Below are positions 1-64,000 of a stretch of 64,000 nt of DNA, in pieces. The stretch is from Saprospiraceae bacterium (lineage in GTDB: Bacteria > Bacteroidota > Bacteroidia > Chitinophagales > Saprospiraceae), in NCBI GenBank assembly GCA_029262995.1, contig JAJCYH010000024.1, positions 124,001-188,000 on the forward strand. The letters run 5' to 3'. The notes under the pieces are model-generated. The model saw only the letters and a list, made by a program, of their open reading frames with translations, was not told where the DNA came from and did not search any database. Every line of letters begins with the position of its first letter. The stretch's first letter is position 1. The position numbers were made by a program, and so were the translations under genes.

Positions 1-1011
1 CATTGGGGGTACTCGATAACCAAAATGTTTTCTATATATGTCTTCTTGCTTCTTCAATAAGACAATTAATTCTTCCACTGATGTGTTTGGATTGTTATAT
101 TTTTGGGGAGTTTTAAACTGATACCATTCAAAAAGAAAAATTAAACCATCTCTAATGGATGGAAGAGGTACTGTGCCATGTAAATCTTCAGGATACACAT
201 TCCATGAAAAGTTTATTTCGTTTTCTTTATGAGATGACATGAAGGTCGAGAAATCGATTATTGAACGGGCAAACAATGTATATTCAGAAGTGTCTGTCAT
301 GATATTCTCTAAGGTTACTTTTTCATTGTGCATATGTAGCTGTTCAGCAGCCAGCGATACAAAGAGCGATTTACCTCTATAGCTATTTGTTTTAAAACTC
401 TCTTTTGCTTGCATTAACAACTTTTGATTATCCCAATCGAGACTAGGATCAATTGCTATATAGTTTTCAAAGAGATGCCGATGGTTGACAATTATATTTA
501 TTGTAAATAGACCTGCATAGGAATGTCCAATTAATGTGCGATAGGATGTAGTAGGATAGTTATTATCTATATATGGGATAAGTTCTTTTTCAATAAATTT
601 AGTGAAGTTTTCGGCACCTCCAGTTTCAGAATCTATTGTATTGCCTCTTCTCATTTGTACTTGGGATGTAGTTAAATCTCTTGTTCTATGGGTTCTATTT
701 GAGATTCCAACAAGAATCATATGTGGCAAGTAATGCCCCCAATAATTATTGTAAACTGTTTCTAAAGTGTTTTTCAGAGAAAATCCATCCAATATGTAAA
801 CCACCGGATATTTATCAACATTATTTGGATTGTAATTCTCGGGAAGCTTTACCCAAAATTCCTTATTTTCATTAAGAGATTTTGAAAATATGGTGTCAAT
901 GATTTCTGATTTAAATTGCTCTTCCAGTTGAATCTCTTTTGATTGTGCAACTATATCTTGAAATAACGTAAAGATTAAAGCGACTGATAGAGTAATAGGT
1001 ATTATATTCAT
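1..1011 (-). CDS. Secreted alpha/beta-hydrolase esterase, 3' end outside window
   Basis: My translation of the minus strand from the ATG at 1011 stays open for 337 codons to the window edge, so the C-terminus is missing. It starts with a signal peptide (about residues 1-22) and continues into an esterase D/Fes-like fold: a VVYILDG strand near residue 75, then the nucleophile elbow GHSYAG near residue 165. The family hydrolyses esters such as siderophore or acyl esters outside the cytoplasm. A late His in a DLHG context fits the third triad member. The substrate cannot be told from sequence. It lies upstream of nothing obvious on its strand and about 90 bases from the SDR gene at 1101, which it does not overlap. 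Confidence 0.8.
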   Translation of the reverse strand, partial: MNIIPITLSVALIFTLFQDIVAQSKEIQLEEQFKSEIIDTIFSKSLNENKEFWVKLPENYNPNNVDKYPVVYILDGFSLKNTLETVYNNYWGHYLPHMILVGISNRTHRTRDLTTSQVQMRRGNTIDSETGGAENFTKFIEKELIPYIDNNYPTTSYRTLIGHSYAGLFTINIIVNHRHLFENYIAIDPSLDWDNQKLLMQAKESFKTNSYRGKSLFVSLAAEQLHMHNEKVTLENIMTDTSEYTLFARSIIDFSTFMSSHKENEINFSWNVYPEDLHGTVPLPSIRDGLIFLFEWYQFKTPQKYNNPNTSVEELIVLLKKQEDIYRKHFGYRVPPM

Positions 1012-1100
1012 TCTTAAATTAAAATTTATTAATTTCAAATAATATTTAGAATAGCACTTGTGATTGTATATAGATTAACCTGTTGTTTATAGACATCTGC

Positions 1101-2039
1101 TTATTCTGAAAATTGGTTTAAGGGTATTCGAGCTGGTTTGAAATTTATTCCTAATTCATTTTTAGCTAAGTTGTTATTATAAACCATCCTTGGTTTGCCT
1201 TCAGCTTCTTGATTATTAAGCATTAAAGTTATATCTGAAATCTTATAGCTCTCACTTGATAATAAATAATTTCTTCCATGAATTCCTTTTATAGTTGCTG
1301 CTTTATAGACACCTTCTGCAACATCTGTCACATCTACAATAGCAAATTCAATATTGTTATCATAAAACATTTGAATGAAGGGATTTGGAGCAATTTTATT
1401 TTTAAATAGAAATTGTAATCCCATGGATGTTGAATCTTGCCTTTGGGATAATGCTTTTCCCATTACTCCTACTGGTGATACAGTGTTAATTTCAAAACTC
1501 AAACTAGGATTATCTGAAATGAATTTTTCGACTACTTGATTCGCAAGATATTTGGCTTGTGCATAAGGGTGGCTTTTATCACTCATAAACGGAGTATCAT
1601 TCTCACTAATTTGATCACCTTGCTTTTTGTCATCAGGGAGAAGAGGAAAGTTAGTATTATAAGCAGCAACAGAGGCAATGAATATAACCTTTTCGATCCC
1701 TGATGTATTCTGAATGGCTTCAAGAAAATTTTCTGTACCCTTAATAGTTGGATCAAATAATTCGGACTTAGGGTCTTTAACGTCAAGTTGAAAAGGTGTT
1801 CCTCCATGCACGACAATATTACATCCTTGCAAAAAACTTCCAAGCTCTGATTTATTTTCAACATTTAGTTGTACGATTTCTAAATTATCGGAATTTGGTA
1901 GCAGTTTAAGATGCTCGTATTTTTCTTTTTTTGAAATATCTGTAGCAGATACTTTCACCTTGAATCCTTCACTTAGAAATTTTTTAACATTATAGCTTCC
2001 TATGAATCCTGAGCCTCCAATAATGCCTACTTTTGTCAT
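1101..2039 (-). CDS. NAD(P)-dependent epimerase/reductase-like extended SDR
   Basis: This 312-residue protein opens with the Rossmann motif GGSGFIGSY (residues 8-16) and has the SDR catalytic pair as YAQAK near residue 160, preceded by a conserved serine (IASVAAY). It is of the dihydroflavonol-reductase/nucleoside-sugar-epimerase type, which act on a carbonyl or hydroxyl using NAD(P)H. Length is normal for the family. Substrate is unknown. It is in the same direction as the DinB-like and TetR genes upstream, separated by 85 bases and more, so a loose unit with them is possible. Confidence 0.85.
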   Translation of the reverse strand: MTKVGIIGGSGFIGSYNVKKFLSEGFKVKVSATDISKKEKYEHLKLLPNSDNLEIVQLNVENKSELGSFLQGCNIVVHGGTPFQLDVKDPKSELFDPTIKGTENFLEAIQNTSGIEKVIFIASVAAYNTNFPLLPDDKKQGDQISENDTPFMSDKSHPYAQAKYLANQVVEKFISDNPSLSFEINTVSPVGVMGKALSQRQDSTSMGLQFLFKNKIAPNPFIQMFYDNNIEFAIVDVTDVAEGVYKAATIKGIHGRNYLLSSESYKISDITLMLNNQEAEGKPRMVYNNNLAKNELGINFKPARIPLNQFSE

Positions 2040-2124
2040 GATAAATTTATTAAATTAAATCACTTACTTCTATTCTTTTTGCGATTAGCTCTAACGTTTT
2101 GTTTAAAATGTATTAAATGCGTTT

Positions 2125-2646
2125 TTATCTTTTACTTTGGTTTACTTTTATTTCAGCTATTTTAGCTAGATGATGGTCATCATGTTCTGCTACAAATAAA
2201 AATAAATCCATAATTCGCATCGGTTTCTTTAATCTTGGATGTAATGCAGTTTTAAACACATCTTGTTCTTTCAATTCATTTAGTTTTGTTAAAGTGGTTT
2301 GTCGTAACCCTTGAAATTGCAATAACAAGTCGCTTATATGCTTTTTGTTATGTTGTGCAAAATGAGTTTTTTTGTTTTCTAAGTCAGCTGGCCTTAAATA
2401 TTGAAGACCATTCATTATATCGTTAAGTCTTCCATGCCATAATGGTTCCAAATCAATTAGATGTCCAATGTTTTCTTTTAATGACCATTTATCATTTGGT
2501 TTTATTTCCAACAATTCTGAAGGTAAAGCTACAATCATTTCATTCAATCTTATATAAGTTCCGTCTAGTCTTTCAATAATAGAAGGAAAAATATTTTGCT
2601 CAAATGAAAAATCAAATTTTCGATCAAACCACCTTATTTGCTGCAT
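2125..2646 (-). CDS. DinB-family four-helix metalloprotein
   Basis: The 173-residue product matches the DinB/YfiT-like fold: a first metal-ligand His in the motif NIGHLIDLEPLW (around residue 65) and the HDDHH motif near residue 154 supply the expected three-His site. Family members include bacillithiol transferases and many proteins without known reaction. No signal peptide, so it is cytoplasmic. An AACG-type motif lies on each side (about 2091 and 2681), like those at the cassette ends further right, but I could not find matching inverted ends here. Confidence 0.8.
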   Translation of the reverse strand: MQQIRWFDRKFDFSFEQNIFPSIIERLDGTYIRLNEMIVALPSELLEIKPNDKWSLKENIGHLIDLEPLWHGRLNDIMNGLQYLRPADLENKKTHFAQHNKKHISDLLLQFQGLRQTTLTKLNELKEQDVFKTALHPRLKKPMRIMDLFLFVAEHDDHHLAKIAEIKVNQSKR

Positions 2647-2816
2647 ATATTTCGTTTTCGTTACCTTTACATTAAGTGTACCTAACGAATGTGCTGGTTA
2701 AGACTTCATTTCTACTGTAAACTATAAATTATCCTTTAGATCTAAAATAAATGATTTTATTGTTTAAAGTATAAAATCCATTAATTTATTAAAAAAGTTA
2801 ATCCAGTTCAATTGTT

Positions 2817-3491
2817 TTATCCTCTGTCTATTATGTTGGTTGAAAATTGGTTCAACATCACAATTAAATCCTCGTTTTGATTTTTTCCAGATTTGATACT
2901 GCTAAGTTTTGGTAGGTGCTCAGAAAAGTAAATTTGATTATTGGACATCTCAAATAAATTGCTTGCTAAGCTTGTGCTGTATTTGAATTTAGGGTTGATG
3001 TCAGAAATAATATCTGCAACTACCTTGACCAATTTCTTATAAGAGATGAATAATCCTGCTTTATTCTCTTTGTCAATCGAATTTATATGATAAGCTTTAC
3101 CTCCATCATTGATAACCACTTTATGAAGTAAATTTTCATTAATATACTTGTTCATTAGATTTTCAGAAGTAGCTTTTACCAAATTGTCAATTGCTATTTC
3201 TAATTTCTTTTTTGGGTCTTCAATATTTTTAATATTAATCGATATCAAATAGTGCACCCACTCCCAGTACCAAGAAGTTAGAAAGAGTAATAAAAAATGC
3301 TTGTTTTCAAAATATCTATAAATGGACTTTTCTGCAGATCCAATTTCCATCGCTAGCTTTCTAAAAGTAAAGGCTTCAAATCCGATTTGATTTATCATGA
3401 TAATACTATGCTCCATAATTTTTTTCCCCAGGTTTGACTCCTGAGGATCTTTATTATAAAGGCTATTATTTAGATCAAATTTGATATCCAT
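2817..3491 (-). CDS. TetR/AcrR-family transcriptional regulator
   Basis: The 224-residue protein has an N-terminal TetR helix-turn-helix (about residues 22-70) with the usual pattern: a helix ending GFEAFTFRKLA, then the recognition helix region SAEKSIYRYFENK. The C-terminal ligand domain is not similar to anything I can name. It is divergent from the SulP/carbonic anhydrase operon, and a perfect 15-base palindrome lies between the two starts. It therefore probably represses itself and possibly that operon; this is inferred from position only. Confidence 0.85.
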   Translation of the reverse strand: MDIKFDLNNSLYNKDPQESNLGKKIMEHSIIMINQIGFEAFTFRKLAMEIGSAEKSIYRYFENKHFLLLFLTSWYWEWVHYLISINIKNIEDPKKKLEIAIDNLVKATSENLMNKYINENLLHKVVINDGGKAYHINSIDKENKAGLFISYKKLVKVVADIISDINPKFKYSTSLASNLFEMSNNQIYFSEHLPKLSSIKSGKNQNEDLIVMLNQFSTNIIDRG

Positions 3492-3546
3492 AAAAACAAT
3501 TTAAGACAGTTAATGTTAATATTATGTCAAGTTATTAAATATATAC

Positions 3547-3561
3547 GACAGTATTACTGTC
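3547..3561. promoter_or_regulatory. Palindromic operator candidate for the TetR regulator
   Basis: GACAGTATTACTGTC is a perfect palindrome around a central T. It lies in the divergent gap, 56 bases before the tetR-type start and about 20 bases before a -7 box for the rightward genes. A second half-site, GACAGTTA, lies near 3505. TetR dimers typically bind palindromes of this size in such gaps, so this is the best operator candidate. Confidence 0.55.
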
Positions 3562-3579
3562 TTTAACCAAATAAATATA

Positions 3580-3587
3580 TATCTTTG
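3580..3587 (+). promoter_or_regulatory. Bacteroidota -7 box (TATCTTTG)
   Basis: TATCTTTG matches the Bacteroidota sigma-ABfrA -7 consensus TAnnTTTG and ends 15 bases before the ATG at 3603. The leader would be very short. No clear -33 TTG is seen. Confidence 0.5.
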
Positions 3588-3602
3588 TATTATCAGGACT
3601 AA

Positions 3603-3896
3603 ATGAAAATACTTGTATACATATCGTTATTGTTGCTTTCGACAGTTTGTGTTGGGGTAGTCCTTGATAAATATGATATTAGTGAATTTGAAATTTTATT
3701 GTTTGATACGCCAGGAGATGGAAATTCCGAAAAGGATTCATCAGAAAATTCTGAAGACGATTCAGAAAAGGACTCGGTCAAACTAATCCAAACTGCGCAA
3801 TTAACTTTTCGAAAGCCTTGCCTATATAGTCATATAATCCTGGCTAGTAATGGGCATTTCATGGAAATTCCACAACCACCTCCAGAAGAAATTTAA
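3603..3896 (+). CDS. Small exported Ser/Asp/Glu-rich protein
   Basis: This 97-residue protein has a hydrophobic N-terminus (residues 1-20) like a signal peptide or anchor, then a Ser/Asp/Glu/Lys-rich low-complexity stretch (about residues 38-60) and a proline-rich end (PQPPPEE). I do not recognise the family. It is the first gene after the -7 box at 3580 and lies 86 bases before the SulP gene, so it is probably in the same transcript. The reverse strand is also open here but has no independent support. Confidence 0.5.
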   Translation: MKILVYISLLLLSTVCVGVVLDKYDISEFEILLFDTPGDGNSEKDSSENSEDDSEKDSVKLIQTAQLTFRKPCLYSHIILASNGHFMEIPQPPPEEI

Positions 3897-3982
3897 TATT
3901 TTTTCGGTTCTTTCCTTTTACAGTAGTGTGATTTAGATAATTCATTGCTGTAGTATTATTTAATTATTTCAACGATAAATTT

Positions 3983-5596
3983 ATGAGTTTAAATAAAAAG
4001 AACTTCGCTTTTGGAAGTCTTAAAAGAGATATACCTTCTAGTATAGTTGTATTTTTTGTTGCCCTACCACTCTGTTTGGGAATTGCATTGGCAAGTGGAG
4101 CACCACTTTTTTCAGGATTGATAGCAGGAATTGTAGGGGGTATTGTTGTAGGAGCTCTGAGTGGTTCTCAAATAGGAGTTAGTGGTCCTGCTGCAGGATT
4201 AGCAGCAATTGTCCTAGCAGCAATAAGTACCTTGGGTAGTTGGGAAAACTTTCTGCTTGCTGTTGTATTAGGTGGTATAATTCAAGTTGTTTTTGGTCTT
4301 TTAAAGGCAGGTATAATCGGTTATTATTTCCCTTCATCAGTGATAAAGGGAATGCTGACAGGTATAGGTATTATAATCATTCTTAAGCAAATACCACACT
4401 TCTTTGGATATGATGCTGTTCCAGAAGGTAACTTGGCGTTCAAACAGCTTGATGGCGAAAATACCTTTTCTGAATTATCTGTTATGTTCAGTAATATAAA
4501 TATTGGGCCAACTTTAATAGCTTGTATTGCACTTGCTATTTTAATATTGTGGGACAAAGTTTTAGTTCATAAAGCCACTTTCTTCAAAATAGTGCAGGGT
4601 CCATTAGTCGCGGTAGTACTAGGTATCCTTTATTATATATTCACTGAAGGTACATCATATGGAATAACTATGGACCAATTAGTTAGTGTTCCTGTTCCTA
4701 GTGACTTTTCTTCATTTTTGGGGCAGTTTAGTTTACCCAATTTTGGAGCTATTACAACGCCTGCCGTATGGGTGACAGCCTTTACGATTGCATTGGTAGC
4801 AAGTTTGGAGACTCTTTTATGTGTGGAAGCAACTGACAAATTAGATCCTGAGAAGAGAGTCACACCAACCAATCGGGAACTATTAGCTCAGGGTACTGGC
4901 AATATTATTTCTGGTATGATTGGAGGTTTACCTATTACCCAAGTTATTGTAAGAAGTTCAGCCAATATCCAATCAGGTGGAAAAACTAAAAAATCAGCGA
5001 TCATCCATGGGTTCTTATTACTTATCTCTGTTTTACTAATTCCTGGACTACTTAACATGATACCTCTTTCGGTATTAGCAGCAATCTTACTTATCGTTGG
5101 AATTAAATTGGCCAAACCTGCTTTGTTTAAAGTAATGTACGACTTAGGTTGGAAACAATTCCTTCCTTTCATTGTGACAATCCTTGGAATAATATTTACA
5201 GACCTATTAGTAGGAATAGGATTAGGACTTCTTGTCGGTATCTGCGTGATTTTGATTAAGAGTTATCAAAATTCTCATTTCTTGAACATAGAGGATAAAA
5301 GTAACGGTAGACAGAAATTTAAAATGACTCTGGCCGAAGAAGTAACCTTTTTTAATAAGGGAGCAATTCTTAATGAGTTAGATAAATTACCTGCAGACTC
5401 ATTTCTTGAATTGGATGTAAGAAAGACTAGGTACTTGGATAATGATATTATTGAAATCTTAGAAGATTTTGCTTTCAAAGCAAAAAATAGAAATATAGAT
5501 ATCAAGTTAGTTTCTGAACTAGGTATTGTCGAAAACCCTCCGAGCTACATAGAATTTTTCAAACTAAGGCCTAAAGCCCAATTATCTAATAATTAA
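3983..5596 (+). CDS. SulP-family anion (probably bicarbonate) transporter
   Basis: This is a 537-residue integral membrane protein with the SulP signature near the start (VALPLCLGIALASG, residues about 27-40, and GSQIGVSGPAAGL, about 68-80) and roughly 10-12 further hydrophobic segments. Residues about 450-530 form a degenerate STAS-like cytoplasmic tail. SulP carriers move sulfate, bicarbonate or other anions with Na+ or H+. The carbonic anhydrase gene begins 11 bases after its stop, which argues for bicarbonate, as in BicA-type systems. This specificity is inferred from the neighbour. Confidence 0.9.
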   Translation: MSLNKKNFAFGSLKRDIPSSIVVFFVALPLCLGIALASGAPLFSGLIAGIVGGIVVGALSGSQIGVSGPAAGLAAIVLAAISTLGSWENFLLAVVLGGIIQVVFGLLKAGIIGYYFPSSVIKGMLTGIGIIIILKQIPHFFGYDAVPEGNLAFKQLDGENTFSELSVMFSNINIGPTLIACIALAILILWDKVLVHKATFFKIVQGPLVAVVLGILYYIFTEGTSYGITMDQLVSVPVPSDFSSFLGQFSLPNFGAITTPAVWVTAFTIALVASLETLLCVEATDKLDPEKRVTPTNRELLAQGTGNIISGMIGGLPITQVIVRSSANIQSGGKTKKSAIIHGFLLLISVLLIPGLLNMIPLSVLAAILLIVGIKLAKPALFKVMYDLGWKQFLPFIVTILGIIFTDLLVGIGLGLLVGICVILIKSYQNSHFLNIEDKSNGRQKFKMTLAEEVTFFNKGAILNELDKLPADSFLELDVRKTRYLDNDIIEILEDFAFKAKNRNIDIKLVSELGIVENPPSYIEFFKLRPKAQLSNN

Positions 5597-5607
5597 ATAT
5601 TAATAAA

Positions 5608-6258
5608 ATGAATTTAGCAGAATTAAATACACATACTCAGACAAAAGAAACACAATATGAAATTTCCCCAATAATTGCACTTAAGCTTTTGAAGGAAGGA
5701 AATCATCGATTTTTTGAAAATAAACGTTTAGATCGTAGTCTATTAAAACAAGTAGATTATACAAGTAATGGGCAATATCCATTTGCAACTATATTAAGTT
5801 GTATTGACTCAAGAGTGTCATCTGAATTGATATTTGACCAAGGCATAGGTGATATATTCAGTATTCGCATAGCAGGTAATTTTGTGAACCAGGATATTCT
5901 TGGAAGTATGGAGTTTGCTTGTAAATTGGCTGGTACTAAAGTCATTGTTGTCCTAGGGCACACAAGTTGTGGAGCAGTAAAGGGGGCATGTGACAATGCC
6001 AAATTAGGTAATCTAACAGCAATGTTACATAAGATTATTCCAGCTGTTAATGTTGTAGAAGAACCCGTAAATAGAGAGCAGAGGAATTCATCGAACATTG
6101 ATTTTGTGAATGAGGTAGCTAAGAAAAATGTATATCTAAATATTGACCGAATACTGGCAGAAAGTCCAATACTAGCAGATATGCAAAAGAATGGCGAAAT
6201 ACAGATCATTGGAGGCATGTATGATATAAGTACAGGTAAAGTGGAGTTCTATGATTGA
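5608..6258 (+). CDS. Beta-class carbonic anhydrase
   Basis: The 216-residue enzyme interconverts CO2 and bicarbonate. Zinc ligands and catalytic residues are all present: Cys65, Asp67 and Arg69 in SCIDSR, then His118 and Cys121 in GHTSCG. Length and motif spacing are normal for the family. It follows the SulP gene by 11 bases and overlaps the start of the DUF2490 gene by 8 bases, which indicates translational coupling. The pair probably supplies or retains inorganic carbon for anaplerotic carboxylation or pH control. Confidence 0.95.
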   Translation: MNLAELNTHTQTKETQYEISPIIALKLLKEGNHRFFENKRLDRSLLKQVDYTSNGQYPFATILSCIDSRVSSELIFDQGIGDIFSIRIAGNFVNQDILGSMEFACKLAGTKVIVVLGHTSCGAVKGACDNAKLGNLTAMLHKIIPAVNVVEEPVNREQRNSSNIDFVNEVAKKNVYLNIDRILAESPILADMQKNGEIQIIGGMYDISTGKVEFYD

Positions 6259-6937
6259 TTCAAAATATAAATTGAAAACAAAATTTATTGGTATTTTGGT
6301 TGCAGTACTTGTTTTTGTACTGCTGCCTTTATTTTCATTTTCGCAAGAAAGTGACCTTGGGAATTGGTTGATTTATATTGGGGACAAAAAAGTGAGCTCT
6401 AATTGGAATATTCATCATGAAGTTCAATATAGAAATTACAATGCAATAGGGGATTTGGAGCAATTACTGCTAAGGACGGGTTTGGGTTATGATCTGCGTG
6501 ATAATGCAAATATACTTTTAGGGTATGGCTTTATTCATAGTCAAAATTATTTATCTAACTCTGATGAAAAAGATAAGCTTGATGAACATAGAATTTTTCA
6601 GCAGTTTATAAACAAATCAAAAATTGGAAGTGTAGGATTGCAGCATCGATATAGGTTTGAGCAACGTTTTATTGGAGAAGACTTTAAATTGAGATTTAGA
6701 TATTTTCTAGGGATTAGAGTGCCTTTGGAATTTCAAGAGAATGATAGATTTTATTTATCAGCTTACAATGAAATATTCTTAAATAGCCAGGCAAATGTAT
6801 TTGACAGGAATAGAACTTACTTTGGAGTTGGTCAAGAATTGAATGAGAAGTTTAGATTGGAAATTGGCTATATGAATCAATTCTTGAATGGCATTAATCG
6901 AGATCAAATTAATTTTATTTTGTTTAGTTCATTTTAG
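6251..6937 (+). CDS. DUF2490 outer-membrane protein
   Basis: The 228-residue product has a signal peptide (about residues 1-32, ending FSFSQ) and alternating beta-strands with the typical DUF2490 pattern (WLIYIGDKKVSSNWNIHHEVQYR). The family is a predicted small outer-membrane barrel of unknown function. It overlaps the carbonic anhydrase stop by 8 bases, so it is the last gene of the same operon, and might act as an outer-membrane pore for it. That role is inference. Confidence 0.8.
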   Translation: MIDSKYKLKTKFIGILVAVLVFVLLPLFSFSQESDLGNWLIYIGDKKVSSNWNIHHEVQYRNYNAIGDLEQLLLRTGLGYDLRDNANILLGYGFIHSQNYLSNSDEKDKLDEHRIFQQFINKSKIGSVGLQHRYRFEQRFIGEDFKLRFRYFLGIRVPLEFQENDRFYLSAYNEIFLNSQANVFDRNRTYFGVGQELNEKFRLEIGYMNQFLNGINRDQINFILFSSF

Positions 6938-7780
6938 AAAAATTTTCAGGACTGATCTCACTTTTTTCTAGTAGGAAACTGTATATGTGTGAAGTATTGT
7001 AGTTTTTAACTATTAAGTTTTTATTCTTGTTAATGTGATGGGTTATTTTTTTTCAATAATCAAAATAATGAATTTATTATTTCATTTGCTATATCTACTT
7101 ACCTGCATGTATGTAACTTTTCATTTATCAGATTCCAGTTCCCACATTCGACTAGAGATTTCTCTAATAGTTTCTAATTCTCAGTTTAAAAATTATTGAT
7201 CAACATATTCAAAACCAATTCTAGGGTTTATTTAGCATTGTTTTGAAAATACTTCAATAGTTTTTTGGATTTTATATAAGAACAATATTCCAATATATTT
7301 CGATAGGTAGAAGCTTGTCTTGTATAGAAAAAAAATAATATCTTGGTTTATCAACATATTTCTTTCATCAAAATTTACAGCAGTAATATAAAGGGTATGG
7401 AATAGTTTAGCAGTATTTATATAATCAAGTTTAGCTTCTTTTAGAGTTAAATTTTCAGAAGGTGTGCAAGGTATTATCTAGAAAAATATAAAAAAGATAT
7501 AAAGTATATTGCTCATATTAATTGATCTAAAGTGTTTTTAACATTCAATTCATATGTAGGAAGCTTAGTAGGATAAACTGTCTCATGTGACTAAACGTGT
7601 TCATAGTATGAAAAGAAGTGTTTTTCTGGAATATAGAAGGGTAGTGTGATGCTGGACATGCAGTAGCACATGTTGGTTGACATAGGAAAATTAGGATTTT
7701 AATGTACTCTTTTATCCATTTTAAGATAGTATTTCACTCAGTATGTGATCCACTCCGAAAATGAAAGATTTATAACTATA
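6938..7780. other. Noncoding gap, nothing recognised
   Basis: These 843 bases are very AT-rich and broken by stops in all frames. I found no gene fragment, RNA or clear terminator. They separate the rightward DUF2490 gene from the leftward end of the acyl-CoA ligase gene, so transcription converges here. Confidence 0.5.
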
Positions 7781-9265
7781 TCATCTATTAGAAAAAGTTT
7801 CCTTTAATTTTTTTCTGTCCAGTTTCCCAGACTCATTTTTAGGAAGTTTATCAAGCACAACTAAATATTTTGGGATTTTGTACTTTGATAATCTAGGTGT
7901 ACAAAACGCCTTTAAATCATTGTAACTGAACTCAGATTTTGAGTGCAAACTCAATATGGCTTTACCTGATTCACCCCATTTTTTATCAGCCACTGAAATG
8001 ACTACGACTTCCGATATATTCGGATGAGATTTCAACACGTGTTCAATTTCTGCAGGATATATATTTTCTCCTCCTGAAATATACATGTTCTTAATACGGT
8101 CTACTATATATAGAAATCCTTCCTCATCTTTTAAAGCAATATCACCTGTTTTCAGCCACCCATCATTAAGTATTTTTGATGTCTCTTTTGTTTGCTTGAA
8201 GTACGCTTTCATTGTCATGGGACCTTTTATTAATAATTGACCTCTCTTATTATTGTCTAATTCTATGCCTTCATCTGAAACTATTTTGGTTTTCACATAT
8301 AAATTGGGTTTTCCAATCGAACCAATTTTTCTTATAGCGTCATTTTCATGCAGGCTTGTCAAATTGGGTCCTGCTTCTGTCATGCCATATCCTTGTCTGA
8401 TAAAGATCCCCTTCTCATGATAAGTTTCAATTAATTGTATGGAGATTGATTCTCCGCCTACCAATATGTACTTGAGAGTATCAAGCTTGACGGATTTGAA
8501 GATTGGTTGGTCCGCCATCATTTTTAACATGGTAGGCACTCCCATGAATATAGAGCAATGATATTCTTCTAATAGGGTGAGTATACGTTCAGGATCAAAT
8601 TTTCTCATTAAAATGATAGTACCTCCTACATGTAAAAGAGGGGTAAGAAGGACATTCCAACCTCCTGTATGAAAAGGGGGCATACACACAATAGTGCTTG
8701 TATCTGCATGGAGAGTAACACTAATCATCGTATTGACACTATTCCAAAACAACATTTTACGTGTATACATTACGCCTTTAGGAAGGCCACTTGACCCTGA
8801 AGTAAATAAGATAAATATTTCATCATCGGGTAAAATGTCCGGTGATTTATATTTAGCTGAATCATGAGAATTTATTTGACCAAAAAGTTCTTTAAAGTTT
8901 TTGACAACTGTTAAGTCATTAGTTTTTATTTGATAAAACTCATCATGCAGAACAAGAACTGGCTCGATTTCTTGTAAAAGTATTGATATTTCTATCTGTG
9001 TCAGTCTATAATTAATAGGAACAATTACGATCCCTGTTTTTTGTGCAATCGCAAACAAATAAATATATTCGATACAATTGAAGGCTATTATTGCAATTCG
9101 GTCTCCTTTTTTAATACCTAGATATTGAAAATAAGAAGCACCAATGTTGGCAATTTGATTTATTTCTTTGTAGGAATACTCTTTTCCGTTATGTGCAGTG
9201 ATAATAGCGATTTGCTCCGGTGTTGTTTCTGATCTGAATGAAAACCAATCTTGAGTCATAATCAT
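7781..9265 (-). CDS. AMP-forming acyl-CoA synthetase (class I adenylating enzyme)
   Basis: The 494-residue enzyme activates a carboxylic acid as acyl-AMP and passes it to CoA or a carrier. Visible motifs are the P-loop TSGSSGLPKG (about 155-164), GYGMTEAGP, the TGD motif in KTGDIALKDEEGF, the hinge DRIKNMYISGGENIYPAEIE region and the C-terminal catalytic lysine context PKNESGKLDRK. Length is typical of medium- or long-chain ligases. It follows the KASIII-like gene by 6 bases and is the last gene of the leftward cluster. A second start two codons in (MTQDW) is possible. Confidence 0.9.
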   Translation of the reverse strand: MIMTQDWFSFRSETTPEQIAIITAHNGKEYSYKEINQIANIGASYFQYLGIKKGDRIAIIAFNCIEYIYLFAIAQKTGIVIVPINYRLTQIEISILLQEIEPVLVLHDEFYQIKTNDLTVVKNFKELFGQINSHDSAKYKSPDILPDDEIFILFTSGSSGLPKGVMYTRKMLFWNSVNTMISVTLHADTSTIVCMPPFHTGGWNVLLTPLLHVGGTIILMRKFDPERILTLLEEYHCSIFMGVPTMLKMMADQPIFKSVKLDTLKYILVGGESISIQLIETYHEKGIFIRQGYGMTEAGPNLTSLHENDAIRKIGSIGKPNLYVKTKIVSDEGIELDNNKRGQLLIKGPMTMKAYFKQTKETSKILNDGWLKTGDIALKDEEGFLYIVDRIKNMYISGGENIYPAEIEHVLKSHPNISEVVVISVADKKWGESGKAILSLHSKSEFSYNDLKAFCTPRLSKYKIPKYLVVLDKLPKNESGKLDRKKLKETFSNR

Positions 9266-9271
9266 CCAAAG

Positions 9272-10261
9272 TTATAATACAAATGCGGCACTGGCAAATG
9301 CAAGTCCTCCTCCACTTCCAATAAAATAAATTAAGTCTCCTTCTTTTATTAATTCCTTTTCCCATGCATCATTCAAAGCCATTGGTATACACGCAGATCC
9401 AGTATATCCATAATAATGCATAATTGTATGTGCCTTATTTCTGTCAATGCCCAATTTATCCATGGTTTCCCAAATGCTATTAATATTGATTTGAGTAATA
9501 AAGAATTTACTGACATCCTTGCTGGTACAACCAATTTTTTGGTTAAGGTAAAGAACCATATCTGACCATGTCTCTGGATTAATATCTAGTGGAAACTTAT
9601 TTACAAACTTTAGTTTATGATCGTTTTTATCGATGACGCTGTGTGTAATAGGCGTAGTTACACCACCGGCGTATATTCCCATCCAATCATTGAATTGTCC
9701 CATAGATCTTAATTCGCTGCCTTGAAAGCCAGTATTTGAATCATCTATTGAACGGAGCAAAACAGCACCTGCTCCATCAGCAAAAAGTGTGACAGTTTTC
9801 TTGTCGTCCTTATTGAGGAATCGACTCATTCCATACGTACCAATTACCAAAACATTTTTATATTTTTGGTCAGCTTGAATAAATTTGCTTCCTGTATCCA
9901 AGGCCGTCACAAATCCGGCACAAGCTGTATTTATATCAAATGTCCCAGCATTAGTGCACTTAAGTTTTGATTGCACAACTGAGGCTGTTGAGGGAGAGAT
10001 ATAGTCAGGCGTATCTGTGGCTACGATTAACAAGTCTATTTCTTCTGGATCAAGTGACGCTCTTTCTAAGCATTGCTTAGCGGCATGAAAAGCCATATCT
10101 GAACTTGTTTCATTGTCAGACATCCATCTGCGCTCATAAATTTTAACGACTTCTTCCAACCAATCAGATACATTAACTCCTAAATAATCATCAAAGTATT
10201 TGTTGCTTATTACTTTCTCTGGCGCATAAGCACCACAGGATATAATTTTGGCATTAGCCAT
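9272..10261 (-). CDS. KASIII (FabH)-like thiolase-fold enzyme with altered active site
   Basis: The 329-residue protein is a thiolase-fold condensing-enzyme homologue. The nucleophile is Cys114 in NTACAGF. Aligned by eye with FabH, the usual HQAN His is Thr256 (FITQINI) and the usual GNTS Asn is Tyr286 (GYTGSACIP), so the Cys-His-Asn triad is reduced to Cys. Decarboxylation of malonyl-ACP is therefore doubtful, and acyl transfer or a different condensation is more likely. It overlaps the symporter gene by 8 bases and precedes the acyl ligase by 6, so the three are co-transcribed. Confidence 0.85.
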   Translation of the reverse strand: MANAKIISCGAYAPEKVISNKYFDDYLGVNVSDWLEEVVKIYERRWMSDNETSSDMAFHAAKQCLERASLDPEEIDLLIVATDTPDYISPSTASVVQSKLKCTNAGTFDINTACAGFVTALDTGSKFIQADQKYKNVLVIGTYGMSRFLNKDDKKTVTLFADGAGAVLLRSIDDSNTGFQGSELRSMGQFNDWMGIYAGGVTTPITHSVIDKNDHKLKFVNKFPLDINPETWSDMVLYLNQKIGCTSKDVSKFFITQININSIWETMDKLGIDRNKAHTIMHYYGYTGSACIPMALNDAWEKELIKEGDLIYFIGSGGGLAFASAAFVL

Positions 10262-11744
10262 AGGTTTTTATCTTTTTAAATTTAATCAATTCGAGTACAT
10301 ATGCAGGTATGGTTGTCACCAAAATGGCAATACTTGCTGGCACTGCGGGATTATCAAATGCAGACAGATCATTAAACCAATCATATCCTTTCCAATAAAG
10401 GAGTATATATAGGATGAAGGCTGCAATACTGGCAGGCCAAACAATCATCAGCGATGGTTTATCGAAGAATATTCCATTAACAATTGCTGGCAAGGATGTT
10501 AATACTAATGCATAGACACCAACCTGACCAAAGATGCCTAATAATTGAGGCGGATGAAGTGTAACTATAAAAGTTAAACAAGCCAAAATGACGAGCACAA
10601 TATGGCTTACTCTGAAAGCTTCGTTTTGTATAGATGCTTTTGAAGTTTTTGGGTTTTGACGTTTTAAGTTGAGCCAAAAATCATTGGCTGTGATTGTGGA
10701 TATACCTACTAACAAACCATCAAGGGTTGACATCGCAGCTGCTAATAGGACTATGCTTATAATTGTAAACAACCAATCAGGAAAACTTGCCATGAGGTAT
10801 TTGGTCATGACCAGATCTTGCTTGAAATTTCCAGTAATAGGGTCTAAGAGCATTTCTTCAGGAACTTTAATTAATGCCCAAAATCCAGTACACAATAAAA
10901 ATGTAAATAAAAGATATACTATAGAGAAAACAATGATATATCTAGTAACAGCTTTGTCTGAGTCTACATATAAGGCCTTGGTTAAAATATGAGGTTGACA
11001 GACTAATGCTGCCCCGATTAAAAATCCACTTATATACACTGAAAACCAATCACGATATAAATTACTTTCAGGATTAGTCCATGAAAGTAGGTTTTGATTT
11101 TTGTCTGAAATTATGGACCACATGTCAGGATTTGAAATCATCAGAAATATACCTGACCCTATAACGATAACGGATATAAGGATCATCAATGAGCCCTGCA
11201 ATAGATTGGTATATACATGTGCGAATGTACCGCCTACTATTACATAGCCAGTAACAAAGATGAGTGTGATTAATAGGGCACTTAAATTTGAAATATCCAA
11301 TAGTTGTTGCATAACAATCGAAATTCCTCCTACCAATAATACCAGGAATGCGAAAGACAATAAATTAACTACTGAAAAAAATAGGGCAAATGACCGGGAA
11401 TGATAGCGTAAGCCTAACCAATGTGGAATTGTGACAGCATTAATGTCAGCTCCTATTCGTCGGAATCGATAAGATGCCATCAATAACATAAAAAGAATAC
11501 CGGCAAACACTGATATACCAAGGTGCATAAATGCTGATAGTCCATGAACATAGACGAATCCTGGATTTACAATAAACGTGGCCGCTGATGCGGTGCTAGC
11601 AGCTAAGGTAATACCCACCATCCATGGAGCCATATGTCCGTTGCCAATAGCAAAAGTGCTAAAGTCTTTAGTCTGCTTACTTCCTAACAGACCTAAATAA
11701 CTTGTTAAGATAATATAAATCCCAAAAAGTATCCATGCCAGCAT
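10254..11744 (-). CDS. Sodium:solute symporter (SSS family)
   Basis: This 496-residue membrane protein has about 13 hydrophobic segments and SSS-type features such as the early GNGHMAPWMVGITLAASTASAATF region (a Na+-site helix, split here as two motifs) and an SFPDWLF..AAAMSTLDGLL segment. It imports a small solute with sodium. Substrate is unknown; the neighbours suggest an acid, such as a carboxylate released by the alpha/beta hydrolase. A strong hairpin lies between it and the TonB gene upstream, so its level may be lower than that of the receptor. Confidence 0.9.
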   Translation of the reverse strand: MLAWILFGIYIILTSYLGLLGSKQTKDFSTFAIGNGHMAPWMVGITLAASTASAATFIVNPGFVYVHGLSAFMHLGISVFAGILFMLLMASYRFRRIGADINAVTIPHWLGLRYHSRSFALFFSVVNLLSFAFLVLLVGGISIVMQQLLDISNLSALLITLIFVTGYVIVGGTFAHVYTNLLQGSLMILISVIVIGSGIFLMISNPDMWSIISDKNQNLLSWTNPESNLYRDWFSVYISGFLIGAALVCQPHILTKALYVDSDKAVTRYIIVFSIVYLLFTFLLCTGFWALIKVPEEMLLDPITGNFKQDLVMTKYLMASFPDWLFTIISIVLLAAAMSTLDGLLVGISTITANDFWLNLKRQNPKTSKASIQNEAFRVSHIVLVILACLTFIVTLHPPQLLGIFGQVGVYALVLTSLPAIVNGIFFDKPSLMIVWPASIAAFILYILLYWKGYDWFNDLSAFDNPAVPASIAILVTTIPAYVLELIKFKKIKTYG

Positions 11745-11771
11745 ATATTTTCATTTCCAGTTAAAATAAAC

Positions 11772-11798
11772 CGGGGTTTTTGAATTACAAAAACCCCG
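11772..11798 (-). terminator. Hairpin terminator or attenuator between TonB receptor and symporter genes
   Basis: An 11-base perfect stem (CGGGGTTTTTG with its complement) around AATTA lies just after the TonB gene stop and 27 bases before the symporter start. Read on the minus strand it is followed by a T-rich stretch, as expected of a partial intrinsic terminator. Confidence 0.7.
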
Positions 11799-11819
11799 AT
11801 CATTATGAAAAAACTTCTA

Positions 11820-14261
11820 CTAATTATCAGGATTAAAATGATAGCGTAATAAGAGCGTATATAGGCCTTTTGTAGGTGCAGATGCTGTAAATTCTCGTAA
11901 TTCTTTATTGAACATATTTGTTGCAGTTGCGCCAATCATTACTTGTTTGTTAACTCGGTAACTCACGTTAAGATCAAATGTTACAAACCCTCCAAGTGGT
12001 CCATAATTATAACTGTCTCCACTTCTGGCATCTTCAACAATTGGCACGCCTCTATAAGTTTCTCCCTCAATCGTTTCTGAAGCTATTTGAAAACTTGAGA
12101 AGTAATTATACTTCTCTAACCATCTACCATACAAACTGGTATTCCATTTAGAGTTTTTAAAATTTAATCCCATTCCACCTTTATGTGAAGGTGCATTAAC
12201 TAGGATATCCAAGAAATTTACTTTTCCATCCTTATTAAAATCGTTATCAGTATCTTCTTCATCTACGCTATAATTAAAATAAGAATAGTTTATTGAAGCA
12301 CTCCAGTTATCATCAAAGTAATAATTTAATCCTAAATCAGTACCATAAGTATTTACCTGGCCAAAGTTGATATAAGTTGCTACCAATCCACCAAAAACTG
12401 CGAAGGCTGATTGAACCTCTGATATTGGAGTATCGCCTCGATGTGTTGTTACACCTACTACTGTCACTGGACTTAAGAAATCTTTATTGATATTATAATA
12501 GGCGTTAACATCGAAGAAAAATTTGCTGTTCTCTGTTCTTCCCCGGTAACCTAATTCAAAAGTAGTCAGTTTTTCAACTTTCTGTTTTTCCACCTTTGTA
12601 CCATCGGTTAAAGTAAATCCTTCAGCATTTCCAAGGATTAGACCAGAGAATAAATTTCCATACATGTTTAATATTGTTGGAGCAGCTATCCCTTTACCGT
12701 ATGTCAACCTCCATGTTCCGCGATCACCTATTCTCAATAAACCAAACTTTGGTATTATATTGGTGCCATATATTTCGTGGTCATCATATCTGGTTGCTGC
12801 AATGGCACGCCATGTATTGTTTATATCGTATCTTAAATGGGCATATCCGCCAACTTGCCTGACATTAATGCCATCTCCTCCAGGTCCTCCGTCTAGCAAA
12901 TATGTGCCTTCTGAATTCGCCATATCATTCTGGTATTGAACACCAGTTATCAATTGCAATGCACCGAATTGGTTGTTGTATTGGATTTCTCCATTAAGTC
13001 TGCTTGAATTATCGATAAATAATGCGCCTGAAGCATAAGACATTGGTCCTCTAGCTTCAGCTTCTGTAAATCCACCATCTAAAAGTCGATAGTATTGTTT
13101 GGTTCTTTCATCTATTGAATATGTACTGTCGGTTTTGGAATTGGTATAATAGAGTTGAGCAAACCAATTATCGTTATTTACTTTTAGCTGATAATAATTT
13201 ATTTTCCAGTCTTTGATTTGATTTCTACCAACATTCGTTGATGACAAGAATGTGCTGTTACTATGTCCACCTCCCAGAGAAACGTCCCATCCATTATCCA
13301 TCGAATATATTAATTGAGCATTGGCTTTTAAGAATTCAACATCTCTATCCAATTCCAATTCTTCATATCCTTCTTTTCCTGGAATGCCATCACGGTCAAT
13401 ATAAACAGTATCTACATATTCAAATTCAGTTGCCTTTGAATAGCCTGCATTTACCTTAAATGCAAAATTATCGTTAATGGCATCTGCATATCTAATTCTG
13501 CCTCCATAATAGCTATCTCCATCTCCGGATACACCAGGTGTTAAGGAGACTGTTAGGCCTTGATGTGTTCTTGGATCTTTTGTTATTGTGTTTAATAGAC
13601 CATTATGTGCATTAGGTCCATACAATGTTGAGTTAGGACCTAATATTACTTCAATCCGTTCAATATCGTCCTGCAATACGGGGTCAAGACCACCCAAAGG
13701 TAAGCCAGTAGCAATCAGGTTTGAAAATCTACCGTCGGTGACCTGAAGATTTTTTGAATTGAAATTTGAATTAAATCCTCTGACGTTGAATGCTGGTCCT
13801 GCTATGCCTGCTCTGAAGTAATCTATTCCTTTTTGTCTTGCTAATAACTCAGAAGCATTACCAGCATATGCATCAATTTGCTCTGCTGAGATGGTTTGTA
13901 TTGTCGCAGGGCTATTTGTTAATTTTTCTGGTCTTTTTGATGCAGAAATAACAATTTCATCACCTAATAATACACCAGAACTAAGTCCAAAATCTAGAGT
14001 AGTGGATCCTTTTACTACCACTGTTTTCGTCATATCCGTATATCCCAAATACGTTACTTTGACTTGATGCGTTCCATCACCTGCATTCAGTTTGAACTTT
14101 CCATCTATGTCTGTTACTGTTCCATTGTTTGTAGTTAAATTCAAAACAGCTGCACCAACCAATGGTTCATTTGTTTTATCATCTAAGACAGTACCAGAAA
14201 TCTGGGCATGTGAAAGCGATAATATCGCAAAATTGAATAAAATGAATAAATAGTTTTTCAT
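11820..14261 (-). CDS. TonB-dependent receptor with N-terminal carboxypeptidase-regulatory domain
   Basis: The 813-residue outer-membrane receptor has a signal peptide (1-19, ending SHAQ), a CarboxypepD_reg-like domain (about 20-95, ISGTVLDDKTNEPLVGA), a plug domain (about 115-230, with IERIEVILGPNSTLYGPNA) and a long beta-barrel ending in YTLLLRYHFN. Such receptors import large or scarce ligands using TonB energy. No SusD partner is adjacent, so it is not a standard glycan locus. It is preceded on the same strand, 12 bases away, by a hydrolase that may process the ligand. Confidence 0.93.
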   Translation of the reverse strand: MKNYLFILFNFAILSLSHAQISGTVLDDKTNEPLVGAAVLNLTTNNGTVTDIDGKFKLNAGDGTHQVKVTYLGYTDMTKTVVVKGSTTLDFGLSSGVLLGDEIVISASKRPEKLTNSPATIQTISAEQIDAYAGNASELLARQKGIDYFRAGIAGPAFNVRGFNSNFNSKNLQVTDGRFSNLIATGLPLGGLDPVLQDDIERIEVILGPNSTLYGPNAHNGLLNTITKDPRTHQGLTVSLTPGVSGDGDSYYGGRIRYADAINDNFAFKVNAGYSKATEFEYVDTVYIDRDGIPGKEGYEELELDRDVEFLKANAQLIYSMDNGWDVSLGGGHSNSTFLSSTNVGRNQIKDWKINYYQLKVNNDNWFAQLYYTNSKTDSTYSIDERTKQYYRLLDGGFTEAEARGPMSYASGALFIDNSSRLNGEIQYNNQFGALQLITGVQYQNDMANSEGTYLLDGGPGGDGINVRQVGGYAHLRYDINNTWRAIAATRYDDHEIYGTNIIPKFGLLRIGDRGTWRLTYGKGIAAPTILNMYGNLFSGLILGNAEGFTLTDGTKVEKQKVEKLTTFELGYRGRTENSKFFFDVNAYYNINKDFLSPVTVVGVTTHRGDTPISEVQSAFAVFGGLVATYINFGQVNTYGTDLGLNYYFDDNWSASINYSYFNYSVDEEDTDNDFNKDGKVNFLDILVNAPSHKGGMGLNFKNSKWNTSLYGRWLEKYNYFSSFQIASETIEGETYRGVPIVEDARSGDSYNYGPLGGFVTFDLNVSYRVNKQVMIGATATNMFNKELREFTASAPTKGLYTLLLRYHFNPDN

Positions 14262-14273
14262 GTTCGATTAGTT

Positions 14274-15275
14274 TTAATTTTCTTGAATAAACTTTGAAAT
14301 ATTTTCTGATAACATTTTCGCTTGATCCCACTGAACAAAGTGTCCAGCCTGATCAAATAATAAGGTATCCACATTAGGAATACGTTTGGCTTCATTTAAA
14401 ATAGCTTCAACATTCAAAGTAGGATGCAGAAGTCGGTTGGGAATCAACATATCGTTTTTACCAAAAACAACTAAACTGGGAATTTCTATATTCATTAGAC
14501 TGTTATAGACTTCTTCTTTCAGCATGCTTCCGATGCATGCCAAAATATAATCTACATATCTTCCATACACTATTGAATCTTGCATCAAATTAATTCTATC
14601 GGTATACATGAATTCTGCATTTTCGGGGAGTGCGTTACCGTAGAAATTAATGTCGAAATTGCGTCTGATCTGATCATCCGTTTGGTTTAGATAGAATGCT
14701 TTTGTAACATATGTATCAAACCATTTCTTATTATCTTTATCAAATACTTCCAAGCCGGCCGGTGCTAATAAAATCATTTTGTCAACACGCTGAGGATGTT
14801 CCAAACCAAAATGCATAGCTATCTGGCCACCCATAGAATGACCACAAATAATAGATTGCCTTATTTTCATTTTTTCCATAAACAATCTAATACATTCAGC
14901 ATAATGTTTCATACCAATGAGAGTTACATCATCAGTATCAAGATATTTTGGTAGGTCTATGGCATATAATGTAAAAGCACCAGTATCAGACAAGTAGGGC
15001 ATCAACTTTAACCATGCCTTTTTATTACTTCCTAGTCCATGAATGAAGATGATGGTTTCTTCTCCATGCCCCATATCATAATAGGACATCATAAGGCTTT
15101 CATTCAATACTACCTTTTTTTCTATTGGAAAATCAATTGAATTATTTACTTGGCCTTTCAATGTCATCGATGGATATATGAACATTATTAATAGGACTAT
15201 TGCGCTAAAAACATTTGGGCAATAGTCAGCTGATAATGAATCAGAATTTAATTTTATAGCGGTTTGAAATATCAA
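14274..15275 (-). CDS. Exported alpha/beta-fold hydrolase
   Basis: The 333-residue protein has a hydrophobic segment at about 24-38, suggesting a signal anchor or lipid-free export, then the hydrolase core. The oxyanion motif is HGLGS (79-83), the nucleophile Ser147 is in GHSMGG, an acid is in VFGKNDMLIP (about 280) and the final His is in AGHFVQWD (about 317). The catalytic triad is complete. It opens the leftward cluster, 12 bases before the TonB gene. It may cleave an ester or amide outside the cell to feed the symporter; this is inference. Confidence 0.85.
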   Translation of the reverse strand: MIFQTAIKLNSDSLSADYCPNVFSAIVLLIMFIYPSMTLKGQVNNSIDFPIEKKVVLNESLMMSYYDMGHGEETIIFIHGLGSNKKAWLKLMPYLSDTGAFTLYAIDLPKYLDTDDVTLIGMKHYAECIRLFMEKMKIRQSIICGHSMGGQIAMHFGLEHPQRVDKMILLAPAGLEVFDKDNKKWFDTYVTKAFYLNQTDDQIRRNFDINFYGNALPENAEFMYTDRINLMQDSIVYGRYVDYILACIGSMLKEEVYNSLMNIEIPSLVVFGKNDMLIPNRLLHPTLNVEAILNEAKRIPNVDTLLFDQAGHFVQWDQAKMLSENISKFIQEN

Positions 15276-15717
15276 AATAATAATTGAATTTTAAGTTCTG
15301 CTAAGTTATATAATTTCATATGAGAAGCCATTTTCGAAACAAAAACTAGCAAGCGCAAACATGAGACTATTAAGGAGTAATAGTTACATATGGAAAAAGC
15401 TAATTTATATTTCACTATATATCTTTAGTATAGCAACCTTTTTAAGGGTATAGATTGGTAAGGACTTTATAGGAGAATTGAGTAAAATATAGAATTATGA
15501 GTCTAGAAGTTATATTAATAGTTGATATTTTGATGAATTAAGTGATAAATACGAATCAAAGTCCTATCCTATTAAAAATTAGCTTAATAGTCAGTGTATT
15601 AATGATTTATAAAAATATTATACTATATTTTTATTTAAAGTCCTTAACTTGTTGTATCGTATTCTACTATTAATAATGGTCTATATTAATTATCCTTGTG
15701 TTAAAAGATAATTTAAC
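15276..15717. other. Divergent intergenic region of the acyl cluster
   Basis: These 442 AT-rich bases separate the two divergent arms of the cluster and must hold both promoters. I see no perfect TAnnTTTG box, palindromic operator or coding remnant. Confidence 0.4.
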
Positions 15718-16452
15718 ATGGTAAAAAATAAAATAACAGTAATTACAGGTGGTGCCAATGGAATTGGAAAGGCCACAGCAGAAAAGTTTTTAGATGCAGG
15801 TGCTCAAATAGCCATTATTGATGTTGACCAGATTGGTGAAACTTTGTGTAACAGTTGGGCAAAAGAAGGATATAAGGCCAAATTTTATCTTGCAGATATA
15901 ACGAATTTTTCAGCGACACAATCTCTATTTGAAAAGATTAATGATGATTTTGGGCGTATAGATATATTGATTAACAATGCAGGCATTACCAGGGATGCTT
16001 CACTCAAAAATATGACTTTTGAGCAATGGCAATCTGTAGTGGATGTCAATTTAACCGGTGTATTTAATTGTACTAAAGCCGTAATGCCGTATATGGTAAA
16101 AAATAATTGGGGTAGAATATTAAATGCCTCATCAGTAGTAGGACTATATGGCAATTTTGGTCAGACCAATTATGTAGCTACCAAATCAGCAGTCATTGGA
16201 TTAAGCAAAACCTGGGCTCGCGAATTAGGCAAATATAATATAACTGTCAATGCAGTAGCTCCAGGGTTTATAAAAACTGAAATGATCAATTCAGTGCCGG
16301 ATAAGGTACTAGACATGATGAAGGATCGAAGCGCATTAAAGCGACTTGGGGAAGTAGAAGATATCGCCAATGCCTACCTGTTTTTATCCTCAGAAATGGC
16401 ATCTTTTATTACGGCAACTACTCTCTCTGTAGATGGTGGGCTGGTGATATAA
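15718..16452 (+). CDS. FabG-like 3-oxoacyl reductase (classical SDR)
   Basis: The 244-residue enzyme is a classical short-chain dehydrogenase: cofactor motif TGGANGIG (10-17), NNAG (86-89), and catalytic Ser138/139, Tyr152 and Lys156 in the usual YxxxK spacing. The C-terminus DGGLVI is typical of FabG/PhaB reductases, which convert 3-oxoacyl thioesters to 3-hydroxy forms using NAD(P)H. It lies divergent from the KASIII-like and acyl-ligase genes, so it may act on the same thioester. That it is not the housekeeping FabG is inferred from the context. Confidence 0.9.
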   Translation: MVKNKITVITGGANGIGKATAEKFLDAGAQIAIIDVDQIGETLCNSWAKEGYKAKFYLADITNFSATQSLFEKINDDFGRIDILINNAGITRDASLKNMTFEQWQSVVDVNLTGVFNCTKAVMPYMVKNNWGRILNASSVVGLYGNFGQTNYVATKSAVIGLSKTWARELGKYNITVNAVAPGFIKTEMINSVPDKVLDMMKDRSALKRLGEVEDIANAYLFLSSEMASFITATTLSVDGGLVI

Positions 16453-16474
16453 TAATAAATAGCACAATTAAGAA

Positions 16475-17848
16475 ATGTCTAAACAGAAGCTAAAAAAAAT
16501 TACTGAATATTGTGAGCAACTGTTACCACATGAGATCATTTATCTTAATTCACATTTTAAAAGCGAAGATGAAGATCGCAAACAAATTCTAAATCATATT
16601 AGGGACAGTCTTTATAAAGATCAAATTAATTTTGAGTTTGATACTTCTATAGACAAACGTAAATACTCTAAGTTTCTGTCTTGGATGCAGTCAGAATTAC
16701 ATAAAATTGACATTGACATTCAATTAAACTGGATCAACTCCAGCTTACGGGGGATTTTGCTTGACAATGTTCCATCAGAACTAGATCAGAGCATTCTCAA
16801 AGTCTTAAAAAAAGTTAAAGTAAGCGATTACTACTTTATGTATTTCTATGAAATGTTGCTGCAATACAGACACTACCTTCTTATTAGAATGCGGTATCAG
16901 GTTTATCAAAAAGTCAATGACTATATTGAGAAGAACCAATACGATTATAAGCGCACGAGATTGGTATTTGAGCAACTTCACCAGGCCACAAACGATATAA
17001 TAGGCACTGGAGAGGCCAAGAGGAATGAGGCTATACAATGGAGTAAGTGGTTACTTGAAAATTTCAGAAATGAACGTCTAGACGGTCTTAATAGGCATAT
17101 GTCAGCCATACGATATATTTTTATTTGTTTGCGCTACCATGCACTAGAAGAGTTAGAAGTAGTCTTGAACGAACTAGATAAATTTTTCAGTAACGGACAA
17201 AATTATACGAGAAGATTGCTCGTCAATTACTATGATAACATGCTGGTGCTTTATGATCAAAAAGAGTGCTATGAAAAAGCCAGAAAATATGGTTATTTAT
17301 CTATAAAGTATGATCACCCTGACGCTATTATTTACAGAAATAATTTAGTTAATGTCCTTATCAAGATGAAGAGGTTTGGCGAAGCTTTATCTGTAATCGA
17401 ATCAGCCAATTTCAAACTAAAGAATACACATAATTTTCATTCTGCTATTGGATTTATTTCAAATCATATTAGGTGCTTGACAAAAGTTGAAAAGTATAAT
17501 GAGGCTGTAATCAAAGGTCGCGTTTTCATGCAGGCCTATATAAACCAAATATTCAAATATAGATGGCACAGGTTTTTTGCGGCTTATCACGGTGCGCTAT
17601 TAAGTGAAAAGTGCTATACTGAAATAATCAGAAATACCGAAAAGCATGAACTCCATTTGAGAGAAAAAGAAAATATCTCTCAGAAAAAATACAAGTTGAT
17701 TTTAAATATATATTATCAAATTGCGCTATTAAAGACAGGCCAAATTAGTCAGGAAGTTTTTAAAAGGAGCATTGAAGCACTTCAGGATACAGATGATCTC
17801 AGGAACTATGATGTTCAATTGCAAAATATTGTAGAAAATGCAAATTGA
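16475..17848 (+). CDS. Helical repeat protein of unknown function
   Basis: I do not recognise this 457-residue protein. It is rich in Lys, Glu, Tyr and Leu and predicted to be nearly all helical; segments in the second half (about 260-440, for example ECYEKARKYGYLSIKY and KYNEAVIKGRVFMQAY) look like degenerate TPR units. No signal peptide or membrane segment. It starts 22 bases after the FabG-like gene, so it is probably co-transcribed. Such cytoplasmic TPR-like proteins are common and variable in Bacteroidota. Confidence 0.6.
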   Translation: MSKQKLKKITEYCEQLLPHEIIYLNSHFKSEDEDRKQILNHIRDSLYKDQINFEFDTSIDKRKYSKFLSWMQSELHKIDIDIQLNWINSSLRGILLDNVPSELDQSILKVLKKVKVSDYYFMYFYEMLLQYRHYLLIRMRYQVYQKVNDYIEKNQYDYKRTRLVFEQLHQATNDIIGTGEAKRNEAIQWSKWLLENFRNERLDGLNRHMSAIRYIFICLRYHALEELEVVLNELDKFFSNGQNYTRRLLVNYYDNMLVLYDQKECYEKARKYGYLSIKYDHPDAIIYRNNLVNVLIKMKRFGEALSVIESANFKLKNTHNFHSAIGFISNHIRCLTKVEKYNEAVIKGRVFMQAYINQIFKYRWHRFFAAYHGALLSEKCYTEIIRNTEKHELHLREKENISQKKYKLILNIYYQIALLKTGQISQEVFKRSIEALQDTDDLRNYDVQLQNIVENAN

Positions 17849-18033
17849 AGATATACCTGTTTCTTAGGATGAATTTTTTATTCAAGTATTGTTATTATTA
17901 ATTAAGGGCTTATTGCACTTTTTACTATCTATAAGATAAAGCCGAAAACGCCTTGATCTACTTTTTGAAAACCTTAAAAGGGACTATTTTAGAAATGGAT
18001 TATAGATCTTGGAAAGGACGATTTACTACAAGA

Positions 18034-19377
18034 TCACTTCTTATTCTTATTTTGAATCTTATCTCCTCGCTTGATTGGTTTTTTATACCTCTCCTTTAAT
18101 ATTTTCTTGTAACTTTTTCTTTCGACTTTTTCTTTACTATTCTTAGCTGATTTTTTATGAAACGAAGCTCCAACGTCACCACGTGAGTTTTTATCGTTCA
18201 GTTCATCTGGATCAAAAGGATTGTATTTTTCTGGAAGGAGTTGATTAGAAACTTCCACCTCTTCTGGGAAATCATTAAATGGAATTGTGTAATTCATTAA
18301 GCTTTCTATAGCCTCTTTTAAAGCAATCTCTTTCTCATTGAAAAATAGGATTGATCTTCCTTTCTGTCCAGCTCGACCTGTTCGCCCAATACGGTGGATA
18401 TAGTTTTCTGGGTAGAAAGGGGTATCAAAACTGATGACAGTAGAAATTTTATCTATATCAATGCCACGAGAAATCACATCGGTCGCAATCAATATTCTGC
18501 TCGTACCATTTTCGAATTTTTCTATGGATTTTGAACGATGATTTTGTTCTTTACTTGAGTGAATTACAGAAACTTCAGATTCAAACTTCAATATTTCAAA
18601 TAGTCTGTCAGCAGTATTCTTTGTAGCTACGAAAATTAAGACTTTACTATATTCTTCTTTGTCTTGTAATAAGTAATTTAATAAGTTTGCTTTGGTATAA
18701 AAATTTGGAATGGCATAAGACTCCTGACTAATATTCTCTAAGGGCGTACCGCTAGGAGTTATAATCTTCTTAACTGGATTAACTAAAAATCCATCGATTA
18801 AATCATCAACATAAGTAGTCATGGTAGCAGAAAACAGAATGTTTTGCCGCTTTCTCGGTAGGTGCTCAAAGATGTTTTTTAACTGCGTTTTAAAACCAAA
18901 ATCAAGCATAATATCGACTTCGTCAATTACCAGTTTTTTAATTGAATTTAGTCTTAGCACATTGGTAAGAGCAAGGTCATATAATCGTCTTGGAGTTCCT
19001 ACAATGATATCTAACCCTTCAAGAATAGCCTGTTTCTGAGTTTTTATATTTGTACCACCATAAACACCTAAAGCTCTTATGTCAAGGTAGGGTGTAAGTT
19101 TGTCAATCTGTTCCACTATTTGAATGACGAGTTCTCTTGTAGGTACCAGAACCAAGACAGTGGGGTGAGGTTTGTCTGAAAATTTCAGATCCTGCAAGAT
19201 AGGAAGCAAATAAGCAATCGTTTTTCCAGTTCCAGTTTGTGCTATTCCCACAAAATCAAAACCACCAAGAATAGTAGAATATGACTCTTGTTGAATAGGC
19301 GTTGGCTTTTCAAAACCTAATTCGACAATGGCATTATATAATTGTTTTTTAATCTTAAAATCTTTGAAATCATTCAT
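18034..19377 (-). CDS. DEAD-box ATP-dependent RNA helicase (motif II DEVD)
   Basis: The 447-residue helicase has motif I AQTGTGKT, Ia PTRELV, Ib GTPRR, II DEVD (a variant of DEAD), III SAT, V RGID and VI HRIGRTGR. The two RecA-like domains fill about residues 1-365. The C-terminal tail (about 385-447) is short and very basic, ending in runs of Lys. Family members remodel RNA or ribosomal particles, and several occur in cold-adapted Bacteroidota. It is monocistronic. One of three DEAD-box genes in the window. Confidence 0.92.
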   Translation of the reverse strand: MNDFKDFKIKKQLYNAIVELGFEKPTPIQQESYSTILGGFDFVGIAQTGTGKTIAYLLPILQDLKFSDKPHPTVLVLVPTRELVIQIVEQIDKLTPYLDIRALGVYGGTNIKTQKQAILEGLDIIVGTPRRLYDLALTNVLRLNSIKKLVIDEVDIMLDFGFKTQLKNIFEHLPRKRQNILFSATMTTYVDDLIDGFLVNPVKKIITPSGTPLENISQESYAIPNFYTKANLLNYLLQDKEEYSKVLIFVATKNTADRLFEILKFESEVSVIHSSKEQNHRSKSIEKFENGTSRILIATDVISRGIDIDKISTVISFDTPFYPENYIHRIGRTGRAGQKGRSILFFNEKEIALKEAIESLMNYTIPFNDFPEEVEVSNQLLPEKYNPFDPDELNDKNSRGDVGASFHKKSAKNSKEKVERKSYKKILKERYKKPIKRGDKIQNKNKK

Positions 19378-19612
19378 TCTGCAAAGTAATCTAGAAAAAT
19401 ATGGTAGAGAGTGTATTTTTATTATAATTTTTAAAAATATAACACTAAAGCATTATACTATAGTTTTAAAGGTATTGATAACCCTAATATTCCTCTTGGA
19501 TTAGCATTCATGTCTTAGCAAAGGGAATACTATCTTGCTAATCGTTGAAAAATTATTGAAAGATATGCCTTTCTGACTTTGCATTTAGAAAGCAAGTTAA
19601 TTTGAATAATCA

Positions 19613-20311
19613 TTAGGAAGATTTTTGAAACAACACACGTAAACTTTCTGACCTAGATAAGTCTATCGGCCTTTTGAAAATATTTTTCATAGTCGTTTCA
19701 GCTATAACTATGGCTAATAATGTAAAAAAAGGCGCAACTAAGATGTCAATACTATAATGTACATGTTGAAGCATAAGCATAATTGCAACCACTGTAGCCG
19801 AAATTAAAAGATAGACTCTGATTTTTTTAAAAGGGGTTGTTAGACTTAATAATAAAAGATTGGAAGTATGTCCGGAAAAGAATAAATCTTTAACAAGCAC
19901 ATTCCCACCATAAATAACATCTTCCATTAATGAGTCTCTTAATGGAATAATATCTATAGGAGGTTCAAGAGGAACAAAATACATGGCTACTATTCTTAGA
20001 ATGGTAATAAAAATTATACTTAGCAAAGTCTTCATTAAATGATATGGTAAAAAAGTAGATGTAATTAAGCCAATGACTATCGCAGTTTGTGTAAAAAAGA
20101 ATATAGGAATATTTAAATCTATTGGTGTGAATAATGCTAGAATCCAATCATTGAGAGGCTCACTAATTCTTGATTCATTGTAAATTAGCCATTTAGTTGC
20201 TAAACGTATAGTGCTAATTGCCAATAAAATTGAAAGGAAAAAGTAAACCTTAAAGTCTCGATTCGAAAATGCTTCTTGCCAGGATTCTTTAATATAACTA
20301 TCTTTTTTCAT
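19613..20311 (-). CDS. PAP2/sphingomyelin-synthase-like membrane protein
   Basis: The 232-residue integral membrane protein has about six hydrophobic segments. Two motifs match the PAP2-like/sphingomyelin synthase catalytic site: SGHTS (near residue 148) and HYSID (near 188), giving the two active histidines. Such proteins hydrolyse or transfer phosphate headgroups of lipids at the membrane. The first PAP2 motif (KxxxxxxRP) is not seen, which favours the PAP2_C subgroup. Substrate is unknown. It is monocistronic. Confidence 0.75.
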   Translation of the reverse strand: MKKDSYIKESWQEAFSNRDFKVYFFLSILLAISTIRLATKWLIYNESRISEPLNDWILALFTPIDLNIPIFFFTQTAIVIGLITSTFLPYHLMKTLLSIIFITILRIVAMYFVPLEPPIDIIPLRDSLMEDVIYGGNVLVKDLFFSGHTSNLLLLSLTTPFKKIRVYLLISATVVAIMLMLQHVHYSIDILVAPFFTLLAIVIAETTMKNIFKRPIDLSRSESLRVLFQKSS

Positions 20312-20810
20312 ACTAATTTTAATAAATTCCTTGCCTTTTCATTGATTTAATTCATCTTTTTTCTGACCTAATGCTAATTATATCCAGTTTTTTTTACAAT
20401 GAATGGGATCTAAAACAATCTTTTACTATTAATAGATATGCCATCAAATGTATTTAGTTTTTGATCATAATTTCATTGATGGCCGTTAAGCCATTAAGAC
20501 ATCTTGTTTTATTAGAATTTAATGACATTGTTTTGAAATGTAGATAGATATCTTAGGTAAGGTATTAAAATTTTATTGATGTATTTATCTGTTTTAATTT
20601 AAAAATATTACAAACTTTTGATTGATAGACTTTTAATCTTCCACTCTTAGATTATTTATTTTTTAAACCAGATAGAATTCAAGAGACACTTCCAAATTAA
20701 TTTATATAATCTTATTACTATTATACAAAATGCCACTGACATCCTACTGTATGCTTAATGATGTGTTTTTGCTCGGCATTTGCATATCTACTATCACCAT
20801 AAATATTTAT
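20312..20810. other. Noncoding gap, nothing recognised
   Basis: About 500 AT-rich bases between the PAP2-like gene start and the SnoaL pseudogene. All frames are closed by frequent stops and I see no RNA gene or repeat. Confidence 0.4.
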
Positions 20811-21189
20811 TTATACCGAATTAACCTGTCGACTATAATCTTTTTCATCAAATGTACCTATTGAAACTTTTAGTAATCCATTTTCATTTAAAGTTCATTG
20901 CTCAAAGCCACTAAAGTCGACTTTATTGCATTTACCTTCTGGACCTGTATTTGTTCCTATAAAACTCCAATGATACTCAATGCTAGTGGACTTAGTTACT
21001 AAACTATCCATCGTCAATTTCATGTCAGGAAAAGCGGTCATAAATCCTTTAGCGAATTCCGTAATTTCATTTCGCCCAACCAATGGTTTACTATTATTTA
21101 CAATGAGAGACCCTTCCTCTGTGAAGAATGAGGCAAGGTTTTAGGTAATTTGCTATTCCATGCATTAGTATAATCATTGCCAAATTTGA
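20811..21189 (-). pseudogene. SnoaL/NTF2-like protein, broken by a frameshift and an in-frame TGA
   Basis: Three pieces on the minus strand join into one NTF2-like domain. The first reads KFGNDYTNAWNSKLPK, then the frame changes near 21140. The second reads LASFFTEEGSLIVNN and on through GRNEITEFAKGF and FDFSGFEQ-like sequence to a TGA at 20895-20897. The third continues in the same frame as TLNENGLLKVSIGTFDEKDY to a TAA at 20811. At the TGA, relatives usually have Trp, so a TGG-to-TGA change is likely. The start is lost against the stop of the next lipoprotein gene. Not expected to give a working protein. Confidence 0.75.
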
Positions 21190-21630
21190 TTAAATTTTCT
21201 TTTTATACATTCTTTCAATTACTTTTTCTATTTGCCCATCTGTAGTTACACGATCTATTATTTGTATATAATTCTTTCCAATTTGAAATTTTGTTATTCC
21301 AATATCATCTTCTGCACATTTACCTTCAAAACCATATATATTTAGACTATCAATTCTCCATTGATTAGAAATAACATCAAGTATTAGTGTATCAGTAACA
21401 ATTCTCCAATTTCCATTCATAACATTCCCGCATGTAATATATTTAAAAGTTGAATCTGAATTTATGGTTATTGATGAACCCGAAATTAAATCATAACCCT
21501 TTATACCACCATACCACAATTTATCCGATATACTATATTCGACTATTTCATAATCGCCCACTATTTCTGGTGGTGAATTTTCACACCCTAATGAGCATAG
21601 GATCATTATCATTATAAATTTACTTCTCAT
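21190..21630 (-). CDS. Small lipocalin-like lipoprotein
   Basis: The 146-residue product has a short signal peptide ending in a lipobox (LCSLGC, Cys about residue 16), then a beta-rich body with repeated pattern GDYEIVEY..., GNWRIVTDTLILD, typical of small lipocalin-like lipoproteins in Bacteroidota. Function is unknown. It lies next to the decayed SnoaL gene. Its C-terminus (MYKKKI) runs into the start of that pseudogene, so a deletion may have shaped the junction. Confidence 0.6.
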   Translation of the reverse strand: MRSKFIMIMILCSLGCENSPPEIVGDYEIVEYSISDKLWYGGIKGYDLISGSSITINSDSTFKYITCGNVMNGNWRIVTDTLILDVISNQWRIDSLNIYGFEGKCAEDDIGITKFQIGKNYIQIIDRVTTDGQIEKVIERMYKKKI

Positions 21631-21932
21631 TTTTTATTGACCTACGACATTAAATTGTATGAGTGGTGGCAGATTGCAAACCTTGATATTAGAGAGCAAG
21701 CCTAGTTTAAATAATTATATTTAGTGAATAAGTTGTAACAATATTAGATAAGTCTGCTTCCTCAAAGATTTTTATTGGTTGTCAAATAGGTATATTTAAA
21801 ATTATTCATTATATTATTCCATAGTATTTAAATACTAAAGTTATAACAATTATTTTTGAGATTGGAAGTGGAGAGAATCGATAACGAGTTTGATAATTTC
21901 TAATATATATTTTAAAAAAAAAACCTAAGATC

Positions 21933-22646
21933 ATGATAAAATATTTTCAATTAATATTATGTTTTTTCTTTGTTTCATTTACTATAGAGCTCATTGCGCA
22001 AACAATTTGGAATGGTCCCATTATGACCTTTACAAAACCAGGTTTTTCTGATCCAACTTTAGAGGAGAATCAAGATCGCATAACTGATAATGTGTGGATT
22101 ACACGTGCTAATACACAAGGTCTATTTAATGCTAAAACAGAATCTAATTATAATGGTGAAGATAGTCCTGCTGACACTGAGTGGGCAGAAGGAACAACAA
22201 CAGATATTGCATCTTTAAGCTTTTCACCTTGGGTAGATGCTGTTGCAGCTAATCCACCGGGTAATCTTAATAAAAATTTTGTCTTGCATCTTATAACAGA
22301 TGATATTTATATTGATATAATATTTACTCAGTGGGGGCAAGGATCTGGTTCAGGAGGAAGTTTCAAATACACACGCTCTACAGACTCTTCAACTAGCTTA
22401 GAATATTTTGCTAATGCTATGGGACATATCGTTTATCCCAATCCTTCACAGGATTTTATAAGAATAAAAGGAGATATAGTTTTGAAAAGATTTAGAATAT
22501 TTGAAGCAGATACTGGTATACTGATAAAAAAAGGTACAGTAGATAATGATCAACGCATTGATGTTAAAGGATTGGAAAATGGAAATTATATATTGGTTAA
22601 CGAGAGTAATAGAATTGTTTTAAAATTTGTTAAAGTAGGTTCATAG
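21933..22646 (+). CDS. Secreted protein with T9SS type A sorting domain
   Basis: The 237-residue protein has a signal peptide (about 1-22, ending ELIAQ) and a C-terminal type IX secretion sorting domain (about 165-237) with the usual VYPNPSQDFIRI start and final beta-strand pattern. The middle (about 25-160, with WNGPIMTFTKPGF near the start) is a domain I do not recognise, rich in Thr, Asp and Asn. It is exported and attached or released by the T9SS. Monocistronic. Confidence 0.8.
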   Translation: MIKYFQLILCFFFVSFTIELIAQTIWNGPIMTFTKPGFSDPTLEENQDRITDNVWITRANTQGLFNAKTESNYNGEDSPADTEWAEGTTTDIASLSFSPWVDAVAANPPGNLNKNFVLHLITDDIYIDIIFTQWGQGSGSGGSFKYTRSTDSSTSLEYFANAMGHIVYPNPSQDFIRIKGDIVLKRFRIFEADTGILIKKGTVDNDQRIDVKGLENGNYILVNESNRIVLKFVKVGS

Positions 22647-22713
22647 AAACTGAGATTTTAGTTAGAATATAGAGTAATAATTAACTGTTTAAATTTATAA
22701 AATTTGTTCATTT

Positions 22714-22998
22714 TTAAACTGTCTTACTTTTACACAAGTCTACAGATCCACCATTTCCATTGTCTAAGTCCTTTGGATTGAATAATCCTCCGTTTAATTG
22801 AATTCCTATTTGATCTGAAATCCCATAGGAACCCTGAAACTCAAACCTACCTCCGTTCCCTGAAACTGAAATATTGCCATCGCCTTTGGTTTCTAGGAGC
22901 GGTACGTTATGTATATTGGGGGAATAGAATTTTGGATTACAGGCTGTTAAAATAAATGTAATCCCGAAACAGAGAATAATAATTGGCAATTTATTCAT
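22714..22998 (-). CDS. Truncated barrel-type lipoprotein fragment
   Basis: The 94-residue product has a lipoprotein signal (ILTACN, Cys about 20) and then the first strands of a beta-barrel-like protein (GNGGRFEFQGSYGISDQIGIQ). Barrel relatives continue for well over 100 further residues, but here the sequence ends after GNGGSVDLCKSKTV, which looks like out-of-frame or unrelated sequence. I read it as a 3'-truncated gene, perhaps no longer functional. Low-complexity repeats start about 160 bases upstream of it. Confidence 0.5.
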   Translation of the reverse strand: MNKLPIIILCFGITFILTACNPKFYSPNIHNVPLLETKGDGNISVSGNGGRFEFQGSYGISDQIGIQLNGGLFNPKDLDNGNGGSVDLCKSKTV

Positions 22999-23157
22999 TT
23001 TCTATTTGATTTTGATAATTGTCGATCACGATAATCGCCTTAAGTACTGATATTGTTTACTTACGAATATTGAAACCTATACACAATATTCTATAAATAT
23101 CAGGAATATGAATATAAATTATAGAATTAGACCTGCTTCAGTGTATATTCCTCTCCA

Positions 23158-23261
23158 AATGGTGCCACTCATTCCGATTGGAATAGTGCCAGTCATTCTG
23201 TTCTAAATGGTGCCACTAAGCACCAGCCAAAACTAGACTATTTCCAGAGCAAATAGTGCCA
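23158..23261 (+). repeat. Periodic direct repeats, like a relict insertion-sequence end
   Basis: AAT(G/A)GTGCCA occurs at 23158, 23182, 23206 and 23252, with a period of 24, 24 and 46 bases. IS21-family elements carry multiple direct repeats of this kind at their ends for transposase binding. No transposase is nearby, so this may be a solo end left after deletion. The family assignment is from the layout only. Confidence 0.4.
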
Positions 23262-23550
23262 TTTGTATTCAAATTGCTTTCTGTTTCTTAATAATAGAGA
23301 TCTAATTCGACTGAATAATTAAGATTAGGATTTTAGCTTTCATTACAAAGAAAGTTTTATGTGCAGTGCTGGAATTTATATATTGTCGCATCAACTTTGG
23401 TCGGCCCAGTCAAGGCAATTATCGCTAGAGGGAATGATCAGTTATGAGTCGTTGCAAAATGTTCACAATATCAAGTTAGTATTTTATTTTGAATATGTTT
23501 TCAGACTTCAAATGATATGTAATTGAATTATGCACAATGTTATAAGTTAT

Positions 23551-23661
23551 AGGAGACGTTCATGTACGGTTACCTGTCCGTCCCTGTCCGTCCGACAGGC
23601 AGGTGACGGGCGGCAAGTCAGTGTGAGAGGTTTAGGGGTGTGATTTCTCTTTGTCTACAAG
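23551..23661 (+). ncRNA. Remnant 3' end of a group II intron (domain V/VI), interrupted
   Basis: The segments GGAGACGTTCATGTACGGTT (23552-23571) and GTGAGAGGTTTAGGGGTG (from 23621) followed by TTGTCTAC match the 3' strand of domain V and domain VI of bacterial group II introns (consensus as I remember it). Between them is an inserted GC-rich palindrome. The 5' strand of domain V and the rest of the intron are absent, so it is a dead fragment. It is of a different class from the two introns at 34.5 and 38 kb. Confidence 0.6.
23571..23603. repeat. GC-rich REP-like palindrome
   Basis: CCTGTC and GACAGG arms flank a short loop, with an outer ACCTG/CAGGT pair. Related CCTGxCxGxCGGACAGG units occur at 34596-34612 and 38103-38119 inside the class IIC introns, so a small palindromic repeat family is spreading in this genome. 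Confidence 0.5.
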
Positions 23662-23691
23662 ACTCTTCTGTATTTTGACTTTCTGGTATAG

Positions 23692-25830
23692 CTATTTTAA
23701 CAATTTATTATAGTATTGATTTCTTTGTTTAAACATTTTTTCAAAGTATTCAATTTTTGAATCTCTATAATCAAAAATTACTGGCGGATTTTTTGAGCGT
23801 TGAATTCGTCCAATGTATTGAATTAATTTCCCCACAAATGCAAAAGGATAGACAATAAATAAGCACTCCAAATTACTAATATCAATACCTTCTCCAAAAA
23901 ATTGACCAGTAGAAATTACAATTTTGAAATGCCCTTGTTTAATTTGTTTAATCTTTGTTTTTCGTGAACCTTCTGAATCATCACCATAAACAGTGATTGT
24001 TTCATATTTGTCTTTTAAATAGAGATTTAGGATATCAACATGTGCCTTTCGTTCAGACAAAACCAGAATTGTCTTGAATCTTTTCACATTATTTTCAATA
24101 TCATTTAAAATCAAGGAGTTTCTTTGTGTATCATGAATTAAAATTTGTGAAATAGTTTCGTAATTGTCGATTTTATAGTCGAATGGGGCAAATAGCTCGG
24201 TATCTTTAATATTGATTTCGGTTTTAATATTTCGTTCAGCTAAAAAATCATGTTGATTAACTTGATGTAGAATATTTCCGATGTAAATAAATATCAATTT
24301 CTGATCGTTGTTTTTTCTTTTAGGTGTGGCAGTTAATCCATACAAGTAAAATGCACTAAAGTTGACGATAGCTTCCCGAAACGATTTGGCTGGAATATGG
24401 TGGCATTCATCGATAATTATTGTTCCAAACACCTTTGATAACTCTTTAAGATTATTAATCCTAGATAAAGATTGAATCATGGCAATGGTAATTTGCTTGC
24501 CAATTTTTTTCTTTTTATTTCCAATTTGTCCAATGTCTTTTTTTGGAATCTTTAAGAAATCTTGAATTCGCTCAACCCATTGGTCAAACAACTGTTTCCG
24601 ATGAACAATGATAAGTGCAGGTTGCCGTTTTTCTGCAATTATTTCAAGTCCGATTACTGTTTTTCCAGAACCCGGTGGCGAAACAATTACTCCAAAATCT
24701 TTTTCTCGTACTTTCTCAAGCGCAATTTTCTGATGGTCTTGTAATGTTATTTCCGATAAGTAATCAATGGAATCTTTTTTCTCGCGATTATCTAGTATAT
24801 TAAAAGATATTTTTTCTTTGCTACAAAACTGAATTAAAGAAGCAAAAAAGCCTCTTGGAATCATCACATTATTATCGTGTTCTTCAATTAGCTTAAAAAA
24901 CTTTTCAGTATTGAAAGTACTTTTCCCTAATATTTTTTTAACTAAATAATCTGAGTTATAAAAGTTCAGTTCATTTCTTAGAAATACAATTAATTTTTGA
25001 CTTAACTGTGCTCGCTTAAGGTAAATTTGATTGCTTATTACTATTTCAAGTTCGAATGTTTTGTTGTCTTCTGAATTTGAAATAAATCCTTCGTTAGGCC
25101 TAACATCAAATAAGTCTTCGTAAAGATTCTTCAACTCAGGAATTGAAATTTTCTCAATAGATTCCAAAAATTTCCATTGATTTTCAATTGGTTCAAATGT
25201 TTCAGGATTAATGAAACACGAATTTCTATTCGCTAACGAATTGCCCTGAAAGGGAAGTGCGATTAAATTCCCAATTCCTTTCCCAGAATGGAAATCCTGA
25301 TTAGGAAACAACCTATCGAAACTTGGCTCTTTTTCAAAATGAGATATAATGTTTGAATGTCGTAACAACTCAAACATAATTTTACGACTTTGTTGTGCAG
25401 GAAAAGCATGTTCAAAAAACACCCACAAATGACCTCCATTTCCAGAACGTGAACGTTCAATGAAAGATGGAATTTTATATTTTGTACATGTCTTATGAAG
25501 TTTAACTATCGTTTCTTTCCAATTTTGTTTGTCAAAATCGACCGCTATAAAATAAGACGTATTGTCTTCGAGTAATGGGTAAATTCCACAGGTTTCTTTT
25601 CCCGAAAAATGAGATTCTATTGCTGAATTATCGAATGGTAAAAATTCCTTGTTCTTATAATTTTTAAATGTACCACCTTGTGCTTTGTGTTTATTGTAAT
25701 CAGTCCAATCTACTTTATACGCAGGCATATAACCACTTCGTCCATCCTTTTCCCATCGAACCGCATAAATATCTGTTCGTCCTCGGAAAAGAGATCTGTA
25801 TTGGTTGATATTATGGGTTGAATTAGTCAT
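23692..25830 (-). CDS. TOTE-type AEP primase - DEAD/DEAH helicase
   Basis: The 712-residue protein joins an N-terminal archaeo-eukaryotic-primase-like domain to a superfamily 2 helicase. The primase part (about 10-230) has the DxD metal motif as Asp98-Asp100 (VDFD) and a His at 134 (GGHLW). The helicase part has Walker A PPGSGKT (385-391), Walker B DECH (474-477), motif III TATPKRK and motif VI GRIQRS. This is the arrangement described for TOTE conflict systems, thought to attack or copy invading nucleic acid. It stands alone here, without further TOTE components adjacent. Confidence 0.85.
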   Translation of the reverse strand: MTNSTHNINQYRSLFRGRTDIYAVRWEKDGRSGYMPAYKVDWTDYNKHKAQGGTFKNYKNKEFLPFDNSAIESHFSGKETCGIYPLLEDNTSYFIAVDFDKQNWKETIVKLHKTCTKYKIPSFIERSRSGNGGHLWVFFEHAFPAQQSRKIMFELLRHSNIISHFEKEPSFDRLFPNQDFHSGKGIGNLIALPFQGNSLANRNSCFINPETFEPIENQWKFLESIEKISIPELKNLYEDLFDVRPNEGFISNSEDNKTFELEIVISNQIYLKRAQLSQKLIVFLRNELNFYNSDYLVKKILGKSTFNTEKFFKLIEEHDNNVMIPRGFFASLIQFCSKEKISFNILDNREKKDSIDYLSEITLQDHQKIALEKVREKDFGVIVSPPGSGKTVIGLEIIAEKRQPALIIVHRKQLFDQWVERIQDFLKIPKKDIGQIGNKKKKIGKQITIAMIQSLSRINNLKELSKVFGTIIIDECHHIPAKSFREAIVNFSAFYLYGLTATPKRKNNDQKLIFIYIGNILHQVNQHDFLAERNIKTEINIKDTELFAPFDYKIDNYETISQILIHDTQRNSLILNDIENNVKRFKTILVLSERKAHVDILNLYLKDKYETITVYGDDSEGSRKTKIKQIKQGHFKIVISTGQFFGEGIDISNLECLFIVYPFAFVGKLIQYIGRIQRSKNPPVIFDYRDSKIEYFEKMFKQRNQYYNKLLK

Positions 25831-26575
25831 AATACAAATATAGAGAATGTTAGTTTTGTGAGTGTAGAAAGATAAAGGGGTGTTTGCATCAAGTTATCAA
25901 AACAGAGACCGTAATAAGTTCCAATTTCCCATATAGTATCAACCCATCAAGCAGCAACATCGGTAAGCCTTCTAACAAGTGAAAATTTAATTAAACATAA
26001 CGGTAGAAGTAAGTGTGATTGCTTCCCATTCTATAGTTTTGTTCCCCATTAAACATATAAAGTCAAAGTTAATCAGATCAGTCCAAAATTGAAAATAAAA
26101 TATTCGTGTAGAGCAGCTAGTAGAGAAAAAGAACAGGTGTTAAAAATAGACTAATTATAATGGGAGTTTTGGCGAGATGAAATGCTTGTAGAAGAACTCC
26201 TTTCTTGTTTCCTAATTCCTTTTCTTCTATTGCTTGTTAAATCTTTATTTTCCATATTCTAGTGTAGAATGTGTTTGTATAACGCAAGGGGCTAGGTTTG
26301 CGTGAATAAAATTTGCGGAGCAAATGTTAGCAGCAATGCAGTCGAGTGTGAATCAAAAGTCTTGGTGAGCCTTTTTTGTAAATTTATTGGAAGCAGTTTA
26401 CTTAATTTGTAGGTCAAAACATACAATTACTAATTGGCGCAGATATTTTTCTTGTACATTGTTTTTCAAAATGATTACCTAATGTGACAGATGTATTTTT
26501 TGACATGATAACTAAAACTTTATTTAATATATCCAATATTGGCATATTGGGCAACTGTTAATTTCCGTCTGACAT
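25831..26575. other. Noncoding spacer with an isolated AACGG motif
   Basis: About 745 bases without a supported gene. CATAACGG at 25996-26003 resembles the left end of the attC-like sites, and GTTATG occurs at 23441, left of the primase gene, as a weak possible partner. A 34-codon open frame on the minus strand (26151-26255) has no recognisable features. Confidence 0.4.
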
Positions 26576-26626
26576 AACGTTTTGTGTATGGTGCGTTACA
26601 GACAGATAGGGAAGTTATGCACTATT
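26576..26626. other. attC-like imperfect hairpin with AACG end
   Basis: AACG at 26576-26579 is followed by arms TATGGTGCGTTAC (26587-26599) and GTTATGCACTATT (26614-26626), which pair over about 11 positions with wobbles and one internal mismatch. It lies 38 bases after the stop of the UvrD-like gene, in the position of an attC site after a cassette gene. I did not find matching outer inverted ends here. It could also act as a terminator. Confidence 0.45.
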
Positions 26627-26663
26627 TATAGTTTTATAGCCTTATTAAATTTTTCTTTTTTTA

Positions 26664-28445
26664 TTAACTATATAATTCTTCCAATTCAAGTTTCTTAATT
26701 CTCGACCGAATAGCACCCTTTGTTCTTTCAAAATGTTTTGAAATATCTTGCACATTAACACCTTCACAATACATCACAGTCAATTCGTCATCAAGTTCAG
26801 TTGTCCAAGGTCTGTATGCTCCATTGTATTTCTCTTTTATTTTTTTAATTGAGGTTGCTTTTTCCTTTGCGTTATTTGATTTAGACTCAGTCTTTTCGAC
26901 AACTCTTCTTTCTGGTTTATCTTTTTCGCTTTCAACACACATTACGTGTATTTGAGAAGATTTAGGAAAGTCCTTTGGCATTAATGTTTGAGGAATATGA
27001 ATACTGTTTTTTGTCCTTGTAACAGCCACATAAAGCAGGTTTATTTCTTCATTTATTTTTGAAACACTTATATCTTTCGATTTCACATCTGCTTTGAGTT
27101 TTTCTATTTTTTCTTCTGTAATGAAGTCATTTACAATTTGAATAGCATCATATTCCATTCCTTTGCACCTATGAACAGTTGAGAAAATCATTTCTGCTTT
27201 TTCTTTTTCATCATTCTCTACATGTTTGGATTTTATTTTCTTTATGATACTTGGAATTTCATTTCCGTATTCTCGTACTATTTCAATCATAAGACCGAGT
27301 TGAATATCTTCTGTTTTTTCAATATAGTCTTCTAATTCGTCAAGGTCTTTCATCTCCTTGATTAATTTGTCTCTAATCAATCTATTTTTTCCATTGTAGA
27401 GATTTAGTATATCGTAGAGAGAAGCTCCTTCATCAGCATAAGTGTATGAATTGATATTTCCTTCAAAATAAATATGCTTTATTTTCTTCTTTTCTGTTAC
27501 AAATTCAATGGCTTTAAGTAAAAGTCCAAGATTGGTTCGTGCAAGAACTGCTTTTACTTTATGCTTTTTATTTTCTCCTTTTCCAGTTATGGACAAAGGT
27601 TCGTAATTGTCTAAATGATTTTTCCAATTTAATATCTCCATTCCTAGATTAGCTACGTCTTGGCTAAATCGAAAACTTGTAGAAAGATGGTAGGTTTTAA
27701 AATCAGCCTTTTCTAATGAATTTACAGCGTGTCGCCATCCGTAAATTTGCTGGTGTGTATCACCAACAATTACTTTATTAGCTTTTTGTTTTAGAAATAC
27801 ATCAAGCATTGCAGGAGAAGCATCTTGACCTTCATCAAAAAGAATGTAATCAAAATTCAGTTTTGGGTTAGAAAGTTGAAATTTTTTGAGATAAAAATCG
27901 TGAGTGATTTCAATTTCTCCTTTGTCCATTTTACTTAATAAAAGACGAGTTTGTCCCTCTATGTAATCATAAAATGTAGTTACGAATGTTTTTGCTTTAC
28001 TGTCAGAAACAATATCCAGATAATTTAAATCTTGAATTTTTGCTTTGTTACTATTGCAGAAGTAAGCAATGAATTTATTTATATGGTTTGCAATAATATA
28101 TTTAGTGTGTTTTTCTCCGTTGCCTTGAAGCTTTAAAAGTTCAGCAACCTCATAAGTGTTGAATCCTTGGTGTCTGACTTTATAATGGTTTTTGAAAACA
28201 ATGTTTTTGTAAGCAAGGGAATGTGCAGTTTCTACAGTAACATTAGAAAGTCCTTTTTCTTGGAATTTTTTAATAGCCTCTAATTTGACCGACTTGTTAA
28301 AAGCAAGATAGAGGACTTTACTATTTTGTGGTCGAGCCTTTGCATATTCAATTACAGTGGTAGTCTTTCCAGAACCAGCAACAGCATTTATTTTAATGTT
28401 ACCAGTGGAATGGATTATGTCATATTGCTCTTTTGTCAGTTCCAT
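26664..28445 (-). CDS. UvrD/Rep-like helicase with C-terminal SANT-like helix-turn-helix
   Basis: The 593-residue superfamily 1 helicase has Walker A AVAGSGKTTT (21-30), a motif II region as FDYILFDEGQDASP (about 200), a RecA-like second domain with STVHRCKGMEYDAIQI and the motif VI context YVAVTRTKNSI. Residues about 535-590 (after a Lys-rich linker) have the pattern WTTELDDELTVMYCEGVNVQDISKHF, as in SANT/Myb-like DNA-binding domains. Such UvrD variants are found in mobile DNA and near defence genes. It is isolated on the minus strand next to the primase-helicase gene and the toxin-antitoxin pair. Cellular role is unknown. Confidence 0.85.
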   Translation of the reverse strand: MELTKEQYDIIHSTGNIKINAVAGSGKTTTVIEYAKARPQNSKVLYLAFNKSVKLEAIKKFQEKGLSNVTVETAHSLAYKNIVFKNHYKVRHQGFNTYEVAELLKLQGNGEKHTKYIIANHINKFIAYFCNSNKAKIQDLNYLDIVSDSKAKTFVTTFYDYIEGQTRLLLSKMDKGEIEITHDFYLKKFQLSNPKLNFDYILFDEGQDASPAMLDVFLKQKANKVIVGDTHQQIYGWRHAVNSLEKADFKTYHLSTSFRFSQDVANLGMEILNWKNHLDNYEPLSITGKGENKKHKVKAVLARTNLGLLLKAIEFVTEKKKIKHIYFEGNINSYTYADEGASLYDILNLYNGKNRLIRDKLIKEMKDLDELEDYIEKTEDIQLGLMIEIVREYGNEIPSIIKKIKSKHVENDEKEKAEMIFSTVHRCKGMEYDAIQIVNDFITEEKIEKLKADVKSKDISVSKINEEINLLYVAVTRTKNSIHIPQTLMPKDFPKSSQIHVMCVESEKDKPERRVVEKTESKSNNAKEKATSIKKIKEKYNGAYRPWTTELDDELTVMYCEGVNVQDISKHFERTKGAIRSRIKKLELEELYS

Positions 28446-28459
28446 TTATAAAAGCAATG

Positions 28460-28650
28460 TTTAATAATTTGTTGTTTTTATTGAATTTCTTGTTCTTGCG
28501 GTTCTTCGATATCTTCATAATCTTCCAAATCTTAAGTTGGTTGTTCTTGTTGGATAACAAATTTACTTAATGCTTTTGTAATTTTTTATACATTCGACGA
28601 ACTACAGTACATTGTTCTCCAATTTTTCTTATATTCCCAAGGGCTTAGGG
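28460..28650 (-). pseudogene. Degenerate short reading frame upstream of the UvrD-like gene
   Basis: Reading across one frameshift and one stop gives GEQCTVVRRMYKKLQK, then ALSKFVIQQEQPT, a stop, and an acidic tail DLEDYEDIEEPQEQEIQ. The composition looks like a real protein C-terminus, but I cannot name it. It precedes the UvrD-like start by a few bases. Confidence 0.25.
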
Positions 28651-28790
28651 TGTGAATATTCTTGATGGTGGTATAAGGTAGGTGACTGAACGTGTTATGA
28701 AAATTAAGTTAGTCATTTTTCTTGAATGTAGTAGGTAGGTTGTCGCCTGAGATACCGTTATGCATATTGTTCTATTCAGGTCATTTCTTT

Positions 28791-29081
28791 TTATTTGATA
28801 GCTTCAATATTTTCTATTTCTTCTTTTATAGTTTTTATTTCTTCTTCAATATCATAATCATTTTGAAGTCCAAGCCAAAATTTTGCTGTAGTATTAAAAT
28901 ATTTAGATAATCTCAAAGCTGTATCAGCGGTAATTCTTCTTTTACCATGAACTATCTGGCTAATTCTAGTTTGTGGGATATAAACATCTTTGGCTAATCT
29001 ATAAGCTGAGATATTCATAGGGTTTAAGAATTCTTCTAGTAAGATTTCTCCTGGATGAATATTGTTTAATCTTTTAGTCAT
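28791..29081 (-). CDS. higA: HigA-family antitoxin
   Basis: The 96-residue protein is an XRE-type helix-turn-helix antitoxin: NIHPGEILLEEFLNPM at the N-terminus (the HigA signature), then the HTH around residues 27-60 (RISQIVHGKRRITADTALRLSKYF). It would neutralise the toxin and repress the pair's own promoter. Its ATG overlaps the toxin stop by 8 bases, so translation is coupled. The toxin-first gene order is typical of higBA. Confidence 0.93.
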   Translation of the reverse strand: MTKRLNNIHPGEILLEEFLNPMNISAYRLAKDVYIPQTRISQIVHGKRRITADTALRLSKYFNTTAKFWLGLQNDYDIEEEIKTIKEEIENIEAIK

Positions 29082-29358
29082 GATAATCTATTATTTTAGT
29101 TTCAAAAGCATCTTTTGATTTCCATTTAAAAATGATTCTGTATTTGTCATTTATTCTAATACTATAATATCCCTTTAAGTTTCCTTTTAATCTTTCCAAG
29201 TGATTTGCTGGAGGGATTCTTAAGTCATTAATATTATGTGAATTATTAATCATTCTAAGTTTCCTTCTTGCAACATTTTGTATTGATTGAGGTAATTTCC
29301 TTGAAGGAAATCCTTTCCAAATCTTTTCCGTCTCTTCACAAGAGAATGATTTAATCAT
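29074..29358 (-). CDS. higB: HigB-type RelE/ParE-superfamily toxin
   Basis: The 94-residue toxin matches the HigB family: C-terminal pattern LKGNLKGYYSIRINDKYRIIFKW, with the basic residues used for ribosome-dependent mRNA cleavage. Length is typical. It is upstream of and overlaps the HigA-type gene by 8 bases. The pair lies in accessory DNA between attC-like sites and may stabilise the region, as toxin-antitoxin cassettes do in integrons. Confidence 0.93.
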   Translation of the reverse strand: MIKSFSCEETEKIWKGFPSRKLPQSIQNVARRKLRMINNSHNINDLRIPPANHLERLKGNLKGYYSIRINDKYRIIFKWKSKDAFETKIIDYHD

Positions 29359-29436
29359 GTCTTACGTCATTAATAACGCTAAAGGTAAGTATTTTATTTC
29401 AAAGAATCTTTAGATAGACAACTTTAATAGACTTGC

Positions 29437-29504
29437 CTAGAACGTTTAATGTATGGTGTCGTAGCATCCTGAAGGGTGCTATGCACTATACATATTATTA
29501 GTGG
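29437..29504. other. attC-like site: 20-bp imperfect hairpin with extrahelical base
   Basis: TAGAAC/AACG at 29437-29443 is followed by a stem whose arms (29448-29468 and 29473-29493) pair over about 20 positions with one unpaired T (29458) and a TGAA loop. It ends in TTAGTGGC (29497-29504), the exact reverse complement of GCCACTAA at 31081-31088. The structure of complementary outer ends, inner stem and extrahelical base matches integron attC sites. It follows the DUF6544 pair on the minus strand. Recombination is not shown. Confidence 0.6.
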
Positions 29505-29615
29505 CTGGCTTCCTTTTAAATTTTATCTAACTATTCATCCTAATAACAATTTATATTGTTTCCTTTTATTTTGTTTGTACCGAAATGTATAAGAATATTT
29601 CTTTTAACTCCTTAG

Positions 29616-29963
29616 TTAGAAATATTTTGTTAATACCCTTATCAAAACTAATATTAAAGCGAAAATAAAAATTGTAGTGAATATTTCCTTATTGTATTTC
29701 GCAATCCAATTTGGTAAAAATATATCGAAATTGTCTTTTGTTGAATTCGAGTATTTTCGGGCGATTAATGTGAGTGGACAGAACATTTTAAATAAAACTA
29801 AAACAATACCTTCACCAATTACCAACCCAACTGAAATCCATGTATAAATATTGATGCTGCCAGAAATTCCAGCGTACAGTATATAGAATATTATACTGAC
29901 AAAAAACAACCATATTAAAGTGTGTATAAATTTTATTGCAAAGAGCTTATCTGATGGTTTCAT
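29616..29963 (-). CDS. Small integral membrane protein
   Basis: The 115-residue protein has three hydrophobic segments (about 9-30, 37-60 and 92-112). Between them is the motif FCPLTLIARKYSNS and the pattern FDIFLPNWIAKYNKEIF, which I have a vague memory of from small membrane proteins next to DUF6544 proteins, but I cannot name a function. It overlaps the upstream DUF6544 gene by 17 bases, so they are translationally coupled. Confidence 0.65.
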   Translation of the reverse strand: MKPSDKLFAIKFIHTLIWLFFVSIIFYILYAGISGSINIYTWISVGLVIGEGIVLVLFKMFCPLTLIARKYSNSTKDNFDIFLPNWIAKYNKEIFTTIFIFALILVLIRVLTKYF

Positions 29964-31044
29964 TGTATTTTAAATCGATTATTTGTAAATCAAGCCATGT
30001 CCAATCTCGTTCTTCCAATTTCCAGGTTGCTTTCATCTTAGAAGGAACTTTTATATCTGAAAAGACTTTGTAACCTTCAACTGTTAATACCCATTCGTAT
30101 CGCTTTGAATCAGGTTTAACATCTTTAAATCGCATTGCCGAAAATTTCACAAAATCTCCATCTTCATTAAAGAAGAAGGTGCCACTACCTTGTGTCCCTT
30201 TATAGCTCATTGTCGCTTTTGCAGTAGTATCATTTATTTGTACCCAAGTAATATAAGGACTTAATGCCAATGAGGGAAACCATACCATTTCGCCTAAATA
30301 ACGTTGCAATGTGCCTTCATCTAATTTCTTTCCTTGTTCATTTACTACATTGATTAGCGAATTCATTTTAATCAGCATTTCACCCTTACCATTTTCAAAT
30401 TTGTCTCGACCTTGAAAGGTGAGCAAACTATTCATTTTTACATCAACTTTCCATATAAAGGCTGGATTGTCAATGGTTGTATATTGAATTGCCGAAGCAG
30501 TCATCCATTTATCTTGTTCGGGTTTCATTTTCATTTCAGCTTTCTGTGTCACTTTTCCTATGCTGATAAATGGTTTTCCAACAGCCCCAGAATTACGAAG
30601 CCAATTTTTAACAGGTTCGGGAAGCTCTTTTATGTCAATTTCATCTATGATTTTATTTTCAACTATTTTGTTATGACCTATTAAACGAATAGTTTCTTGA
30701 TGAACAAGGTTTTGAAAACGGTAATAACCAAAGGATGATAGTGAGACAACCAAAATGAAAATATTTGGTATAGTTCCGATTTTGGCATCTTTCCAAAAGA
30801 TGATTATAAGAATTTGGGAAAGTACTACTGCCGCTGTGCCGAAGAACCAAGCGTATTTTGAATTGGCTAAATACATTATTCCATAAGTCAAAAATAAGAC
30901 TGTTGCAGTTAGCCAGATAAATCCCATTGGTTTAGAAATTGGAAGTGTCAATTCTTTTACTTCCTTAAATCCAAAACCTTTTACAAACCCAAGCAAATGG
31001 ATTAGTCCGTGAAACAAAACGATAATTAAAAATACTATTCTCAT
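29947..31044 (-). CDS. DUF6544-family membrane protein
   Basis: The 365-residue protein has an N-terminal membrane part of about four segments (residues 1-105), then a soluble beta-rich DUF6544 domain beginning at ELPEPVKNWLRNSG (about 137). In that part are WKVDVKMNSLLTFQGRD and GSGTFFFNEDGDFVKF. The family has no proven function; many lie next to small membrane proteins, as here. It sits inside a segment bounded by the matching ends TTAGTGGC and GCCACTAA. Confidence 0.75.
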   Translation of the reverse strand: MRIVFLIIVLFHGLIHLLGFVKGFGFKEVKELTLPISKPMGFIWLTATVLFLTYGIMYLANSKYAWFFGTAAVVLSQILIIIFWKDAKIGTIPNIFILVVSLSSFGYYRFQNLVHQETIRLIGHNKIVENKIIDEIDIKELPEPVKNWLRNSGAVGKPFISIGKVTQKAEMKMKPEQDKWMTASAIQYTTIDNPAFIWKVDVKMNSLLTFQGRDKFENGKGEMLIKMNSLINVVNEQGKKLDEGTLQRYLGEMVWFPSLALSPYITWVQINDTTAKATMSYKGTQGSGTFFFNEDGDFVKFSAMRFKDVKPDSKRYEWVLTVEGYKVFSDIKVPSKMKATWKLEERDWTWLDLQIIDLKYNETIR

Positions 31045-31080
31045 TGTTCTTGTCTATTTGTTGAGTCGTTCTTTACGCTT

Positions 31081-31213
31081 GCCACTAACGGTAATTGATA
31101 GCGAGTGTGCGTCCTTAACCGGTTCCTATTTAAAAGTACAAATTAATTCTTCAGCCTGTATTCATCTTTACTTGAGATGAAAGATGGATACTCTGCTATC
31201 TAATGTTAGCCTT
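31081..31213. other. attC-like site, long form
   Basis: The site starts with GCCACTAACGG (31081-31091), complementary to the left end of the previous segment, and ends with GTTAGCCTT (31205-31213), the exact reverse complement of AAGGCTAAC at 34405-34413. Inside are arms GATAGCGAGT and ACTCTGCTATC that pair with one extrahelical base. At 133 bases it is in the size range of the long attC sites of chromosomal integrons. No gene lies in this gap before 31423. Confidence 0.55.
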
Positions 31214-31422
31214 TCGTTATTTTTATTTATTAATGACTAATTCTTGTCTTGATACAAATTACAGCAAATTCAGTTCCTTAAATTTCAAACATGTTTAGGG
31301 TTCCGTATCTACTGGACATATAACTTGAAGTGGGCATAGTAGGTAAATCTATTACGTCATAGCAATGTTAAATGTTTTATATAAAAAGTTAAACAAAATA
31401 AGTAGATAGATGTTTCTTAGGT

Positions 31423-31953
31423 ATGAATCAACTTCACTTATTTTTTAGTTTTTCTTTAATACTTGGTAATATGCTCCTATTCGATTTTAGCAAAGACTGT
31501 GATCTGACCAATTGGATGGTGGTAGATGACGTAGTTATGGGAGGCCGTTCTAATGGAACATTTAAAATCAACGATTCAGGCCATGGGGTATTTCAAGGCA
31601 AAGTATCCTTGGAAAATAATGGAGGTTTTTCCTCTGTACGTTATGGGTTTAATCAAAAAAATATAGCTGAACATACAAAGATAGTTTTACGATTGAAGGG
31701 AGATGGGAATCGCTATCAGTTTCGTGTAAAATCAAATTCAAACGATCGTCATTCGTATATCTATCATTTCGAGACTACTCATGACTGGCAATCCATCGAG
31801 ATTCCATTATCCGATATGAATCCCGGTTTCAGAGGAAGGACCTTAGACATACCAAATTATCAAGGGAAGTTATTAGAAGAAATCATTTTCCTGATTAGTA
31901 ATAAAAAGGAAGAGTCCTTCAAATTACAGATTGATAAGATTAGTTTGAATTAA
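31423..31953 (+). CDS. CIA30-family protein
   Basis: The 176-residue protein has a short hydrophobic N-terminus and a beta-sandwich CIA30 domain with the signature FDFSKDCDLTNWMVVDDVVMGG and FQGKVSLENNGGFSSVR (about 20-75). The domain is named after a mitochondrial complex I assembly factor and is like carbohydrate-binding folds; the bacterial function is not known. Bacteroidota often have it near photolyase-associated genes. It opens the rightward cluster ending with TspO. Confidence 0.85.
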   Translation: MNQLHLFFSFSLILGNMLLFDFSKDCDLTNWMVVDDVVMGGRSNGTFKINDSGHGVFQGKVSLENNGGFSSVRYGFNQKNIAEHTKIVLRLKGDGNRYQFRVKSNSNDRHSYIYHFETTHDWQSIEIPLSDMNPGFRGRTLDIPNYQGKLLEEIIFLISNKKEESFKLQIDKISLN

Positions 31954-32056
31954 CTAAGATATCAACATCTGCGAATCAATTAGCAAAATTGATCTAAGAA
32001 AAATCACCTAATTATAGGTCGTTCCTCAGGAATTTAATTTCAAGAAAACTAATATT

Positions 32057-32236
32057 ATGTTTAGCTTATTTAAAAAGAAATCCCCAATTAAAATTTTAAA
32101 TGATAAATATCAAAAGCTTCAGGAAGAAGCCTACAACTTATCTACCTCAAATCGCATGCAAAGTGATCAGAAATATGCAGAGGCACAAGAAGTGCTAAAA
32201 GAAATCGAAACTTTGGAAAAGAAAATTAAGGCTTAG
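32057..32236 (+). CDS. Lacal_2735-family small protein
   Basis: This 59-residue open frame reads MFSLFKKKSPIKILNDKYQK and continues with LQEEAYNLSTSNRMQSDQKYAEAQEVL to a TAG. The pattern matches the conserved Lacal_2735 family of small helical proteins in Bacteroidota, of unknown function. It lies 103 bases after the CIA30 gene and just before remnants of the photolyase-associated cluster. Confidence 0.75.
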   Translation: MFSLFKKKSPIKILNDKYQKLQEEAYNLSTSNRMQSDQKYAEAQEVLKEIETLEKKIKA

Positions 32237-32237
32237 A

Positions 32238-32378
32238 AGGAAAAAGAAATTCAAGGAGGAGGTATTAGATAGGATTAATAATCTGGTTTGGGAAGATCAG
32301 ACTCCTTTCGAAGCAATTAGATATCTGTCCACTATAATCGAATGGACAAAAAAGCATCCTTCCCTTAAGCTAGAGTAA
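32238..32378 (+). pseudogene. Remnant of a TIGR03643-like gene
   Basis: Directly after the Lacal_2735 stop an open stretch without a start reads EEVLDRINNLVWEDQTPFEAIR, close to the N-terminus of TIGR03643 proteins, then turns into unrelated residues (YLSTIIEWTKKHPSLKLE) before a TAA. The family is normally about 70-90 residues and associated with photolyase loci. This is a truncated and probably dead copy. Confidence 0.5.
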
Positions 32379-32412
32379 ATTAATTGGCTTTGCTTTAAGA
32401 AATAAATTATTT

Positions 32413-33829
32413 ATGAAAATTCTCTTAACTGGCGCCACAGGATAAATCGGTAAAAGATTACTAGCTGTACTTATAGAAAATGGGCATCATGTGATTTGTT
32501 GTGTTAGAGATACAAACAGGTTTAATCCAGATAAAGCATAGCGCCCATATATCGAAGTCTTAGAAGTAGATTTTTTAGATAAGAAATCAGTTGAAAAGAT
32601 TCCAAGAGATATTGATGGAGCCTATTATTTGTTGCACACTATGTCGGCTTCTTCTAATTATGAAGAGCTGGAAATGCGATGTGCCTCCAACTTCAGAGAA
32701 GTGATCAATAATACCAATGTCAAACATGTTATCAATTTGAGTGGTATAATAAACGAAGAATCACTATCTCGACATTTATCTTCAAGAAAAGCAGTAGAAA
32801 TAGAATTAAGGCAGGGATCCTATCATATCACTACATTGCGAGCCGGGATCATTATTGAATCTGGCAGCGCCTCTTTTGAAATCATCCGAGACCTTGTAGA
32901 AAAACTTCCAGTGATGATTACTCCAAAATGGTTGAATACCAAATGCCAACCTATAGGTATAGCGGATGTTATCCAGTTTTTGGAAAAAGTACTTTTTTAT
33001 AAGACCGTCTTTGACAAAAGTTTTGATATCGGAGGGCCAGAGGTTTTTAGTTACAAATAAATGTTACTTGGTTTTGCAAAGGTGAGAGGCCTCAAAAGGT
33101 ACATTTATACAGTGCCTGTGATGACGCCTAAACTTTCTTCCTATTGGCTATATTTTGTAACTTCTACTTCTTATAAACTCGCCTTTTCATTGGTCAGCAG
33201 TATGAAAATAGAAGTTGTTTGCCAAAATAACGATATCAATAAGCTATTGAATATTGACCCAATTGATTATGATACAGCTTTACGAAAAACACTTTATAGG
33301 ATAGAGGAGAATCATATCTTGTCCAGTTGGAAAGATTCTTGGGTGAGTGGTCAGATAGATTAAAAAAATTATAGGCGTTTTAGAAGTTCCTAAATTTGGT
33401 TGTTATACGGATAAGCAAATAAAAGTGATGGATAATCTGGAAAAAAGTATAGATAAAATATGGCAGATTGGCAGAAAAAATGGCTGGTACTATGGCAATT
33501 GGTTGTGGAGGCTAAGAGGCTTTATCGATAAAATATTTGGAGAGGTGGGATTACGTAGAGGGCGAACTCATCTTTATCATTTGTCTAGTGGTGATGCCAT
33601 TGATCTTTGGCGAGTGCTTTATGCCAATAAAGAAGAAGGGCGCTTGTTACTTTTTGCTGAGATGAAACTCCCTGGAGAAGCATGGTTAGAGTTTAAAGTA
33701 AAGGACAATGAATTACTACAAACTGCTACCTTTAGGCCTAAAGGTCTAACGGGAAGATTATACTGGTATGCGGTGCTTCCATTTCACGACTTTATTTTCA
33801 AAGGTATGATTAACGAAATAACGAAATAA
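32413..33829 (+). pseudogene. SDR - DUF2867 protein with three in-frame stops and a frameshift
   Basis: One frame from the ATG at 32413 reads MKILLTGATG, a TAA where relatives have Tyr, then IGKRLLAVLIENGHH, a TAG after NRFNPDKA, the rest of the Rossmann domain, and a TAA in FSYK(stop)MLLGFAKVRGLKR (33058). After 33363 the frame shifts in an A-run near 33365, and the C-terminal DUF2867 domain continues (GVLEVPKFGC..., then GLRRGRTHLYH, AEMKLPGEAWLEF) to 33829. The intact family is about 480 residues with NAD(P)-binding plus DUF2867. The stretches 33425-33829 could still be translated alone. Confidence 0.8.
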
Positions 33830-33835
33830 TTTGCA

Positions 33836-34294
33836 ATGCTGTATAGAGTCTTAATTTTTCTGGCACTCAATTTTGCCGCGCTTGGAATTGGTAGCTTGTT
33901 TACCTCCAGTGGCGTCTCTTCTGATTGGTATAGTAATCTCAACAAAGCACCTTGGACCCCACCGGGATGGATGTTTGGTTATGCTTGGACGACCATTATG
34001 GTTTGTTTTGCTTTCTATTTGGCACACGCTTGGAATGCGGTATCCAATCGTAATCTGCTTACTGGTCTATTTGTCGTTCAATGGAGATTGAATGTTTTAT
34101 GGAATCCGGTGTTCTTTAAATACCATGAAGCCTTCTTTGGCTTAATCGTCATCTCGACTCTCACTTTACTGCTCGGCTATTTTTTGATTAGCTATTGGAA
34201 TCAGCTCAAAATGAAGTCATTATTAATTTTACCATACTTTTTATGGTTGTTAATAGCAACATCTTTAAATGCTTATATATTGATGGAAAACTAA
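33836..34294 (+). CDS. tspO: TspO/MBR-family membrane protein
   Basis: The 152-residue protein has five hydrophobic segments and the TspO pattern: NKAPWTPPGWMFGYAWTTIM (about 37-56) and QWRLNVLWNPVFF (about 82-95), rich in Trp. TspO binds tetrapyrroles and lipids and senses or detoxifies porphyrins and light stress in bacteria. It appears intact and follows the broken SDR-DUF2867 gene by 6 bases. This neighbourhood is common near photolyases, but no photolyase is in the window. Confidence 0.9.
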   Translation: MLYRVLIFLALNFAALGIGSLFTSSGVSSDWYSNLNKAPWTPPGWMFGYAWTTIMVCFAFYLAHAWNAVSNRNLLTGLFVVQWRLNVLWNPVFFKYHEAFFGLIVISTLTLLLGYFLISYWNQLKMKSLLILPYFLWLLIATSLNAYILMEN

Positions 34295-34404
34295 AATGAT
34301 CATATAGGAATAGTTATAATATTTCAGAAGTATTTATCCTCTTTCCTGTATCAGTAAATATTCCCTTTTTAAGTGTAAGTTATATCCCTTGACTGTACCT
34401 AATG

Positions 34405-34469
34405 AAGGCTAACGTGTGGTGCATATGCCGTACCGACCGAATGGGAGCTATGGACATTATGCACGGTGT
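34405..34469. other. attC-like site with intron inserted at its 3' core
   Basis: AAGGCTAACG (34405-34414) is the exact complement of GTTAGCCTT at 31205. The stem arms GTGCATA (34419-34425) and TTATGCAC (34457-34464) pair, with bulged bases further in. The class IIC intron begins after ..CACGGT (34469); joining this to the sequence after the intron (TAGAGCC, 35144) restores GTTAGAGCC, a GTTRRR-type core. Thus the right half of the site lies beyond the intron. Confidence 0.6.
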
Positions 34470-35143
34470 GTGTGCCTGGCATGTGTGGCTACTCGAAAGG
34501 TAGCATTTTATTCTAGAGGGTGCAAGTCCCTTATACGCGAGGATGACACCTCGAAGTACTAGTAAGTCGCAAGGGTGTTAAAAATCTGAAGCCCGCCTGC
34601 CCGACGGACAGGGAAGCGATACTACAAAAGCCGATTCTAACGAACAGGAACTTGATACGGAGGCTATTAGAGTTTGGGTGAGCAAGCACATCTTTGTGAA
34701 GCCCTAAGAATACCAAAAGATTCTTTTAGTAGATCAAGTAGATATCGGCGGAAAGAATAGGCACTTACCCAGGGAGATCTCAAACTTAGTTGATGAGTAT
34801 GAGAAGTCAGCCGAGGTCATAGTACCAAGAGTAATGAGCGAGGATTGCTAAACCCATACCCTTGAAGTCTCACAACAGGGAAGGACTGAACGCTAAGTAG
34901 ATTGAAATTCGCTAAGGAGGCATTGCTAGCCTTAGCTTAAATTAGAACAAAGCCATGGAAGGTGTAAAGAGCTTTTGTGGTATGCTTGGCGAACCGCCGT
35001 AGCGCCTATGCTGAGGCTTCGGCGTAAGCATATACAGCCTGTCCCGCTGAGCGGGAAGGTCCGTACGTACGGTGGTCATGCCTTTGGCAGATAAATGTGA
35101 CAGGGCTGAGGTAGTTAACATTGACTACCTCACTCTACTCGAT
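34470..35143 (+). ncRNA. ORF-less class IIC group II intron, copy 1
   Basis: The 674-base element starts GTGTGCCTGGCATG and ends CTACTCGAT, as class IIC introns do (compared from memory with the Oceanobacillus iheyensis intron). Internal hallmarks are GGGTGCAAGTCCCT, CGCAAGGGTG, GAAGTCAGCCGAGGTCATAGTACC, GGGAAGGACTGAAC and domain V strands GAACCGCCGTA (34991) and CCGTACGTACGGTGGT (35061). There is no reverse transcriptase, so it must rely on one elsewhere. About 60 extra bases sit in the tip of domain V, and a GC-rich palindrome at 34596-34612. Confidence 0.85.
34596..34612. repeat. REP-like palindrome inside intron copy 1
   Basis: CCTGCCCGACGGACAGG is inserted between CTGAAG and GAAGC of the intron's domain I, relative to the O. 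iheyensis intron as I remember it. The same place in copy 2 has CCTGCCGGACGGACAGG (38103-38119). Confidence 0.5.
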
Positions 35144-35271
35144 TAGAGCCTGTAATATTATCTCTTCCTATAAGTAGAATAAATATCACTTAATCCACTT
35201 TCCTTAAAATATTTCAGCTACCTATTAAAAGTGAAATATCTTTTCAATATAGTAACACACTTAGGTAAAGT

Positions 35272-36882
35272 TCAGGCCTTAATAAATATTTCTGATTGTA
35301 TTATTTTTCCTTCATCATCATACAGTGAAATAATGTAATGACCATAATTATAATTTGAAAGATTAACCTTTAACTCTCTCCTATTATTGAAATCGATTTG
35401 TTTAACAGTATCAACAATAGAACTAATTGTTAAATACCCATTTCTCACCTTATCAAATCTAATATTTAAATAATTGTCTACAGGGTTAGGAAAGATCTTA
35501 AACCTAGATGTTTCTAAACTTAAATCAGAAGTGTTTGTCTTTAATCCTAAGTCATTTCCATCAACTTTAATCCAGAAATACCATTTCGGTGCTTGGAAGC
35601 CATTAAACTCTGGTGGATAAGATGGTTGTAGATATGTATAATAAACCAATAAATCATTATCAGGGGTAATGTATGCCTTAAGTGGGAAAACGTCTATATC
35701 ACTATCTTTAATGGATAGGTCTAATAAGGTATCGATCGTATTATTAGAATTTGTTTTCCAAAAATATAGATGCGTTGTTGAGTCTTTAGAAAATTCCTGG
35801 TATTCACCAATACCTAAAATATTGTTATTCTCATCGTAACCATATGCTAAAATAAATTCACCTCTTGATGCTAAGTCGATTTTATTTTCATGTTTATTAA
35901 GCAAGTTACCTTGATAATCAAATAAAAAATACTTTTGTTGATAATCGAAATCGAAACTGAAATCTCCTGCAACTTCAATCAGAAATTTTTCATCATCGTA
36001 AAAATTCATACTAATAGAAACGAGCGAATCATAATTAAAATGTTGCTGTAATTGAATTGAGTCAAATGAATGCAAGTCATAATCCATCAAAATTAGACTA
36101 CTGAAATATTGCAAATCTAATGTGGCGAAAAAAGGGGATTCTACATGAGAAATAAATCTCCTTTCATTAAATGGAAAATTTCTGTCAGTTGTGGTTTGAA
36201 AAGAGGGAAAAGAGAGAATCAAAGTATCACTTTTAACGAGATTCCCGTTATAATCTAAATCAATAGAAATGAAATCTTCATATCTTATAGAATCATCCTT
36301 TACTCTTTCCATTGTTTTAACAATGTTATATCCATTTCCAGAATTAGATATTATATTTTTACTAAATGTAAAAAATCCTTTATCAAAAACCACATTTAAA
36401 GAATCACTATGATCTGTTTGAATGTAATCTATGTTTTCACCGGTATTAACGTTCAACCTTAATAAAGCTACATGACAAGAGTCCCATCGAGGATATGTAG
36501 GATTATATATGGTACTTGATTCTTCGAATAAGAGCAATTCCAATGTATCTCCAATTAAATAAACATCATTGACCACTTTTCTTGTGTATTGTTCTTCTGA
36601 AAATTCATTATACTCCCAAATCAATTCTCCTGTATTCAAATTGATTTTCTCAACTAAAAATCCGAAAGGAGAGGGTAGAAAGTTGGTATAAACAGTAATT
36701 ATATATTCTTCTGTAATGATAGGTTCTCGAACAATGTCAAATACTTGATCATAAACAGAAATTGAGTCAACCCAAGGTTCATGCATCCATTCAACGTCGT
36801 AATCGATGAATTCAATGGGCTTTTTATTTTGACCGTATGTCAATTCGCATACTAGAATAAAAAATATGAATATCAATTTCAT
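35272..36882 (-). CDS. Secreted T9SS type A protein
   Basis: The 536-residue protein has a signal peptide (about 1-17, ending TYGQ) and a C-terminal type A sorting domain (about 465-536; FKIFPNPVDNYLNIRFD). The central 440 residues are beta-rich with repeated short blocks (for example NTGELIWEY, NTGENIDYIQTDHSD), perhaps a propeller fold. I do not recognise a specific family. It lies between the two class IIC introns, within a segment whose ends are inverted repeats (35144, 37920), with the lipoprotein gene upstream on the same strand. Confidence 0.75.
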   Translation of the reverse strand: MKLIFIFFILVCELTYGQNKKPIEFIDYDVEWMHEPWVDSISVYDQVFDIVREPIITEEYIITVYTNFLPSPFGFLVEKINLNTGELIWEYNEFSEEQYTRKVVNDVYLIGDTLELLLFEESSTIYNPTYPRWDSCHVALLRLNVNTGENIDYIQTDHSDSLNVVFDKGFFTFSKNIISNSGNGYNIVKTMERVKDDSIRYEDFISIDLDYNGNLVKSDTLILSFPSFQTTTDRNFPFNERRFISHVESPFFATLDLQYFSSLILMDYDLHSFDSIQLQQHFNYDSLVSISMNFYDDEKFLIEVAGDFSFDFDYQQKYFLFDYQGNLLNKHENKIDLASRGEFILAYGYDENNNILGIGEYQEFSKDSTTHLYFWKTNSNNTIDTLLDLSIKDSDIDVFPLKAYITPDNDLLVYYTYLQPSYPPEFNGFQAPKWYFWIKVDGNDLGLKTNTSDLSLETSRFKIFPNPVDNYLNIRFDKVRNGYLTISSIVDTVKQIDFNNRRELKVNLSNYNYGHYIISLYDDEGKIIQSEIFIKA

Positions 36883-36935
36883 AGAATGTATATTGAAAGG
36901 TGCCCATTTTCAGAGGCACCTTAAGTTATATAATT

Positions 36936-37754
36936 TTAAAAAACTATAAGGCAGTCATGTTCACAATTCTCAGTTGAATGTAACCCTTCGCACGAGAGAG
37001 ATCCTGTACACTCTCCTAATGAACTCCATTGTCCATCTTGGACAATCACTAAATTTCCATTCTCATCAGCACAAATCTTCTTTCTTTTATAACAACACAA
37101 GTCTCCCTCGTATACTCGTCTTTCTAGTATCCAGCCTCCTAAACCTTGTGGAGGTAAATAACAATATTGGAAACATAGAGTTGTTACCCTTGTAACTGAT
37201 ACAGGTTCTTCAAGGAATTCGCAACCACCATTATATTGACCAAATATATTGTTGACTTCGATTAATTCTACTACTTCAGAAAATTCTCTTTCCAAATCAA
37301 TTAAATATGACTCTAATGCACCTACTCCAGAAGGCGGATTAAAACTAGGGCATGAAGAAATAAGAGCAGTATAATCAATTTTAAAATCAGAAATCACGAT
37401 GTTAATCACCTTTGATCCTGCGATACACCATGAAAGCGTATAACTAACTGGAACTGATGTACAAGTCCCAGACAAACTTGTTCCGAAAGTTGGAACAGAA
37501 GCGTTTACAAACTGTACAAAACAAGAAGATGATCCGGTGCCAACTAAATCTTCTGCTTTAAGGGAACAAGAATCTCCCTGTCCTTTTTTAAGATTGCTAT
37601 CGATTGTTCTGTTCTTAAGAAACTCGGCAAATATTTTTTCATCTAATGATACAGTTTCTATTTTTTGATCATCTTGAAGGTCAGTTTTAGTATTGTCTTT
37701 ACTACAAGAAAAGACGAAAAACAACATGAAAATAAATAACAATAAATTTTTCAT
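36936..37754 (-). CDS. Cys-rich lipoprotein of unknown function
   Basis: The 272-residue protein has a lipoprotein signal (FVFSCS, Cys17), a linker, and a body with many Cys residues (at least 16) concentrated after residue 60, including CCYKRKK and CEHDC near the end. Disulfide-rich surface proteins of this type are not assigned. It is 53 bases upstream of the T9SS cargo gene on the same strand, so they may form an operon. A 42-base palindrome stands 36 bases before its start. Confidence 0.6.
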   Translation of the reverse strand: MKNLLLFIFMLFFVFSCSKDNTKTDLQDDQKIETVSLDEKIFAEFLKNRTIDSNLKKGQGDSCSLKAEDLVGTGSSSCFVQFVNASVPTFGTSLSGTCTSVPVSYTLSWCIAGSKVINIVISDFKIDYTALISSCPSFNPPSGVGALESYLIDLEREFSEVVELIEVNNIFGQYNGGCEFLEEPVSVTRVTTLCFQYCYLPPQGLGGWILERRVYEGDLCCYKRKKICADENGNLVIVQDGQWSSLGECTGSLSCEGLHSTENCEHDCLIVF

Positions 37755-37790
37755 AATCTATAATTAAATGTTGAACAATCAACAATTAAT

Positions 37791-37832
37791 CTGTTTATCC
37801 TCAATCATACTGGTATGATTGAGGATAAACAG
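37791..37832. other. Near-perfect 42-base palindrome upstream of the lipoprotein gene
   Basis: Two perfectly complementary 20-base arms (37791-37810 and 37813-37832; starting CTGTTTATCC, ending GGATAAACAG) flank TG. There is no T-run on either side. The location, upstream of the start rather than downstream of a stop, does not fit an ordinary terminator. It may be a regulator site, a cruciform, or the stop of a transcript from the right. Confidence 0.6.
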
Positions 37833-37911
37833 TAAATAAAGATGTTGAAATTATTCCATAAAAACAAGCAAGAGTTTCCTAAACTAAGTAAATTAATTAT
37901 AATTAGATTAT

Positions 37912-37976
37912 AGGCTCTAACGGTTAGTACATGCGTCGTGGCGGCGTTTAGCTGACATGATCGTTATGTACATTGT
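37912..37976. other. attC-like site upstream of the second intron
   Basis: AGGCTCTAACGG (37912-37923) is complementary to TTAGAGCCT at 35143-35151. Stem arms GTACAT (37927-37932) and ATGTAC (37966-37971) pair with further wobbles and one extrahelical T. The second intron follows at 37977 after ACATTGT. A GTTRRR-type right core is not seen beyond this intron, so this site is incomplete or rearranged. Confidence 0.5.
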
Positions 37977-38607
37977 GTGTTCCTGGCATGTGTGGCTACT
38001 CGAAAGGTAGCATTTTAATCTAGAGGGTGCAAGTCCCTTATACGCGGGGGTGACACCTCGAAGTATTAGTAAGTCGCAAGGGTGTTAAAAATCTGAAGGC
38101 CGCCTGCCGGACGGACAGGGAAGCGAGACTACAAAAGTCGGTACCTACGAATAGTGAATTAAGAGGAGTTTCTGAAAGAAACCAAAGACATAGAAATGTC
38201 TTTGGCGAAATGAACCGCTTGCGGACGGGCTGGCAATGTTTAATAATCAGAGAAAGAAGTCAGCAGAGGTCATAGTACCTGGAAAAACGAGTAAGGATTG
38301 CTAAACCCATACCCTTGAAGCCTCACAACAGGGAAGGACTGAACGCTAAGTAGATTGAAAATCGCTAAGGAGGCATCGCTAGCCTTAGCTTAAATTAGAA
38401 CAAAGCCATGGAAGGTGTAAAGAGCTTTTGTGGTATGCTTGGCGAACCGCCGTAGCGCCTATGCTGAAGCTTCGGCGTAAGCATATACAGCCTGTCCCGC
38501 AGAGAGGGAAGGTCCGTACGTACGGTGGTGACACTTATGCTGAAGCTTCAGCGCAAGTATGTGAGAGGCGCATCGTGGGCTTTATTGCTCACGGCCGTCT
38601 ACTCGAT
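37977..38607 (+). ncRNA. ORF-less class IIC group II intron, copy 2
   Basis: The 631-base element begins GTGTTCCTGGCATG (the fifth base is T where copy 1 has G) and ends CTACTCGAT. It shares long near-identical stretches with copy 1, including GAAGTCAGCAGAGGTCATAG and the GGGAAGGACTGAAC region. Domain V strands are GAACCGCCGTA (38444-38454) and CCGTACGTACGGTGGT (38514-38529), again with about 60 extra bases in between. A second insertion lies between domain V and domain VI (38530-38558). No ORF is present; the open frame across 38428-38640 is intron RNA, not protein. Confidence 0.85.
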
Positions 38608-38646
38608 GTGTGCTGCCACTCCATATTTTTTCTTGATTAGTGCATC

Positions 38647-39516
38647 TTAATCAAGCTCAAGGGGAAGATTGTGGTCTGAGCACCATTCAATTAGTCCACC
38701 GTCGTAAACAGCCACATTCTGATGCCCAAGCAAGTGAAGAATAAAGGCATCGCTGGAGGCGGCAATCCCACCACCACAATACGTGATTACACGTTTCGCA
38801 TCTAGTATTGGTTCGAATAAAGCATGTAACTCCTCAAGTGGGCGGAAACGTTTAGTCTCACGATCAAGTATTTCCCACGCCGTTACGTTTTTTGCTCCGG
38901 GGATGTGCCCTCTTCTACCGTATTCGTTGCGTTCGCCACGGTGTTGACGTCGACCCAAAGCACTTACAATACATGTTTCCTTCTGATTAATTGCGTTAAA
39001 AACTTCCATTTTGTCAGCAATCAAATCTGGATTATATCTTGGAGTAAAAGTAGCAGTAGGATAAACACTTTGCTTTGATGAAATTGGTCTGTTTTCAAGG
39101 TTCCAAGCCATCCAACCTCCATTGAGAACAGCCGCATTTTCAAATCCAAAAGTTCTGAGCATCCACCATAACCTTGCGGCCCACATATTTTCACGTTCGT
39201 CATAGATAACTACTCGACTATCTTCATAAATTCCTAGACGACTCATAAACTTAGCAAAGTGTTCCTCACTTGGCATAGTAAAACTTCGTGTAGACGCTTT
39301 AGGATCTGAAATTTTGAGTAAATCTGCAAATACTGCACCTGGAATGTGTCTTCGTTTGAACTTGTGTTTACCACTTATAACACGGGGAAAAGGCCAAAGT
39401 TTCACTTGTACAGTGGCATCAACTATTCGTAGATCAGGATCATCAAGATGCTCCTCCAACCACTTAGTTTCGACAAGAGGCTTTAAAAGGTTCTTCGATG
39501 ATGTGTCTTTATTCAT
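38647..39516 (-). CDS. Sulfurtransferase with two rhodanese domains
   Basis: I chose the ATG at 39516 (MNKDTSSK...), because the upstream 38 codons to 39630 overlap the recombinase remnant and look noncoding; this gives 289 residues. It has two rhodanese domains: the first with VVIYDERENMWAARLWW, the second with the active-site cysteine in ITYCGGGIAASS (near residue 250) and GHIPGA in both. Thiosulfate/3-mercaptopyruvate sulfurtransferases move sulfur to cyanide or thiols. It is between the second intron and the recombinase pseudogene, on the minus strand. Confidence 0.85.
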   Translation of the reverse strand: MNKDTSSKNLLKPLVETKWLEEHLDDPDLRIVDATVQVKLWPFPRVISGKHKFKRRHIPGAVFADLLKISDPKASTRSFTMPSEEHFAKFMSRLGIYEDSRVVIYDERENMWAARLWWMLRTFGFENAAVLNGGWMAWNLENRPISSKQSVYPTATFTPRYNPDLIADKMEVFNAINQKETCIVSALGRRQHRGERNEYGRRGHIPGAKNVTAWEILDRETKRFRPLEELHALFEPILDAKRVITYCGGGIAASSDAFILHLLGHQNVAVYDGGLIEWCSDHNLPLELD

Positions 39517-39691
39517 AGTATTTAATTTTCGGTTATTAATTCCTGTGTAGTTGCACACAACTAGTATATAGTCCTTTGAAAGATAATTAATATAAATTAA
39601 CTGGGAGGTAAGGCTTATGAAAATTAACACTATAAATCCAATTCTTCTAAAGGACTCCTAACTTCTCCAAGCCTCTTACCACTTACGTGGG

Positions 39692-39978
39692 TTTACCCCG
39701 TGAGATAGGTATTTAGTCTATTTTTTATATATCTCTTACCCCAAGCTGTTTTAAGATACTTTTCTCTTTTTGTAGCATCTTTAGAATTCAAGCCTCCTTC
39801 CCAATAAACTAATTTTAAAGGAACTCTATTTTTCGTAGATTTAACTCTTCCTTTATTATGTTCGTTAAGCCGGGCTAATATATTTTGAGTATAACCTGTA
39901 TAAAAGTTTTTATCTTTTTCTGATTGTAAAACATAAACATAATAGTACATATTCAATAAGTATATCTCATGGGGTAAA
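39692..39978 (-). mobile_element. GIY-YIG element with 16-base inverted ends
   Basis: TTTACCCCGTGAGATA (39692-39707) and TATCTCATGGGGTAAA (39963-39978) are inverted repeats with 15 of 16 matches, and flank a single GIY-YIG gene. The right end encodes part of the new C-terminus of the recombinase fragment (IYPMRYTY), and the stop codon of the GIY-YIG gene lies in the left end. Removing the element rejoins IY to THVSGKRL. Single-gene nuclease elements of this kind seem common in Bacteroidota genomes. Confidence 0.7.
39693..39956 (-). CDS. GIY-YIG nuclease-like protein
   Basis: The 87-residue protein matches the UvrC-like/SLX1-like GIY-YIG fold: YYVYVLQSEKDKNFYTGYT (the GIY..YIG pair as YVYVL and FYTGYT), then the catalytic Arg/Glu context LNEHNKGRVKSTKNR and KLVYWEGG. 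The first and third Met (39956, 39950) are both possible starts. The last codons and the stop lie in the element's left inverted repeat. Its nuclease could cleave the target at recombinase genes; this is inference. Confidence 0.85.
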   Translation of the reverse strand: MNMYYYVYVLQSEKDKNFYTGYTQNILARLNEHNKGRVKSTKNRVPLKLVYWEGGLNSKDATKREKYLKTAWGKRYIKNRLNTYLTG

Positions 39979-41229
39979 TCATAGTCGTCTTCGGACTATT
40001 ATGACCAAGAATCTCTTGAATGTAACGCAATCCAACACCAGACTCAAGCAAATGCGTTGCATAAGAATGTCTTAAAGTATGTAACGTAACTCTAATACCG
40101 ATATTAGCCTTTTTGACAGATCTTCTTAAGATAGATTGTGCACTAGAAGCAGAATATGGCTCTCCTTCCAATCCTTCAAAAAGATGATCTTCTGGCTTAC
40201 AAGCAATTCGATATTCTTCAATCATCTTTATCATTGTTTTTGACAATGGAACTCGTCGGTCCTTTTTACCCTTGCTATTTCTGATATACAAAAGATGCTC
40301 CTCAATTCTTATATCAGTCAACTTAAGCCTTAAAGCTTCACCAATCCTTAGACCTGCTCCATAAATCACAGTTAATAAACATTTGTGCTTTATATTAACA
40401 CATGATAGCAAAATAGACCTTACCTCTTCTTTTGAAAGTACGTTGGGAAGGTATTGTATCTTTCTAGGACGCTCAATTTCTTCCGAGATAATATCTTCCT
40501 TTGAATACAAATTGTAAAAGATTTTTAAGGTGCTAACAAATTGATTCTGCGCTGAATGTGATTTATTTTTTAGTACAAACTCATTATAATTGAAATCCTC
40601 TATATCTTCAGTCGTAAGATCATCCCACTTTATACCTTTAATATTTGAAAAAAATACTTCAAGGCACTGGAATAAGAGTTTATTGTACTGTGACTGTATC
40701 TTTTTTGTTTCATGTAATTACTCATTTTCTCAATTTTGAGAAGAGTATCTGAATCAATAAATCTCTTTTCACCTGGTTCAATCGTTTCTATTCTTCTTGA
40801 GGGAATAATATTTCGCTTTATAATTTTTTCCTCTACTTCCTTTGTTTTAATAACATCCTCGTCGAAATGTATGCTTGAATAATCTACGACCCATGAATGC
40901 CTTTTGGCCAACAAAAGAAATGATTTGAAATAAGAATATCAAAACGGCATAAACGAACAAGAATCCATTTTTGACCATTTCGTAAATGGGGGACCCAAAA
41001 CCAATTTACTTACATCAGGGTTCGCTCTAAAATAAATGCCTATATAGTTAGAATGATATTGATCAATAAGGACAAGCTTGATAAGTGGCGTTTTCTTTGA
41101 TTCCATTTCGCATTGATGGTGATAATCCCATATGGCAAAAAATTTAAATTGTAAACAGGTCAATTGAATAAAGAAGCAGCTGCCGAAAATCCAACAACTG
41201 CTTATACTATAATTGCCTTAATCTATAAC

Positions 41230-42369
41230 TCAATTGATATCTTGCTTTTGTTTAAGCTGCTCAATAGCTGCCGTTAATCCATCTTTGTTTAATTTGTCTG
41301 GAGCACGTGCTAACGCTATCTTAGCATATTCCATAGCCTTATCATATTGTCCAACTGCAGAATATCCTCTGGCTAGCCCTACATTGACTGGCCATACGTC
41401 ACCATGCTTTTCAACGTTTAGTTTGAATACCTTCAATGCTAAGTCAGCCTGATCCAATGCAATTAACTGACGTCCCAATGCGTGAACCTGTAATACATTA
41501 GAGGAAGGATGTTTAGCCGCTTGCTCAAAGGTTGCCATCGCTTTATCCATCATGCCTAATTTCATTTCTAAACCGGCTTTAGTCTGCAGCGTAGTAATAT
41601 TTTCATTGCCCTGAAAAGAGTTCGATGATGCTACCTGTGACCACTGATATGCCTCTTCCAAATTAACATCGTTGTTCAAACAATATGTTGCTGCAGCATT
41701 TCTAAATACCCAATTAAATCCTGCTGAATTTTGCATTTCGCCTTTAAGATGATTGACGTATATATCCTTGGCGTCATTTAACTTAATAGTGAAGGGAATA
41801 CTCAGGTTTTCCCACATCAAAGCAGCCGTGCATTGATCTTCCTGGCGATCGGTAAACTCATAAGTTAACCATTCATGAAAATTATTTTTCTCCGGTGTTA
41901 CTTCTGCACGAACAGCATCTTCAGCTGGGTCATAATAGTAACTGCCCCATGCACCACTATTGTTTGATAGTATCATTGTCCACGGTCCCGTTTCAGCCGG
42001 AATAAAATGCAATCCATATGATCCAGCCTTAATGTCTTTGCCCTGAACTTTCACGTCATGTGAAAAGTAAATTACTGTATTTTCATTTGCTCCAGCTCGC
42101 CATGGTGAAGGGTTAGCTTCTGAGCTAAAGCCAAAATTCAAATTGGTTAGGCCGTAAGGAACAAGATTACCCCAAATTTGACCTTTTCTGCTTTGGCCCT
42201 GGTTGTCGGTGACATCCGGGCTGTTGTAGATGATCTTTACATAGGCATGAGCTCCCATGTATTGTTTGGTTACACTCTTTTGATTTGCTCCCGATGGAGG
42301 AAGCTGAAGTTGACCAGCTAATGATAGACTGATCATAAATGAAAGCGATAGAAGAATAAGTTTTTTCAT
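41230..42369 (-). CDS. DUF2911 protein with TPR tail
   Basis: The 379-residue exported protein has a signal peptide (1-19), a DUF2911 domain (about 20-200, with GQIWGNLVPYG and AGSYGLHFIPAETGPWTMIL) and a C-terminal half with about four TPR-like repeats (for example MMDKAMATFEQAAKH, VGQYDKAMEYAKIAL). DUF2911 proteins are frequent in Bacteroidota and of unknown function, probably periplasmic. It lies 124 bases from the end of the recombinase pseudogene and marks the return to the core region. Confidence 0.85.
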   Translation of the reverse strand: MKKLILLSLSFMISLSLAGQLQLPPSGANQKSVTKQYMGAHAYVKIIYNSPDVTDNQGQSRKGQIWGNLVPYGLTNLNFGFSSEANPSPWRAGANENTVIYFSHDVKVQGKDIKAGSYGLHFIPAETGPWTMILSNNSGAWGSYYYDPAEDAVRAEVTPEKNNFHEWLTYEFTDRQEDQCTAALMWENLSIPFTIKLNDAKDIYVNHLKGEMQNSAGFNWVFRNAAATYCLNNDVNLEEAYQWSQVASSNSFQGNENITTLQTKAGLEMKLGMMDKAMATFEQAAKHPSSNVLQVHALGRQLIALDQADLALKVFKLNVEKHGDVWPVNVGLARGYSAVGQYDKAMEYAKIALARAPDKLNKDGLTAAIEQLKQKQDIN

Positions 42370-42591
42370 GCGAAGTCAATTAAAGTTAAATAATCGTAGT
42401 GATGCAGATCGATTTAGTTGGATGGTCTTTTAATTGACTTAAAATGTAATACTCATTTATTAAGATAGGAAGTGCAGATCACTTTTTAATAATTCTTTAA
42501 CCAATTAAAGGAAGCATATGACAATGCAATGAAAACCTTACTTTACAAAAGGTAAAGCAGAGGAGTCTTCAGATTAGTATTCGAAGCTTAA

Positions 42592-44169
42592 CTAGGATTT
42601 GCTCTTATTCCTCTTTTTATCAGTGCCATATCTTTTACTCTTGGATTTGCCAGACTTTGATTTATCACCACTGCTATCGGATTTTGGTCTGTCAGTGGAT
42701 CTTCTTTTTTTGGACTTTGGTCTGTCTCTATCTCTGGAATCACTACGCCTTCTGTCAGATCGACGTCGGTTTCCACCTCCACCTCCACCTCCTCCTCTGC
42801 CATCTCTTCGGCCTTCTCTATCACCACCTTGGCGGTCAGAAGCTTTATCGTTGAGATCATAATTGGAATTGGTCTTCAGTTTAGACAATTCGTGACTTAG
42901 CAATTTACTTACCAGTTCATCCTTTGATATATCTTTGAAATGTTCTTTGGTTACCTCAATAAAATGTTCTTCAGATTCGCTTAAATTCTTATAATTAAGA
43001 ACATCTTGACACCAGTTTTTTACTCTAACTTGAGCGATTTCACCGACATCAGGAATTTTGATATGCTGAAAAGAAATTGAAAGCTGCTTTTGTAGTCTCT
43101 CCACTTTGTAGCGCTCTCGTCCTCCTATAAAAACCAATGAGATTCCTTTTTTTCCAGCTCTTGCTGTTCTACCACTTCGGTGAGTATAATAGGCATCATC
43201 ATCAGGCAAACTATAATGTATAACGTGGGTTAAATCATTTACATCAATACCACGAGCAGCTACGTCAGTAGCTATTAATATGTCTATTTCTTCATTTTTA
43301 AAACGACGCATCACACGATCCCTCATTTCTTGAGAAAGATCTCCATGGAGTGCGTCTACCTTATAGCTTTGCTTTAATAAGTCTTCCGCAAGATTTTGTG
43401 TATCTCTTTTGGTTCTACAAAAGACTACAGCTCTCATTTCACTGTTGATGTCAATAAACCTTTTAAGGGCCTCGTCTTTATTAGAATTCTTTACTGTAGT
43501 ATATAAGTGCTCAATATTGACATTGACCTTATCTTCACTTTTTATTCTTACTTCAAAAGGATCGTCCATGAATTTCTTCACAATTCTTTTGATATTGTCT
43601 GCCATTGTAGCAGAAAAAAGCCAAGTCATCTTTTCTTCAGGAGTATGAGTAAGGATTTCGTCAATATCTTCCTTGAATCCCATGTTAAGCATTTCGTCAG
43701 CTTCATCAAGAACTGCAACATGAAGTCCTGATAGATCTACGTATTTACGCTTCAAAAGATCAATTAATCTTCCCGGTGTTGCAATTATGATATGTTGCGT
43801 ATCCCTCTTAAGTGCATTCATCTGTTTGGTGATTGAACTTCCACCATATACCGCTAGAATGTTAATCTTTTTTTGATTTTGCGAAAAAAGAGTCATCTGC
43901 TCTGCAATCTGTTGACATAACTCTCGCGTGGGTGACAGGATCAAAGCCTGTGTCTTTCGGTTGTCAATGTCTATTCTGTCTATTATTGGGAGACCAAAGG
44001 CAGCCGTTTTACCAGTACCAGTCTGAGCAAGACCAATAAAGTCACCATATTCATTAAGAAGGTAGGGAATCGCTTTTGATTGAATCTCACTAGGAGTTTC
44101 AAATCCAATTTTTTTAAGAACTTCCAGAATATCGTCTGAAAGCCCCATATTATCAAATGTATTCATCAT
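42592..44169 (-). CDS. DEAD-box RNA helicase with Gly/Arg/Ser/Lys-rich tail
   Basis: The 525-residue DeaD/CsdA-like helicase has motif I AQTGTGKT, PTRELCQQ, motif II DEAD, SAT, RGID and HRSGRTARAG, in two RecA domains (about 1-365), then an RNA-binding-like region to about 440. The tail (about 445-525) is low-complexity, with a poly-Gly run and Arg/Ser/Lys repeats. It probably unwinds structured RNA in ribosome assembly or cold growth. The open frames on other strands across the tail are shadows. Either of two adjacent Met codons (44169, 44166) could start. Confidence 0.93.
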   Translation of the reverse strand: MMNTFDNMGLSDDILEVLKKIGFETPSEIQSKAIPYLLNEYGDFIGLAQTGTGKTAAFGLPIIDRIDIDNRKTQALILSPTRELCQQIAEQMTLFSQNQKKINILAVYGGSSITKQMNALKRDTQHIIIATPGRLIDLLKRKYVDLSGLHVAVLDEADEMLNMGFKEDIDEILTHTPEEKMTWLFSATMADNIKRIVKKFMDDPFEVRIKSEDKVNVNIEHLYTTVKNSNKDEALKRFIDINSEMRAVVFCRTKRDTQNLAEDLLKQSYKVDALHGDLSQEMRDRVMRRFKNEEIDILIATDVAARGIDVNDLTHVIHYSLPDDDAYYTHRSGRTARAGKKGISLVFIGGRERYKVERLQKQLSISFQHIKIPDVGEIAQVRVKNWCQDVLNYKNLSESEEHFIEVTKEHFKDISKDELVSKLLSHELSKLKTNSNYDLNDKASDRQGGDREGRRDGRGGGGGGGGNRRRSDRRRSDSRDRDRPKSKKRRSTDRPKSDSSGDKSKSGKSKSKRYGTDKKRNKSKS

Positions 44170-44182
44170 TTTATTTCAGCCG

Positions 44183-44190
44183 CAAAAGTA
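44183..44190 (-). promoter_or_regulatory. -7 box of the DeaD-like helicase gene
   Basis: Read on the minus strand, TACTTTTG fits TAnnTTTG and lies 14 bases before the ATG at 44169. No other candidate is closer. Confidence 0.5.
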
Positions 44191-44561
44191 AGCTTTTATT
44201 ATCATAGCCGCTTAATACTTATCCTTAGGTATGTGATGTATGCATTTTGCGTAAAGCAATACATTATATGTCTCCTTTATGTGGAAATATTAAATTTTAA
44301 CGAAAGTTTGTTATTTCATGTAATTATGAAGCCATTTCAAGATAAAAAGCAATAAATCACTAATTCTTATAGGCATTTTTATATATTTTGTGTTACGATA
44401 GTTAATTAAATACCGTATTAAATAAATTTATTTCGGTAATTTCAATCTTGCGAAAGTCCTTCTGATTATTATTGCGTTAAATTGATAGATTCGATTGTAA
44501 AGAACGCTTTAACAGTCTAATACAAATCCCTGGATTTTATTATTCACCAAATCGTCATTCT
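44191..44561. other. Intergenic region before the T9SS operon
   Basis: About 370 AT-rich bases; they hold the promoter of the DeaD-like gene and, to the right, the leader of the T9SS operon. I see no hairpin or box that I could assign to the operon. Confidence 0.3.
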
Positions 44562-45563
44562 GTGTTGAGATATAGGCTGATTTTATTCCTTTTATACACC
44601 TTTGGCCCAGTTTCGCTGTGGTCACAGGACATCCATTATTCACAATTCTTCAACTCACCATTGAACTTATCTCCTTCATTAACAGGATCATTTAATGGTG
44701 ATTCCAGATATCATGCTAATTACCGCAATCAATGGGCCAGTGTTCCAGTAGATTATGTAAGTGCTGATGTAGGAGCTGACTTTAAAATCAGAAATTTCAA
44801 AAATGAAAACTATCTGGCTGTTGGTGGATTGATCAATTACGATATGGCTGGAGATTTGAATTTAAGTTTGACCGGCATTAATTTGCTTATGGCTTATTCT
44901 TTTAAGCTTAATGAGACGGGTACAATTAATCCCGCAATCAATATCTCCTATGCACAACGAAAATTTGAAGCTGGAAATGTACTAACAGGAAACCAATGGG
45001 ATGGGAGAGCATACAACCCATCTATCCCTGCTGAAAATATAGGATCGGATAATAGCTCTTATTTTGACCTCGGTGCTGGTATTAATTATAGATGGCAAAA
45101 GGCCTATAGATCCTATTTTGACCTAGGCGTTGGTGCTTATCATATAATCAAACCTACAGATTCCTTTAATCCTGACGCAACGTATACATCTGAAAGACCG
45201 ATGCGATTGTCTTTTTATGCTATGGTAAATTTACCGATTACCAATGGAATGGACATTTTGCTAAATGGTTTATATGCCAAGCAAGAAGCTTATTCTGAGA
45301 AAGTGATTAATTCACAACTTAAGTTTTATTTGGGGCAGAGACAAAGTGCCGCCTTTTATCTTGGGGCAGGTTACCGATTTGATGATGCATGGTACCCTAT
45401 GGTTGCAATTGAATTAGGTTCTGTATATGGAGCTTTTTCCTATGATTTTAATATTTCAGATTTTGACGTGGTGACAATGGGCAGAGGTGGACCCGAAATT
45501 AGTTTACGTTACATTATTGCACGTATTCCTAAAGGGGTTGACAAGCCTTGTCCACTTTATTAA
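44562..45563 (+). CDS. PorP/SprF-family T9SS outer-membrane protein
   Basis: The 333-residue protein has a signal peptide (ending LWSQ) and the PorP/SprF start DIHYSQFFNSPLNLSPSLTG, with a predicted 14-strand barrel (repeated aromatic pattern, ending SLRYIIARIPKG). PorP/SprF proteins pair with T9SS type B cargo proteins, tethering or exporting them. The start is a GTG (44562), with TTG at 44565 as the alternative. The next gene starts 11 bases after its stop, so it is in an operon with the two genes that follow. Confidence 0.9.
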   Translation: MLRYRLILFLLYTFGPVSLWSQDIHYSQFFNSPLNLSPSLTGSFNGDSRYHANYRNQWASVPVDYVSADVGADFKIRNFKNENYLAVGGLINYDMAGDLNLSLTGINLLMAYSFKLNETGTINPAINISYAQRKFEAGNVLTGNQWDGRAYNPSIPAENIGSDNSSYFDLGAGINYRWQKAYRSYFDLGVGAYHIIKPTDSFNPDATYTSERPMRLSFYAMVNLPITNGMDILLNGLYAKQEAYSEKVINSQLKFYLGQRQSAAFYLGAGYRFDDAWYPMVAIELGSVYGAFSYDFNISDFDVVTMGRGGPEISLRYIIARIPKGVDKPCPLY

Positions 45564-45574
45564 ATGATAGTTAG

Positions 45575-48004
45575 ATGAGACGAATATATATATCTTTAGT
45601 TTTTTTGATTTTATGCTTTGCGCAAAATGCTTTTGGGCAATACTACTCCTTTAACCAGCATGTACGTTATGCTGATGAGCGATATATTGAAGGTCAATAC
45701 TTGTTGGCACTGGAACATTATTATGAAGCTTCTCAACTCAAAGGACTACTCAAAAAACAAAGTCTTTTCAATTATGCTGATGCTGCCTTTAAAGTTAGCG
45801 ATTTAGCCCTTGCAGAGCAGCTGTTTATGCTGTATCAAGAAAATGATAAAGCTGGAAATGGTCACGAAGTTTTGTATAATCTAATCGTCATTCGACAGAT
45901 GCAGGAACGCTACGAGGAAGCTATTTTAGATTGTAATATTTATATATCTGAATACGAAGAATTGGATATAAATTTGACTGAAAAAGTTAACAGCCTTAAA
46001 GAGTCATGCCAATGGGCATTGGCGGAAATTCGTGAAGCCATGGTTGATTCAGTGCAAAATATGAAGTCTGTTAACTCTATATTTTCTGAGCAGTCTCCCT
46101 TTATATATGGTGACAGTCTTTACTATAATGCGATTAATCAGATGATTGTTATAGATAAAGAGAAGCAATATTATTCTAGAATTTATAAGGGAGGGCAGAA
46201 GCCCTTGGAACTCATTGGTGTTCCAGAAAATAAGCTCATTTCACATCCTTCTTTTTCAAGTGATGGAAAGTATTTCTTTTACTCAGTCGGTGATTATGCT
46301 GAGGACGGTACAATAATATACGATATTTATTTTAGCCTCGTAAATCAGGATACGACAATTGGTGTCCCACGAAAACTTCTTGCACCGATTAATTCTGACG
46401 CCTACACAAGTGCACATGCAAGTGCGATTACTGTGGATACGATTATACACTTGTATTTTTCTAGTGATAGACCAGGTGGTAAAGGAGGCTTCGATATATG
46501 GAGAGCAGAAATGAGTTTGGAGATGGAAGTTTTAAACCTTGTTAATTTGGAAGACATTAATACTTCTTCCGATGAGTATTCTCCCTTCTTAAACTTTAAT
46601 ACCAATGATCTCTACTTTAGCAGTAATGGACATCTTGGATATGGAGGCTTCGATATATTCCGAATTGCGATGGATGAAGACTCTTTAAAATCAGTAGATA
46701 ATGTTGGACCTAAATTAAACTCTTCTTATAATGATCTATTCTTTTCGACGAATGTAAATGGTTCTGTTGTCTATTTTACTTCCAATCGTCCTGGTTCTAT
46801 GCTTTTGGACAGCAGATTTGAATCTTGTTGTTATGATATTTATACAGCAGAAGTTACTGAATGTAGTATTGATTTACTGGCATTGATATACAATAGGACA
46901 GGTGGTGAAATGCTCAATGATACCAAATTCGTTGTCATCGATCCAGAAACTCAGGATACCGTATATTCCAATGAATCCGATGAGAACTTATTTGAAGTGG
47001 AACTGGACTGTGATAAGGAATATATAATCCAATCCATCAAAGAGGGTTTTGACCTTTATGAGCTCAGCTTCAGACCAACTAACTTTTCCTACGGTCAGGA
47101 TAATGAGATTATCAGAAAAATATATCTCAACCCATCCATTTATGACTTAAACTTAACAGTGCTTTCCAAGGACACTAATCTTCCTTTAGATAGTCTGAAT
47201 TTTGTGTTAACCAATATCAATACAGGTGATCAAGTAGAGATTAATAAGCATCCTAGTAATAATATACATTTTGATGTTTTACCAGGAACAAATTATAAAA
47301 TTGATGTATCTAGAAATGGATATAAAGACACAACAGAAGTGTTCAATTCTGGGAATAAAAGCAATATCATAAATAAAACGATATATCTTGAAGAGAAAGA
47401 AGTGATCAAGCAGGCTAAAATTTCTCTGGCAGAAACAATTCCTTTAGCCTTGTTCTTCGATAATGATGCGCCAGTAGCAGGAGATAGCACGCACTTGTCT
47501 GGAGAAAATTATTCAGATACCTATGAAGCCTATTATGACAAAAGAGGTAAATATGTTTTCAATTACGTTTCTAAATTCTCTGGGAGGCGGCAAGATGACG
47601 CAAGACGTGAAGCCAGTCAATTCTTTGACGGAGAGGTCAGAGTAGGATTTGAAAAGTATGATATATTCAAAAAACAACTCCTTCTTGTCCTAGAATCTGG
47701 TCAGGAAGTAAATATTTACCTTAGAGGCTATGCGTCACCACTAGCGCTTGATGAATACAATCAAGCTCTAGGACGTAGACGTGTCGATAGTGTGCGTAAA
47801 GAATTTGATGACTGGAATGGTGGCGTATTGTTGCCTTATATTAATAATGGACAATTGCTTGTGACAGAGCGTTCTTTTGGAGAGGAAACTTCACCTAAAG
47901 AGGTTAGTGACGATCCAAGTAAACCGTATCAGTCAATATATAGCCCAGGTGCAAGTCGCGAAAGACGTGTAGAAATAGATGAGATTAACTTTAATAAAAA
48001 TTAA
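45575..48004 (+). CDS. PorE-like OmpA-family protein (TPR, PD40, CRD, OmpA domains)
   Basis: The 809-residue protein has a signal peptide (1-21), TPR-like helices (about 25-140), a beta-propeller of PD40/WD40 repeats (about 170-400; SSDGKYFFYS, YFSSDRPGGKGGFDIW, YFSSNGHLGYGGFDIF), a carboxypeptidase-regulatory-like region (about 430-600) and a C-terminal OmpA peptidoglycan-binding domain (about 690-805; GYASPLALDEYNQALGRRRVDSV). This order is that of PorE, which links the T9SS to peptidoglycan. It is between a PorP/SprF gene and type B cargo, as often seen in Bacteroidota. Confidence 0.88.
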   Translation: MRRIYISLVFLILCFAQNAFGQYYSFNQHVRYADERYIEGQYLLALEHYYEASQLKGLLKKQSLFNYADAAFKVSDLALAEQLFMLYQENDKAGNGHEVLYNLIVIRQMQERYEEAILDCNIYISEYEELDINLTEKVNSLKESCQWALAEIREAMVDSVQNMKSVNSIFSEQSPFIYGDSLYYNAINQMIVIDKEKQYYSRIYKGGQKPLELIGVPENKLISHPSFSSDGKYFFYSVGDYAEDGTIIYDIYFSLVNQDTTIGVPRKLLAPINSDAYTSAHASAITVDTIIHLYFSSDRPGGKGGFDIWRAEMSLEMEVLNLVNLEDINTSSDEYSPFLNFNTNDLYFSSNGHLGYGGFDIFRIAMDEDSLKSVDNVGPKLNSSYNDLFFSTNVNGSVVYFTSNRPGSMLLDSRFESCCYDIYTAEVTECSIDLLALIYNRTGGEMLNDTKFVVIDPETQDTVYSNESDENLFEVELDCDKEYIIQSIKEGFDLYELSFRPTNFSYGQDNEIIRKIYLNPSIYDLNLTVLSKDTNLPLDSLNFVLTNINTGDQVEINKHPSNNIHFDVLPGTNYKIDVSRNGYKDTTEVFNSGNKSNIINKTIYLEEKEVIKQAKISLAETIPLALFFDNDAPVAGDSTHLSGENYSDTYEAYYDKRGKYVFNYVSKFSGRRQDDARREASQFFDGEVRVGFEKYDIFKKQLLLVLESGQEVNIYLRGYASPLALDEYNQALGRRRVDSVRKEFDDWNGGVLLPYINNGQLLVTERSFGEETSPKEVSDDPSKPYQSIYSPGASRERRVEIDEINFNKN

Positions 48005-48013
48005 ACTTTCAAC

Positions 48014-51000
48014 ATGAGAGTTATAAAATATACACTTTTTCTTTTCCTTGTACTTTCTAGTTTCTTAGAAATACAGGCTACCCACGTAGCAGGAGGAAGC
48101 ATGACTTACAGATGTCTAGGGAACTCCAGATATGAGATTTCATTGGAATTTAGACGAGATTGCTTTAATGGATCTGACGATGCACAGTTTGATGATTTTG
48201 CTATCGTAACTATTTTTAATTCCAGTAATCAAATTGTGAACACACTGGGTTCAGGTGGTAAGATTCTTATTCCTTTTATGCAGGATGATACATTGAATGA
48301 AAAGCTTACAAGTATCTGTAATGTCATCGGAGATGACGTTTGTGTTCAGACTACCGTTTACATGGATACTTTGATATTGCCACAACGAGCTGGTGGCTAT
48401 ATTCTTGCTTACCAGAGATGTTGTCGTAACAGTGCATTAAGCAATGTTGAGGATCCTCTAAATACTGGGTCTACATATTGGGTTAGAATTACCGAAACCG
48501 CACTACAACTCTGCAACAGTTCACCAGTTTTTAAGAATCTTCCTGGGGTATTTATATGTGTTAATGATACTCTGCGATTTGATCACAAAGCCTCAGATAT
48601 AGATGGAGATTCTCTGGTCTATTATCTATGCACACCATCCGCAGGGGGTTCAGTTGATGTACCTCGACCTGATCCTGCAAGCAAGCCTCCATTTGATAGA
48701 GTAGTCTGGGGAGCAGGCTTTAGTGAAAACAATATGATGGGCGGAAGCCCAATTAGTATAAATTCAGAATCAGGTCAGCTGATTGCAGTACCCAATCAGG
48801 TAGGCCAATTCCTGATTGGTGTATGCGTTAGGGAATTTAGAGATGGCGTTCTGCTTTCTGAAATCAGAAGAGATTATGAATATGCTGTCAGGATTTGTGG
48901 AAGAGATCCTATTGCAGGTTTTGATCCTGATCAATTTATAAAATGTGACGGACTCGAAGTTGAATTTGAGAACTTTACCACATCCAATTTTCTTCCATTA
49001 GATAGTATTGACTTTGAATGGATATTTGATTACCCAGAAGGAACGCTTACTTCCAATGAAGTAGCTCCAGTGGTTGTCTATCCAGAAGGAGGTCAATATG
49101 ATGTAAGAATGGTAGCTACCGATGGGATTTGTTTTGATACAGTATTCACGACAGTTGGGGTGTCGCAAACAGGAGATCCTACAGCTGACTTTGCATTTGA
49201 TTCTTACGACTGCGATGGAGAGACAGTCGTCCAATTCTATCAGACAAGTATAACCTCGCAAGCCAATCCCGAACATTTCTGGATTGTCAGATTTGGCGGT
49301 AGTGTCGTTATTCTTAATGGGGAATCACCAAGTTTGAATATCGGGTCTGATCAGAACTTAATTGTAAATTATGAAATAAAGACAGAAAGTGGATGTATTG
49401 ATGTTGTATCCAGAGATATTGATATACAAACTATTCCATTACGTGTAGAATTTGAAGATAAAATTATCTGCAGAGGTGAAGACGTTTATATCTTTCAATC
49501 TGATATTCCGGATTTGGAAGTTGTAATTACACCTGATATTGGGATCATCAACGATGGTGCTGGAGGATATTATGTGAATGGATTTACTGGTAATATTGAA
49601 TTTGAAATTACCGTTACCGATGGATTTTGCTTAGATCAAGGAATAGTAAGCATCAGTTCTGAAGCAGAACCTAATTTTCCTCTTGAAGATGTGATTCAAT
49701 GTGGAGATGATGCCATTGGATTGAATAACTCTGGTCCTCGCTTTTATTATTATGAATGGGTTGGTCCAGAGATTAAAGATCCACATGCCGTAAATCCGCA
49801 GGTTAGCCTCTTATCAGACGGAGATTATTTTGTAACTGTATATACTTCTGAAGGAAGCTTATGTTCGTTTTCAGATTCACTTAGCGTGAAGGTTTCAGAA
49901 ATCCCTTCATTTGAAATCATCAATGAAGCAACTATGATTTTCTGCGAAGGTGATTCCATTGATTTATTTGTATCAGAAAGTTTTCCTACAATAATTTGGA
50001 CTGATGATAAAGGCAACAATCTAGGTAATTCCGATCATATAACCATAGATCGCCTTATGGAAACAACAACGTATACAGCTCAAGTATTTACGGAAGATGG
50101 CTGTACAACTACCAGAAGCATGGAAATCATCTATTCAAGATTGCCTGTAATTAACGTTTCTGGCAATACCTCCACAATGGTCTGTATGGGTGATGATGCC
50201 ACCTTGCTGGTTGTTTCACTTGATTCTATTACTTGGGTTGATGAAGATGGCAATCTACTGGCTACAGGTTTTGAATATACAATTCCCGAAGTCACCGAAC
50301 CAACAGACATAACAGTTGTTGCAACCAATGAACTGGGTTGCCAAGAAGAATTAACGTTTAACATAGGCCTTCATCCGGACCCTATGCCGGACTTGTCACC
50401 AATAGAGGACATCAATATTTGTCCAGGTATGATAACTTCAGTAATTCTGGATATTGAAGAAGATATAAAATGGTATAATGCTGATGGTGATCTTGTAGCT
50501 ACTGGACCCGAATGGATGATTGAAGGCATCATAGAAGATGAAACATATTCAGTTGTGGTAACAAACAGTTTTGGATGTCAGGATTCAGTAGACTTTACTG
50601 TTCATGTAGATGAAGGAATAGTTCCTGAAGTAGATTTAATGATATTGGATTCTGTAATGTTGTGTGTTGATACTGACTTTAGTGTGAATATTATATCATC
50701 AGATACGGTTAGATGGCTTGATTTGGATGACAATGTAATTGCTCAAGGCAACAGCTTTATGATCGAGAACGTCACAGATACATTGGTATTTCAAATATCG
50801 GTTATTGATAGTTTTAATTGTGAACTTAGAGACACCTTTGCAATTAACCCATTTGAAGGCATAGAGTTGGATATTTCTAGTTCATCGCAGATAGAATTTT
50901 ACTGCGAAGGAGAGTCAATAGATTTGTCTACGGTTACGAATGTAAATGCTAACATTGAATGGTATATAGATGACCAACTTGTCAATACTGGCGATTCACT

Positions 51001-51868
51001 CATCAGTTATTTCCCTGATGGAGATATCAATATTGTGGCTATAGCCATGGATCAATTTGGTTGCATGTCAAGAGATAGTTTCATGCTCAGAGAATCTGCT
51101 ACTGCTGGGGAAGTTTCCGGAGATAGTCTGATCTGCATTTTTGGTAATGCCGAATTAAATTATACTCCTGAAGTACCTGGAGATGTATTTTCTATAATGT
51201 GGTCACCACAAGAGGGCATAGTTGAAGACAATGGACTATCGATTACGGTGAGTCCAGATTCGACAATAACGTATCAGGTGGTTTACAGCAATGAAGATGA
51301 ATGTATTACTATAGATAGCTTTAATGTTTTTGTCTCTGGTTATATCAATGGTATAATGGCTTTTGCTGATCCTCAGGAAATTCTATTAGGAGAAAGCCTC
51401 GATTTATCAACCGATCAATTTCCAGAAGATGAGTATCAGTGGAGTCCACCAGAAACTTTAGATGATGAATTCAGCGATATGCCAATAGCAATGCCTACTG
51501 AATCAATAACGTATGTTGTCACAGTTACTGATGAATTTGGTTGTACAGCGACAGATGAAGTGACGGTTGATGTAATTCAACCAAATTGTGATGAATCTGA
51601 TATTTATATTCCTAATACCTTTACACCTAATGGTGATAACCTTAATGATGTATTCAGGATTGAATCTAATTTTATCGATCAACAGAATTTAATCATTTAT
51701 AATAGATGGGGAGAAGAGGTATTTAGCAGTACAGATACCAATGCCGTTTGGGATGGCACCTATAATGGTACAGAATTGCATACCGATGTATTTGGCTATT
51801 TTGTTGAAATTGTTTGTATTAATGGCTTTGAATATTCCTCACAAGGGAACATCACTTTGTCTAAATAA
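48014..51868 (+). CDS. Large secreted T9SS type B protein with PKD-like repeats
   Basis: The 1284-residue protein has a signal peptide (1-22; the mature part starts THVAGGSMTYRC, typical of adhesin-like proteins), a Cys-containing domain (25-300), about a dozen PKD/Ig-like repeats of about 80 residues between 300 and 1190, and the type B (CHU_C) sorting domain at the end (about 1197-1284; YIPNTFTPNGDNLNDVF). It is exported by T9SS and probably anchored with the adjacent PorP/SprF protein. A role in adhesion or gliding is likely but unproven. Confidence 0.9.
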   Translation: MRVIKYTLFLFLVLSSFLEIQATHVAGGSMTYRCLGNSRYEISLEFRRDCFNGSDDAQFDDFAIVTIFNSSNQIVNTLGSGGKILIPFMQDDTLNEKLTSICNVIGDDVCVQTTVYMDTLILPQRAGGYILAYQRCCRNSALSNVEDPLNTGSTYWVRITETALQLCNSSPVFKNLPGVFICVNDTLRFDHKASDIDGDSLVYYLCTPSAGGSVDVPRPDPASKPPFDRVVWGAGFSENNMMGGSPISINSESGQLIAVPNQVGQFLIGVCVREFRDGVLLSEIRRDYEYAVRICGRDPIAGFDPDQFIKCDGLEVEFENFTTSNFLPLDSIDFEWIFDYPEGTLTSNEVAPVVVYPEGGQYDVRMVATDGICFDTVFTTVGVSQTGDPTADFAFDSYDCDGETVVQFYQTSITSQANPEHFWIVRFGGSVVILNGESPSLNIGSDQNLIVNYEIKTESGCIDVVSRDIDIQTIPLRVEFEDKIICRGEDVYIFQSDIPDLEVVITPDIGIINDGAGGYYVNGFTGNIEFEITVTDGFCLDQGIVSISSEAEPNFPLEDVIQCGDDAIGLNNSGPRFYYYEWVGPEIKDPHAVNPQVSLLSDGDYFVTVYTSEGSLCSFSDSLSVKVSEIPSFEIINEATMIFCEGDSIDLFVSESFPTIIWTDDKGNNLGNSDHITIDRLMETTTYTAQVFTEDGCTTTRSMEIIYSRLPVINVSGNTSTMVCMGDDATLLVVSLDSITWVDEDGNLLATGFEYTIPEVTEPTDITVVATNELGCQEELTFNIGLHPDPMPDLSPIEDINICPGMITSVILDIEEDIKWYNADGDLVATGPEWMIEGIIEDETYSVVVTNSFGCQDSVDFTVHVDEGIVPEVDLMILDSVMLCVDTDFSVNIISSDTVRWLDLDDNVIAQGNSFMIENVTDTLVFQISVIDSFNCELRDTFAINPFEGIELDISSSSQIEFYCEGESIDLSTVTNVNANIEWYIDDQLVNTGDSLISYFPDGDINIVAIAMDQFGCMSRDSFMLRESATAGEVSGDSLICIFGNAELNYTPEVPGDVFSIMWSPQEGIVEDNGLSITVSPDSTITYQVVYSNEDECITIDSFNVFVSGYINGIMAFADPQEILLGESLDLSTDQFPEDEYQWSPPETLDDEFSDMPIAMPTESITYVVTVTDEFGCTATDEVTVDVIQPNCDESDIYIPNTFTPNGDNLNDVFRIESNFIDQQNLIIYNRWGEEVFSSTDTNAVWDGTYNGTELHTDVFGYFVEIVCINGFEYSSQGNITLSK

Positions 51869-51901
51869 TCACTTTTCTGAGCATAACTCCTTAATCCACT
51901 T

Positions 51902-51909
51902 TATTTTTG
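51902..51909 (+). promoter_or_regulatory. -7 box of mnmA
   Basis: TATTTTTG matches TAnnTTTG and ends 7 bases before the ATG at 51917, so the transcript would be leaderless or nearly so. Confidence 0.4.
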
Positions 51910-51916
51910 CACTCTT

Positions 51917-53014
51917 ATGAGTAAAAAAGGAAGAGTATTGGTTGCCATGAGTGGTGGCATTGATAGCACCGTCACCGCTATGATGTTGCATGAGCAAGGC
52001 TATGAAATCGTAGGCATTACGATGAAGACATGGGACTATGCAAGTTCAGGAGGATCTAAAAAAGAAACAGGTTGTTGTAGCCTTGATTCGATCAATGATG
52101 CAAGAAAAGTATCCGTAGATAAAGGATTTCATCATTTTATCGTGGATATACGAGAGGAATTCGGTGATTATGTTATCGACAATTTCGTTGAAGAATATAT
52201 TGCCGGCCGTACGCCTAACCCTTGCATCCTTTGCAATACACATATTAAATGGAGCGCACTAATCAAACGCGCTGATGCCATGGATTGTGAATTCATCGCT
52301 ACAGGGCATTATGCGAAAATAAAGAATAACGATGGCCGATACTTTATTTCCAAAGGTCTGGATCCAAGAAAGGACCAATCTTATGTTCTTTGGGGATTGT
52401 CACAAGAGTGTATGGCTAGAACCATGTTCCCTCTCGCAGATTATACCAAGGATGAGATAAGAAAAATGGCCTTTGACTGGGGCTATGAAGCCCTGTCCAA
52501 AAAACCTGAAAGCTATGAGATCTGCTTTGTGCCAGATAATGATTATAGAGGCTTCCTTAAAAGACGCGTTCCTGAACTGGAAGAAAGTGTAAAAAACGGG
52601 ATTTTTGTTAATAAATCTGGTGAAGTGATCGGCAAACATGAAGGTTATCCATTTTATACCATAGGGCAAAGAAAAGGCCTCGGTGGCGGATTTAAGACGC
52701 CCAAGTATGTCACAGAAATCAACCCTAATACGAATACAGTAGTTCTTGGTGAAGCTGATGATCTATTAAAAAATGCATTAAAATTCAATGGAGTCAATCA
52801 CCAAAAGTATGCTGAAATACCTAGTGGCAGGGAATTTGTTACTATGGTTAGATATAATGATCGTGGAACCTTATCGGAAGTAGAAAAATCTAATGATGGT
52901 GAATATTTGGTAAACTTTAAAGCCAATGTTAGAGGTGTTGCTCCTGGACAGTCTGCGGTGATTTATGAAGGAGAAGATGTCGTAGCAGGCGGATTAATTC
53001 AAAAACCTGTCTAA
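51917..53014 (+). CDS. mnmA: tRNA-specific 2-thiouridylase MnmA
   Basis: The 365-residue enzyme puts sulfur on U34 of tRNA Lys, Glu and Gln. It has the PP-loop MSGGIDSTV (11-19), catalytic Cys103 in NPCILCN, the second Cys203 in EICFVPDN, the KDQSYVLW motif (about 152-159) and a C-terminal beta-barrel. Length is as in other bacteria. It stands alone on the plus strand between the T9SS operon and a lipoprotein gene. Confidence 0.97.
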   Translation: MSKKGRVLVAMSGGIDSTVTAMMLHEQGYEIVGITMKTWDYASSGGSKKETGCCSLDSINDARKVSVDKGFHHFIVDIREEFGDYVIDNFVEEYIAGRTPNPCILCNTHIKWSALIKRADAMDCEFIATGHYAKIKNNDGRYFISKGLDPRKDQSYVLWGLSQECMARTMFPLADYTKDEIRKMAFDWGYEALSKKPESYEICFVPDNDYRGFLKRRVPELEESVKNGIFVNKSGEVIGKHEGYPFYTIGQRKGLGGGFKTPKYVTEINPNTNTVVLGEADDLLKNALKFNGVNHQKYAEIPSGREFVTMVRYNDRGTLSEVEKSNDGEYLVNFKANVRGVAPGQSAVIYEGEDVVAGGLIQKPV

Positions 53015-53091
53015 GCTTATCTTATTGTCTTCATTGGTGCTAAATCCTTTTTTATTACCCTTGACAATGTATTTTTTGTTTTAAATTGTAA

Positions 53092-53844
53092 ATGATGAAA
53101 ATCAGTTTTCAAATATGGGTAGTAGCTCTTGCAAGCATTTCATTGATTTGCTTCTATTCTTGTGAAGATCAAGTAAAAACACTTGATGACTCACTTTTTG
53201 ATTATGAATACTTTCCAACGGAAGTAGGCAAATATTGGTTGTATCAAGTAGATTCAACAGTGATCTATAATCAGGGGAGTAAAACGATTAAATCTAAGAC
53301 TTTTGTTAGAGAAGAGGTCACGGAGATATTCAATAGCCTTGAAAATTTACCGATTTACCGAATAGAAAGGTCAATATCGGATAGTATCGATGGGAATTAC
53401 ATCATTAAAGATGTTTGGACTGCTGAGAAAACTGAATTTGCAGCTTTTAGAACCGAAGAGAATCTTAGATTCAATAAAATGATTTTCCCTTTAAGATTAG
53501 ATCAAACATGGAAAGGAAATCTTTTTGACAACCTTACCGAAGTTAATGTCGCTGGTGAAATGATTTGGGTGTACAAGGATTGGGGTGATTATACCTTGAA
53601 ATCCAAGGGATTAGACAGGATGGTTAATGGAATACTTTATAATGATGTAGCCACTATAATTCAAGCAGATCATGATTTTGCCATCGAACGAAGATTTGCC
53701 ATCGAGCACTATGCACCAGGAATAGGACTAATAGAAAAAGAAATGATGATTTTCGATACCCAGTGTGAATGTCCTAGTCAAACCTGGGAACAGAAGGCTA
53801 CTTCAGGATATACAATGAAGCAAATACTTTTAGAAAGTAACTAG
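53092..53844 (+). CDS. Lipoprotein of unknown function
   Basis: The 250-residue product has a lipoprotein signal (FYSCED, Cys about 24) and a beta-rich body with YFPTEVGKYWLYQVDSTVIY and GLDRMVNGILYND. I know the general pattern from Bacteroidota lipoproteins upstream of rimM, but not a function. Its stop lies 4 bases before the rimM start, so the two are co-transcribed. Confidence 0.7.
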   Translation: MMKISFQIWVVALASISLICFYSCEDQVKTLDDSLFDYEYFPTEVGKYWLYQVDSTVIYNQGSKTIKSKTFVREEVTEIFNSLENLPIYRIERSISDSIDGNYIIKDVWTAEKTEFAAFRTEENLRFNKMIFPLRLDQTWKGNLFDNLTEVNVAGEMIWVYKDWGDYTLKSKGLDRMVNGILYNDVATIIQADHDFAIERRFAIEHYAPGIGLIEKEMMIFDTQCECPSQTWEQKATSGYTMKQILLESN

Positions 53845-53848
53845 AGGA

Positions 53849-54358
53849 TTGATTGAATTAACTCATATCGGAAAGGTGCTAAAAACGCATGGTAAAGACG
53901 GTCAAGTTAGGGTTCAGGTAGAAGATGCCTACTATGATGATCTAATGAAGGCAAGAGCAGTTTTTATTGATATGGATGGGTCACAGGTTCCTTTTCTCAT
54001 TAAAGAAATAGAAGTTAAAAATCATATACTTATGCGCCTTGATGAGTTAGATCAACCAGAGCAAGCTTCAGCATTGTCACTTAAAGACATTTACCTTGAA
54101 ACATCTTCTGTTTCGGAAGAGGCTAAAAACATGATTCTTGAAGAGGACCATTCCTTATTGCTTAATTATACAGTAATTGATCAAAATGATGCAGTATTGG
54201 GAAAGATAACAGAGGTCATAGAAAATGATTTCCAGGATCTTTTGGAGATTAAAAGTAAGAGCACCAAATTCCTATGGCCATTTCATCCAGATTTGGTCAT
54301 CGATCAAGACGACGAAAAGAAAATTCTAAAAATCCAATTGCTGGAAGGTTTTCTTTAG
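53849..54358 (+). CDS. rimM: Ribosome maturation factor RimM
   Basis: The 169-residue protein matches RimM: IGKVLKTHGKDGQVRV near the start, a linker, then the PRC-barrel domain (about 90-165; VLGKITEVIENDFQDLLEI and LWPFHPDLVIDQDDEKKILKI). It binds S19 and helps mature the 30S head. The start is TTG at 53849, directly after AGAGGA, which overlaps the upstream stop. It converges with the methyltransferase gene, whose stop is 5 bases away. Confidence 0.93.
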   Translation: MIELTHIGKVLKTHGKDGQVRVQVEDAYYDDLMKARAVFIDMDGSQVPFLIKEIEVKNHILMRLDELDQPEQASALSLKDIYLETSSVSEEAKNMILEEDHSLLLNYTVIDQNDAVLGKITEVIENDFQDLLEIKSKSTKFLWPFHPDLVIDQDDEKKILKIQLLEGFL

Positions 54359-54363
54359 GCATT

Positions 54364-55185
54364 CTATTTAGCAAACAGTCCAAGATTAAATGGTTTGAGT
54401 CTGTGGCTAATGATTTTACATCTAATCTGATTGCGAGAGTTAGGAGAGTAAAGCACCACCCCTAAATTATGAAAATCAACTACTACTGAAGCGTCAGTGT
54501 CAGAACTGATTTTATTCCAAGCCATTAGCATTCCTTTACTCCATCTGATATCATCAAATACAAGACAAAGCTGAGCTATTCGTTTTTGTTTTATCAGTTT
54601 GAAATAATCCATTGTTGATTGATAGCTGTGATCACCATCGATTAAAATGAAATCTGGATATATATTGCCAAAATCAGTATTAAGGAAGTCTTGGAAATAC
54701 TTATTGTAAGTATGTATTTTATCTATTCCTGAATTTATAAAGAAGGCTTTTGCTTTACGCAAAAGTTGATCATTGGCTTCAACGGTATGTACATTTGCAA
54801 AAGGGTTGTAATAAGATAGTGTTGTAGTAGTCATGCCTAAGTTAGTGCCTAACTCAATAATGGTTTTTGATTGTACAGCTTGAGCTATCTTGGCAATAAA
54901 AGACGACTTTCGATAACTGCTGCTGGAAAGCTTAATCGCTTTGGCGATTGTATTTTTACTTAAGGAACTTGAGCCTGCACCAACTTCTTCTGAGACTAAC
55001 TCGTTGTCTTGGTTTAAAGCATTTCTAAAGTTTTTTTGTAATTCGGCTTGTGGTAGATCGTCGCTTAAATACACAGATTTGAGTATTGAAAAGAGAAGTG
55101 GTGAATGTATATTGTAGATGGTAGAGGCTTGAAAATAAAATCTCAAGGCTTCACGGATTTGCCATAATAGCTTTTTCAGCTTCAT
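54364..55185 (-). CDS. Class I SAM-dependent methyltransferase
   Basis: The 273-residue enzyme has the SAM motif IIELGTNLGMTTTTL (near residue 115), an acidic loop (VEAND) and the ILIDGDHSYQSTMDYF motif (about 180-195), similar to O-methyltransferases of the Methyltransf_24 type. Cytoplasmic, unknown substrate. A short AT-rich region with a weak TACTTTG box separates it from the divergent FG-GAP gene. Its stop converges with rimM. Confidence 0.85.
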   Translation of the reverse strand: MKLKKLLWQIREALRFYFQASTIYNIHSPLLFSILKSVYLSDDLPQAELQKNFRNALNQDNELVSEEVGAGSSSLSKNTIAKAIKLSSSSYRKSSFIAKIAQAVQSKTIIELGTNLGMTTTTLSYYNPFANVHTVEANDQLLRKAKAFFINSGIDKIHTYNKYFQDFLNTDFGNIYPDFILIDGDHSYQSTMDYFKLIKQKRIAQLCLVFDDIRWSKGMLMAWNKISSDTDASVVVDFHNLGVVLYSPNSRNQIRCKIISHRLKPFNLGLFAK

Positions 55186-55295
55186 AATAGTTGCAAAGTA
55201 GTAATATCAATGTCCTCATTAATATTTAGACATTGGCATTTATCATATTATGTATTTCTTATATTTGTATCCAACTTAAAAGTAATTCATTTGAC

Positions 55296-58091
55296 ATGAA
55301 TAGATATTTATTTGTTCTTTTGCTAATAAGCATAAAATTTGGTGACCTCAAAGCGCAACAGCATGTGGTATTTGTAGATGAGAGTTGGAGGTTAGAGCAT
55401 AGCATATCTTCGGACTATAGTATTGCAGTTGCAGATATTAATGGAGACTACAGAGACGATATTGTTAGAATGAATACTGATTCATTATACTTTACATTAA
55501 ATATTGCACAGAATAATCGGTTTGTTGATTTTACTGTAATTCCCAAAGCATTTCCTGTACTGAGTACCAATATTGCAGATCTTGACAACGATCATCACAA
55601 CGAAATAATCATAACAGGTAACAAAACTGGCATTGGTGTATATGGTCAGCGATCTAGCGAACTCAGCTTTGAACAAGGGTATATCAATGGTGGTGATTAT
55701 TACGCTCAGGGCTCTTCCATTGCTGATTTAAATCTTGATGGTTTCCTAGATTACTTTATCGCTAACGATATTGGAAACAATCAGGTTTATCTGAATGATG
55801 GTAATGGTATTTTGAGGGATACGGTAATAGATGATTTTAATATATTGGCCGAACAAGGCTCTTCTGGAAATTATAATTCAAGCTGGTTAGATGCAGATGG
55901 AGACGGTGATTTAGATCTCTATATCGCAAAATGTCACATCAATGCCAATAGCTTTGATGATCCTCGTCGAATAAACCAATACTTCGAAAACCAGAATGGG
56001 GTGTATATTGAACGTGCTAGTGCACTAAACTTAAGCCTTGGAGATCAGTCCTGGTGTTCTTCTAGCGGTGATCTCGATAATGATGGGGATCCTGATATAG
56101 TCTTGATCAATCATGGTACTCCAATTTTGATTTTGGAAAATAAAAATGAGAATGGTTTTGTGACACATTCAGATTTTACGGATACAGGAGATCTTATCGG
56201 TGATGAGCAACAAGTTATTGTACAGGATTTTAATAATGATGGCTTACTGGATGTATTTATTTTAGGATTTAATGATCAGCTATTGTTGAATGAAGGAGAC
56301 TTTCAGTTTAAAGTGTACAATAATCCTATTGGTGAGGGAAATGCTTTTTCAGGCGCATGTGGTGATTTTAATAACGATGGATGGCTAGATTTATACGCTG
56401 TCTATGGAACGGCGGATTCAGGAATTGATGATAAGATGTGGATTAACTTCAAGCTTCAGAACCACTTTATTAAGTTTTCACTAAATGGTAAAGAATCTAA
56501 TGCACAAGGTATTGGTGCGAAGATAATCGTTTATGGAGAGTGGGGTAGTCAGAGCAGATGGGTAACTTCTGGAGATTCCTATGGAATTACCAACAGTATG
56601 AACCTTCATTTTGGCTTGGGTAATCATTCGATAGTTGATTCAATGCATTGTATTTGGCCCTCAGGGCATGTAGATCGTTTTTATCAACTTGAGATAGATC
56701 GGCATTATGTGCTTACGGAGTCTGAATGTATAATTAGAATTGGAAGAGTAGAAACATCTTCGCCAGGCGTAATCTGTAAAGATGGAAGCGTATTGCTTTA
56801 CGCAAATGATATTGGAGAGACGTTGTGGAATAATGCTATTGTTCTAGATACTTTACTTGTTGATCAATCAGGGTATTATTTTGCTGAATCGACATCCTCT
56901 TGTAGGAACGCAACAGGTTTAATATATGTAGACTCCTTACCAGCACTTGAAGGCAGTCCAATATTGTTTGCAGGAGATGAGATCGTTTTATGTGAAGGAG
57001 ATGAACTCATACTGCAAGCTGATACTGCTTACTATTGGAATCTGCAGAATTCATTTATTGGCAATGAGATTTCGTTGAGCGAAAGTGGTAGCTATTATTG
57101 TTATGTGGCTGATTTATGTGATACAATTCGTTCACATGAGGTCTTAGTTGATTTTCAAACCGTTGACAACAATCCAGTCTTTGATACTATCGTTCCTAGT
57201 AGTGAATATTGGTTGAACAGTGGATTTGTGGAGTCAAACTGGTATGATAGCGACTTTAACTTTCTTGAACAAGCAGATTCGTTACTGGTAAAAAATATAG
57301 AAGAGGATACTCTTTTTTATTTTTCTTACAAACAAGCTCGAAGCTTTGACGCCTTCGATGCAGGACCTGAATTTCACCCGGATGACTTTGAACTTCACGA
57401 TGACAGTTTGATCAATATGCTAAGCGTGGAGATCAAAAGTGAGATATTGCTTCTTTCATTGGATGTTATTGCAGGGATTGGGGGACCAAGAAAACTTTTA
57501 GTGATCGATGCGTTGTCAGATACAGTTTATAGCGGCACATTTAATCTTAATGAAGGACGAAATACACTAGTTGCAAATTATCACTTTAATTCAGGGAAAT
57601 ATATTTTTAGTTTTGACTCTGAAGTAAATATGAATGCCTATGGTAATATCTCTCCAAAGTTGAATTCTAATTCCAATGGCCTCATTAAATACCCATTATC
57701 ATTAGGTCAATATATTAAAATTGTTGATGACAATATAGATATCATTGAAAATCTATATTTCTACAATTGGGTATTTCAACCAATATTAGAAGATTGTGGA
57801 TCTGAACTTATACCTTATAACATTGAAGTAGATACAACCCTTGGACTCAAGGAGTTTTATATAGAGAAATTTATTGTTTACCCAAATCCCGTAGAGCAAT
57901 TTTTAATACTTGAGAATAGCAATAAAAAAAGCAAAATGCTAATTTTCGATTTATTTGGAAGAAAATTAATAGAGCAAAGTCTTCCTTTCGGGCAGCATAG
58001 AATTAGCATTGAACATCTTAGCTCAGGAATATACAATATCCTATTGATCGATGAGAGGAATACTAGGTCTAGTCAATTTATAAAGCCATAG
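55296..58091 (+). CDS. Secreted FG-GAP/VCBS - ASPIC/UnbV protein with T9SS type A domain
   Basis: I chose the ATG at 55296 (MNRYLFVLLL..., signal peptide ending LKAQ) over 55233, as the upstream 21 codons are unlike a signal. The 931-residue protein has about five FG-GAP/VCBS repeats (for example DLDNDGDPDIVLINHG, DFNNDGLLDVFILGF), which form a calcium-binding propeller, the ASPIC/UnbV region (about 405-480; ARIIVYG-like, with TSGDSYGITNSMNLHFGLG), Cys-containing linkers and a type A sorting domain (about 855-931; VYPNPVEQFLILENS). Exported by T9SS; role unknown. Confidence 0.88.
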   Translation: MNRYLFVLLLISIKFGDLKAQQHVVFVDESWRLEHSISSDYSIAVADINGDYRDDIVRMNTDSLYFTLNIAQNNRFVDFTVIPKAFPVLSTNIADLDNDHHNEIIITGNKTGIGVYGQRSSELSFEQGYINGGDYYAQGSSIADLNLDGFLDYFIANDIGNNQVYLNDGNGILRDTVIDDFNILAEQGSSGNYNSSWLDADGDGDLDLYIAKCHINANSFDDPRRINQYFENQNGVYIERASALNLSLGDQSWCSSSGDLDNDGDPDIVLINHGTPILILENKNENGFVTHSDFTDTGDLIGDEQQVIVQDFNNDGLLDVFILGFNDQLLLNEGDFQFKVYNNPIGEGNAFSGACGDFNNDGWLDLYAVYGTADSGIDDKMWINFKLQNHFIKFSLNGKESNAQGIGAKIIVYGEWGSQSRWVTSGDSYGITNSMNLHFGLGNHSIVDSMHCIWPSGHVDRFYQLEIDRHYVLTESECIIRIGRVETSSPGVICKDGSVLLYANDIGETLWNNAIVLDTLLVDQSGYYFAESTSSCRNATGLIYVDSLPALEGSPILFAGDEIVLCEGDELILQADTAYYWNLQNSFIGNEISLSESGSYYCYVADLCDTIRSHEVLVDFQTVDNNPVFDTIVPSSEYWLNSGFVESNWYDSDFNFLEQADSLLVKNIEEDTLFYFSYKQARSFDAFDAGPEFHPDDFELHDDSLINMLSVEIKSEILLLSLDVIAGIGGPRKLLVIDALSDTVYSGTFNLNEGRNTLVANYHFNSGKYIFSFDSEVNMNAYGNISPKLNSNSNGLIKYPLSLGQYIKIVDDNIDIIENLYFYNWVFQPILEDCGSELIPYNIEVDTTLGLKEFYIEKFIVYPNPVEQFLILENSNKKSKMLIFDLFGRKLIEQSLPFGQHRISIEHLSSGIYNILLIDERNTRSSQFIKP

Positions 58092-58171
58092 TCAAAAGCA
58101 AAAACAACCCTAAATAGGGCTGTTCACTCAATTCTGCACAAATCCTTGTACTATACATTTTAGCTTAAAAT

Positions 58172-58199
58172 TGCAGCCTCAATAGGGATTGAGGCTGCA
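58172..58199. terminator. Hairpin with 12-base stem
   Basis: TGCAGCCTCAAT (58172-58183) and ATTGAGGCTGCA (58188-58199) pair perfectly around AGGG. It lies 80 bases after the FG-GAP gene stop. On the minus strand it is followed by ATTTT. It may end transcription of that gene. A weaker hairpin (AACAACCCTA/TAGGGCTGTT) precedes it at about 58109-58130. Confidence 0.5.
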
Positions 58200-58632
58200 G
58201 ACCTTAATAATAAACACCCACCAATGGAAATATTAGAATACTAAGTACACTAATGTTCCACATTGCATCTTTGCCTTATGCACTAAATTCTCTGGTTAAT
58301 CGGGATGATAGTGGTTTTGAATGGAAAAACCGAATCCAAGATTGTGTTACAAAATCACAAATTAAAAATATCGATTATATGTAAGTATTAGATTAACAGT
58401 AATACGAATTCAAGGACATGCGATTTTGTGAGATGGATATTGAATTTATCCTCACTATCTTCAGATGTATACAGATTAAAAAGAAGAGTAAAATATCAAA
58501 CATACTTATTCATCTATTCCTTATATTACATGAACTGGCTTGGCATTTGCATGTAAATGCCATAACACCTTTCCTGGCGGAGTAATCCCAAATTTAGATT
58601 CCTTTTACTTATTAAAACTATAAGCAATAGTT
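58200..58632. other. Degenerate intergenic region
   Basis: A 43-codon open frame (58253-58384) starts MFHIASLPYALNSLVN and continues RDDSGFEWKNRI; I do not recognise it, and it may be a remnant. The sequence GGCATTT-GCATGT-AAATGCC (58542-58561) is a short perfect hairpin. The rest holds nothing I can support. Confidence 0.3.
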
Positions 58633-59442
58633 ATGTCTGTTATAATTGTATTTATCCTATACTTATTTTTACCTGTTATTTGCGACCAAGATTCTAATAC
58701 TTCAAAGATTTTTGATTTTGAACATAAACAAGATGAAAGAAGTGATAACTCAAATAGATCATTCAAATTAGTGTATGAAAAAGCAATTGGGAATGATATT
58801 CCCGCTTATGAAATGATTAAAGGCAGTAAGAAATTTGAAGCCTTGATTAGAAATTTGGAATCTACATTTCAGCTGCCATCTCAGATAACAATCAAGTTTA
58901 AATCCATTGAAAGTCTGAGTCCCATGTACGAAAATGGGCAGGTTATCATACCATATAATTTTTTTAATTATTATCTTAATTTCGTCATTGCTTCAGGTTA
59001 TGGGAAAACCGGTGCGGACAAATTATCTGCAGTCGTAAATTTGACGCAGTTTGCACTCTTCCACGAATTAAGTCATGGAATAATTGAAGTATTAGATATT
59101 CCATTTCTGGGAAAAGAGGAACATGTCGTAGATGGATTGACTGTCTTATTGGCCACAAGATTTGATATTGATGTAGTACCGTTGACAGCAGTAGAAATTT
59201 TTGAGCTAGAAGCAAAAGTAAGCGACAATACAACAGCAAGTCAAATGTTTTGGGGCAAGCATTCCATAAGCAAAGACCGTATGGATGATATTTTATGCCT
59301 TGTACAAGGAAGTAATGAAGGCCCTAATAAGAACTTGTTTGCTGATGTAAATGCTGTTGGTGTAGATAAAAGCCCCTGCTGCAAGGAATATGAAAGAATA
59401 AATGAAAATTGGAGCAGAGTTTTTGGCTCTGCTCTCAAATAA
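58633..59442 (+). CDS. DUF4344-family putative metallopeptidase
   Basis: The 269-residue product has a hydrophobic N-terminus (1-17) and the zinc-peptidase motif HELSH (144-148), followed by VVDGLTVLLATRF. DUF4344 is a predicted metallopeptidase family; its substrate is unknown. The middle part has the IIPYNFFNYYLNFVIASGYG stretch. It ends 6 bases from the convergent NTF2-like lipoprotein gene. Confidence 0.85.
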   Translation: MSVIIVFILYLFLPVICDQDSNTSKIFDFEHKQDERSDNSNRSFKLVYEKAIGNDIPAYEMIKGSKKFEALIRNLESTFQLPSQITIKFKSIESLSPMYENGQVIIPYNFFNYYLNFVIASGYGKTGADKLSAVVNLTQFALFHELSHGIIEVLDIPFLGKEEHVVDGLTVLLATRFDIDVVPLTAVEIFELEAKVSDNTTASQMFWGKHSISKDRMDDILCLVQGSNEGPNKNLFADVNAVGVDKSPCCKEYERINENWSRVFGSALK

Positions 59443-59448
59443 TCAATA

Positions 59449-59967
59449 TTACTGTTCTTCTATAGTCTCTACTTCTTCGACTGCTTCAGCAGTTGAAATG
59501 TCATAGGCTTTTTTTGTATCTGTAAACTGTTGGAACGATGCGACTTTTCCTTCTTTAAGTCTAAATACATGAGCGAATTGAGCATCTAGATCCATGCCAT
59601 TGGCCTTAAAAGTGCCTTTGTATCTTCCCATTCCAAGTACCCCATCATCATCTACAGAAGATAAGCTAATGCCCTCTAGTCTGAAGTTGTCAAAATCAGC
59701 TAGGATTGGACTAAATACGCCATCAAGTACTGCTTGAGGTCCAATGTATGGATTACCTCCTGCATAAAGGAAGCTTTCTGCTTCATTCCAAACGACATCT
59801 TCAGTCATTCCAGCTAGTACAGCTTCTACATTGCCTTCGGCAAAATAGGCATATAACTGTTCAACGATTTCAATGTTAGTTGGCCCTGCTTCTGCTTCGG
59901 TTTCGCCAGGTGCCTGGCAAGCAAAAAATAAGCTTGCAATTAGGCAGAGATAAAAAGTGTTTTTCAT
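59449..59967 (-). CDS. NTF2/SnoaL-like lipoprotein
   Basis: The 172-residue protein has a lipobox (FFACQ, Cys about 17), then an NTF2-like fold (about 30-150; EQLYAYFAEGNVEAVLAGMTEDVVW) and an acidic tail. Such proteins bind or isomerise small ligands; most have no known function. A second, broken protein of the same fold lies at 20811-21189. It is divergent from the membrane protein at 60162 and convergent with the DUF4344 gene. Confidence 0.8.
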   Translation of the reverse strand: MKNTFYLCLIASLFFACQAPGETEAEAGPTNIEIVEQLYAYFAEGNVEAVLAGMTEDVVWNEAESFLYAGGNPYIGPQAVLDGVFSPILADFDNFRLEGISLSSVDDDGVLGMGRYKGTFKANGMDLDAQFAHVFRLKEGKVASFQQFTDTKKAYDISTAEAVEEVETIEEQ

Positions 59968-60161
59968 GTTTTTTGGTTTTAGCGCTTAGTGGATGATCCA
60001 CTGGTTAATAATATTAGTGTTGAAAGATAATCAAAGTAATAAAATTTAATCGCTTTGTCAAATATATGTTATACCAGAATTAGTCTAAAAACCAAGATGA
60101 TTGATCTTTGTATGTGAAGATCTCTTTAAAAAGTATTTAATTTCATTGTTACAATTTCATA

Positions 60162-60974
60162 TTGATGAAAAATCGACTTACCAAATATTATAGTGTTATT
60201 AACTATCGAACTCTGATTTCGATTTCCATTTCAATTATTGCTACTTGGTTGGCATGCAGATATAAGCTGATCTTTAATCTTGATTTGACTCTGATCTCAG
60301 TAGCCGTTGTTTTCCCTTTGGTCTTTACTTTGGGTAGCGCATTTCAACGACGTGAAAGAGCATTAGAGCATTTGGGTAGAGCAAAAGGTGCATTAGCTGC
60401 GATAAAATATTGTTTTTCATTTTCTAGGAAAATAGAACAATCAGAAAAGCAAGAAATCTATAAATACATTAACAATGTCAAATCGGAGTTGATCAAATTT
60501 TTATACGCAAAGGATAATGATAAAACTGCTTTGAATAAAGCCATAGGTCAGATTCAGGATTTTATCTCTAGTAGCAAGTCGAGAATGGAGGGTGGATTGT
60601 CTTTGAAGGTATATAAGTTGATGAGAGATGTCATAATGGGAATAGAGAATTCTATATCTATTAAACTACACGGGACCCCTGAAAGTATTAGAGCCTATTG
60701 CGAAGTGTTTATTTATGTTTTCCCATTTTTCTATGCACCGACATTAATCAAGAATATAGTATACCAGGATATTCATATAGATGACATTATTAATGGTCCA
60801 TCAGTTTCGATTCTAGACAATCACTTTGTCTTGATTGTCTATGGTTTAAATATCATTCTTTCGTTTTTGCTGATCACTCTTTTCAATGTTCAAGAGCAAA
60901 TAGAAAACCCTTTTGATCAAGATGGAATAGATGATATTAAGTTAGAAAATTATGAGTTGGATTATATGTTATGA
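60162..60974 (+). CDS. Bestrophin-like membrane protein
   Basis: The 270-residue protein has four hydrophobic segments (about 15-32, 40-58, 180-198 and 222-243), a central helical cytoplasmic part, and the C-terminal motif QIENPFDQDGIDDIKLE. This motif is similar to that of bestrophin-type chloride/anion channels and related proteins. An anion-channel role is likely but not certain. It is monocistronic. Confidence 0.6.
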   Translation: MMKNRLTKYYSVINYRTLISISISIIATWLACRYKLIFNLDLTLISVAVVFPLVFTLGSAFQRRERALEHLGRAKGALAAIKYCFSFSRKIEQSEKQEIYKYINNVKSELIKFLYAKDNDKTALNKAIGQIQDFISSSKSRMEGGLSLKVYKLMRDVIMGIENSISIKLHGTPESIRAYCEVFIYVFPFFYAPTLIKNIVYQDIHIDDIINGPSVSILDNHFVLIVYGLNIILSFLLITLFNVQEQIENPFDQDGIDDIKLENYELDYML

Positions 60975-60985
60975 GGTTTATGTGT

Positions 60986-61867
60986 TTACTTATTTCCAAA
61001 TGGGATTGAAACGCCTAACCAAGGTATTATGAACAAGTTGTCTACGTCGCTTCCGACAGGAATAAAGCCTCCGTAGTCTAATGATAGGTTCGCATATTGA
61101 ATCCTACCTCCAACAGAGATCAAACCAAATATTTCATCACCAACATCCAAGAAATAGTTTTCCGTTAAGAAATAACTTCTTCTGCCAGTTCTAAACATTC
61201 CACTAAGAGTAATCAAAGGAACATCGGCCCATTCACCATCAGCATAGCCATAGCCTAAGCCAAGGCTCATATTGTTATTACGCGATCCAATTGTAGCGGT
61301 ACCATATGCCATTCCAAATGAGCCTTCTCCACCAGTTACTGTACCTAATAGAGCTCCTGCACCTACATTGAATTTATCAGGACTAATGGGGATTGATAAT
61401 TTTGGTGTTATCCAAAAAGGAGAAGACCCTCCTTCAAATAAAAACAGCGGAAGTAAACCCGCACCTATTGAAAATTGATCCGTAACGCCATAGGCTACTT
61501 GATTAAATAATACCCATACATTCTGATAGTATCCTTGGCCTTTTTTCAAACCATAACTACTCGGTGACCATAAATACCTAGAATCCGATCTGTTAGCTAA
61601 CCATACTTCACCTTTCTTAATTTCCTCAAGAGTAAGCTGCTTCATGGATTTTATATTCATAAGCGGAATAGTTATCACACCTAAGGTTTTAGTATTAATT
61701 TTTACCTCATCCTTGTTTTTGTCAACAATGGTTCCATTGAATTCATTGCCATCCACCGTAATAATATTCCAAACGGCGTCAGTATCAATTTTTTCCTGTG
61801 AAAATCCACTTGTAAAAGACAAGCCAAAAAGTAAGAAGATCGGTAAAAGTCTTGTAATGTTCTTCAT
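60986..61867 (-). CDS. Outer-membrane barrel protein of unknown function
   Basis: The 293-residue exported protein has a signal peptide (ending SGFSQ), an Sm/RNA-chaperone-like short N-terminal domain (about 30-85; DGNEFNGTIVDKNKDEVKINTKTLG) and a barrel part (about 95-293) rich in Gly and aromatic residues, ending in WLGVSIPFGNK. I do not know its function. Several Bacteroidota have such proteins; the N-terminal part resembles a small beta-barrel domain with an adaptor role. Confidence 0.65.
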   Translation of the reverse strand: MKNITRLLPIFLLFGLSFTSGFSQEKIDTDAVWNIITVDGNEFNGTIVDKNKDEVKINTKTLGVITIPLMNIKSMKQLTLEEIKKGEVWLANRSDSRYLWSPSSYGLKKGQGYYQNVWVLFNQVAYGVTDQFSIGAGLLPLFLFEGGSSPFWITPKLSIPISPDKFNVGAGALLGTVTGGEGSFGMAYGTATIGSRNNNMSLGLGYGYADGEWADVPLITLSGMFRTGRRSYFLTENYFLDVGDEIFGLISVGGRIQYANLSLDYGGFIPVGSDVDNLFIIPWLGVSIPFGNK

Positions 61868-61916
61868 AGTTACATTGTTCTTATTGTATAATATAATAGT
61901 TTTAATAGATTATTGA

Positions 61917-63221
61917 TCAAGCCAATTTCAATCGAACCTTTTTCTTTTTTAGTCTGCCATTGTCAAGAGTTTTAAGGACATGTTTGATCCTGCTTGATTT
62001 AACGGCAGCAAAGCTACAATCTTGTTTAAGTTCTATCAATCCAAGTTCATCTTTTTTTAATTCTCCAAGTCTAAAAAAGAATCCTGCAATATCCGCTTTC
62101 GAAATATTATCTCTTCTTCCTCCCGAAATGATTATCGTCTGCCATTCTGAAGCTTCAGGCGTACAGGAAATGGAAAGTGATTCTGACCCAATATTTTCCA
62201 TATATTCTGGCAATTCATCATTTTCCCATTTTATAACATAGACCGTTCCATTGTCATGCATTCTGGCAGTACGACCATTTCTGTGAGTGAATTCAGTCTC
62301 CTTGCCTGGAAGATGATAGTGGATTATATATTTTATCGCAGGCACGTCAATACCTCTTGCTGCAAGGTCCGTTGTTAGTAGAATTTGAGAGCTTCCATTT
62401 CTGAATTTAATCAATGAAGTTTCTCTGTCGATTTGTTCCATGCCTCCATGAAAGCAAACATGTCCAATATTGTTGTCGTAAAGAAAATCACTAACTCTTT
62501 CGATACTATCCCTGAAATTGCAAAAGACTATACTCGAATTATTTCCTATGTGACATAGGGTATCAAGAAGTGTTTGCAGTTTGTCTTTTGAAGGAGAGTC
62601 TACATATTTGATTTGAATTTTGGGTTTTTGCGTATCAAGATAATCTATGTTAATAGGATCTTTCAGCTCTACAAAAGAAGGTATTTCAATGTTTTTGGTA
62701 GCTGAAGTCAGTACCTTCTTTACTTGAGATGGTAAAGCTTCGAGGATTTCTTCCATTTCATCCTTAAAACCAATTTCCAGTGACTTATCAAATTCATCCA
62801 GAACTATTGTTTGTATGTGCTTGGTCGCAAAATTTGATCTTCTAATATGATCGGAGACCCTACCTGGAGTACCTATCAAAACAGAAGGTCTATGCTTCAG
62901 ATTAAGTTTGTCCATTGACCCAGACCTACCACCGTATACCGCGTTGATTTTATAGCCAGTACCCATTTCTCTGACGACTTGTTCAATCTGGATAGCAAGT
63001 TCTCTAGTTGGTACAACGATTAATGCCTGAACTTCTTGCAAGTCGTCATCAATGGAATCAATAATAGGAAGCAGAAAAGCAAGAGTTTTTCCTGTTCCTG
63101 TTGGGGAGAGTAGGATGACTTCTGAACATGTGCTTATTTTAAGGATAGCCTCTTCTTGCATGCTATTGAGTTGCTCAATACCTAGTTTATCAAGAATTTC
63201 TTGCTTATTTTTTACTGCCAT
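61917..63221 (-). CDS. DbpA-like DEAD-box RNA helicase (motif II DEFD)
   Basis: The 434-residue helicase has SPTGTGKT (motif I), PTRELAIQ, motif II as DEFD (variant of DEAD), SAT, RGIDVPA and HRNGRTARM. The C-terminal domain (about 355-434) has the GRRDNISKADIAGFFFR segment that resembles the DbpA RNA-binding domain, which recognises 23S rRNA hairpin 92. It probably works in large-subunit assembly. It has its own promoter and is monocistronic. Confidence 0.9.
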   Translation of the reverse strand: MAVKNKQEILDKLGIEQLNSMQEEAILKISTCSEVILLSPTGTGKTLAFLLPIIDSIDDDLQEVQALIVVPTRELAIQIEQVVREMGTGYKINAVYGGRSGSMDKLNLKHRPSVLIGTPGRVSDHIRRSNFATKHIQTIVLDEFDKSLEIGFKDEMEEILEALPSQVKKVLTSATKNIEIPSFVELKDPINIDYLDTQKPKIQIKYVDSPSKDKLQTLLDTLCHIGNNSSIVFCNFRDSIERVSDFLYDNNIGHVCFHGGMEQIDRETSLIKFRNGSSQILLTTDLAARGIDVPAIKYIIHYHLPGKETEFTHRNGRTARMHDNGTVYVIKWENDELPEYMENIGSESLSISCTPEASEWQTIIISGGRRDNISKADIAGFFFRLGELKKDELGLIELKQDCSFAAVKSSRIKHVLKTLDNGRLKKKKVRLKLA

Positions 63222-63225
63222 CGTG

Positions 63226-63233
63226 CAAAACTA
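63226..63233 (-). promoter_or_regulatory. -7 box of the DbpA-like helicase gene
   Basis: Read on the minus strand, TAGTTTTG fits TAnnTTTG and ends 5 bases before the ATG, suggesting a near-leaderless transcript. Confidence 0.45.
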
Positions 63234-63446
63234 CAATCTATTTCCTAAGTGAGCTTATGAATGCAAATGAATATATGGTTAAGCTGCTGTTATTGTCATT
63301 TTACATTTGCCGAAAGGCATAAAATAAAAAAATTCCAGATAAGCGTGAGTTTAAGATAGCTTAGTTTAATAACCATATCTAAGTATTTATTTTTAAATTG
63401 TAATTGCTAATTCTTTAGGGATAATCTATAAGTTTTAACTTCAAAT

Positions 63447-63509
63447 ATGGACACTATACTTTTTATTGGATTGGTAATCGTCAATTTAGTCATATGGTAT
63501 TTTGCCTAG
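63447..63509 (+). CDS. Putative 20-residue membrane microprotein
   Basis: The frame reads MDTILFIGLVIVNLVIWYFA and stops. It is hydrophobic throughout and precedes a second small membrane protein (63528) with the same MDT start. I cannot tell whether it is translated. Confidence 0.25.
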   Translation: MDTILFIGLVIVNLVIWYFA

Positions 63510-63527
63510 CATAATGGGTCGCACAAA

Positions 63528-63740
63528 ATGGATACTGACTACTATGGGTTGATCTTGATAATTCTAGTAATTGCTTATATAGCGACTATGGGCGTTTTAA
63601 ATGACATGAAAAACGAATTGTTTTCTAGCCTGGAATCTTTAAAAATCCCTATTTCTATTGTATTGTTCTCCCTATATATCTATGTAGTCATCAAGGCTGC
63701 TAGTAAAGAAATTGTAGGGCAAGAAAATTCAACCCAGTAA
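63528..63740 (+). CDS. Small two-segment membrane protein
   Basis: The 70-residue protein has two hydrophobic segments (about 5-22 and 40-60) and no family I recognise. It follows a 20-residue hydrophobic frame after 18 bases and could be co-transcribed. There is no strong ribosome-binding site, which is usual in this phylum. Confidence 0.45.
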   Translation: MDTDYYGLILIILVIAYIATMGVLNDMKNELFSSLESLKIPISIVLFSLYIYVVIKAASKEIVGQENSTQ

Positions 63741-64000
63741 TAAAGAGATTATAAAGCATGCTATGGGGACGAACATTTTTCAGTTCGTTAATCTAGGGTA
63801 TGATAAAATAAAAAATCTGTCTTTTGACCGATGTAAAACCGATTGAGTTTATGAGAATATAGTATATAGACGTGAAACTCCATATTAGATTGTATAATAC
63901 TGCCGAAGGTTTCTTCACTTCATTTCGCAATCTTATATGATAATGCTGACCAAAAAGAAATCATTTTTGCGTCAGCACTACTGACGAAGCTTTCTCCAAT
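63741..64000. other. End of window, no gene seen
   Basis: 260 bases without a supported coding frame. A short hairpin TGCTGAC/GTCAGCA (63944-63950 and 63971-63977) is the only structure visible. Confidence 0.3.

Follow-up and report, generated by a model that had tools for sequence, protein, structure and literature searches.

The question raised by this locus, a 64,000-nucleotide stretch from a Saprospiraceae bacterium (hereafter the window), is whether its consecutive segments with complementary ends are gene cassettes and, if so, which recombinase handled them. The description of the window as a decayed integron cassette array from the class Bacteroidia is largely right: the array contains five attC-like hairpins, two ORF-less group II introns and three segments in a row, the two ends of each being complementary to one another, and it is headed by a frameshifted tyrosine recombinase gene (39953..40914, minus strand; GLR to HxLRH spacing of 91, as in the family that we name here HARP-Int). 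These are very probably the remains of a Bacteroidia integron run by a dedicated tyrosine recombinase, HARP-Int. The integrase copy of the window is probably dead, and the array, because this gene is frameshifted, is probably static.

Two attC-site models, R1 and R2, were used. R1 was built from seven sites, four from the window (S0, S1, S3 and S4) and three that a pattern search had turned up in relatives; its recovery of the four window sites is therefore by construction. The plus strand of the window corresponds to the bottom strand of canonical attC and the minus strand to the top strand, the reverse of the orientation given by the sequence-only reading, which took bottom for top. All five sites are thus on the minus strand. 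S0 (26571..26642), matched by both models, lies left of a segment with a UvrD-like helicase gene (26664..28445, minus), for whose end no partner was found within the window. Further cargo consists of genes for a HigA antitoxin and a HigB-like toxin (28791..29358, minus); this segment has a weak end partner at 28769 (2/10 mismatches), and a stretch 71% identical to the region sits inside the attC array of a genome of the same genus (L066). The ends of the whole segment 26571-29436 do not match. S1 (29436..29506; R1 85.8 and R2 76.7 bits) is followed by cassette 1 (29498..31089, minus), with a gene for a DUF6544/DUF6920 protein, a 115-aa ORF that has no family match, and complementary ends TTAGTGGC and GCCACTAAC. 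S2 (31081..31213), which has a long loop and was missed by both models, was placed by hand from its fold. Cassette 2 (31205..34413, plus) holds a CIA30 gene, broken ORFs and a TspO gene. S3 (34405..34467; R1 57.3 bits, trained with the intron left out) is separated by an intron from the remainder of its box, TAGAGCC, at 35144-35150. Cassette 3 (35143..37921, minus) carries ORFs of 536 and 272 aa, a putative T9SS protein and a putative lipoprotein, and S4 (37913..37974; R1 52.7 and R2 58.6 bits) is interrupted by the second intron. Between the array and the recombinase are a 327-aa ORF for a putative sulfurtransferase, whose membership of the array is uncertain (38647..39630, minus), and, immediately after the recombinase, a putative GIY-YIG-like ORF (39693..39956, minus), 240 bp of which are 66.7% identical to the corresponding position in a relative (L127). 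An attI, the partner of the right box of S4, was sought in the window and nothing convincing was found.

The three matched pairs claimed from the sequence alone all exist, at most one base off: TTAGTGGC (29498) with GCCACTAA (31081), GTTAGCCTT (31205) with AAGGCTAAC (34405), and TTAGAGCCT (35143) with AGGCTCTAA (37912). Exact inverted 8-mer matches at distances of 0.5-4 kb abound in this region (1442 within 26.0-38.6 kb), and the pairs are thus meaningful only because they are located at hairpin borders. There, every pair agrees at 6/6 variable bases (a chance of about 4e-4 for each, given the base composition) and wrong partners at 2/6 or 4/6. In the seven-base count over all loci given below, the S3-S4 segment reached 5 with the box read inside the intron; with the intron left out the match is complete. 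Chance matching was the explanation considered first, and despite the abundance of raw inverted 8-mers it was rejected for the family. Copies of the window segments elsewhere, a check that the sequence-only reading had called for, were not located by a DNA query with 26-41 kb against 120 relatives. This query had matches in 71 relatives, for the most part within coding sequence and at 63-77% identity; of the DUF6544 segment only the attC part was matched, and no match was seen within the T9SS segment. Since no recent copy of the cassettes was found, the case for mobility is made from end matching.

The attC hairpins are real, as had been claimed for the junctions, and independent support comes from their spread over genomes and from two-sided changes at paired positions. 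R1 finds matches in 40 of 120 genomes, the window's own included. Among 56 distinct sites, two-sided changes occur at 17 of 20 pairs, a level that none of 500 shuffles reached, in an alignment fitted to the model. The imperfect hairpins fold better as the canonical bottom strand in 53 of the 56 sites, which were picked by a model of that strand, a choice that favours this outcome. A 164-bp stretch that is 98.8% identical across genomes of two families begins one base before the AAC box.

The cassette design also holds in relatives. When considering 49 segments between adjacent sites in 15 loci, the two ends agree at no fewer than five of seven variable bases in 27, as compared with 3.7% of 3748 cross-locus pairs and a maximum of 11 in 20000 permutations. 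Excluding the four window segments leaves 24/45, so matched ends are present at other cassette-like loci, and named loci outside the set add seven matches among ten further segments. The two boxes of one same site score at the null level, which indicates that matching follows the segment and not the site. Ends match in 19 of 24 shorter segments vs 8 of 25 above 1.2 kb; the 22 segments without a match, mostly long, may hold missed attC sites. Tandem attC sites bounding cassettes with their own complementary ends, a hallmark by which integrons are recognized, are thus found in these bacteria.

Relatives harbor the complete system, namely an integrase, an attI-like core and an attC array in a single direction. 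In 80 integrase loci from named records, R2 has 36 matches in 19 loci (two of which, L222 and L224, are contigs of L131 and L129 in the set of 20 HARP-Int loci), and all 36 lie downstream and share the orientation of the integrase; the proposed link of the array to the recombinase remnant is thereby borne out. The 20 HARP-Int loci have 11 R2 matches in four loci, and 20 control loci of XerC/D type have none. Departures from this layout are a single R2 match upstream of the integrase of L124, one of ten R2 sites overlapping the integrase start in L053, and an attC site upstream of a broken recombinase in L001. Of 21 loci, 14 have their best GTT box for the end of the first cassette (6-7/7 bases matched) 15-280 bp after the integrase match, within a consensus common to the loci (TTGCG-ATATACA-GTG^TT-like); an attI that shares its cross-over box with the first cassette is therefore present beside the integrase in relatives. 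The other seven loci have no attI match up to 300 bp from the integrase. No R2 site was found in 61/80 named loci and in 16/20 HARP-Int loci, in many because the contig ends; contig ends cluster near the integrase, within 500 bp downstream in 27/80 vs 1/80 upstream. Some HARP-Ints may have another function. Among the 40 genomes with R1 matches, nine lack a HARP-Int match below 1e-40, a threshold that was set once the values had been seen. The order integrase, attI and attC array, the shared direction, the covarying hairpins and the cassette-specific end matching are all observed. An active system, as suggested by the sequence-only reading, does not apply to the window with its frameshifted gene; uninterrupted integrases adjoin arrays in relatives.

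Calling the recombinase IntI-like was only partly right. HARP-Int is related to IntI without being a canonical member: the region that holds the specific domain in IntI is 35-41 residues shorter in HARP-Int, and the N-terminal domains of HARP-Int are HARP-like. The GLR-HxLRH spacing is 91-92 in the 25 measurable of 28 HARP-Ints, as compared with 133 in 23 and 105 in three of 26 measurable IntI (30 extracted) and 96-112 in 19 of 20 Xer proteins. The window recombinase has a spacing of 91 and, like the HARP-Ints, lacks the IntI-specific insertion in the catalytic domain; the profile match is broken between positions 176 and 240. The cut-off of TIGR02249 for canonical IntI (265 bits) is reached neither by the window fragment (153.8) nor by L053 (200.5) or L055 (196.4); the top NCBIfam family is NF040815 (XerA-type), with a score under its cut-off, and the best structural matches are XerA and IntI4. 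In the tree, HARP-Int groups with IntI, and XerC/D of the same genomes sit apart on a branch of their own (100/100); IntI falls beside one HARP-Int group with a support of 80/89, which is not decisive. This tree has XerC/D as its only outgroup, lacks XerA, shows the window row as a long branch, and excludes L117, L128, L104, L115, L122 and L134. A HARP fold of the N-terminal domain is only weakly backed: PF07443 matches the L055 integrase at 35.4 bits (Pfam cut-off 25) and 3/24 family members at E 0.01. The structure 4o66 comes first in Foldseek for the L131 N-terminus model at E 0.22 and is matched by the N-terminal profile at E 0.45; in VIA-align, the best Z (5.9) is to the XPB N-terminus, and 4o66 is not among the best 50 rows listed.

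The array might instead have been built by a canonical IntI acting in trans, as a cluster of attC sites lacking an integrase (CALIN), with the adjoining HARP-Int an unrelated recombinase. Canonical IntI is common elsewhere in the phylum (107/392 sampled genomes above the cut-off), including one genome of the window's family (G041), where the 12 kb around IntI (L312) contain no R2 site, and 9/32 genomes with R2 matches also carry it, one of them with an R2 match 49 kb from IntI on the same contig (G169). In the other eight, however, the listed R2 matches are on contigs other than that of IntI or more than 1 Mb away; G041 aside, the IntI-positive genomes listed are labelled as of the same phylum only, not of the same class. 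The window genome, which is 97.7% complete, has no TIGR02249 match above the cut-off. Since HARP-Int stands at the head of the array with a matched attI in 14 of 21 loci and all named-locus matches are downstream, we regard this explanation as unlikely.

Another idea, that the hairpins act as transcription terminators or belong to intergenic repeats of the REP type and that their ends match by chance, fits with conserved inverted repeats between genes and with the frequency of inverted 8-mers. It is highly improbable given that matching tracks the segment, that attI matches adjoin the integrase and that the Xer-control loci have no R2 match, and given the placement and direction of hairpins relative to the integrase. 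It is just as hard to believe that the three segments arrived with group II introns, or through recombination between homologous repeats, without a site-specific integrase. Introns do occupy two of the five window sites; however, arrays of relatives show the same end matching and blastn found no window introns there (L053-L072 and L123-L142), and homologous recombination between repeats would not yield a complementary end pair proper to each segment.

In the reading that we favor, HARP-Int would cut at G^TT boxes in the folded attC hairpins of circular cassettes and at an attI just downstream of its own gene, thereby capturing and excising cassettes whose two ends pair in the circle. The substrate would be the folded bottom strand, which the HARP-like domains may help to bind in place of the missing IntI-specific part, and some relative is presumably active today. 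This system resembles canonical chromosomal integrons in its integrase, attI and tandem cassettes each ending in an attC hairpin with a G^TT box, in the cassette-specific complementary ends and the best folding of the bottom strand, and in cassette genes mostly in the attC direction with a toxin-antitoxin pair among the cargo. It differs by the shorter integrase with HARP-like N-terminal domains, by boxes that do not follow GTTRRRY beyond GTT, and by a HARP-Int gene that is oriented like the cassettes and has attI behind its stop codon; usually, intI faces away from the cassettes. HARP-Int has the fold and catalytic residues of XerA, XerC and XerD, and XerC/D differ in their separate branch and in the lack of nearby R2 sites. 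Without its broken recombinase the window would be called a CALIN; the difference is an array headed by an integrase of another family.

Integron surveys rely on the IntI gene. Reviews count Bacteroidota among the integron-bearing phyla, and for Bacteroidetes proper the relevant passage of the IntegronFinder 2.0 survey names one complete integron, that of Salinibacter ruber (PMC9024848). In the literature searched, we found no description of integrons with a HARP-Int integrase. The title of Messier and Roy (2001) describes the IntI-specific domain as necessary for activity, and a passage of another work proposes that integrons acquired it at an early step (PMC4792948); an integron architecture without this domain makes both its necessity and its early acquisition testable, and with them the origin and working of integrons. 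A more tentative view, which we hold somewhat less probable than its contrary, is that integrons with HARP-Int make up a second, widespread kind, whose repeated HARP-like domains would recognize the hairpins, a task that falls to the IntI-specific domain elsewhere, and that canonical IntI arose within the HARP-Int family, integrons having begun without the IntI-specific domain. The system also gives access to cassettes of Saprospiraceae, Cytophagales, Bacteroidales and relatives, a pool that has been surveyed little.

The sequence-only reading had missed the group II introns, at about 34.47-35.14 and 37.98-38.61 kb. The first, in S3 (34468..35143, plus, which is the bottom strand in canonical terms; its ends were deduced from the window's two copies), matches RF02001 at 85 bits (cut-off 32) and RF01998 at 34.6 (cut-off 35); the second, in S4 (37975..38607, plus), matches RF01998 at 38 bits, and two stretches of it, of 191 and 275 bp, align with the first intron at 91% and 95% identity. 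Both contain group II ribozyme domains, and no reverse transcriptase was seen in either. They differ from group IIC-attC introns in the letters before the insertion (CGGT and CATT vs the published TTGT) and, for the second, in a 3' exon that starts with G vs T. They resemble group IIC-attC introns in position and strand: both stand right after an attC stem, on the bottom strand and opposite to most cassette genes, and S3 reads GTTAGAGCC again once its intron is left out.

Inverted 8-base matches are frequent in this stretch (1442), so the three complementary pairs of segment ends claimed by the sequence-only reading, all of which are present in the window sequence, count only because they are located at hairpin borders; there each pair agrees at 6/6 variable bases, versus 2 or 4 with wrong partners. 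Hairpin model R1 was built from seven sites, namely the window sites S0, S1, S3 (its intron left out) and S4 plus three from relatives obtained by pattern search. At E 0.01 it matched 40 of 120 genomes, the window's own included, and the matches are often clustered, in one direction, with a spacing of 0.6-4 kb. A second model, R2, was built on 59 matches, 56 of them distinct. Of its 20 pairs, 17 show changes on both sides, a count reached by 0/500 shuffles, in an alignment whose fitting to the model favours structure. The window-plus-type strand is more stable than its complement under DNA folding parameters in 53 of the 56 sites, these being model-fitted, which again favours structure.

In the end test, the box (the GTT-containing cross-over end) at one end of a segment was compared with the reverse complement of the other-end box over the 7 bases after GTT, in 49 segments between neighbouring sites from 15 loci, the window included, with site S2 placed by hand. 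At least 5 bases matched in 27 of the 49 segments, versus 3.7% of 3748 cross-locus pairs; 20000 permutations gave a maximum of 11 and a mean of 2.3, and the two boxes of one site scored as the null (mean 2.2 versus 2.1). If the hairpins were terminators or repeats, such segment-specific matching would not be predicted, whereas it is a prediction of circular cassettes, the reading that these sequence comparisons favour. The proposed check for hairpins with matched ends in relatives thus bore out the earlier proposal, since 24 of 45 segments match when the window is left out. Matching is found in 19 of 24 segments of up to 1.2 kb and in 8 of 25 longer ones, as expected if sites were missed within the latter. 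Loci in named records together with L055 and L127 gave 15 matching segments out of 20; ten of these 20 (from L055, L127, and L131, which is L222) were already in the 49-segment test, and those outside it match in 7 of 10 cases. L057:3937-4099 and L071:7154-7317, from genomes of two families, share a 164-bp stretch (98.8% identical) that starts one base ahead of an attC site's AAC box, which is likely a recent transfer of a cassette end.

The suggested link to an IntI-like recombinase stood in part: relatives of the window recombinase (39953-40914, minus strand, frameshifted) do adjoin arrays, but in the window's genome (97.7% complete, 3.77 Mb) the canonical IntI model TIGR02249 gave sub-threshold matches only, one of them this recombinase. 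Its array-adjoining relatives, here called HARP-Int, include the proteins of L053 (389 aa), L055 (585 aa) and L131 (469 aa). When the L053 protein was searched against 120 genomes, 60 had a match below 1e-40, a line set after the values were seen; the best matches in the other 60 (about 1e-21 to 1e-36) are XerC/D-like. Such a match occurs in 31 of the 40 genomes with array matches versus 29 of the other 80 (p 1.7e-5). R2 found 11 sites in 4 of 20 HARP-Int loci, ten of them downstream of the integrase and one, in L124, upstream; 20 loci centred on XerC/D-like proteins yielded no site. A collection scan with a 5-row alignment gave 319 relatives, of which 80 loci were kept, all in named records, mostly Saprospiraceae and Lewinella-like, with Rufibacter immobilis, Algoriphagus, Bacteroidales and a few MAGs of other groups. 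In 19 of these 80, R2 (E 0.1) found 36 sites, every one downstream of the integrase and in the same direction, the sequence searched being 633 kb upstream and 246 kb downstream. L053 has nine R2 sites downstream of the integrase and one overlapping its start. The window's own genome holds a second broken recombinase (L001:1501-2287, two in-frame stops), immediately preceded by an attC-like site that scores 35.1 bits with R2. Directly 3' of the recombinase, window 39693-39956 and L127:9113-9348 carry similar ORFs (66.7% identical over 240 bp), which from reading alone we take to be GIY-YIG-like.

The catalytic GLR to HxLRH distance is 91-92 in the 25 measurable of 28 HARP-Int members (91 in the window) and 96-112 in 19 of 20 Xer proteins; it is thus shorter in HARP-Int than in canonical IntI, where it is 133 in 23 of 26 measurable proteins and 105 in three. 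In the tree, HARP-Int and IntI split together from XerC/D (support 100/100), and IntI adjoins one HARP-Int group (80/89). An AlphaFold2 model of the L131 protein (pLDDT 84.7) best matches XerA and IntI4 over the recombinase part. HARP binds branched DNA. The N-terminal repeats of L055 give a clear Pfam HARP match (7.6e-9), and 3 of 24 members match at E 0.01; in others the likeness is visible in alignment only, and the predicted N-terminal fold has the solved HARP domain as its first-ranked, weak match. In the portions consulted of open-licence PMC papers (including PMC9024848, PMC8618304, PMC9668308, PMC2426708, PMC8138268, PMC4792948 and PMC7923331), we found neither an integron integrase with a HARP domain nor arrays of this kind in Bacteroidia described. 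Since excerpts of PMC8138268 state that in its integron-like subgroup the specific insertion 'is not fully conserved', HARP-Int-like members may already lie there, unnamed.

Canonical attC sites run RYYYAAC, AA, hairpin, CGTTRRRY, and read in this orientation the window sites are on the minus strand, as are the genes of the DUF6544, 536/272-aa, HigBA and UvrD segments; those of the CIA30-TspO segment are on the plus strand. In 14 of 21 loci a box pairing with the first cassette's end lies 15-280 bp past the integrase match, and these 14 candidate attI loci have in common a consensus ahead of the cross-over. Accessory repeats are a feature of class 1 attI, and L131 has something similar: past its integrase stop and ahead of the candidate attI core, a direct repeat (ATATGAGTTGCGTAA-like) occurs as two close copies plus a looser third (7950-8045). 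Contigs end within 500 bp of the integrase match downstream in 27 of 80 loci and upstream in 1 of 80; that of L126 ends at GGGAGTTA, 35 bp past the last sense codon.

Window sites S3 and S4 are each cut by an ORF-less group II intron. Introns related to these, from other genomes, start at or within R2 sites (overlapping L305:1325-1394, L306:1819-1889 and L310:1747-1817) or 34 bp after one (L307:1703-1772); no R2 site was found in L302 and L303, or beside the intron in L304. Since its members start inside attC-like hairpins or shortly behind them, this intron family seems, from its positions, to seek such sites. According to the part of PMC7923331 consulted, group IIC-attC introns enter the bottom strand of attC, in an orientation opposed to that of the cassette genes, and do so mostly at TTGT/T; the window introns agree with that description in strand, and in part only in insertion letters.

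Among 392 genomes sampled across the phylum (completeness of 90 or more asked), R2 matched 32 at 1e-4 and canonical IntI exceeded its cut-off in 107; of the IntI-positive genomes listed, G041 alone is from the window's family, the others being labelled as the same phylum only. In G169, from another class of the phylum, a canonical IntI (contig C18, 74583-75524) and an R2 site (123641-123704) lie 49 kb apart on the same contig. To the left of the window array, 23692-25830 encodes a TOTE-type primase and helicase protein (AEP-TOTE, ResIII), which may be a defence-like element.
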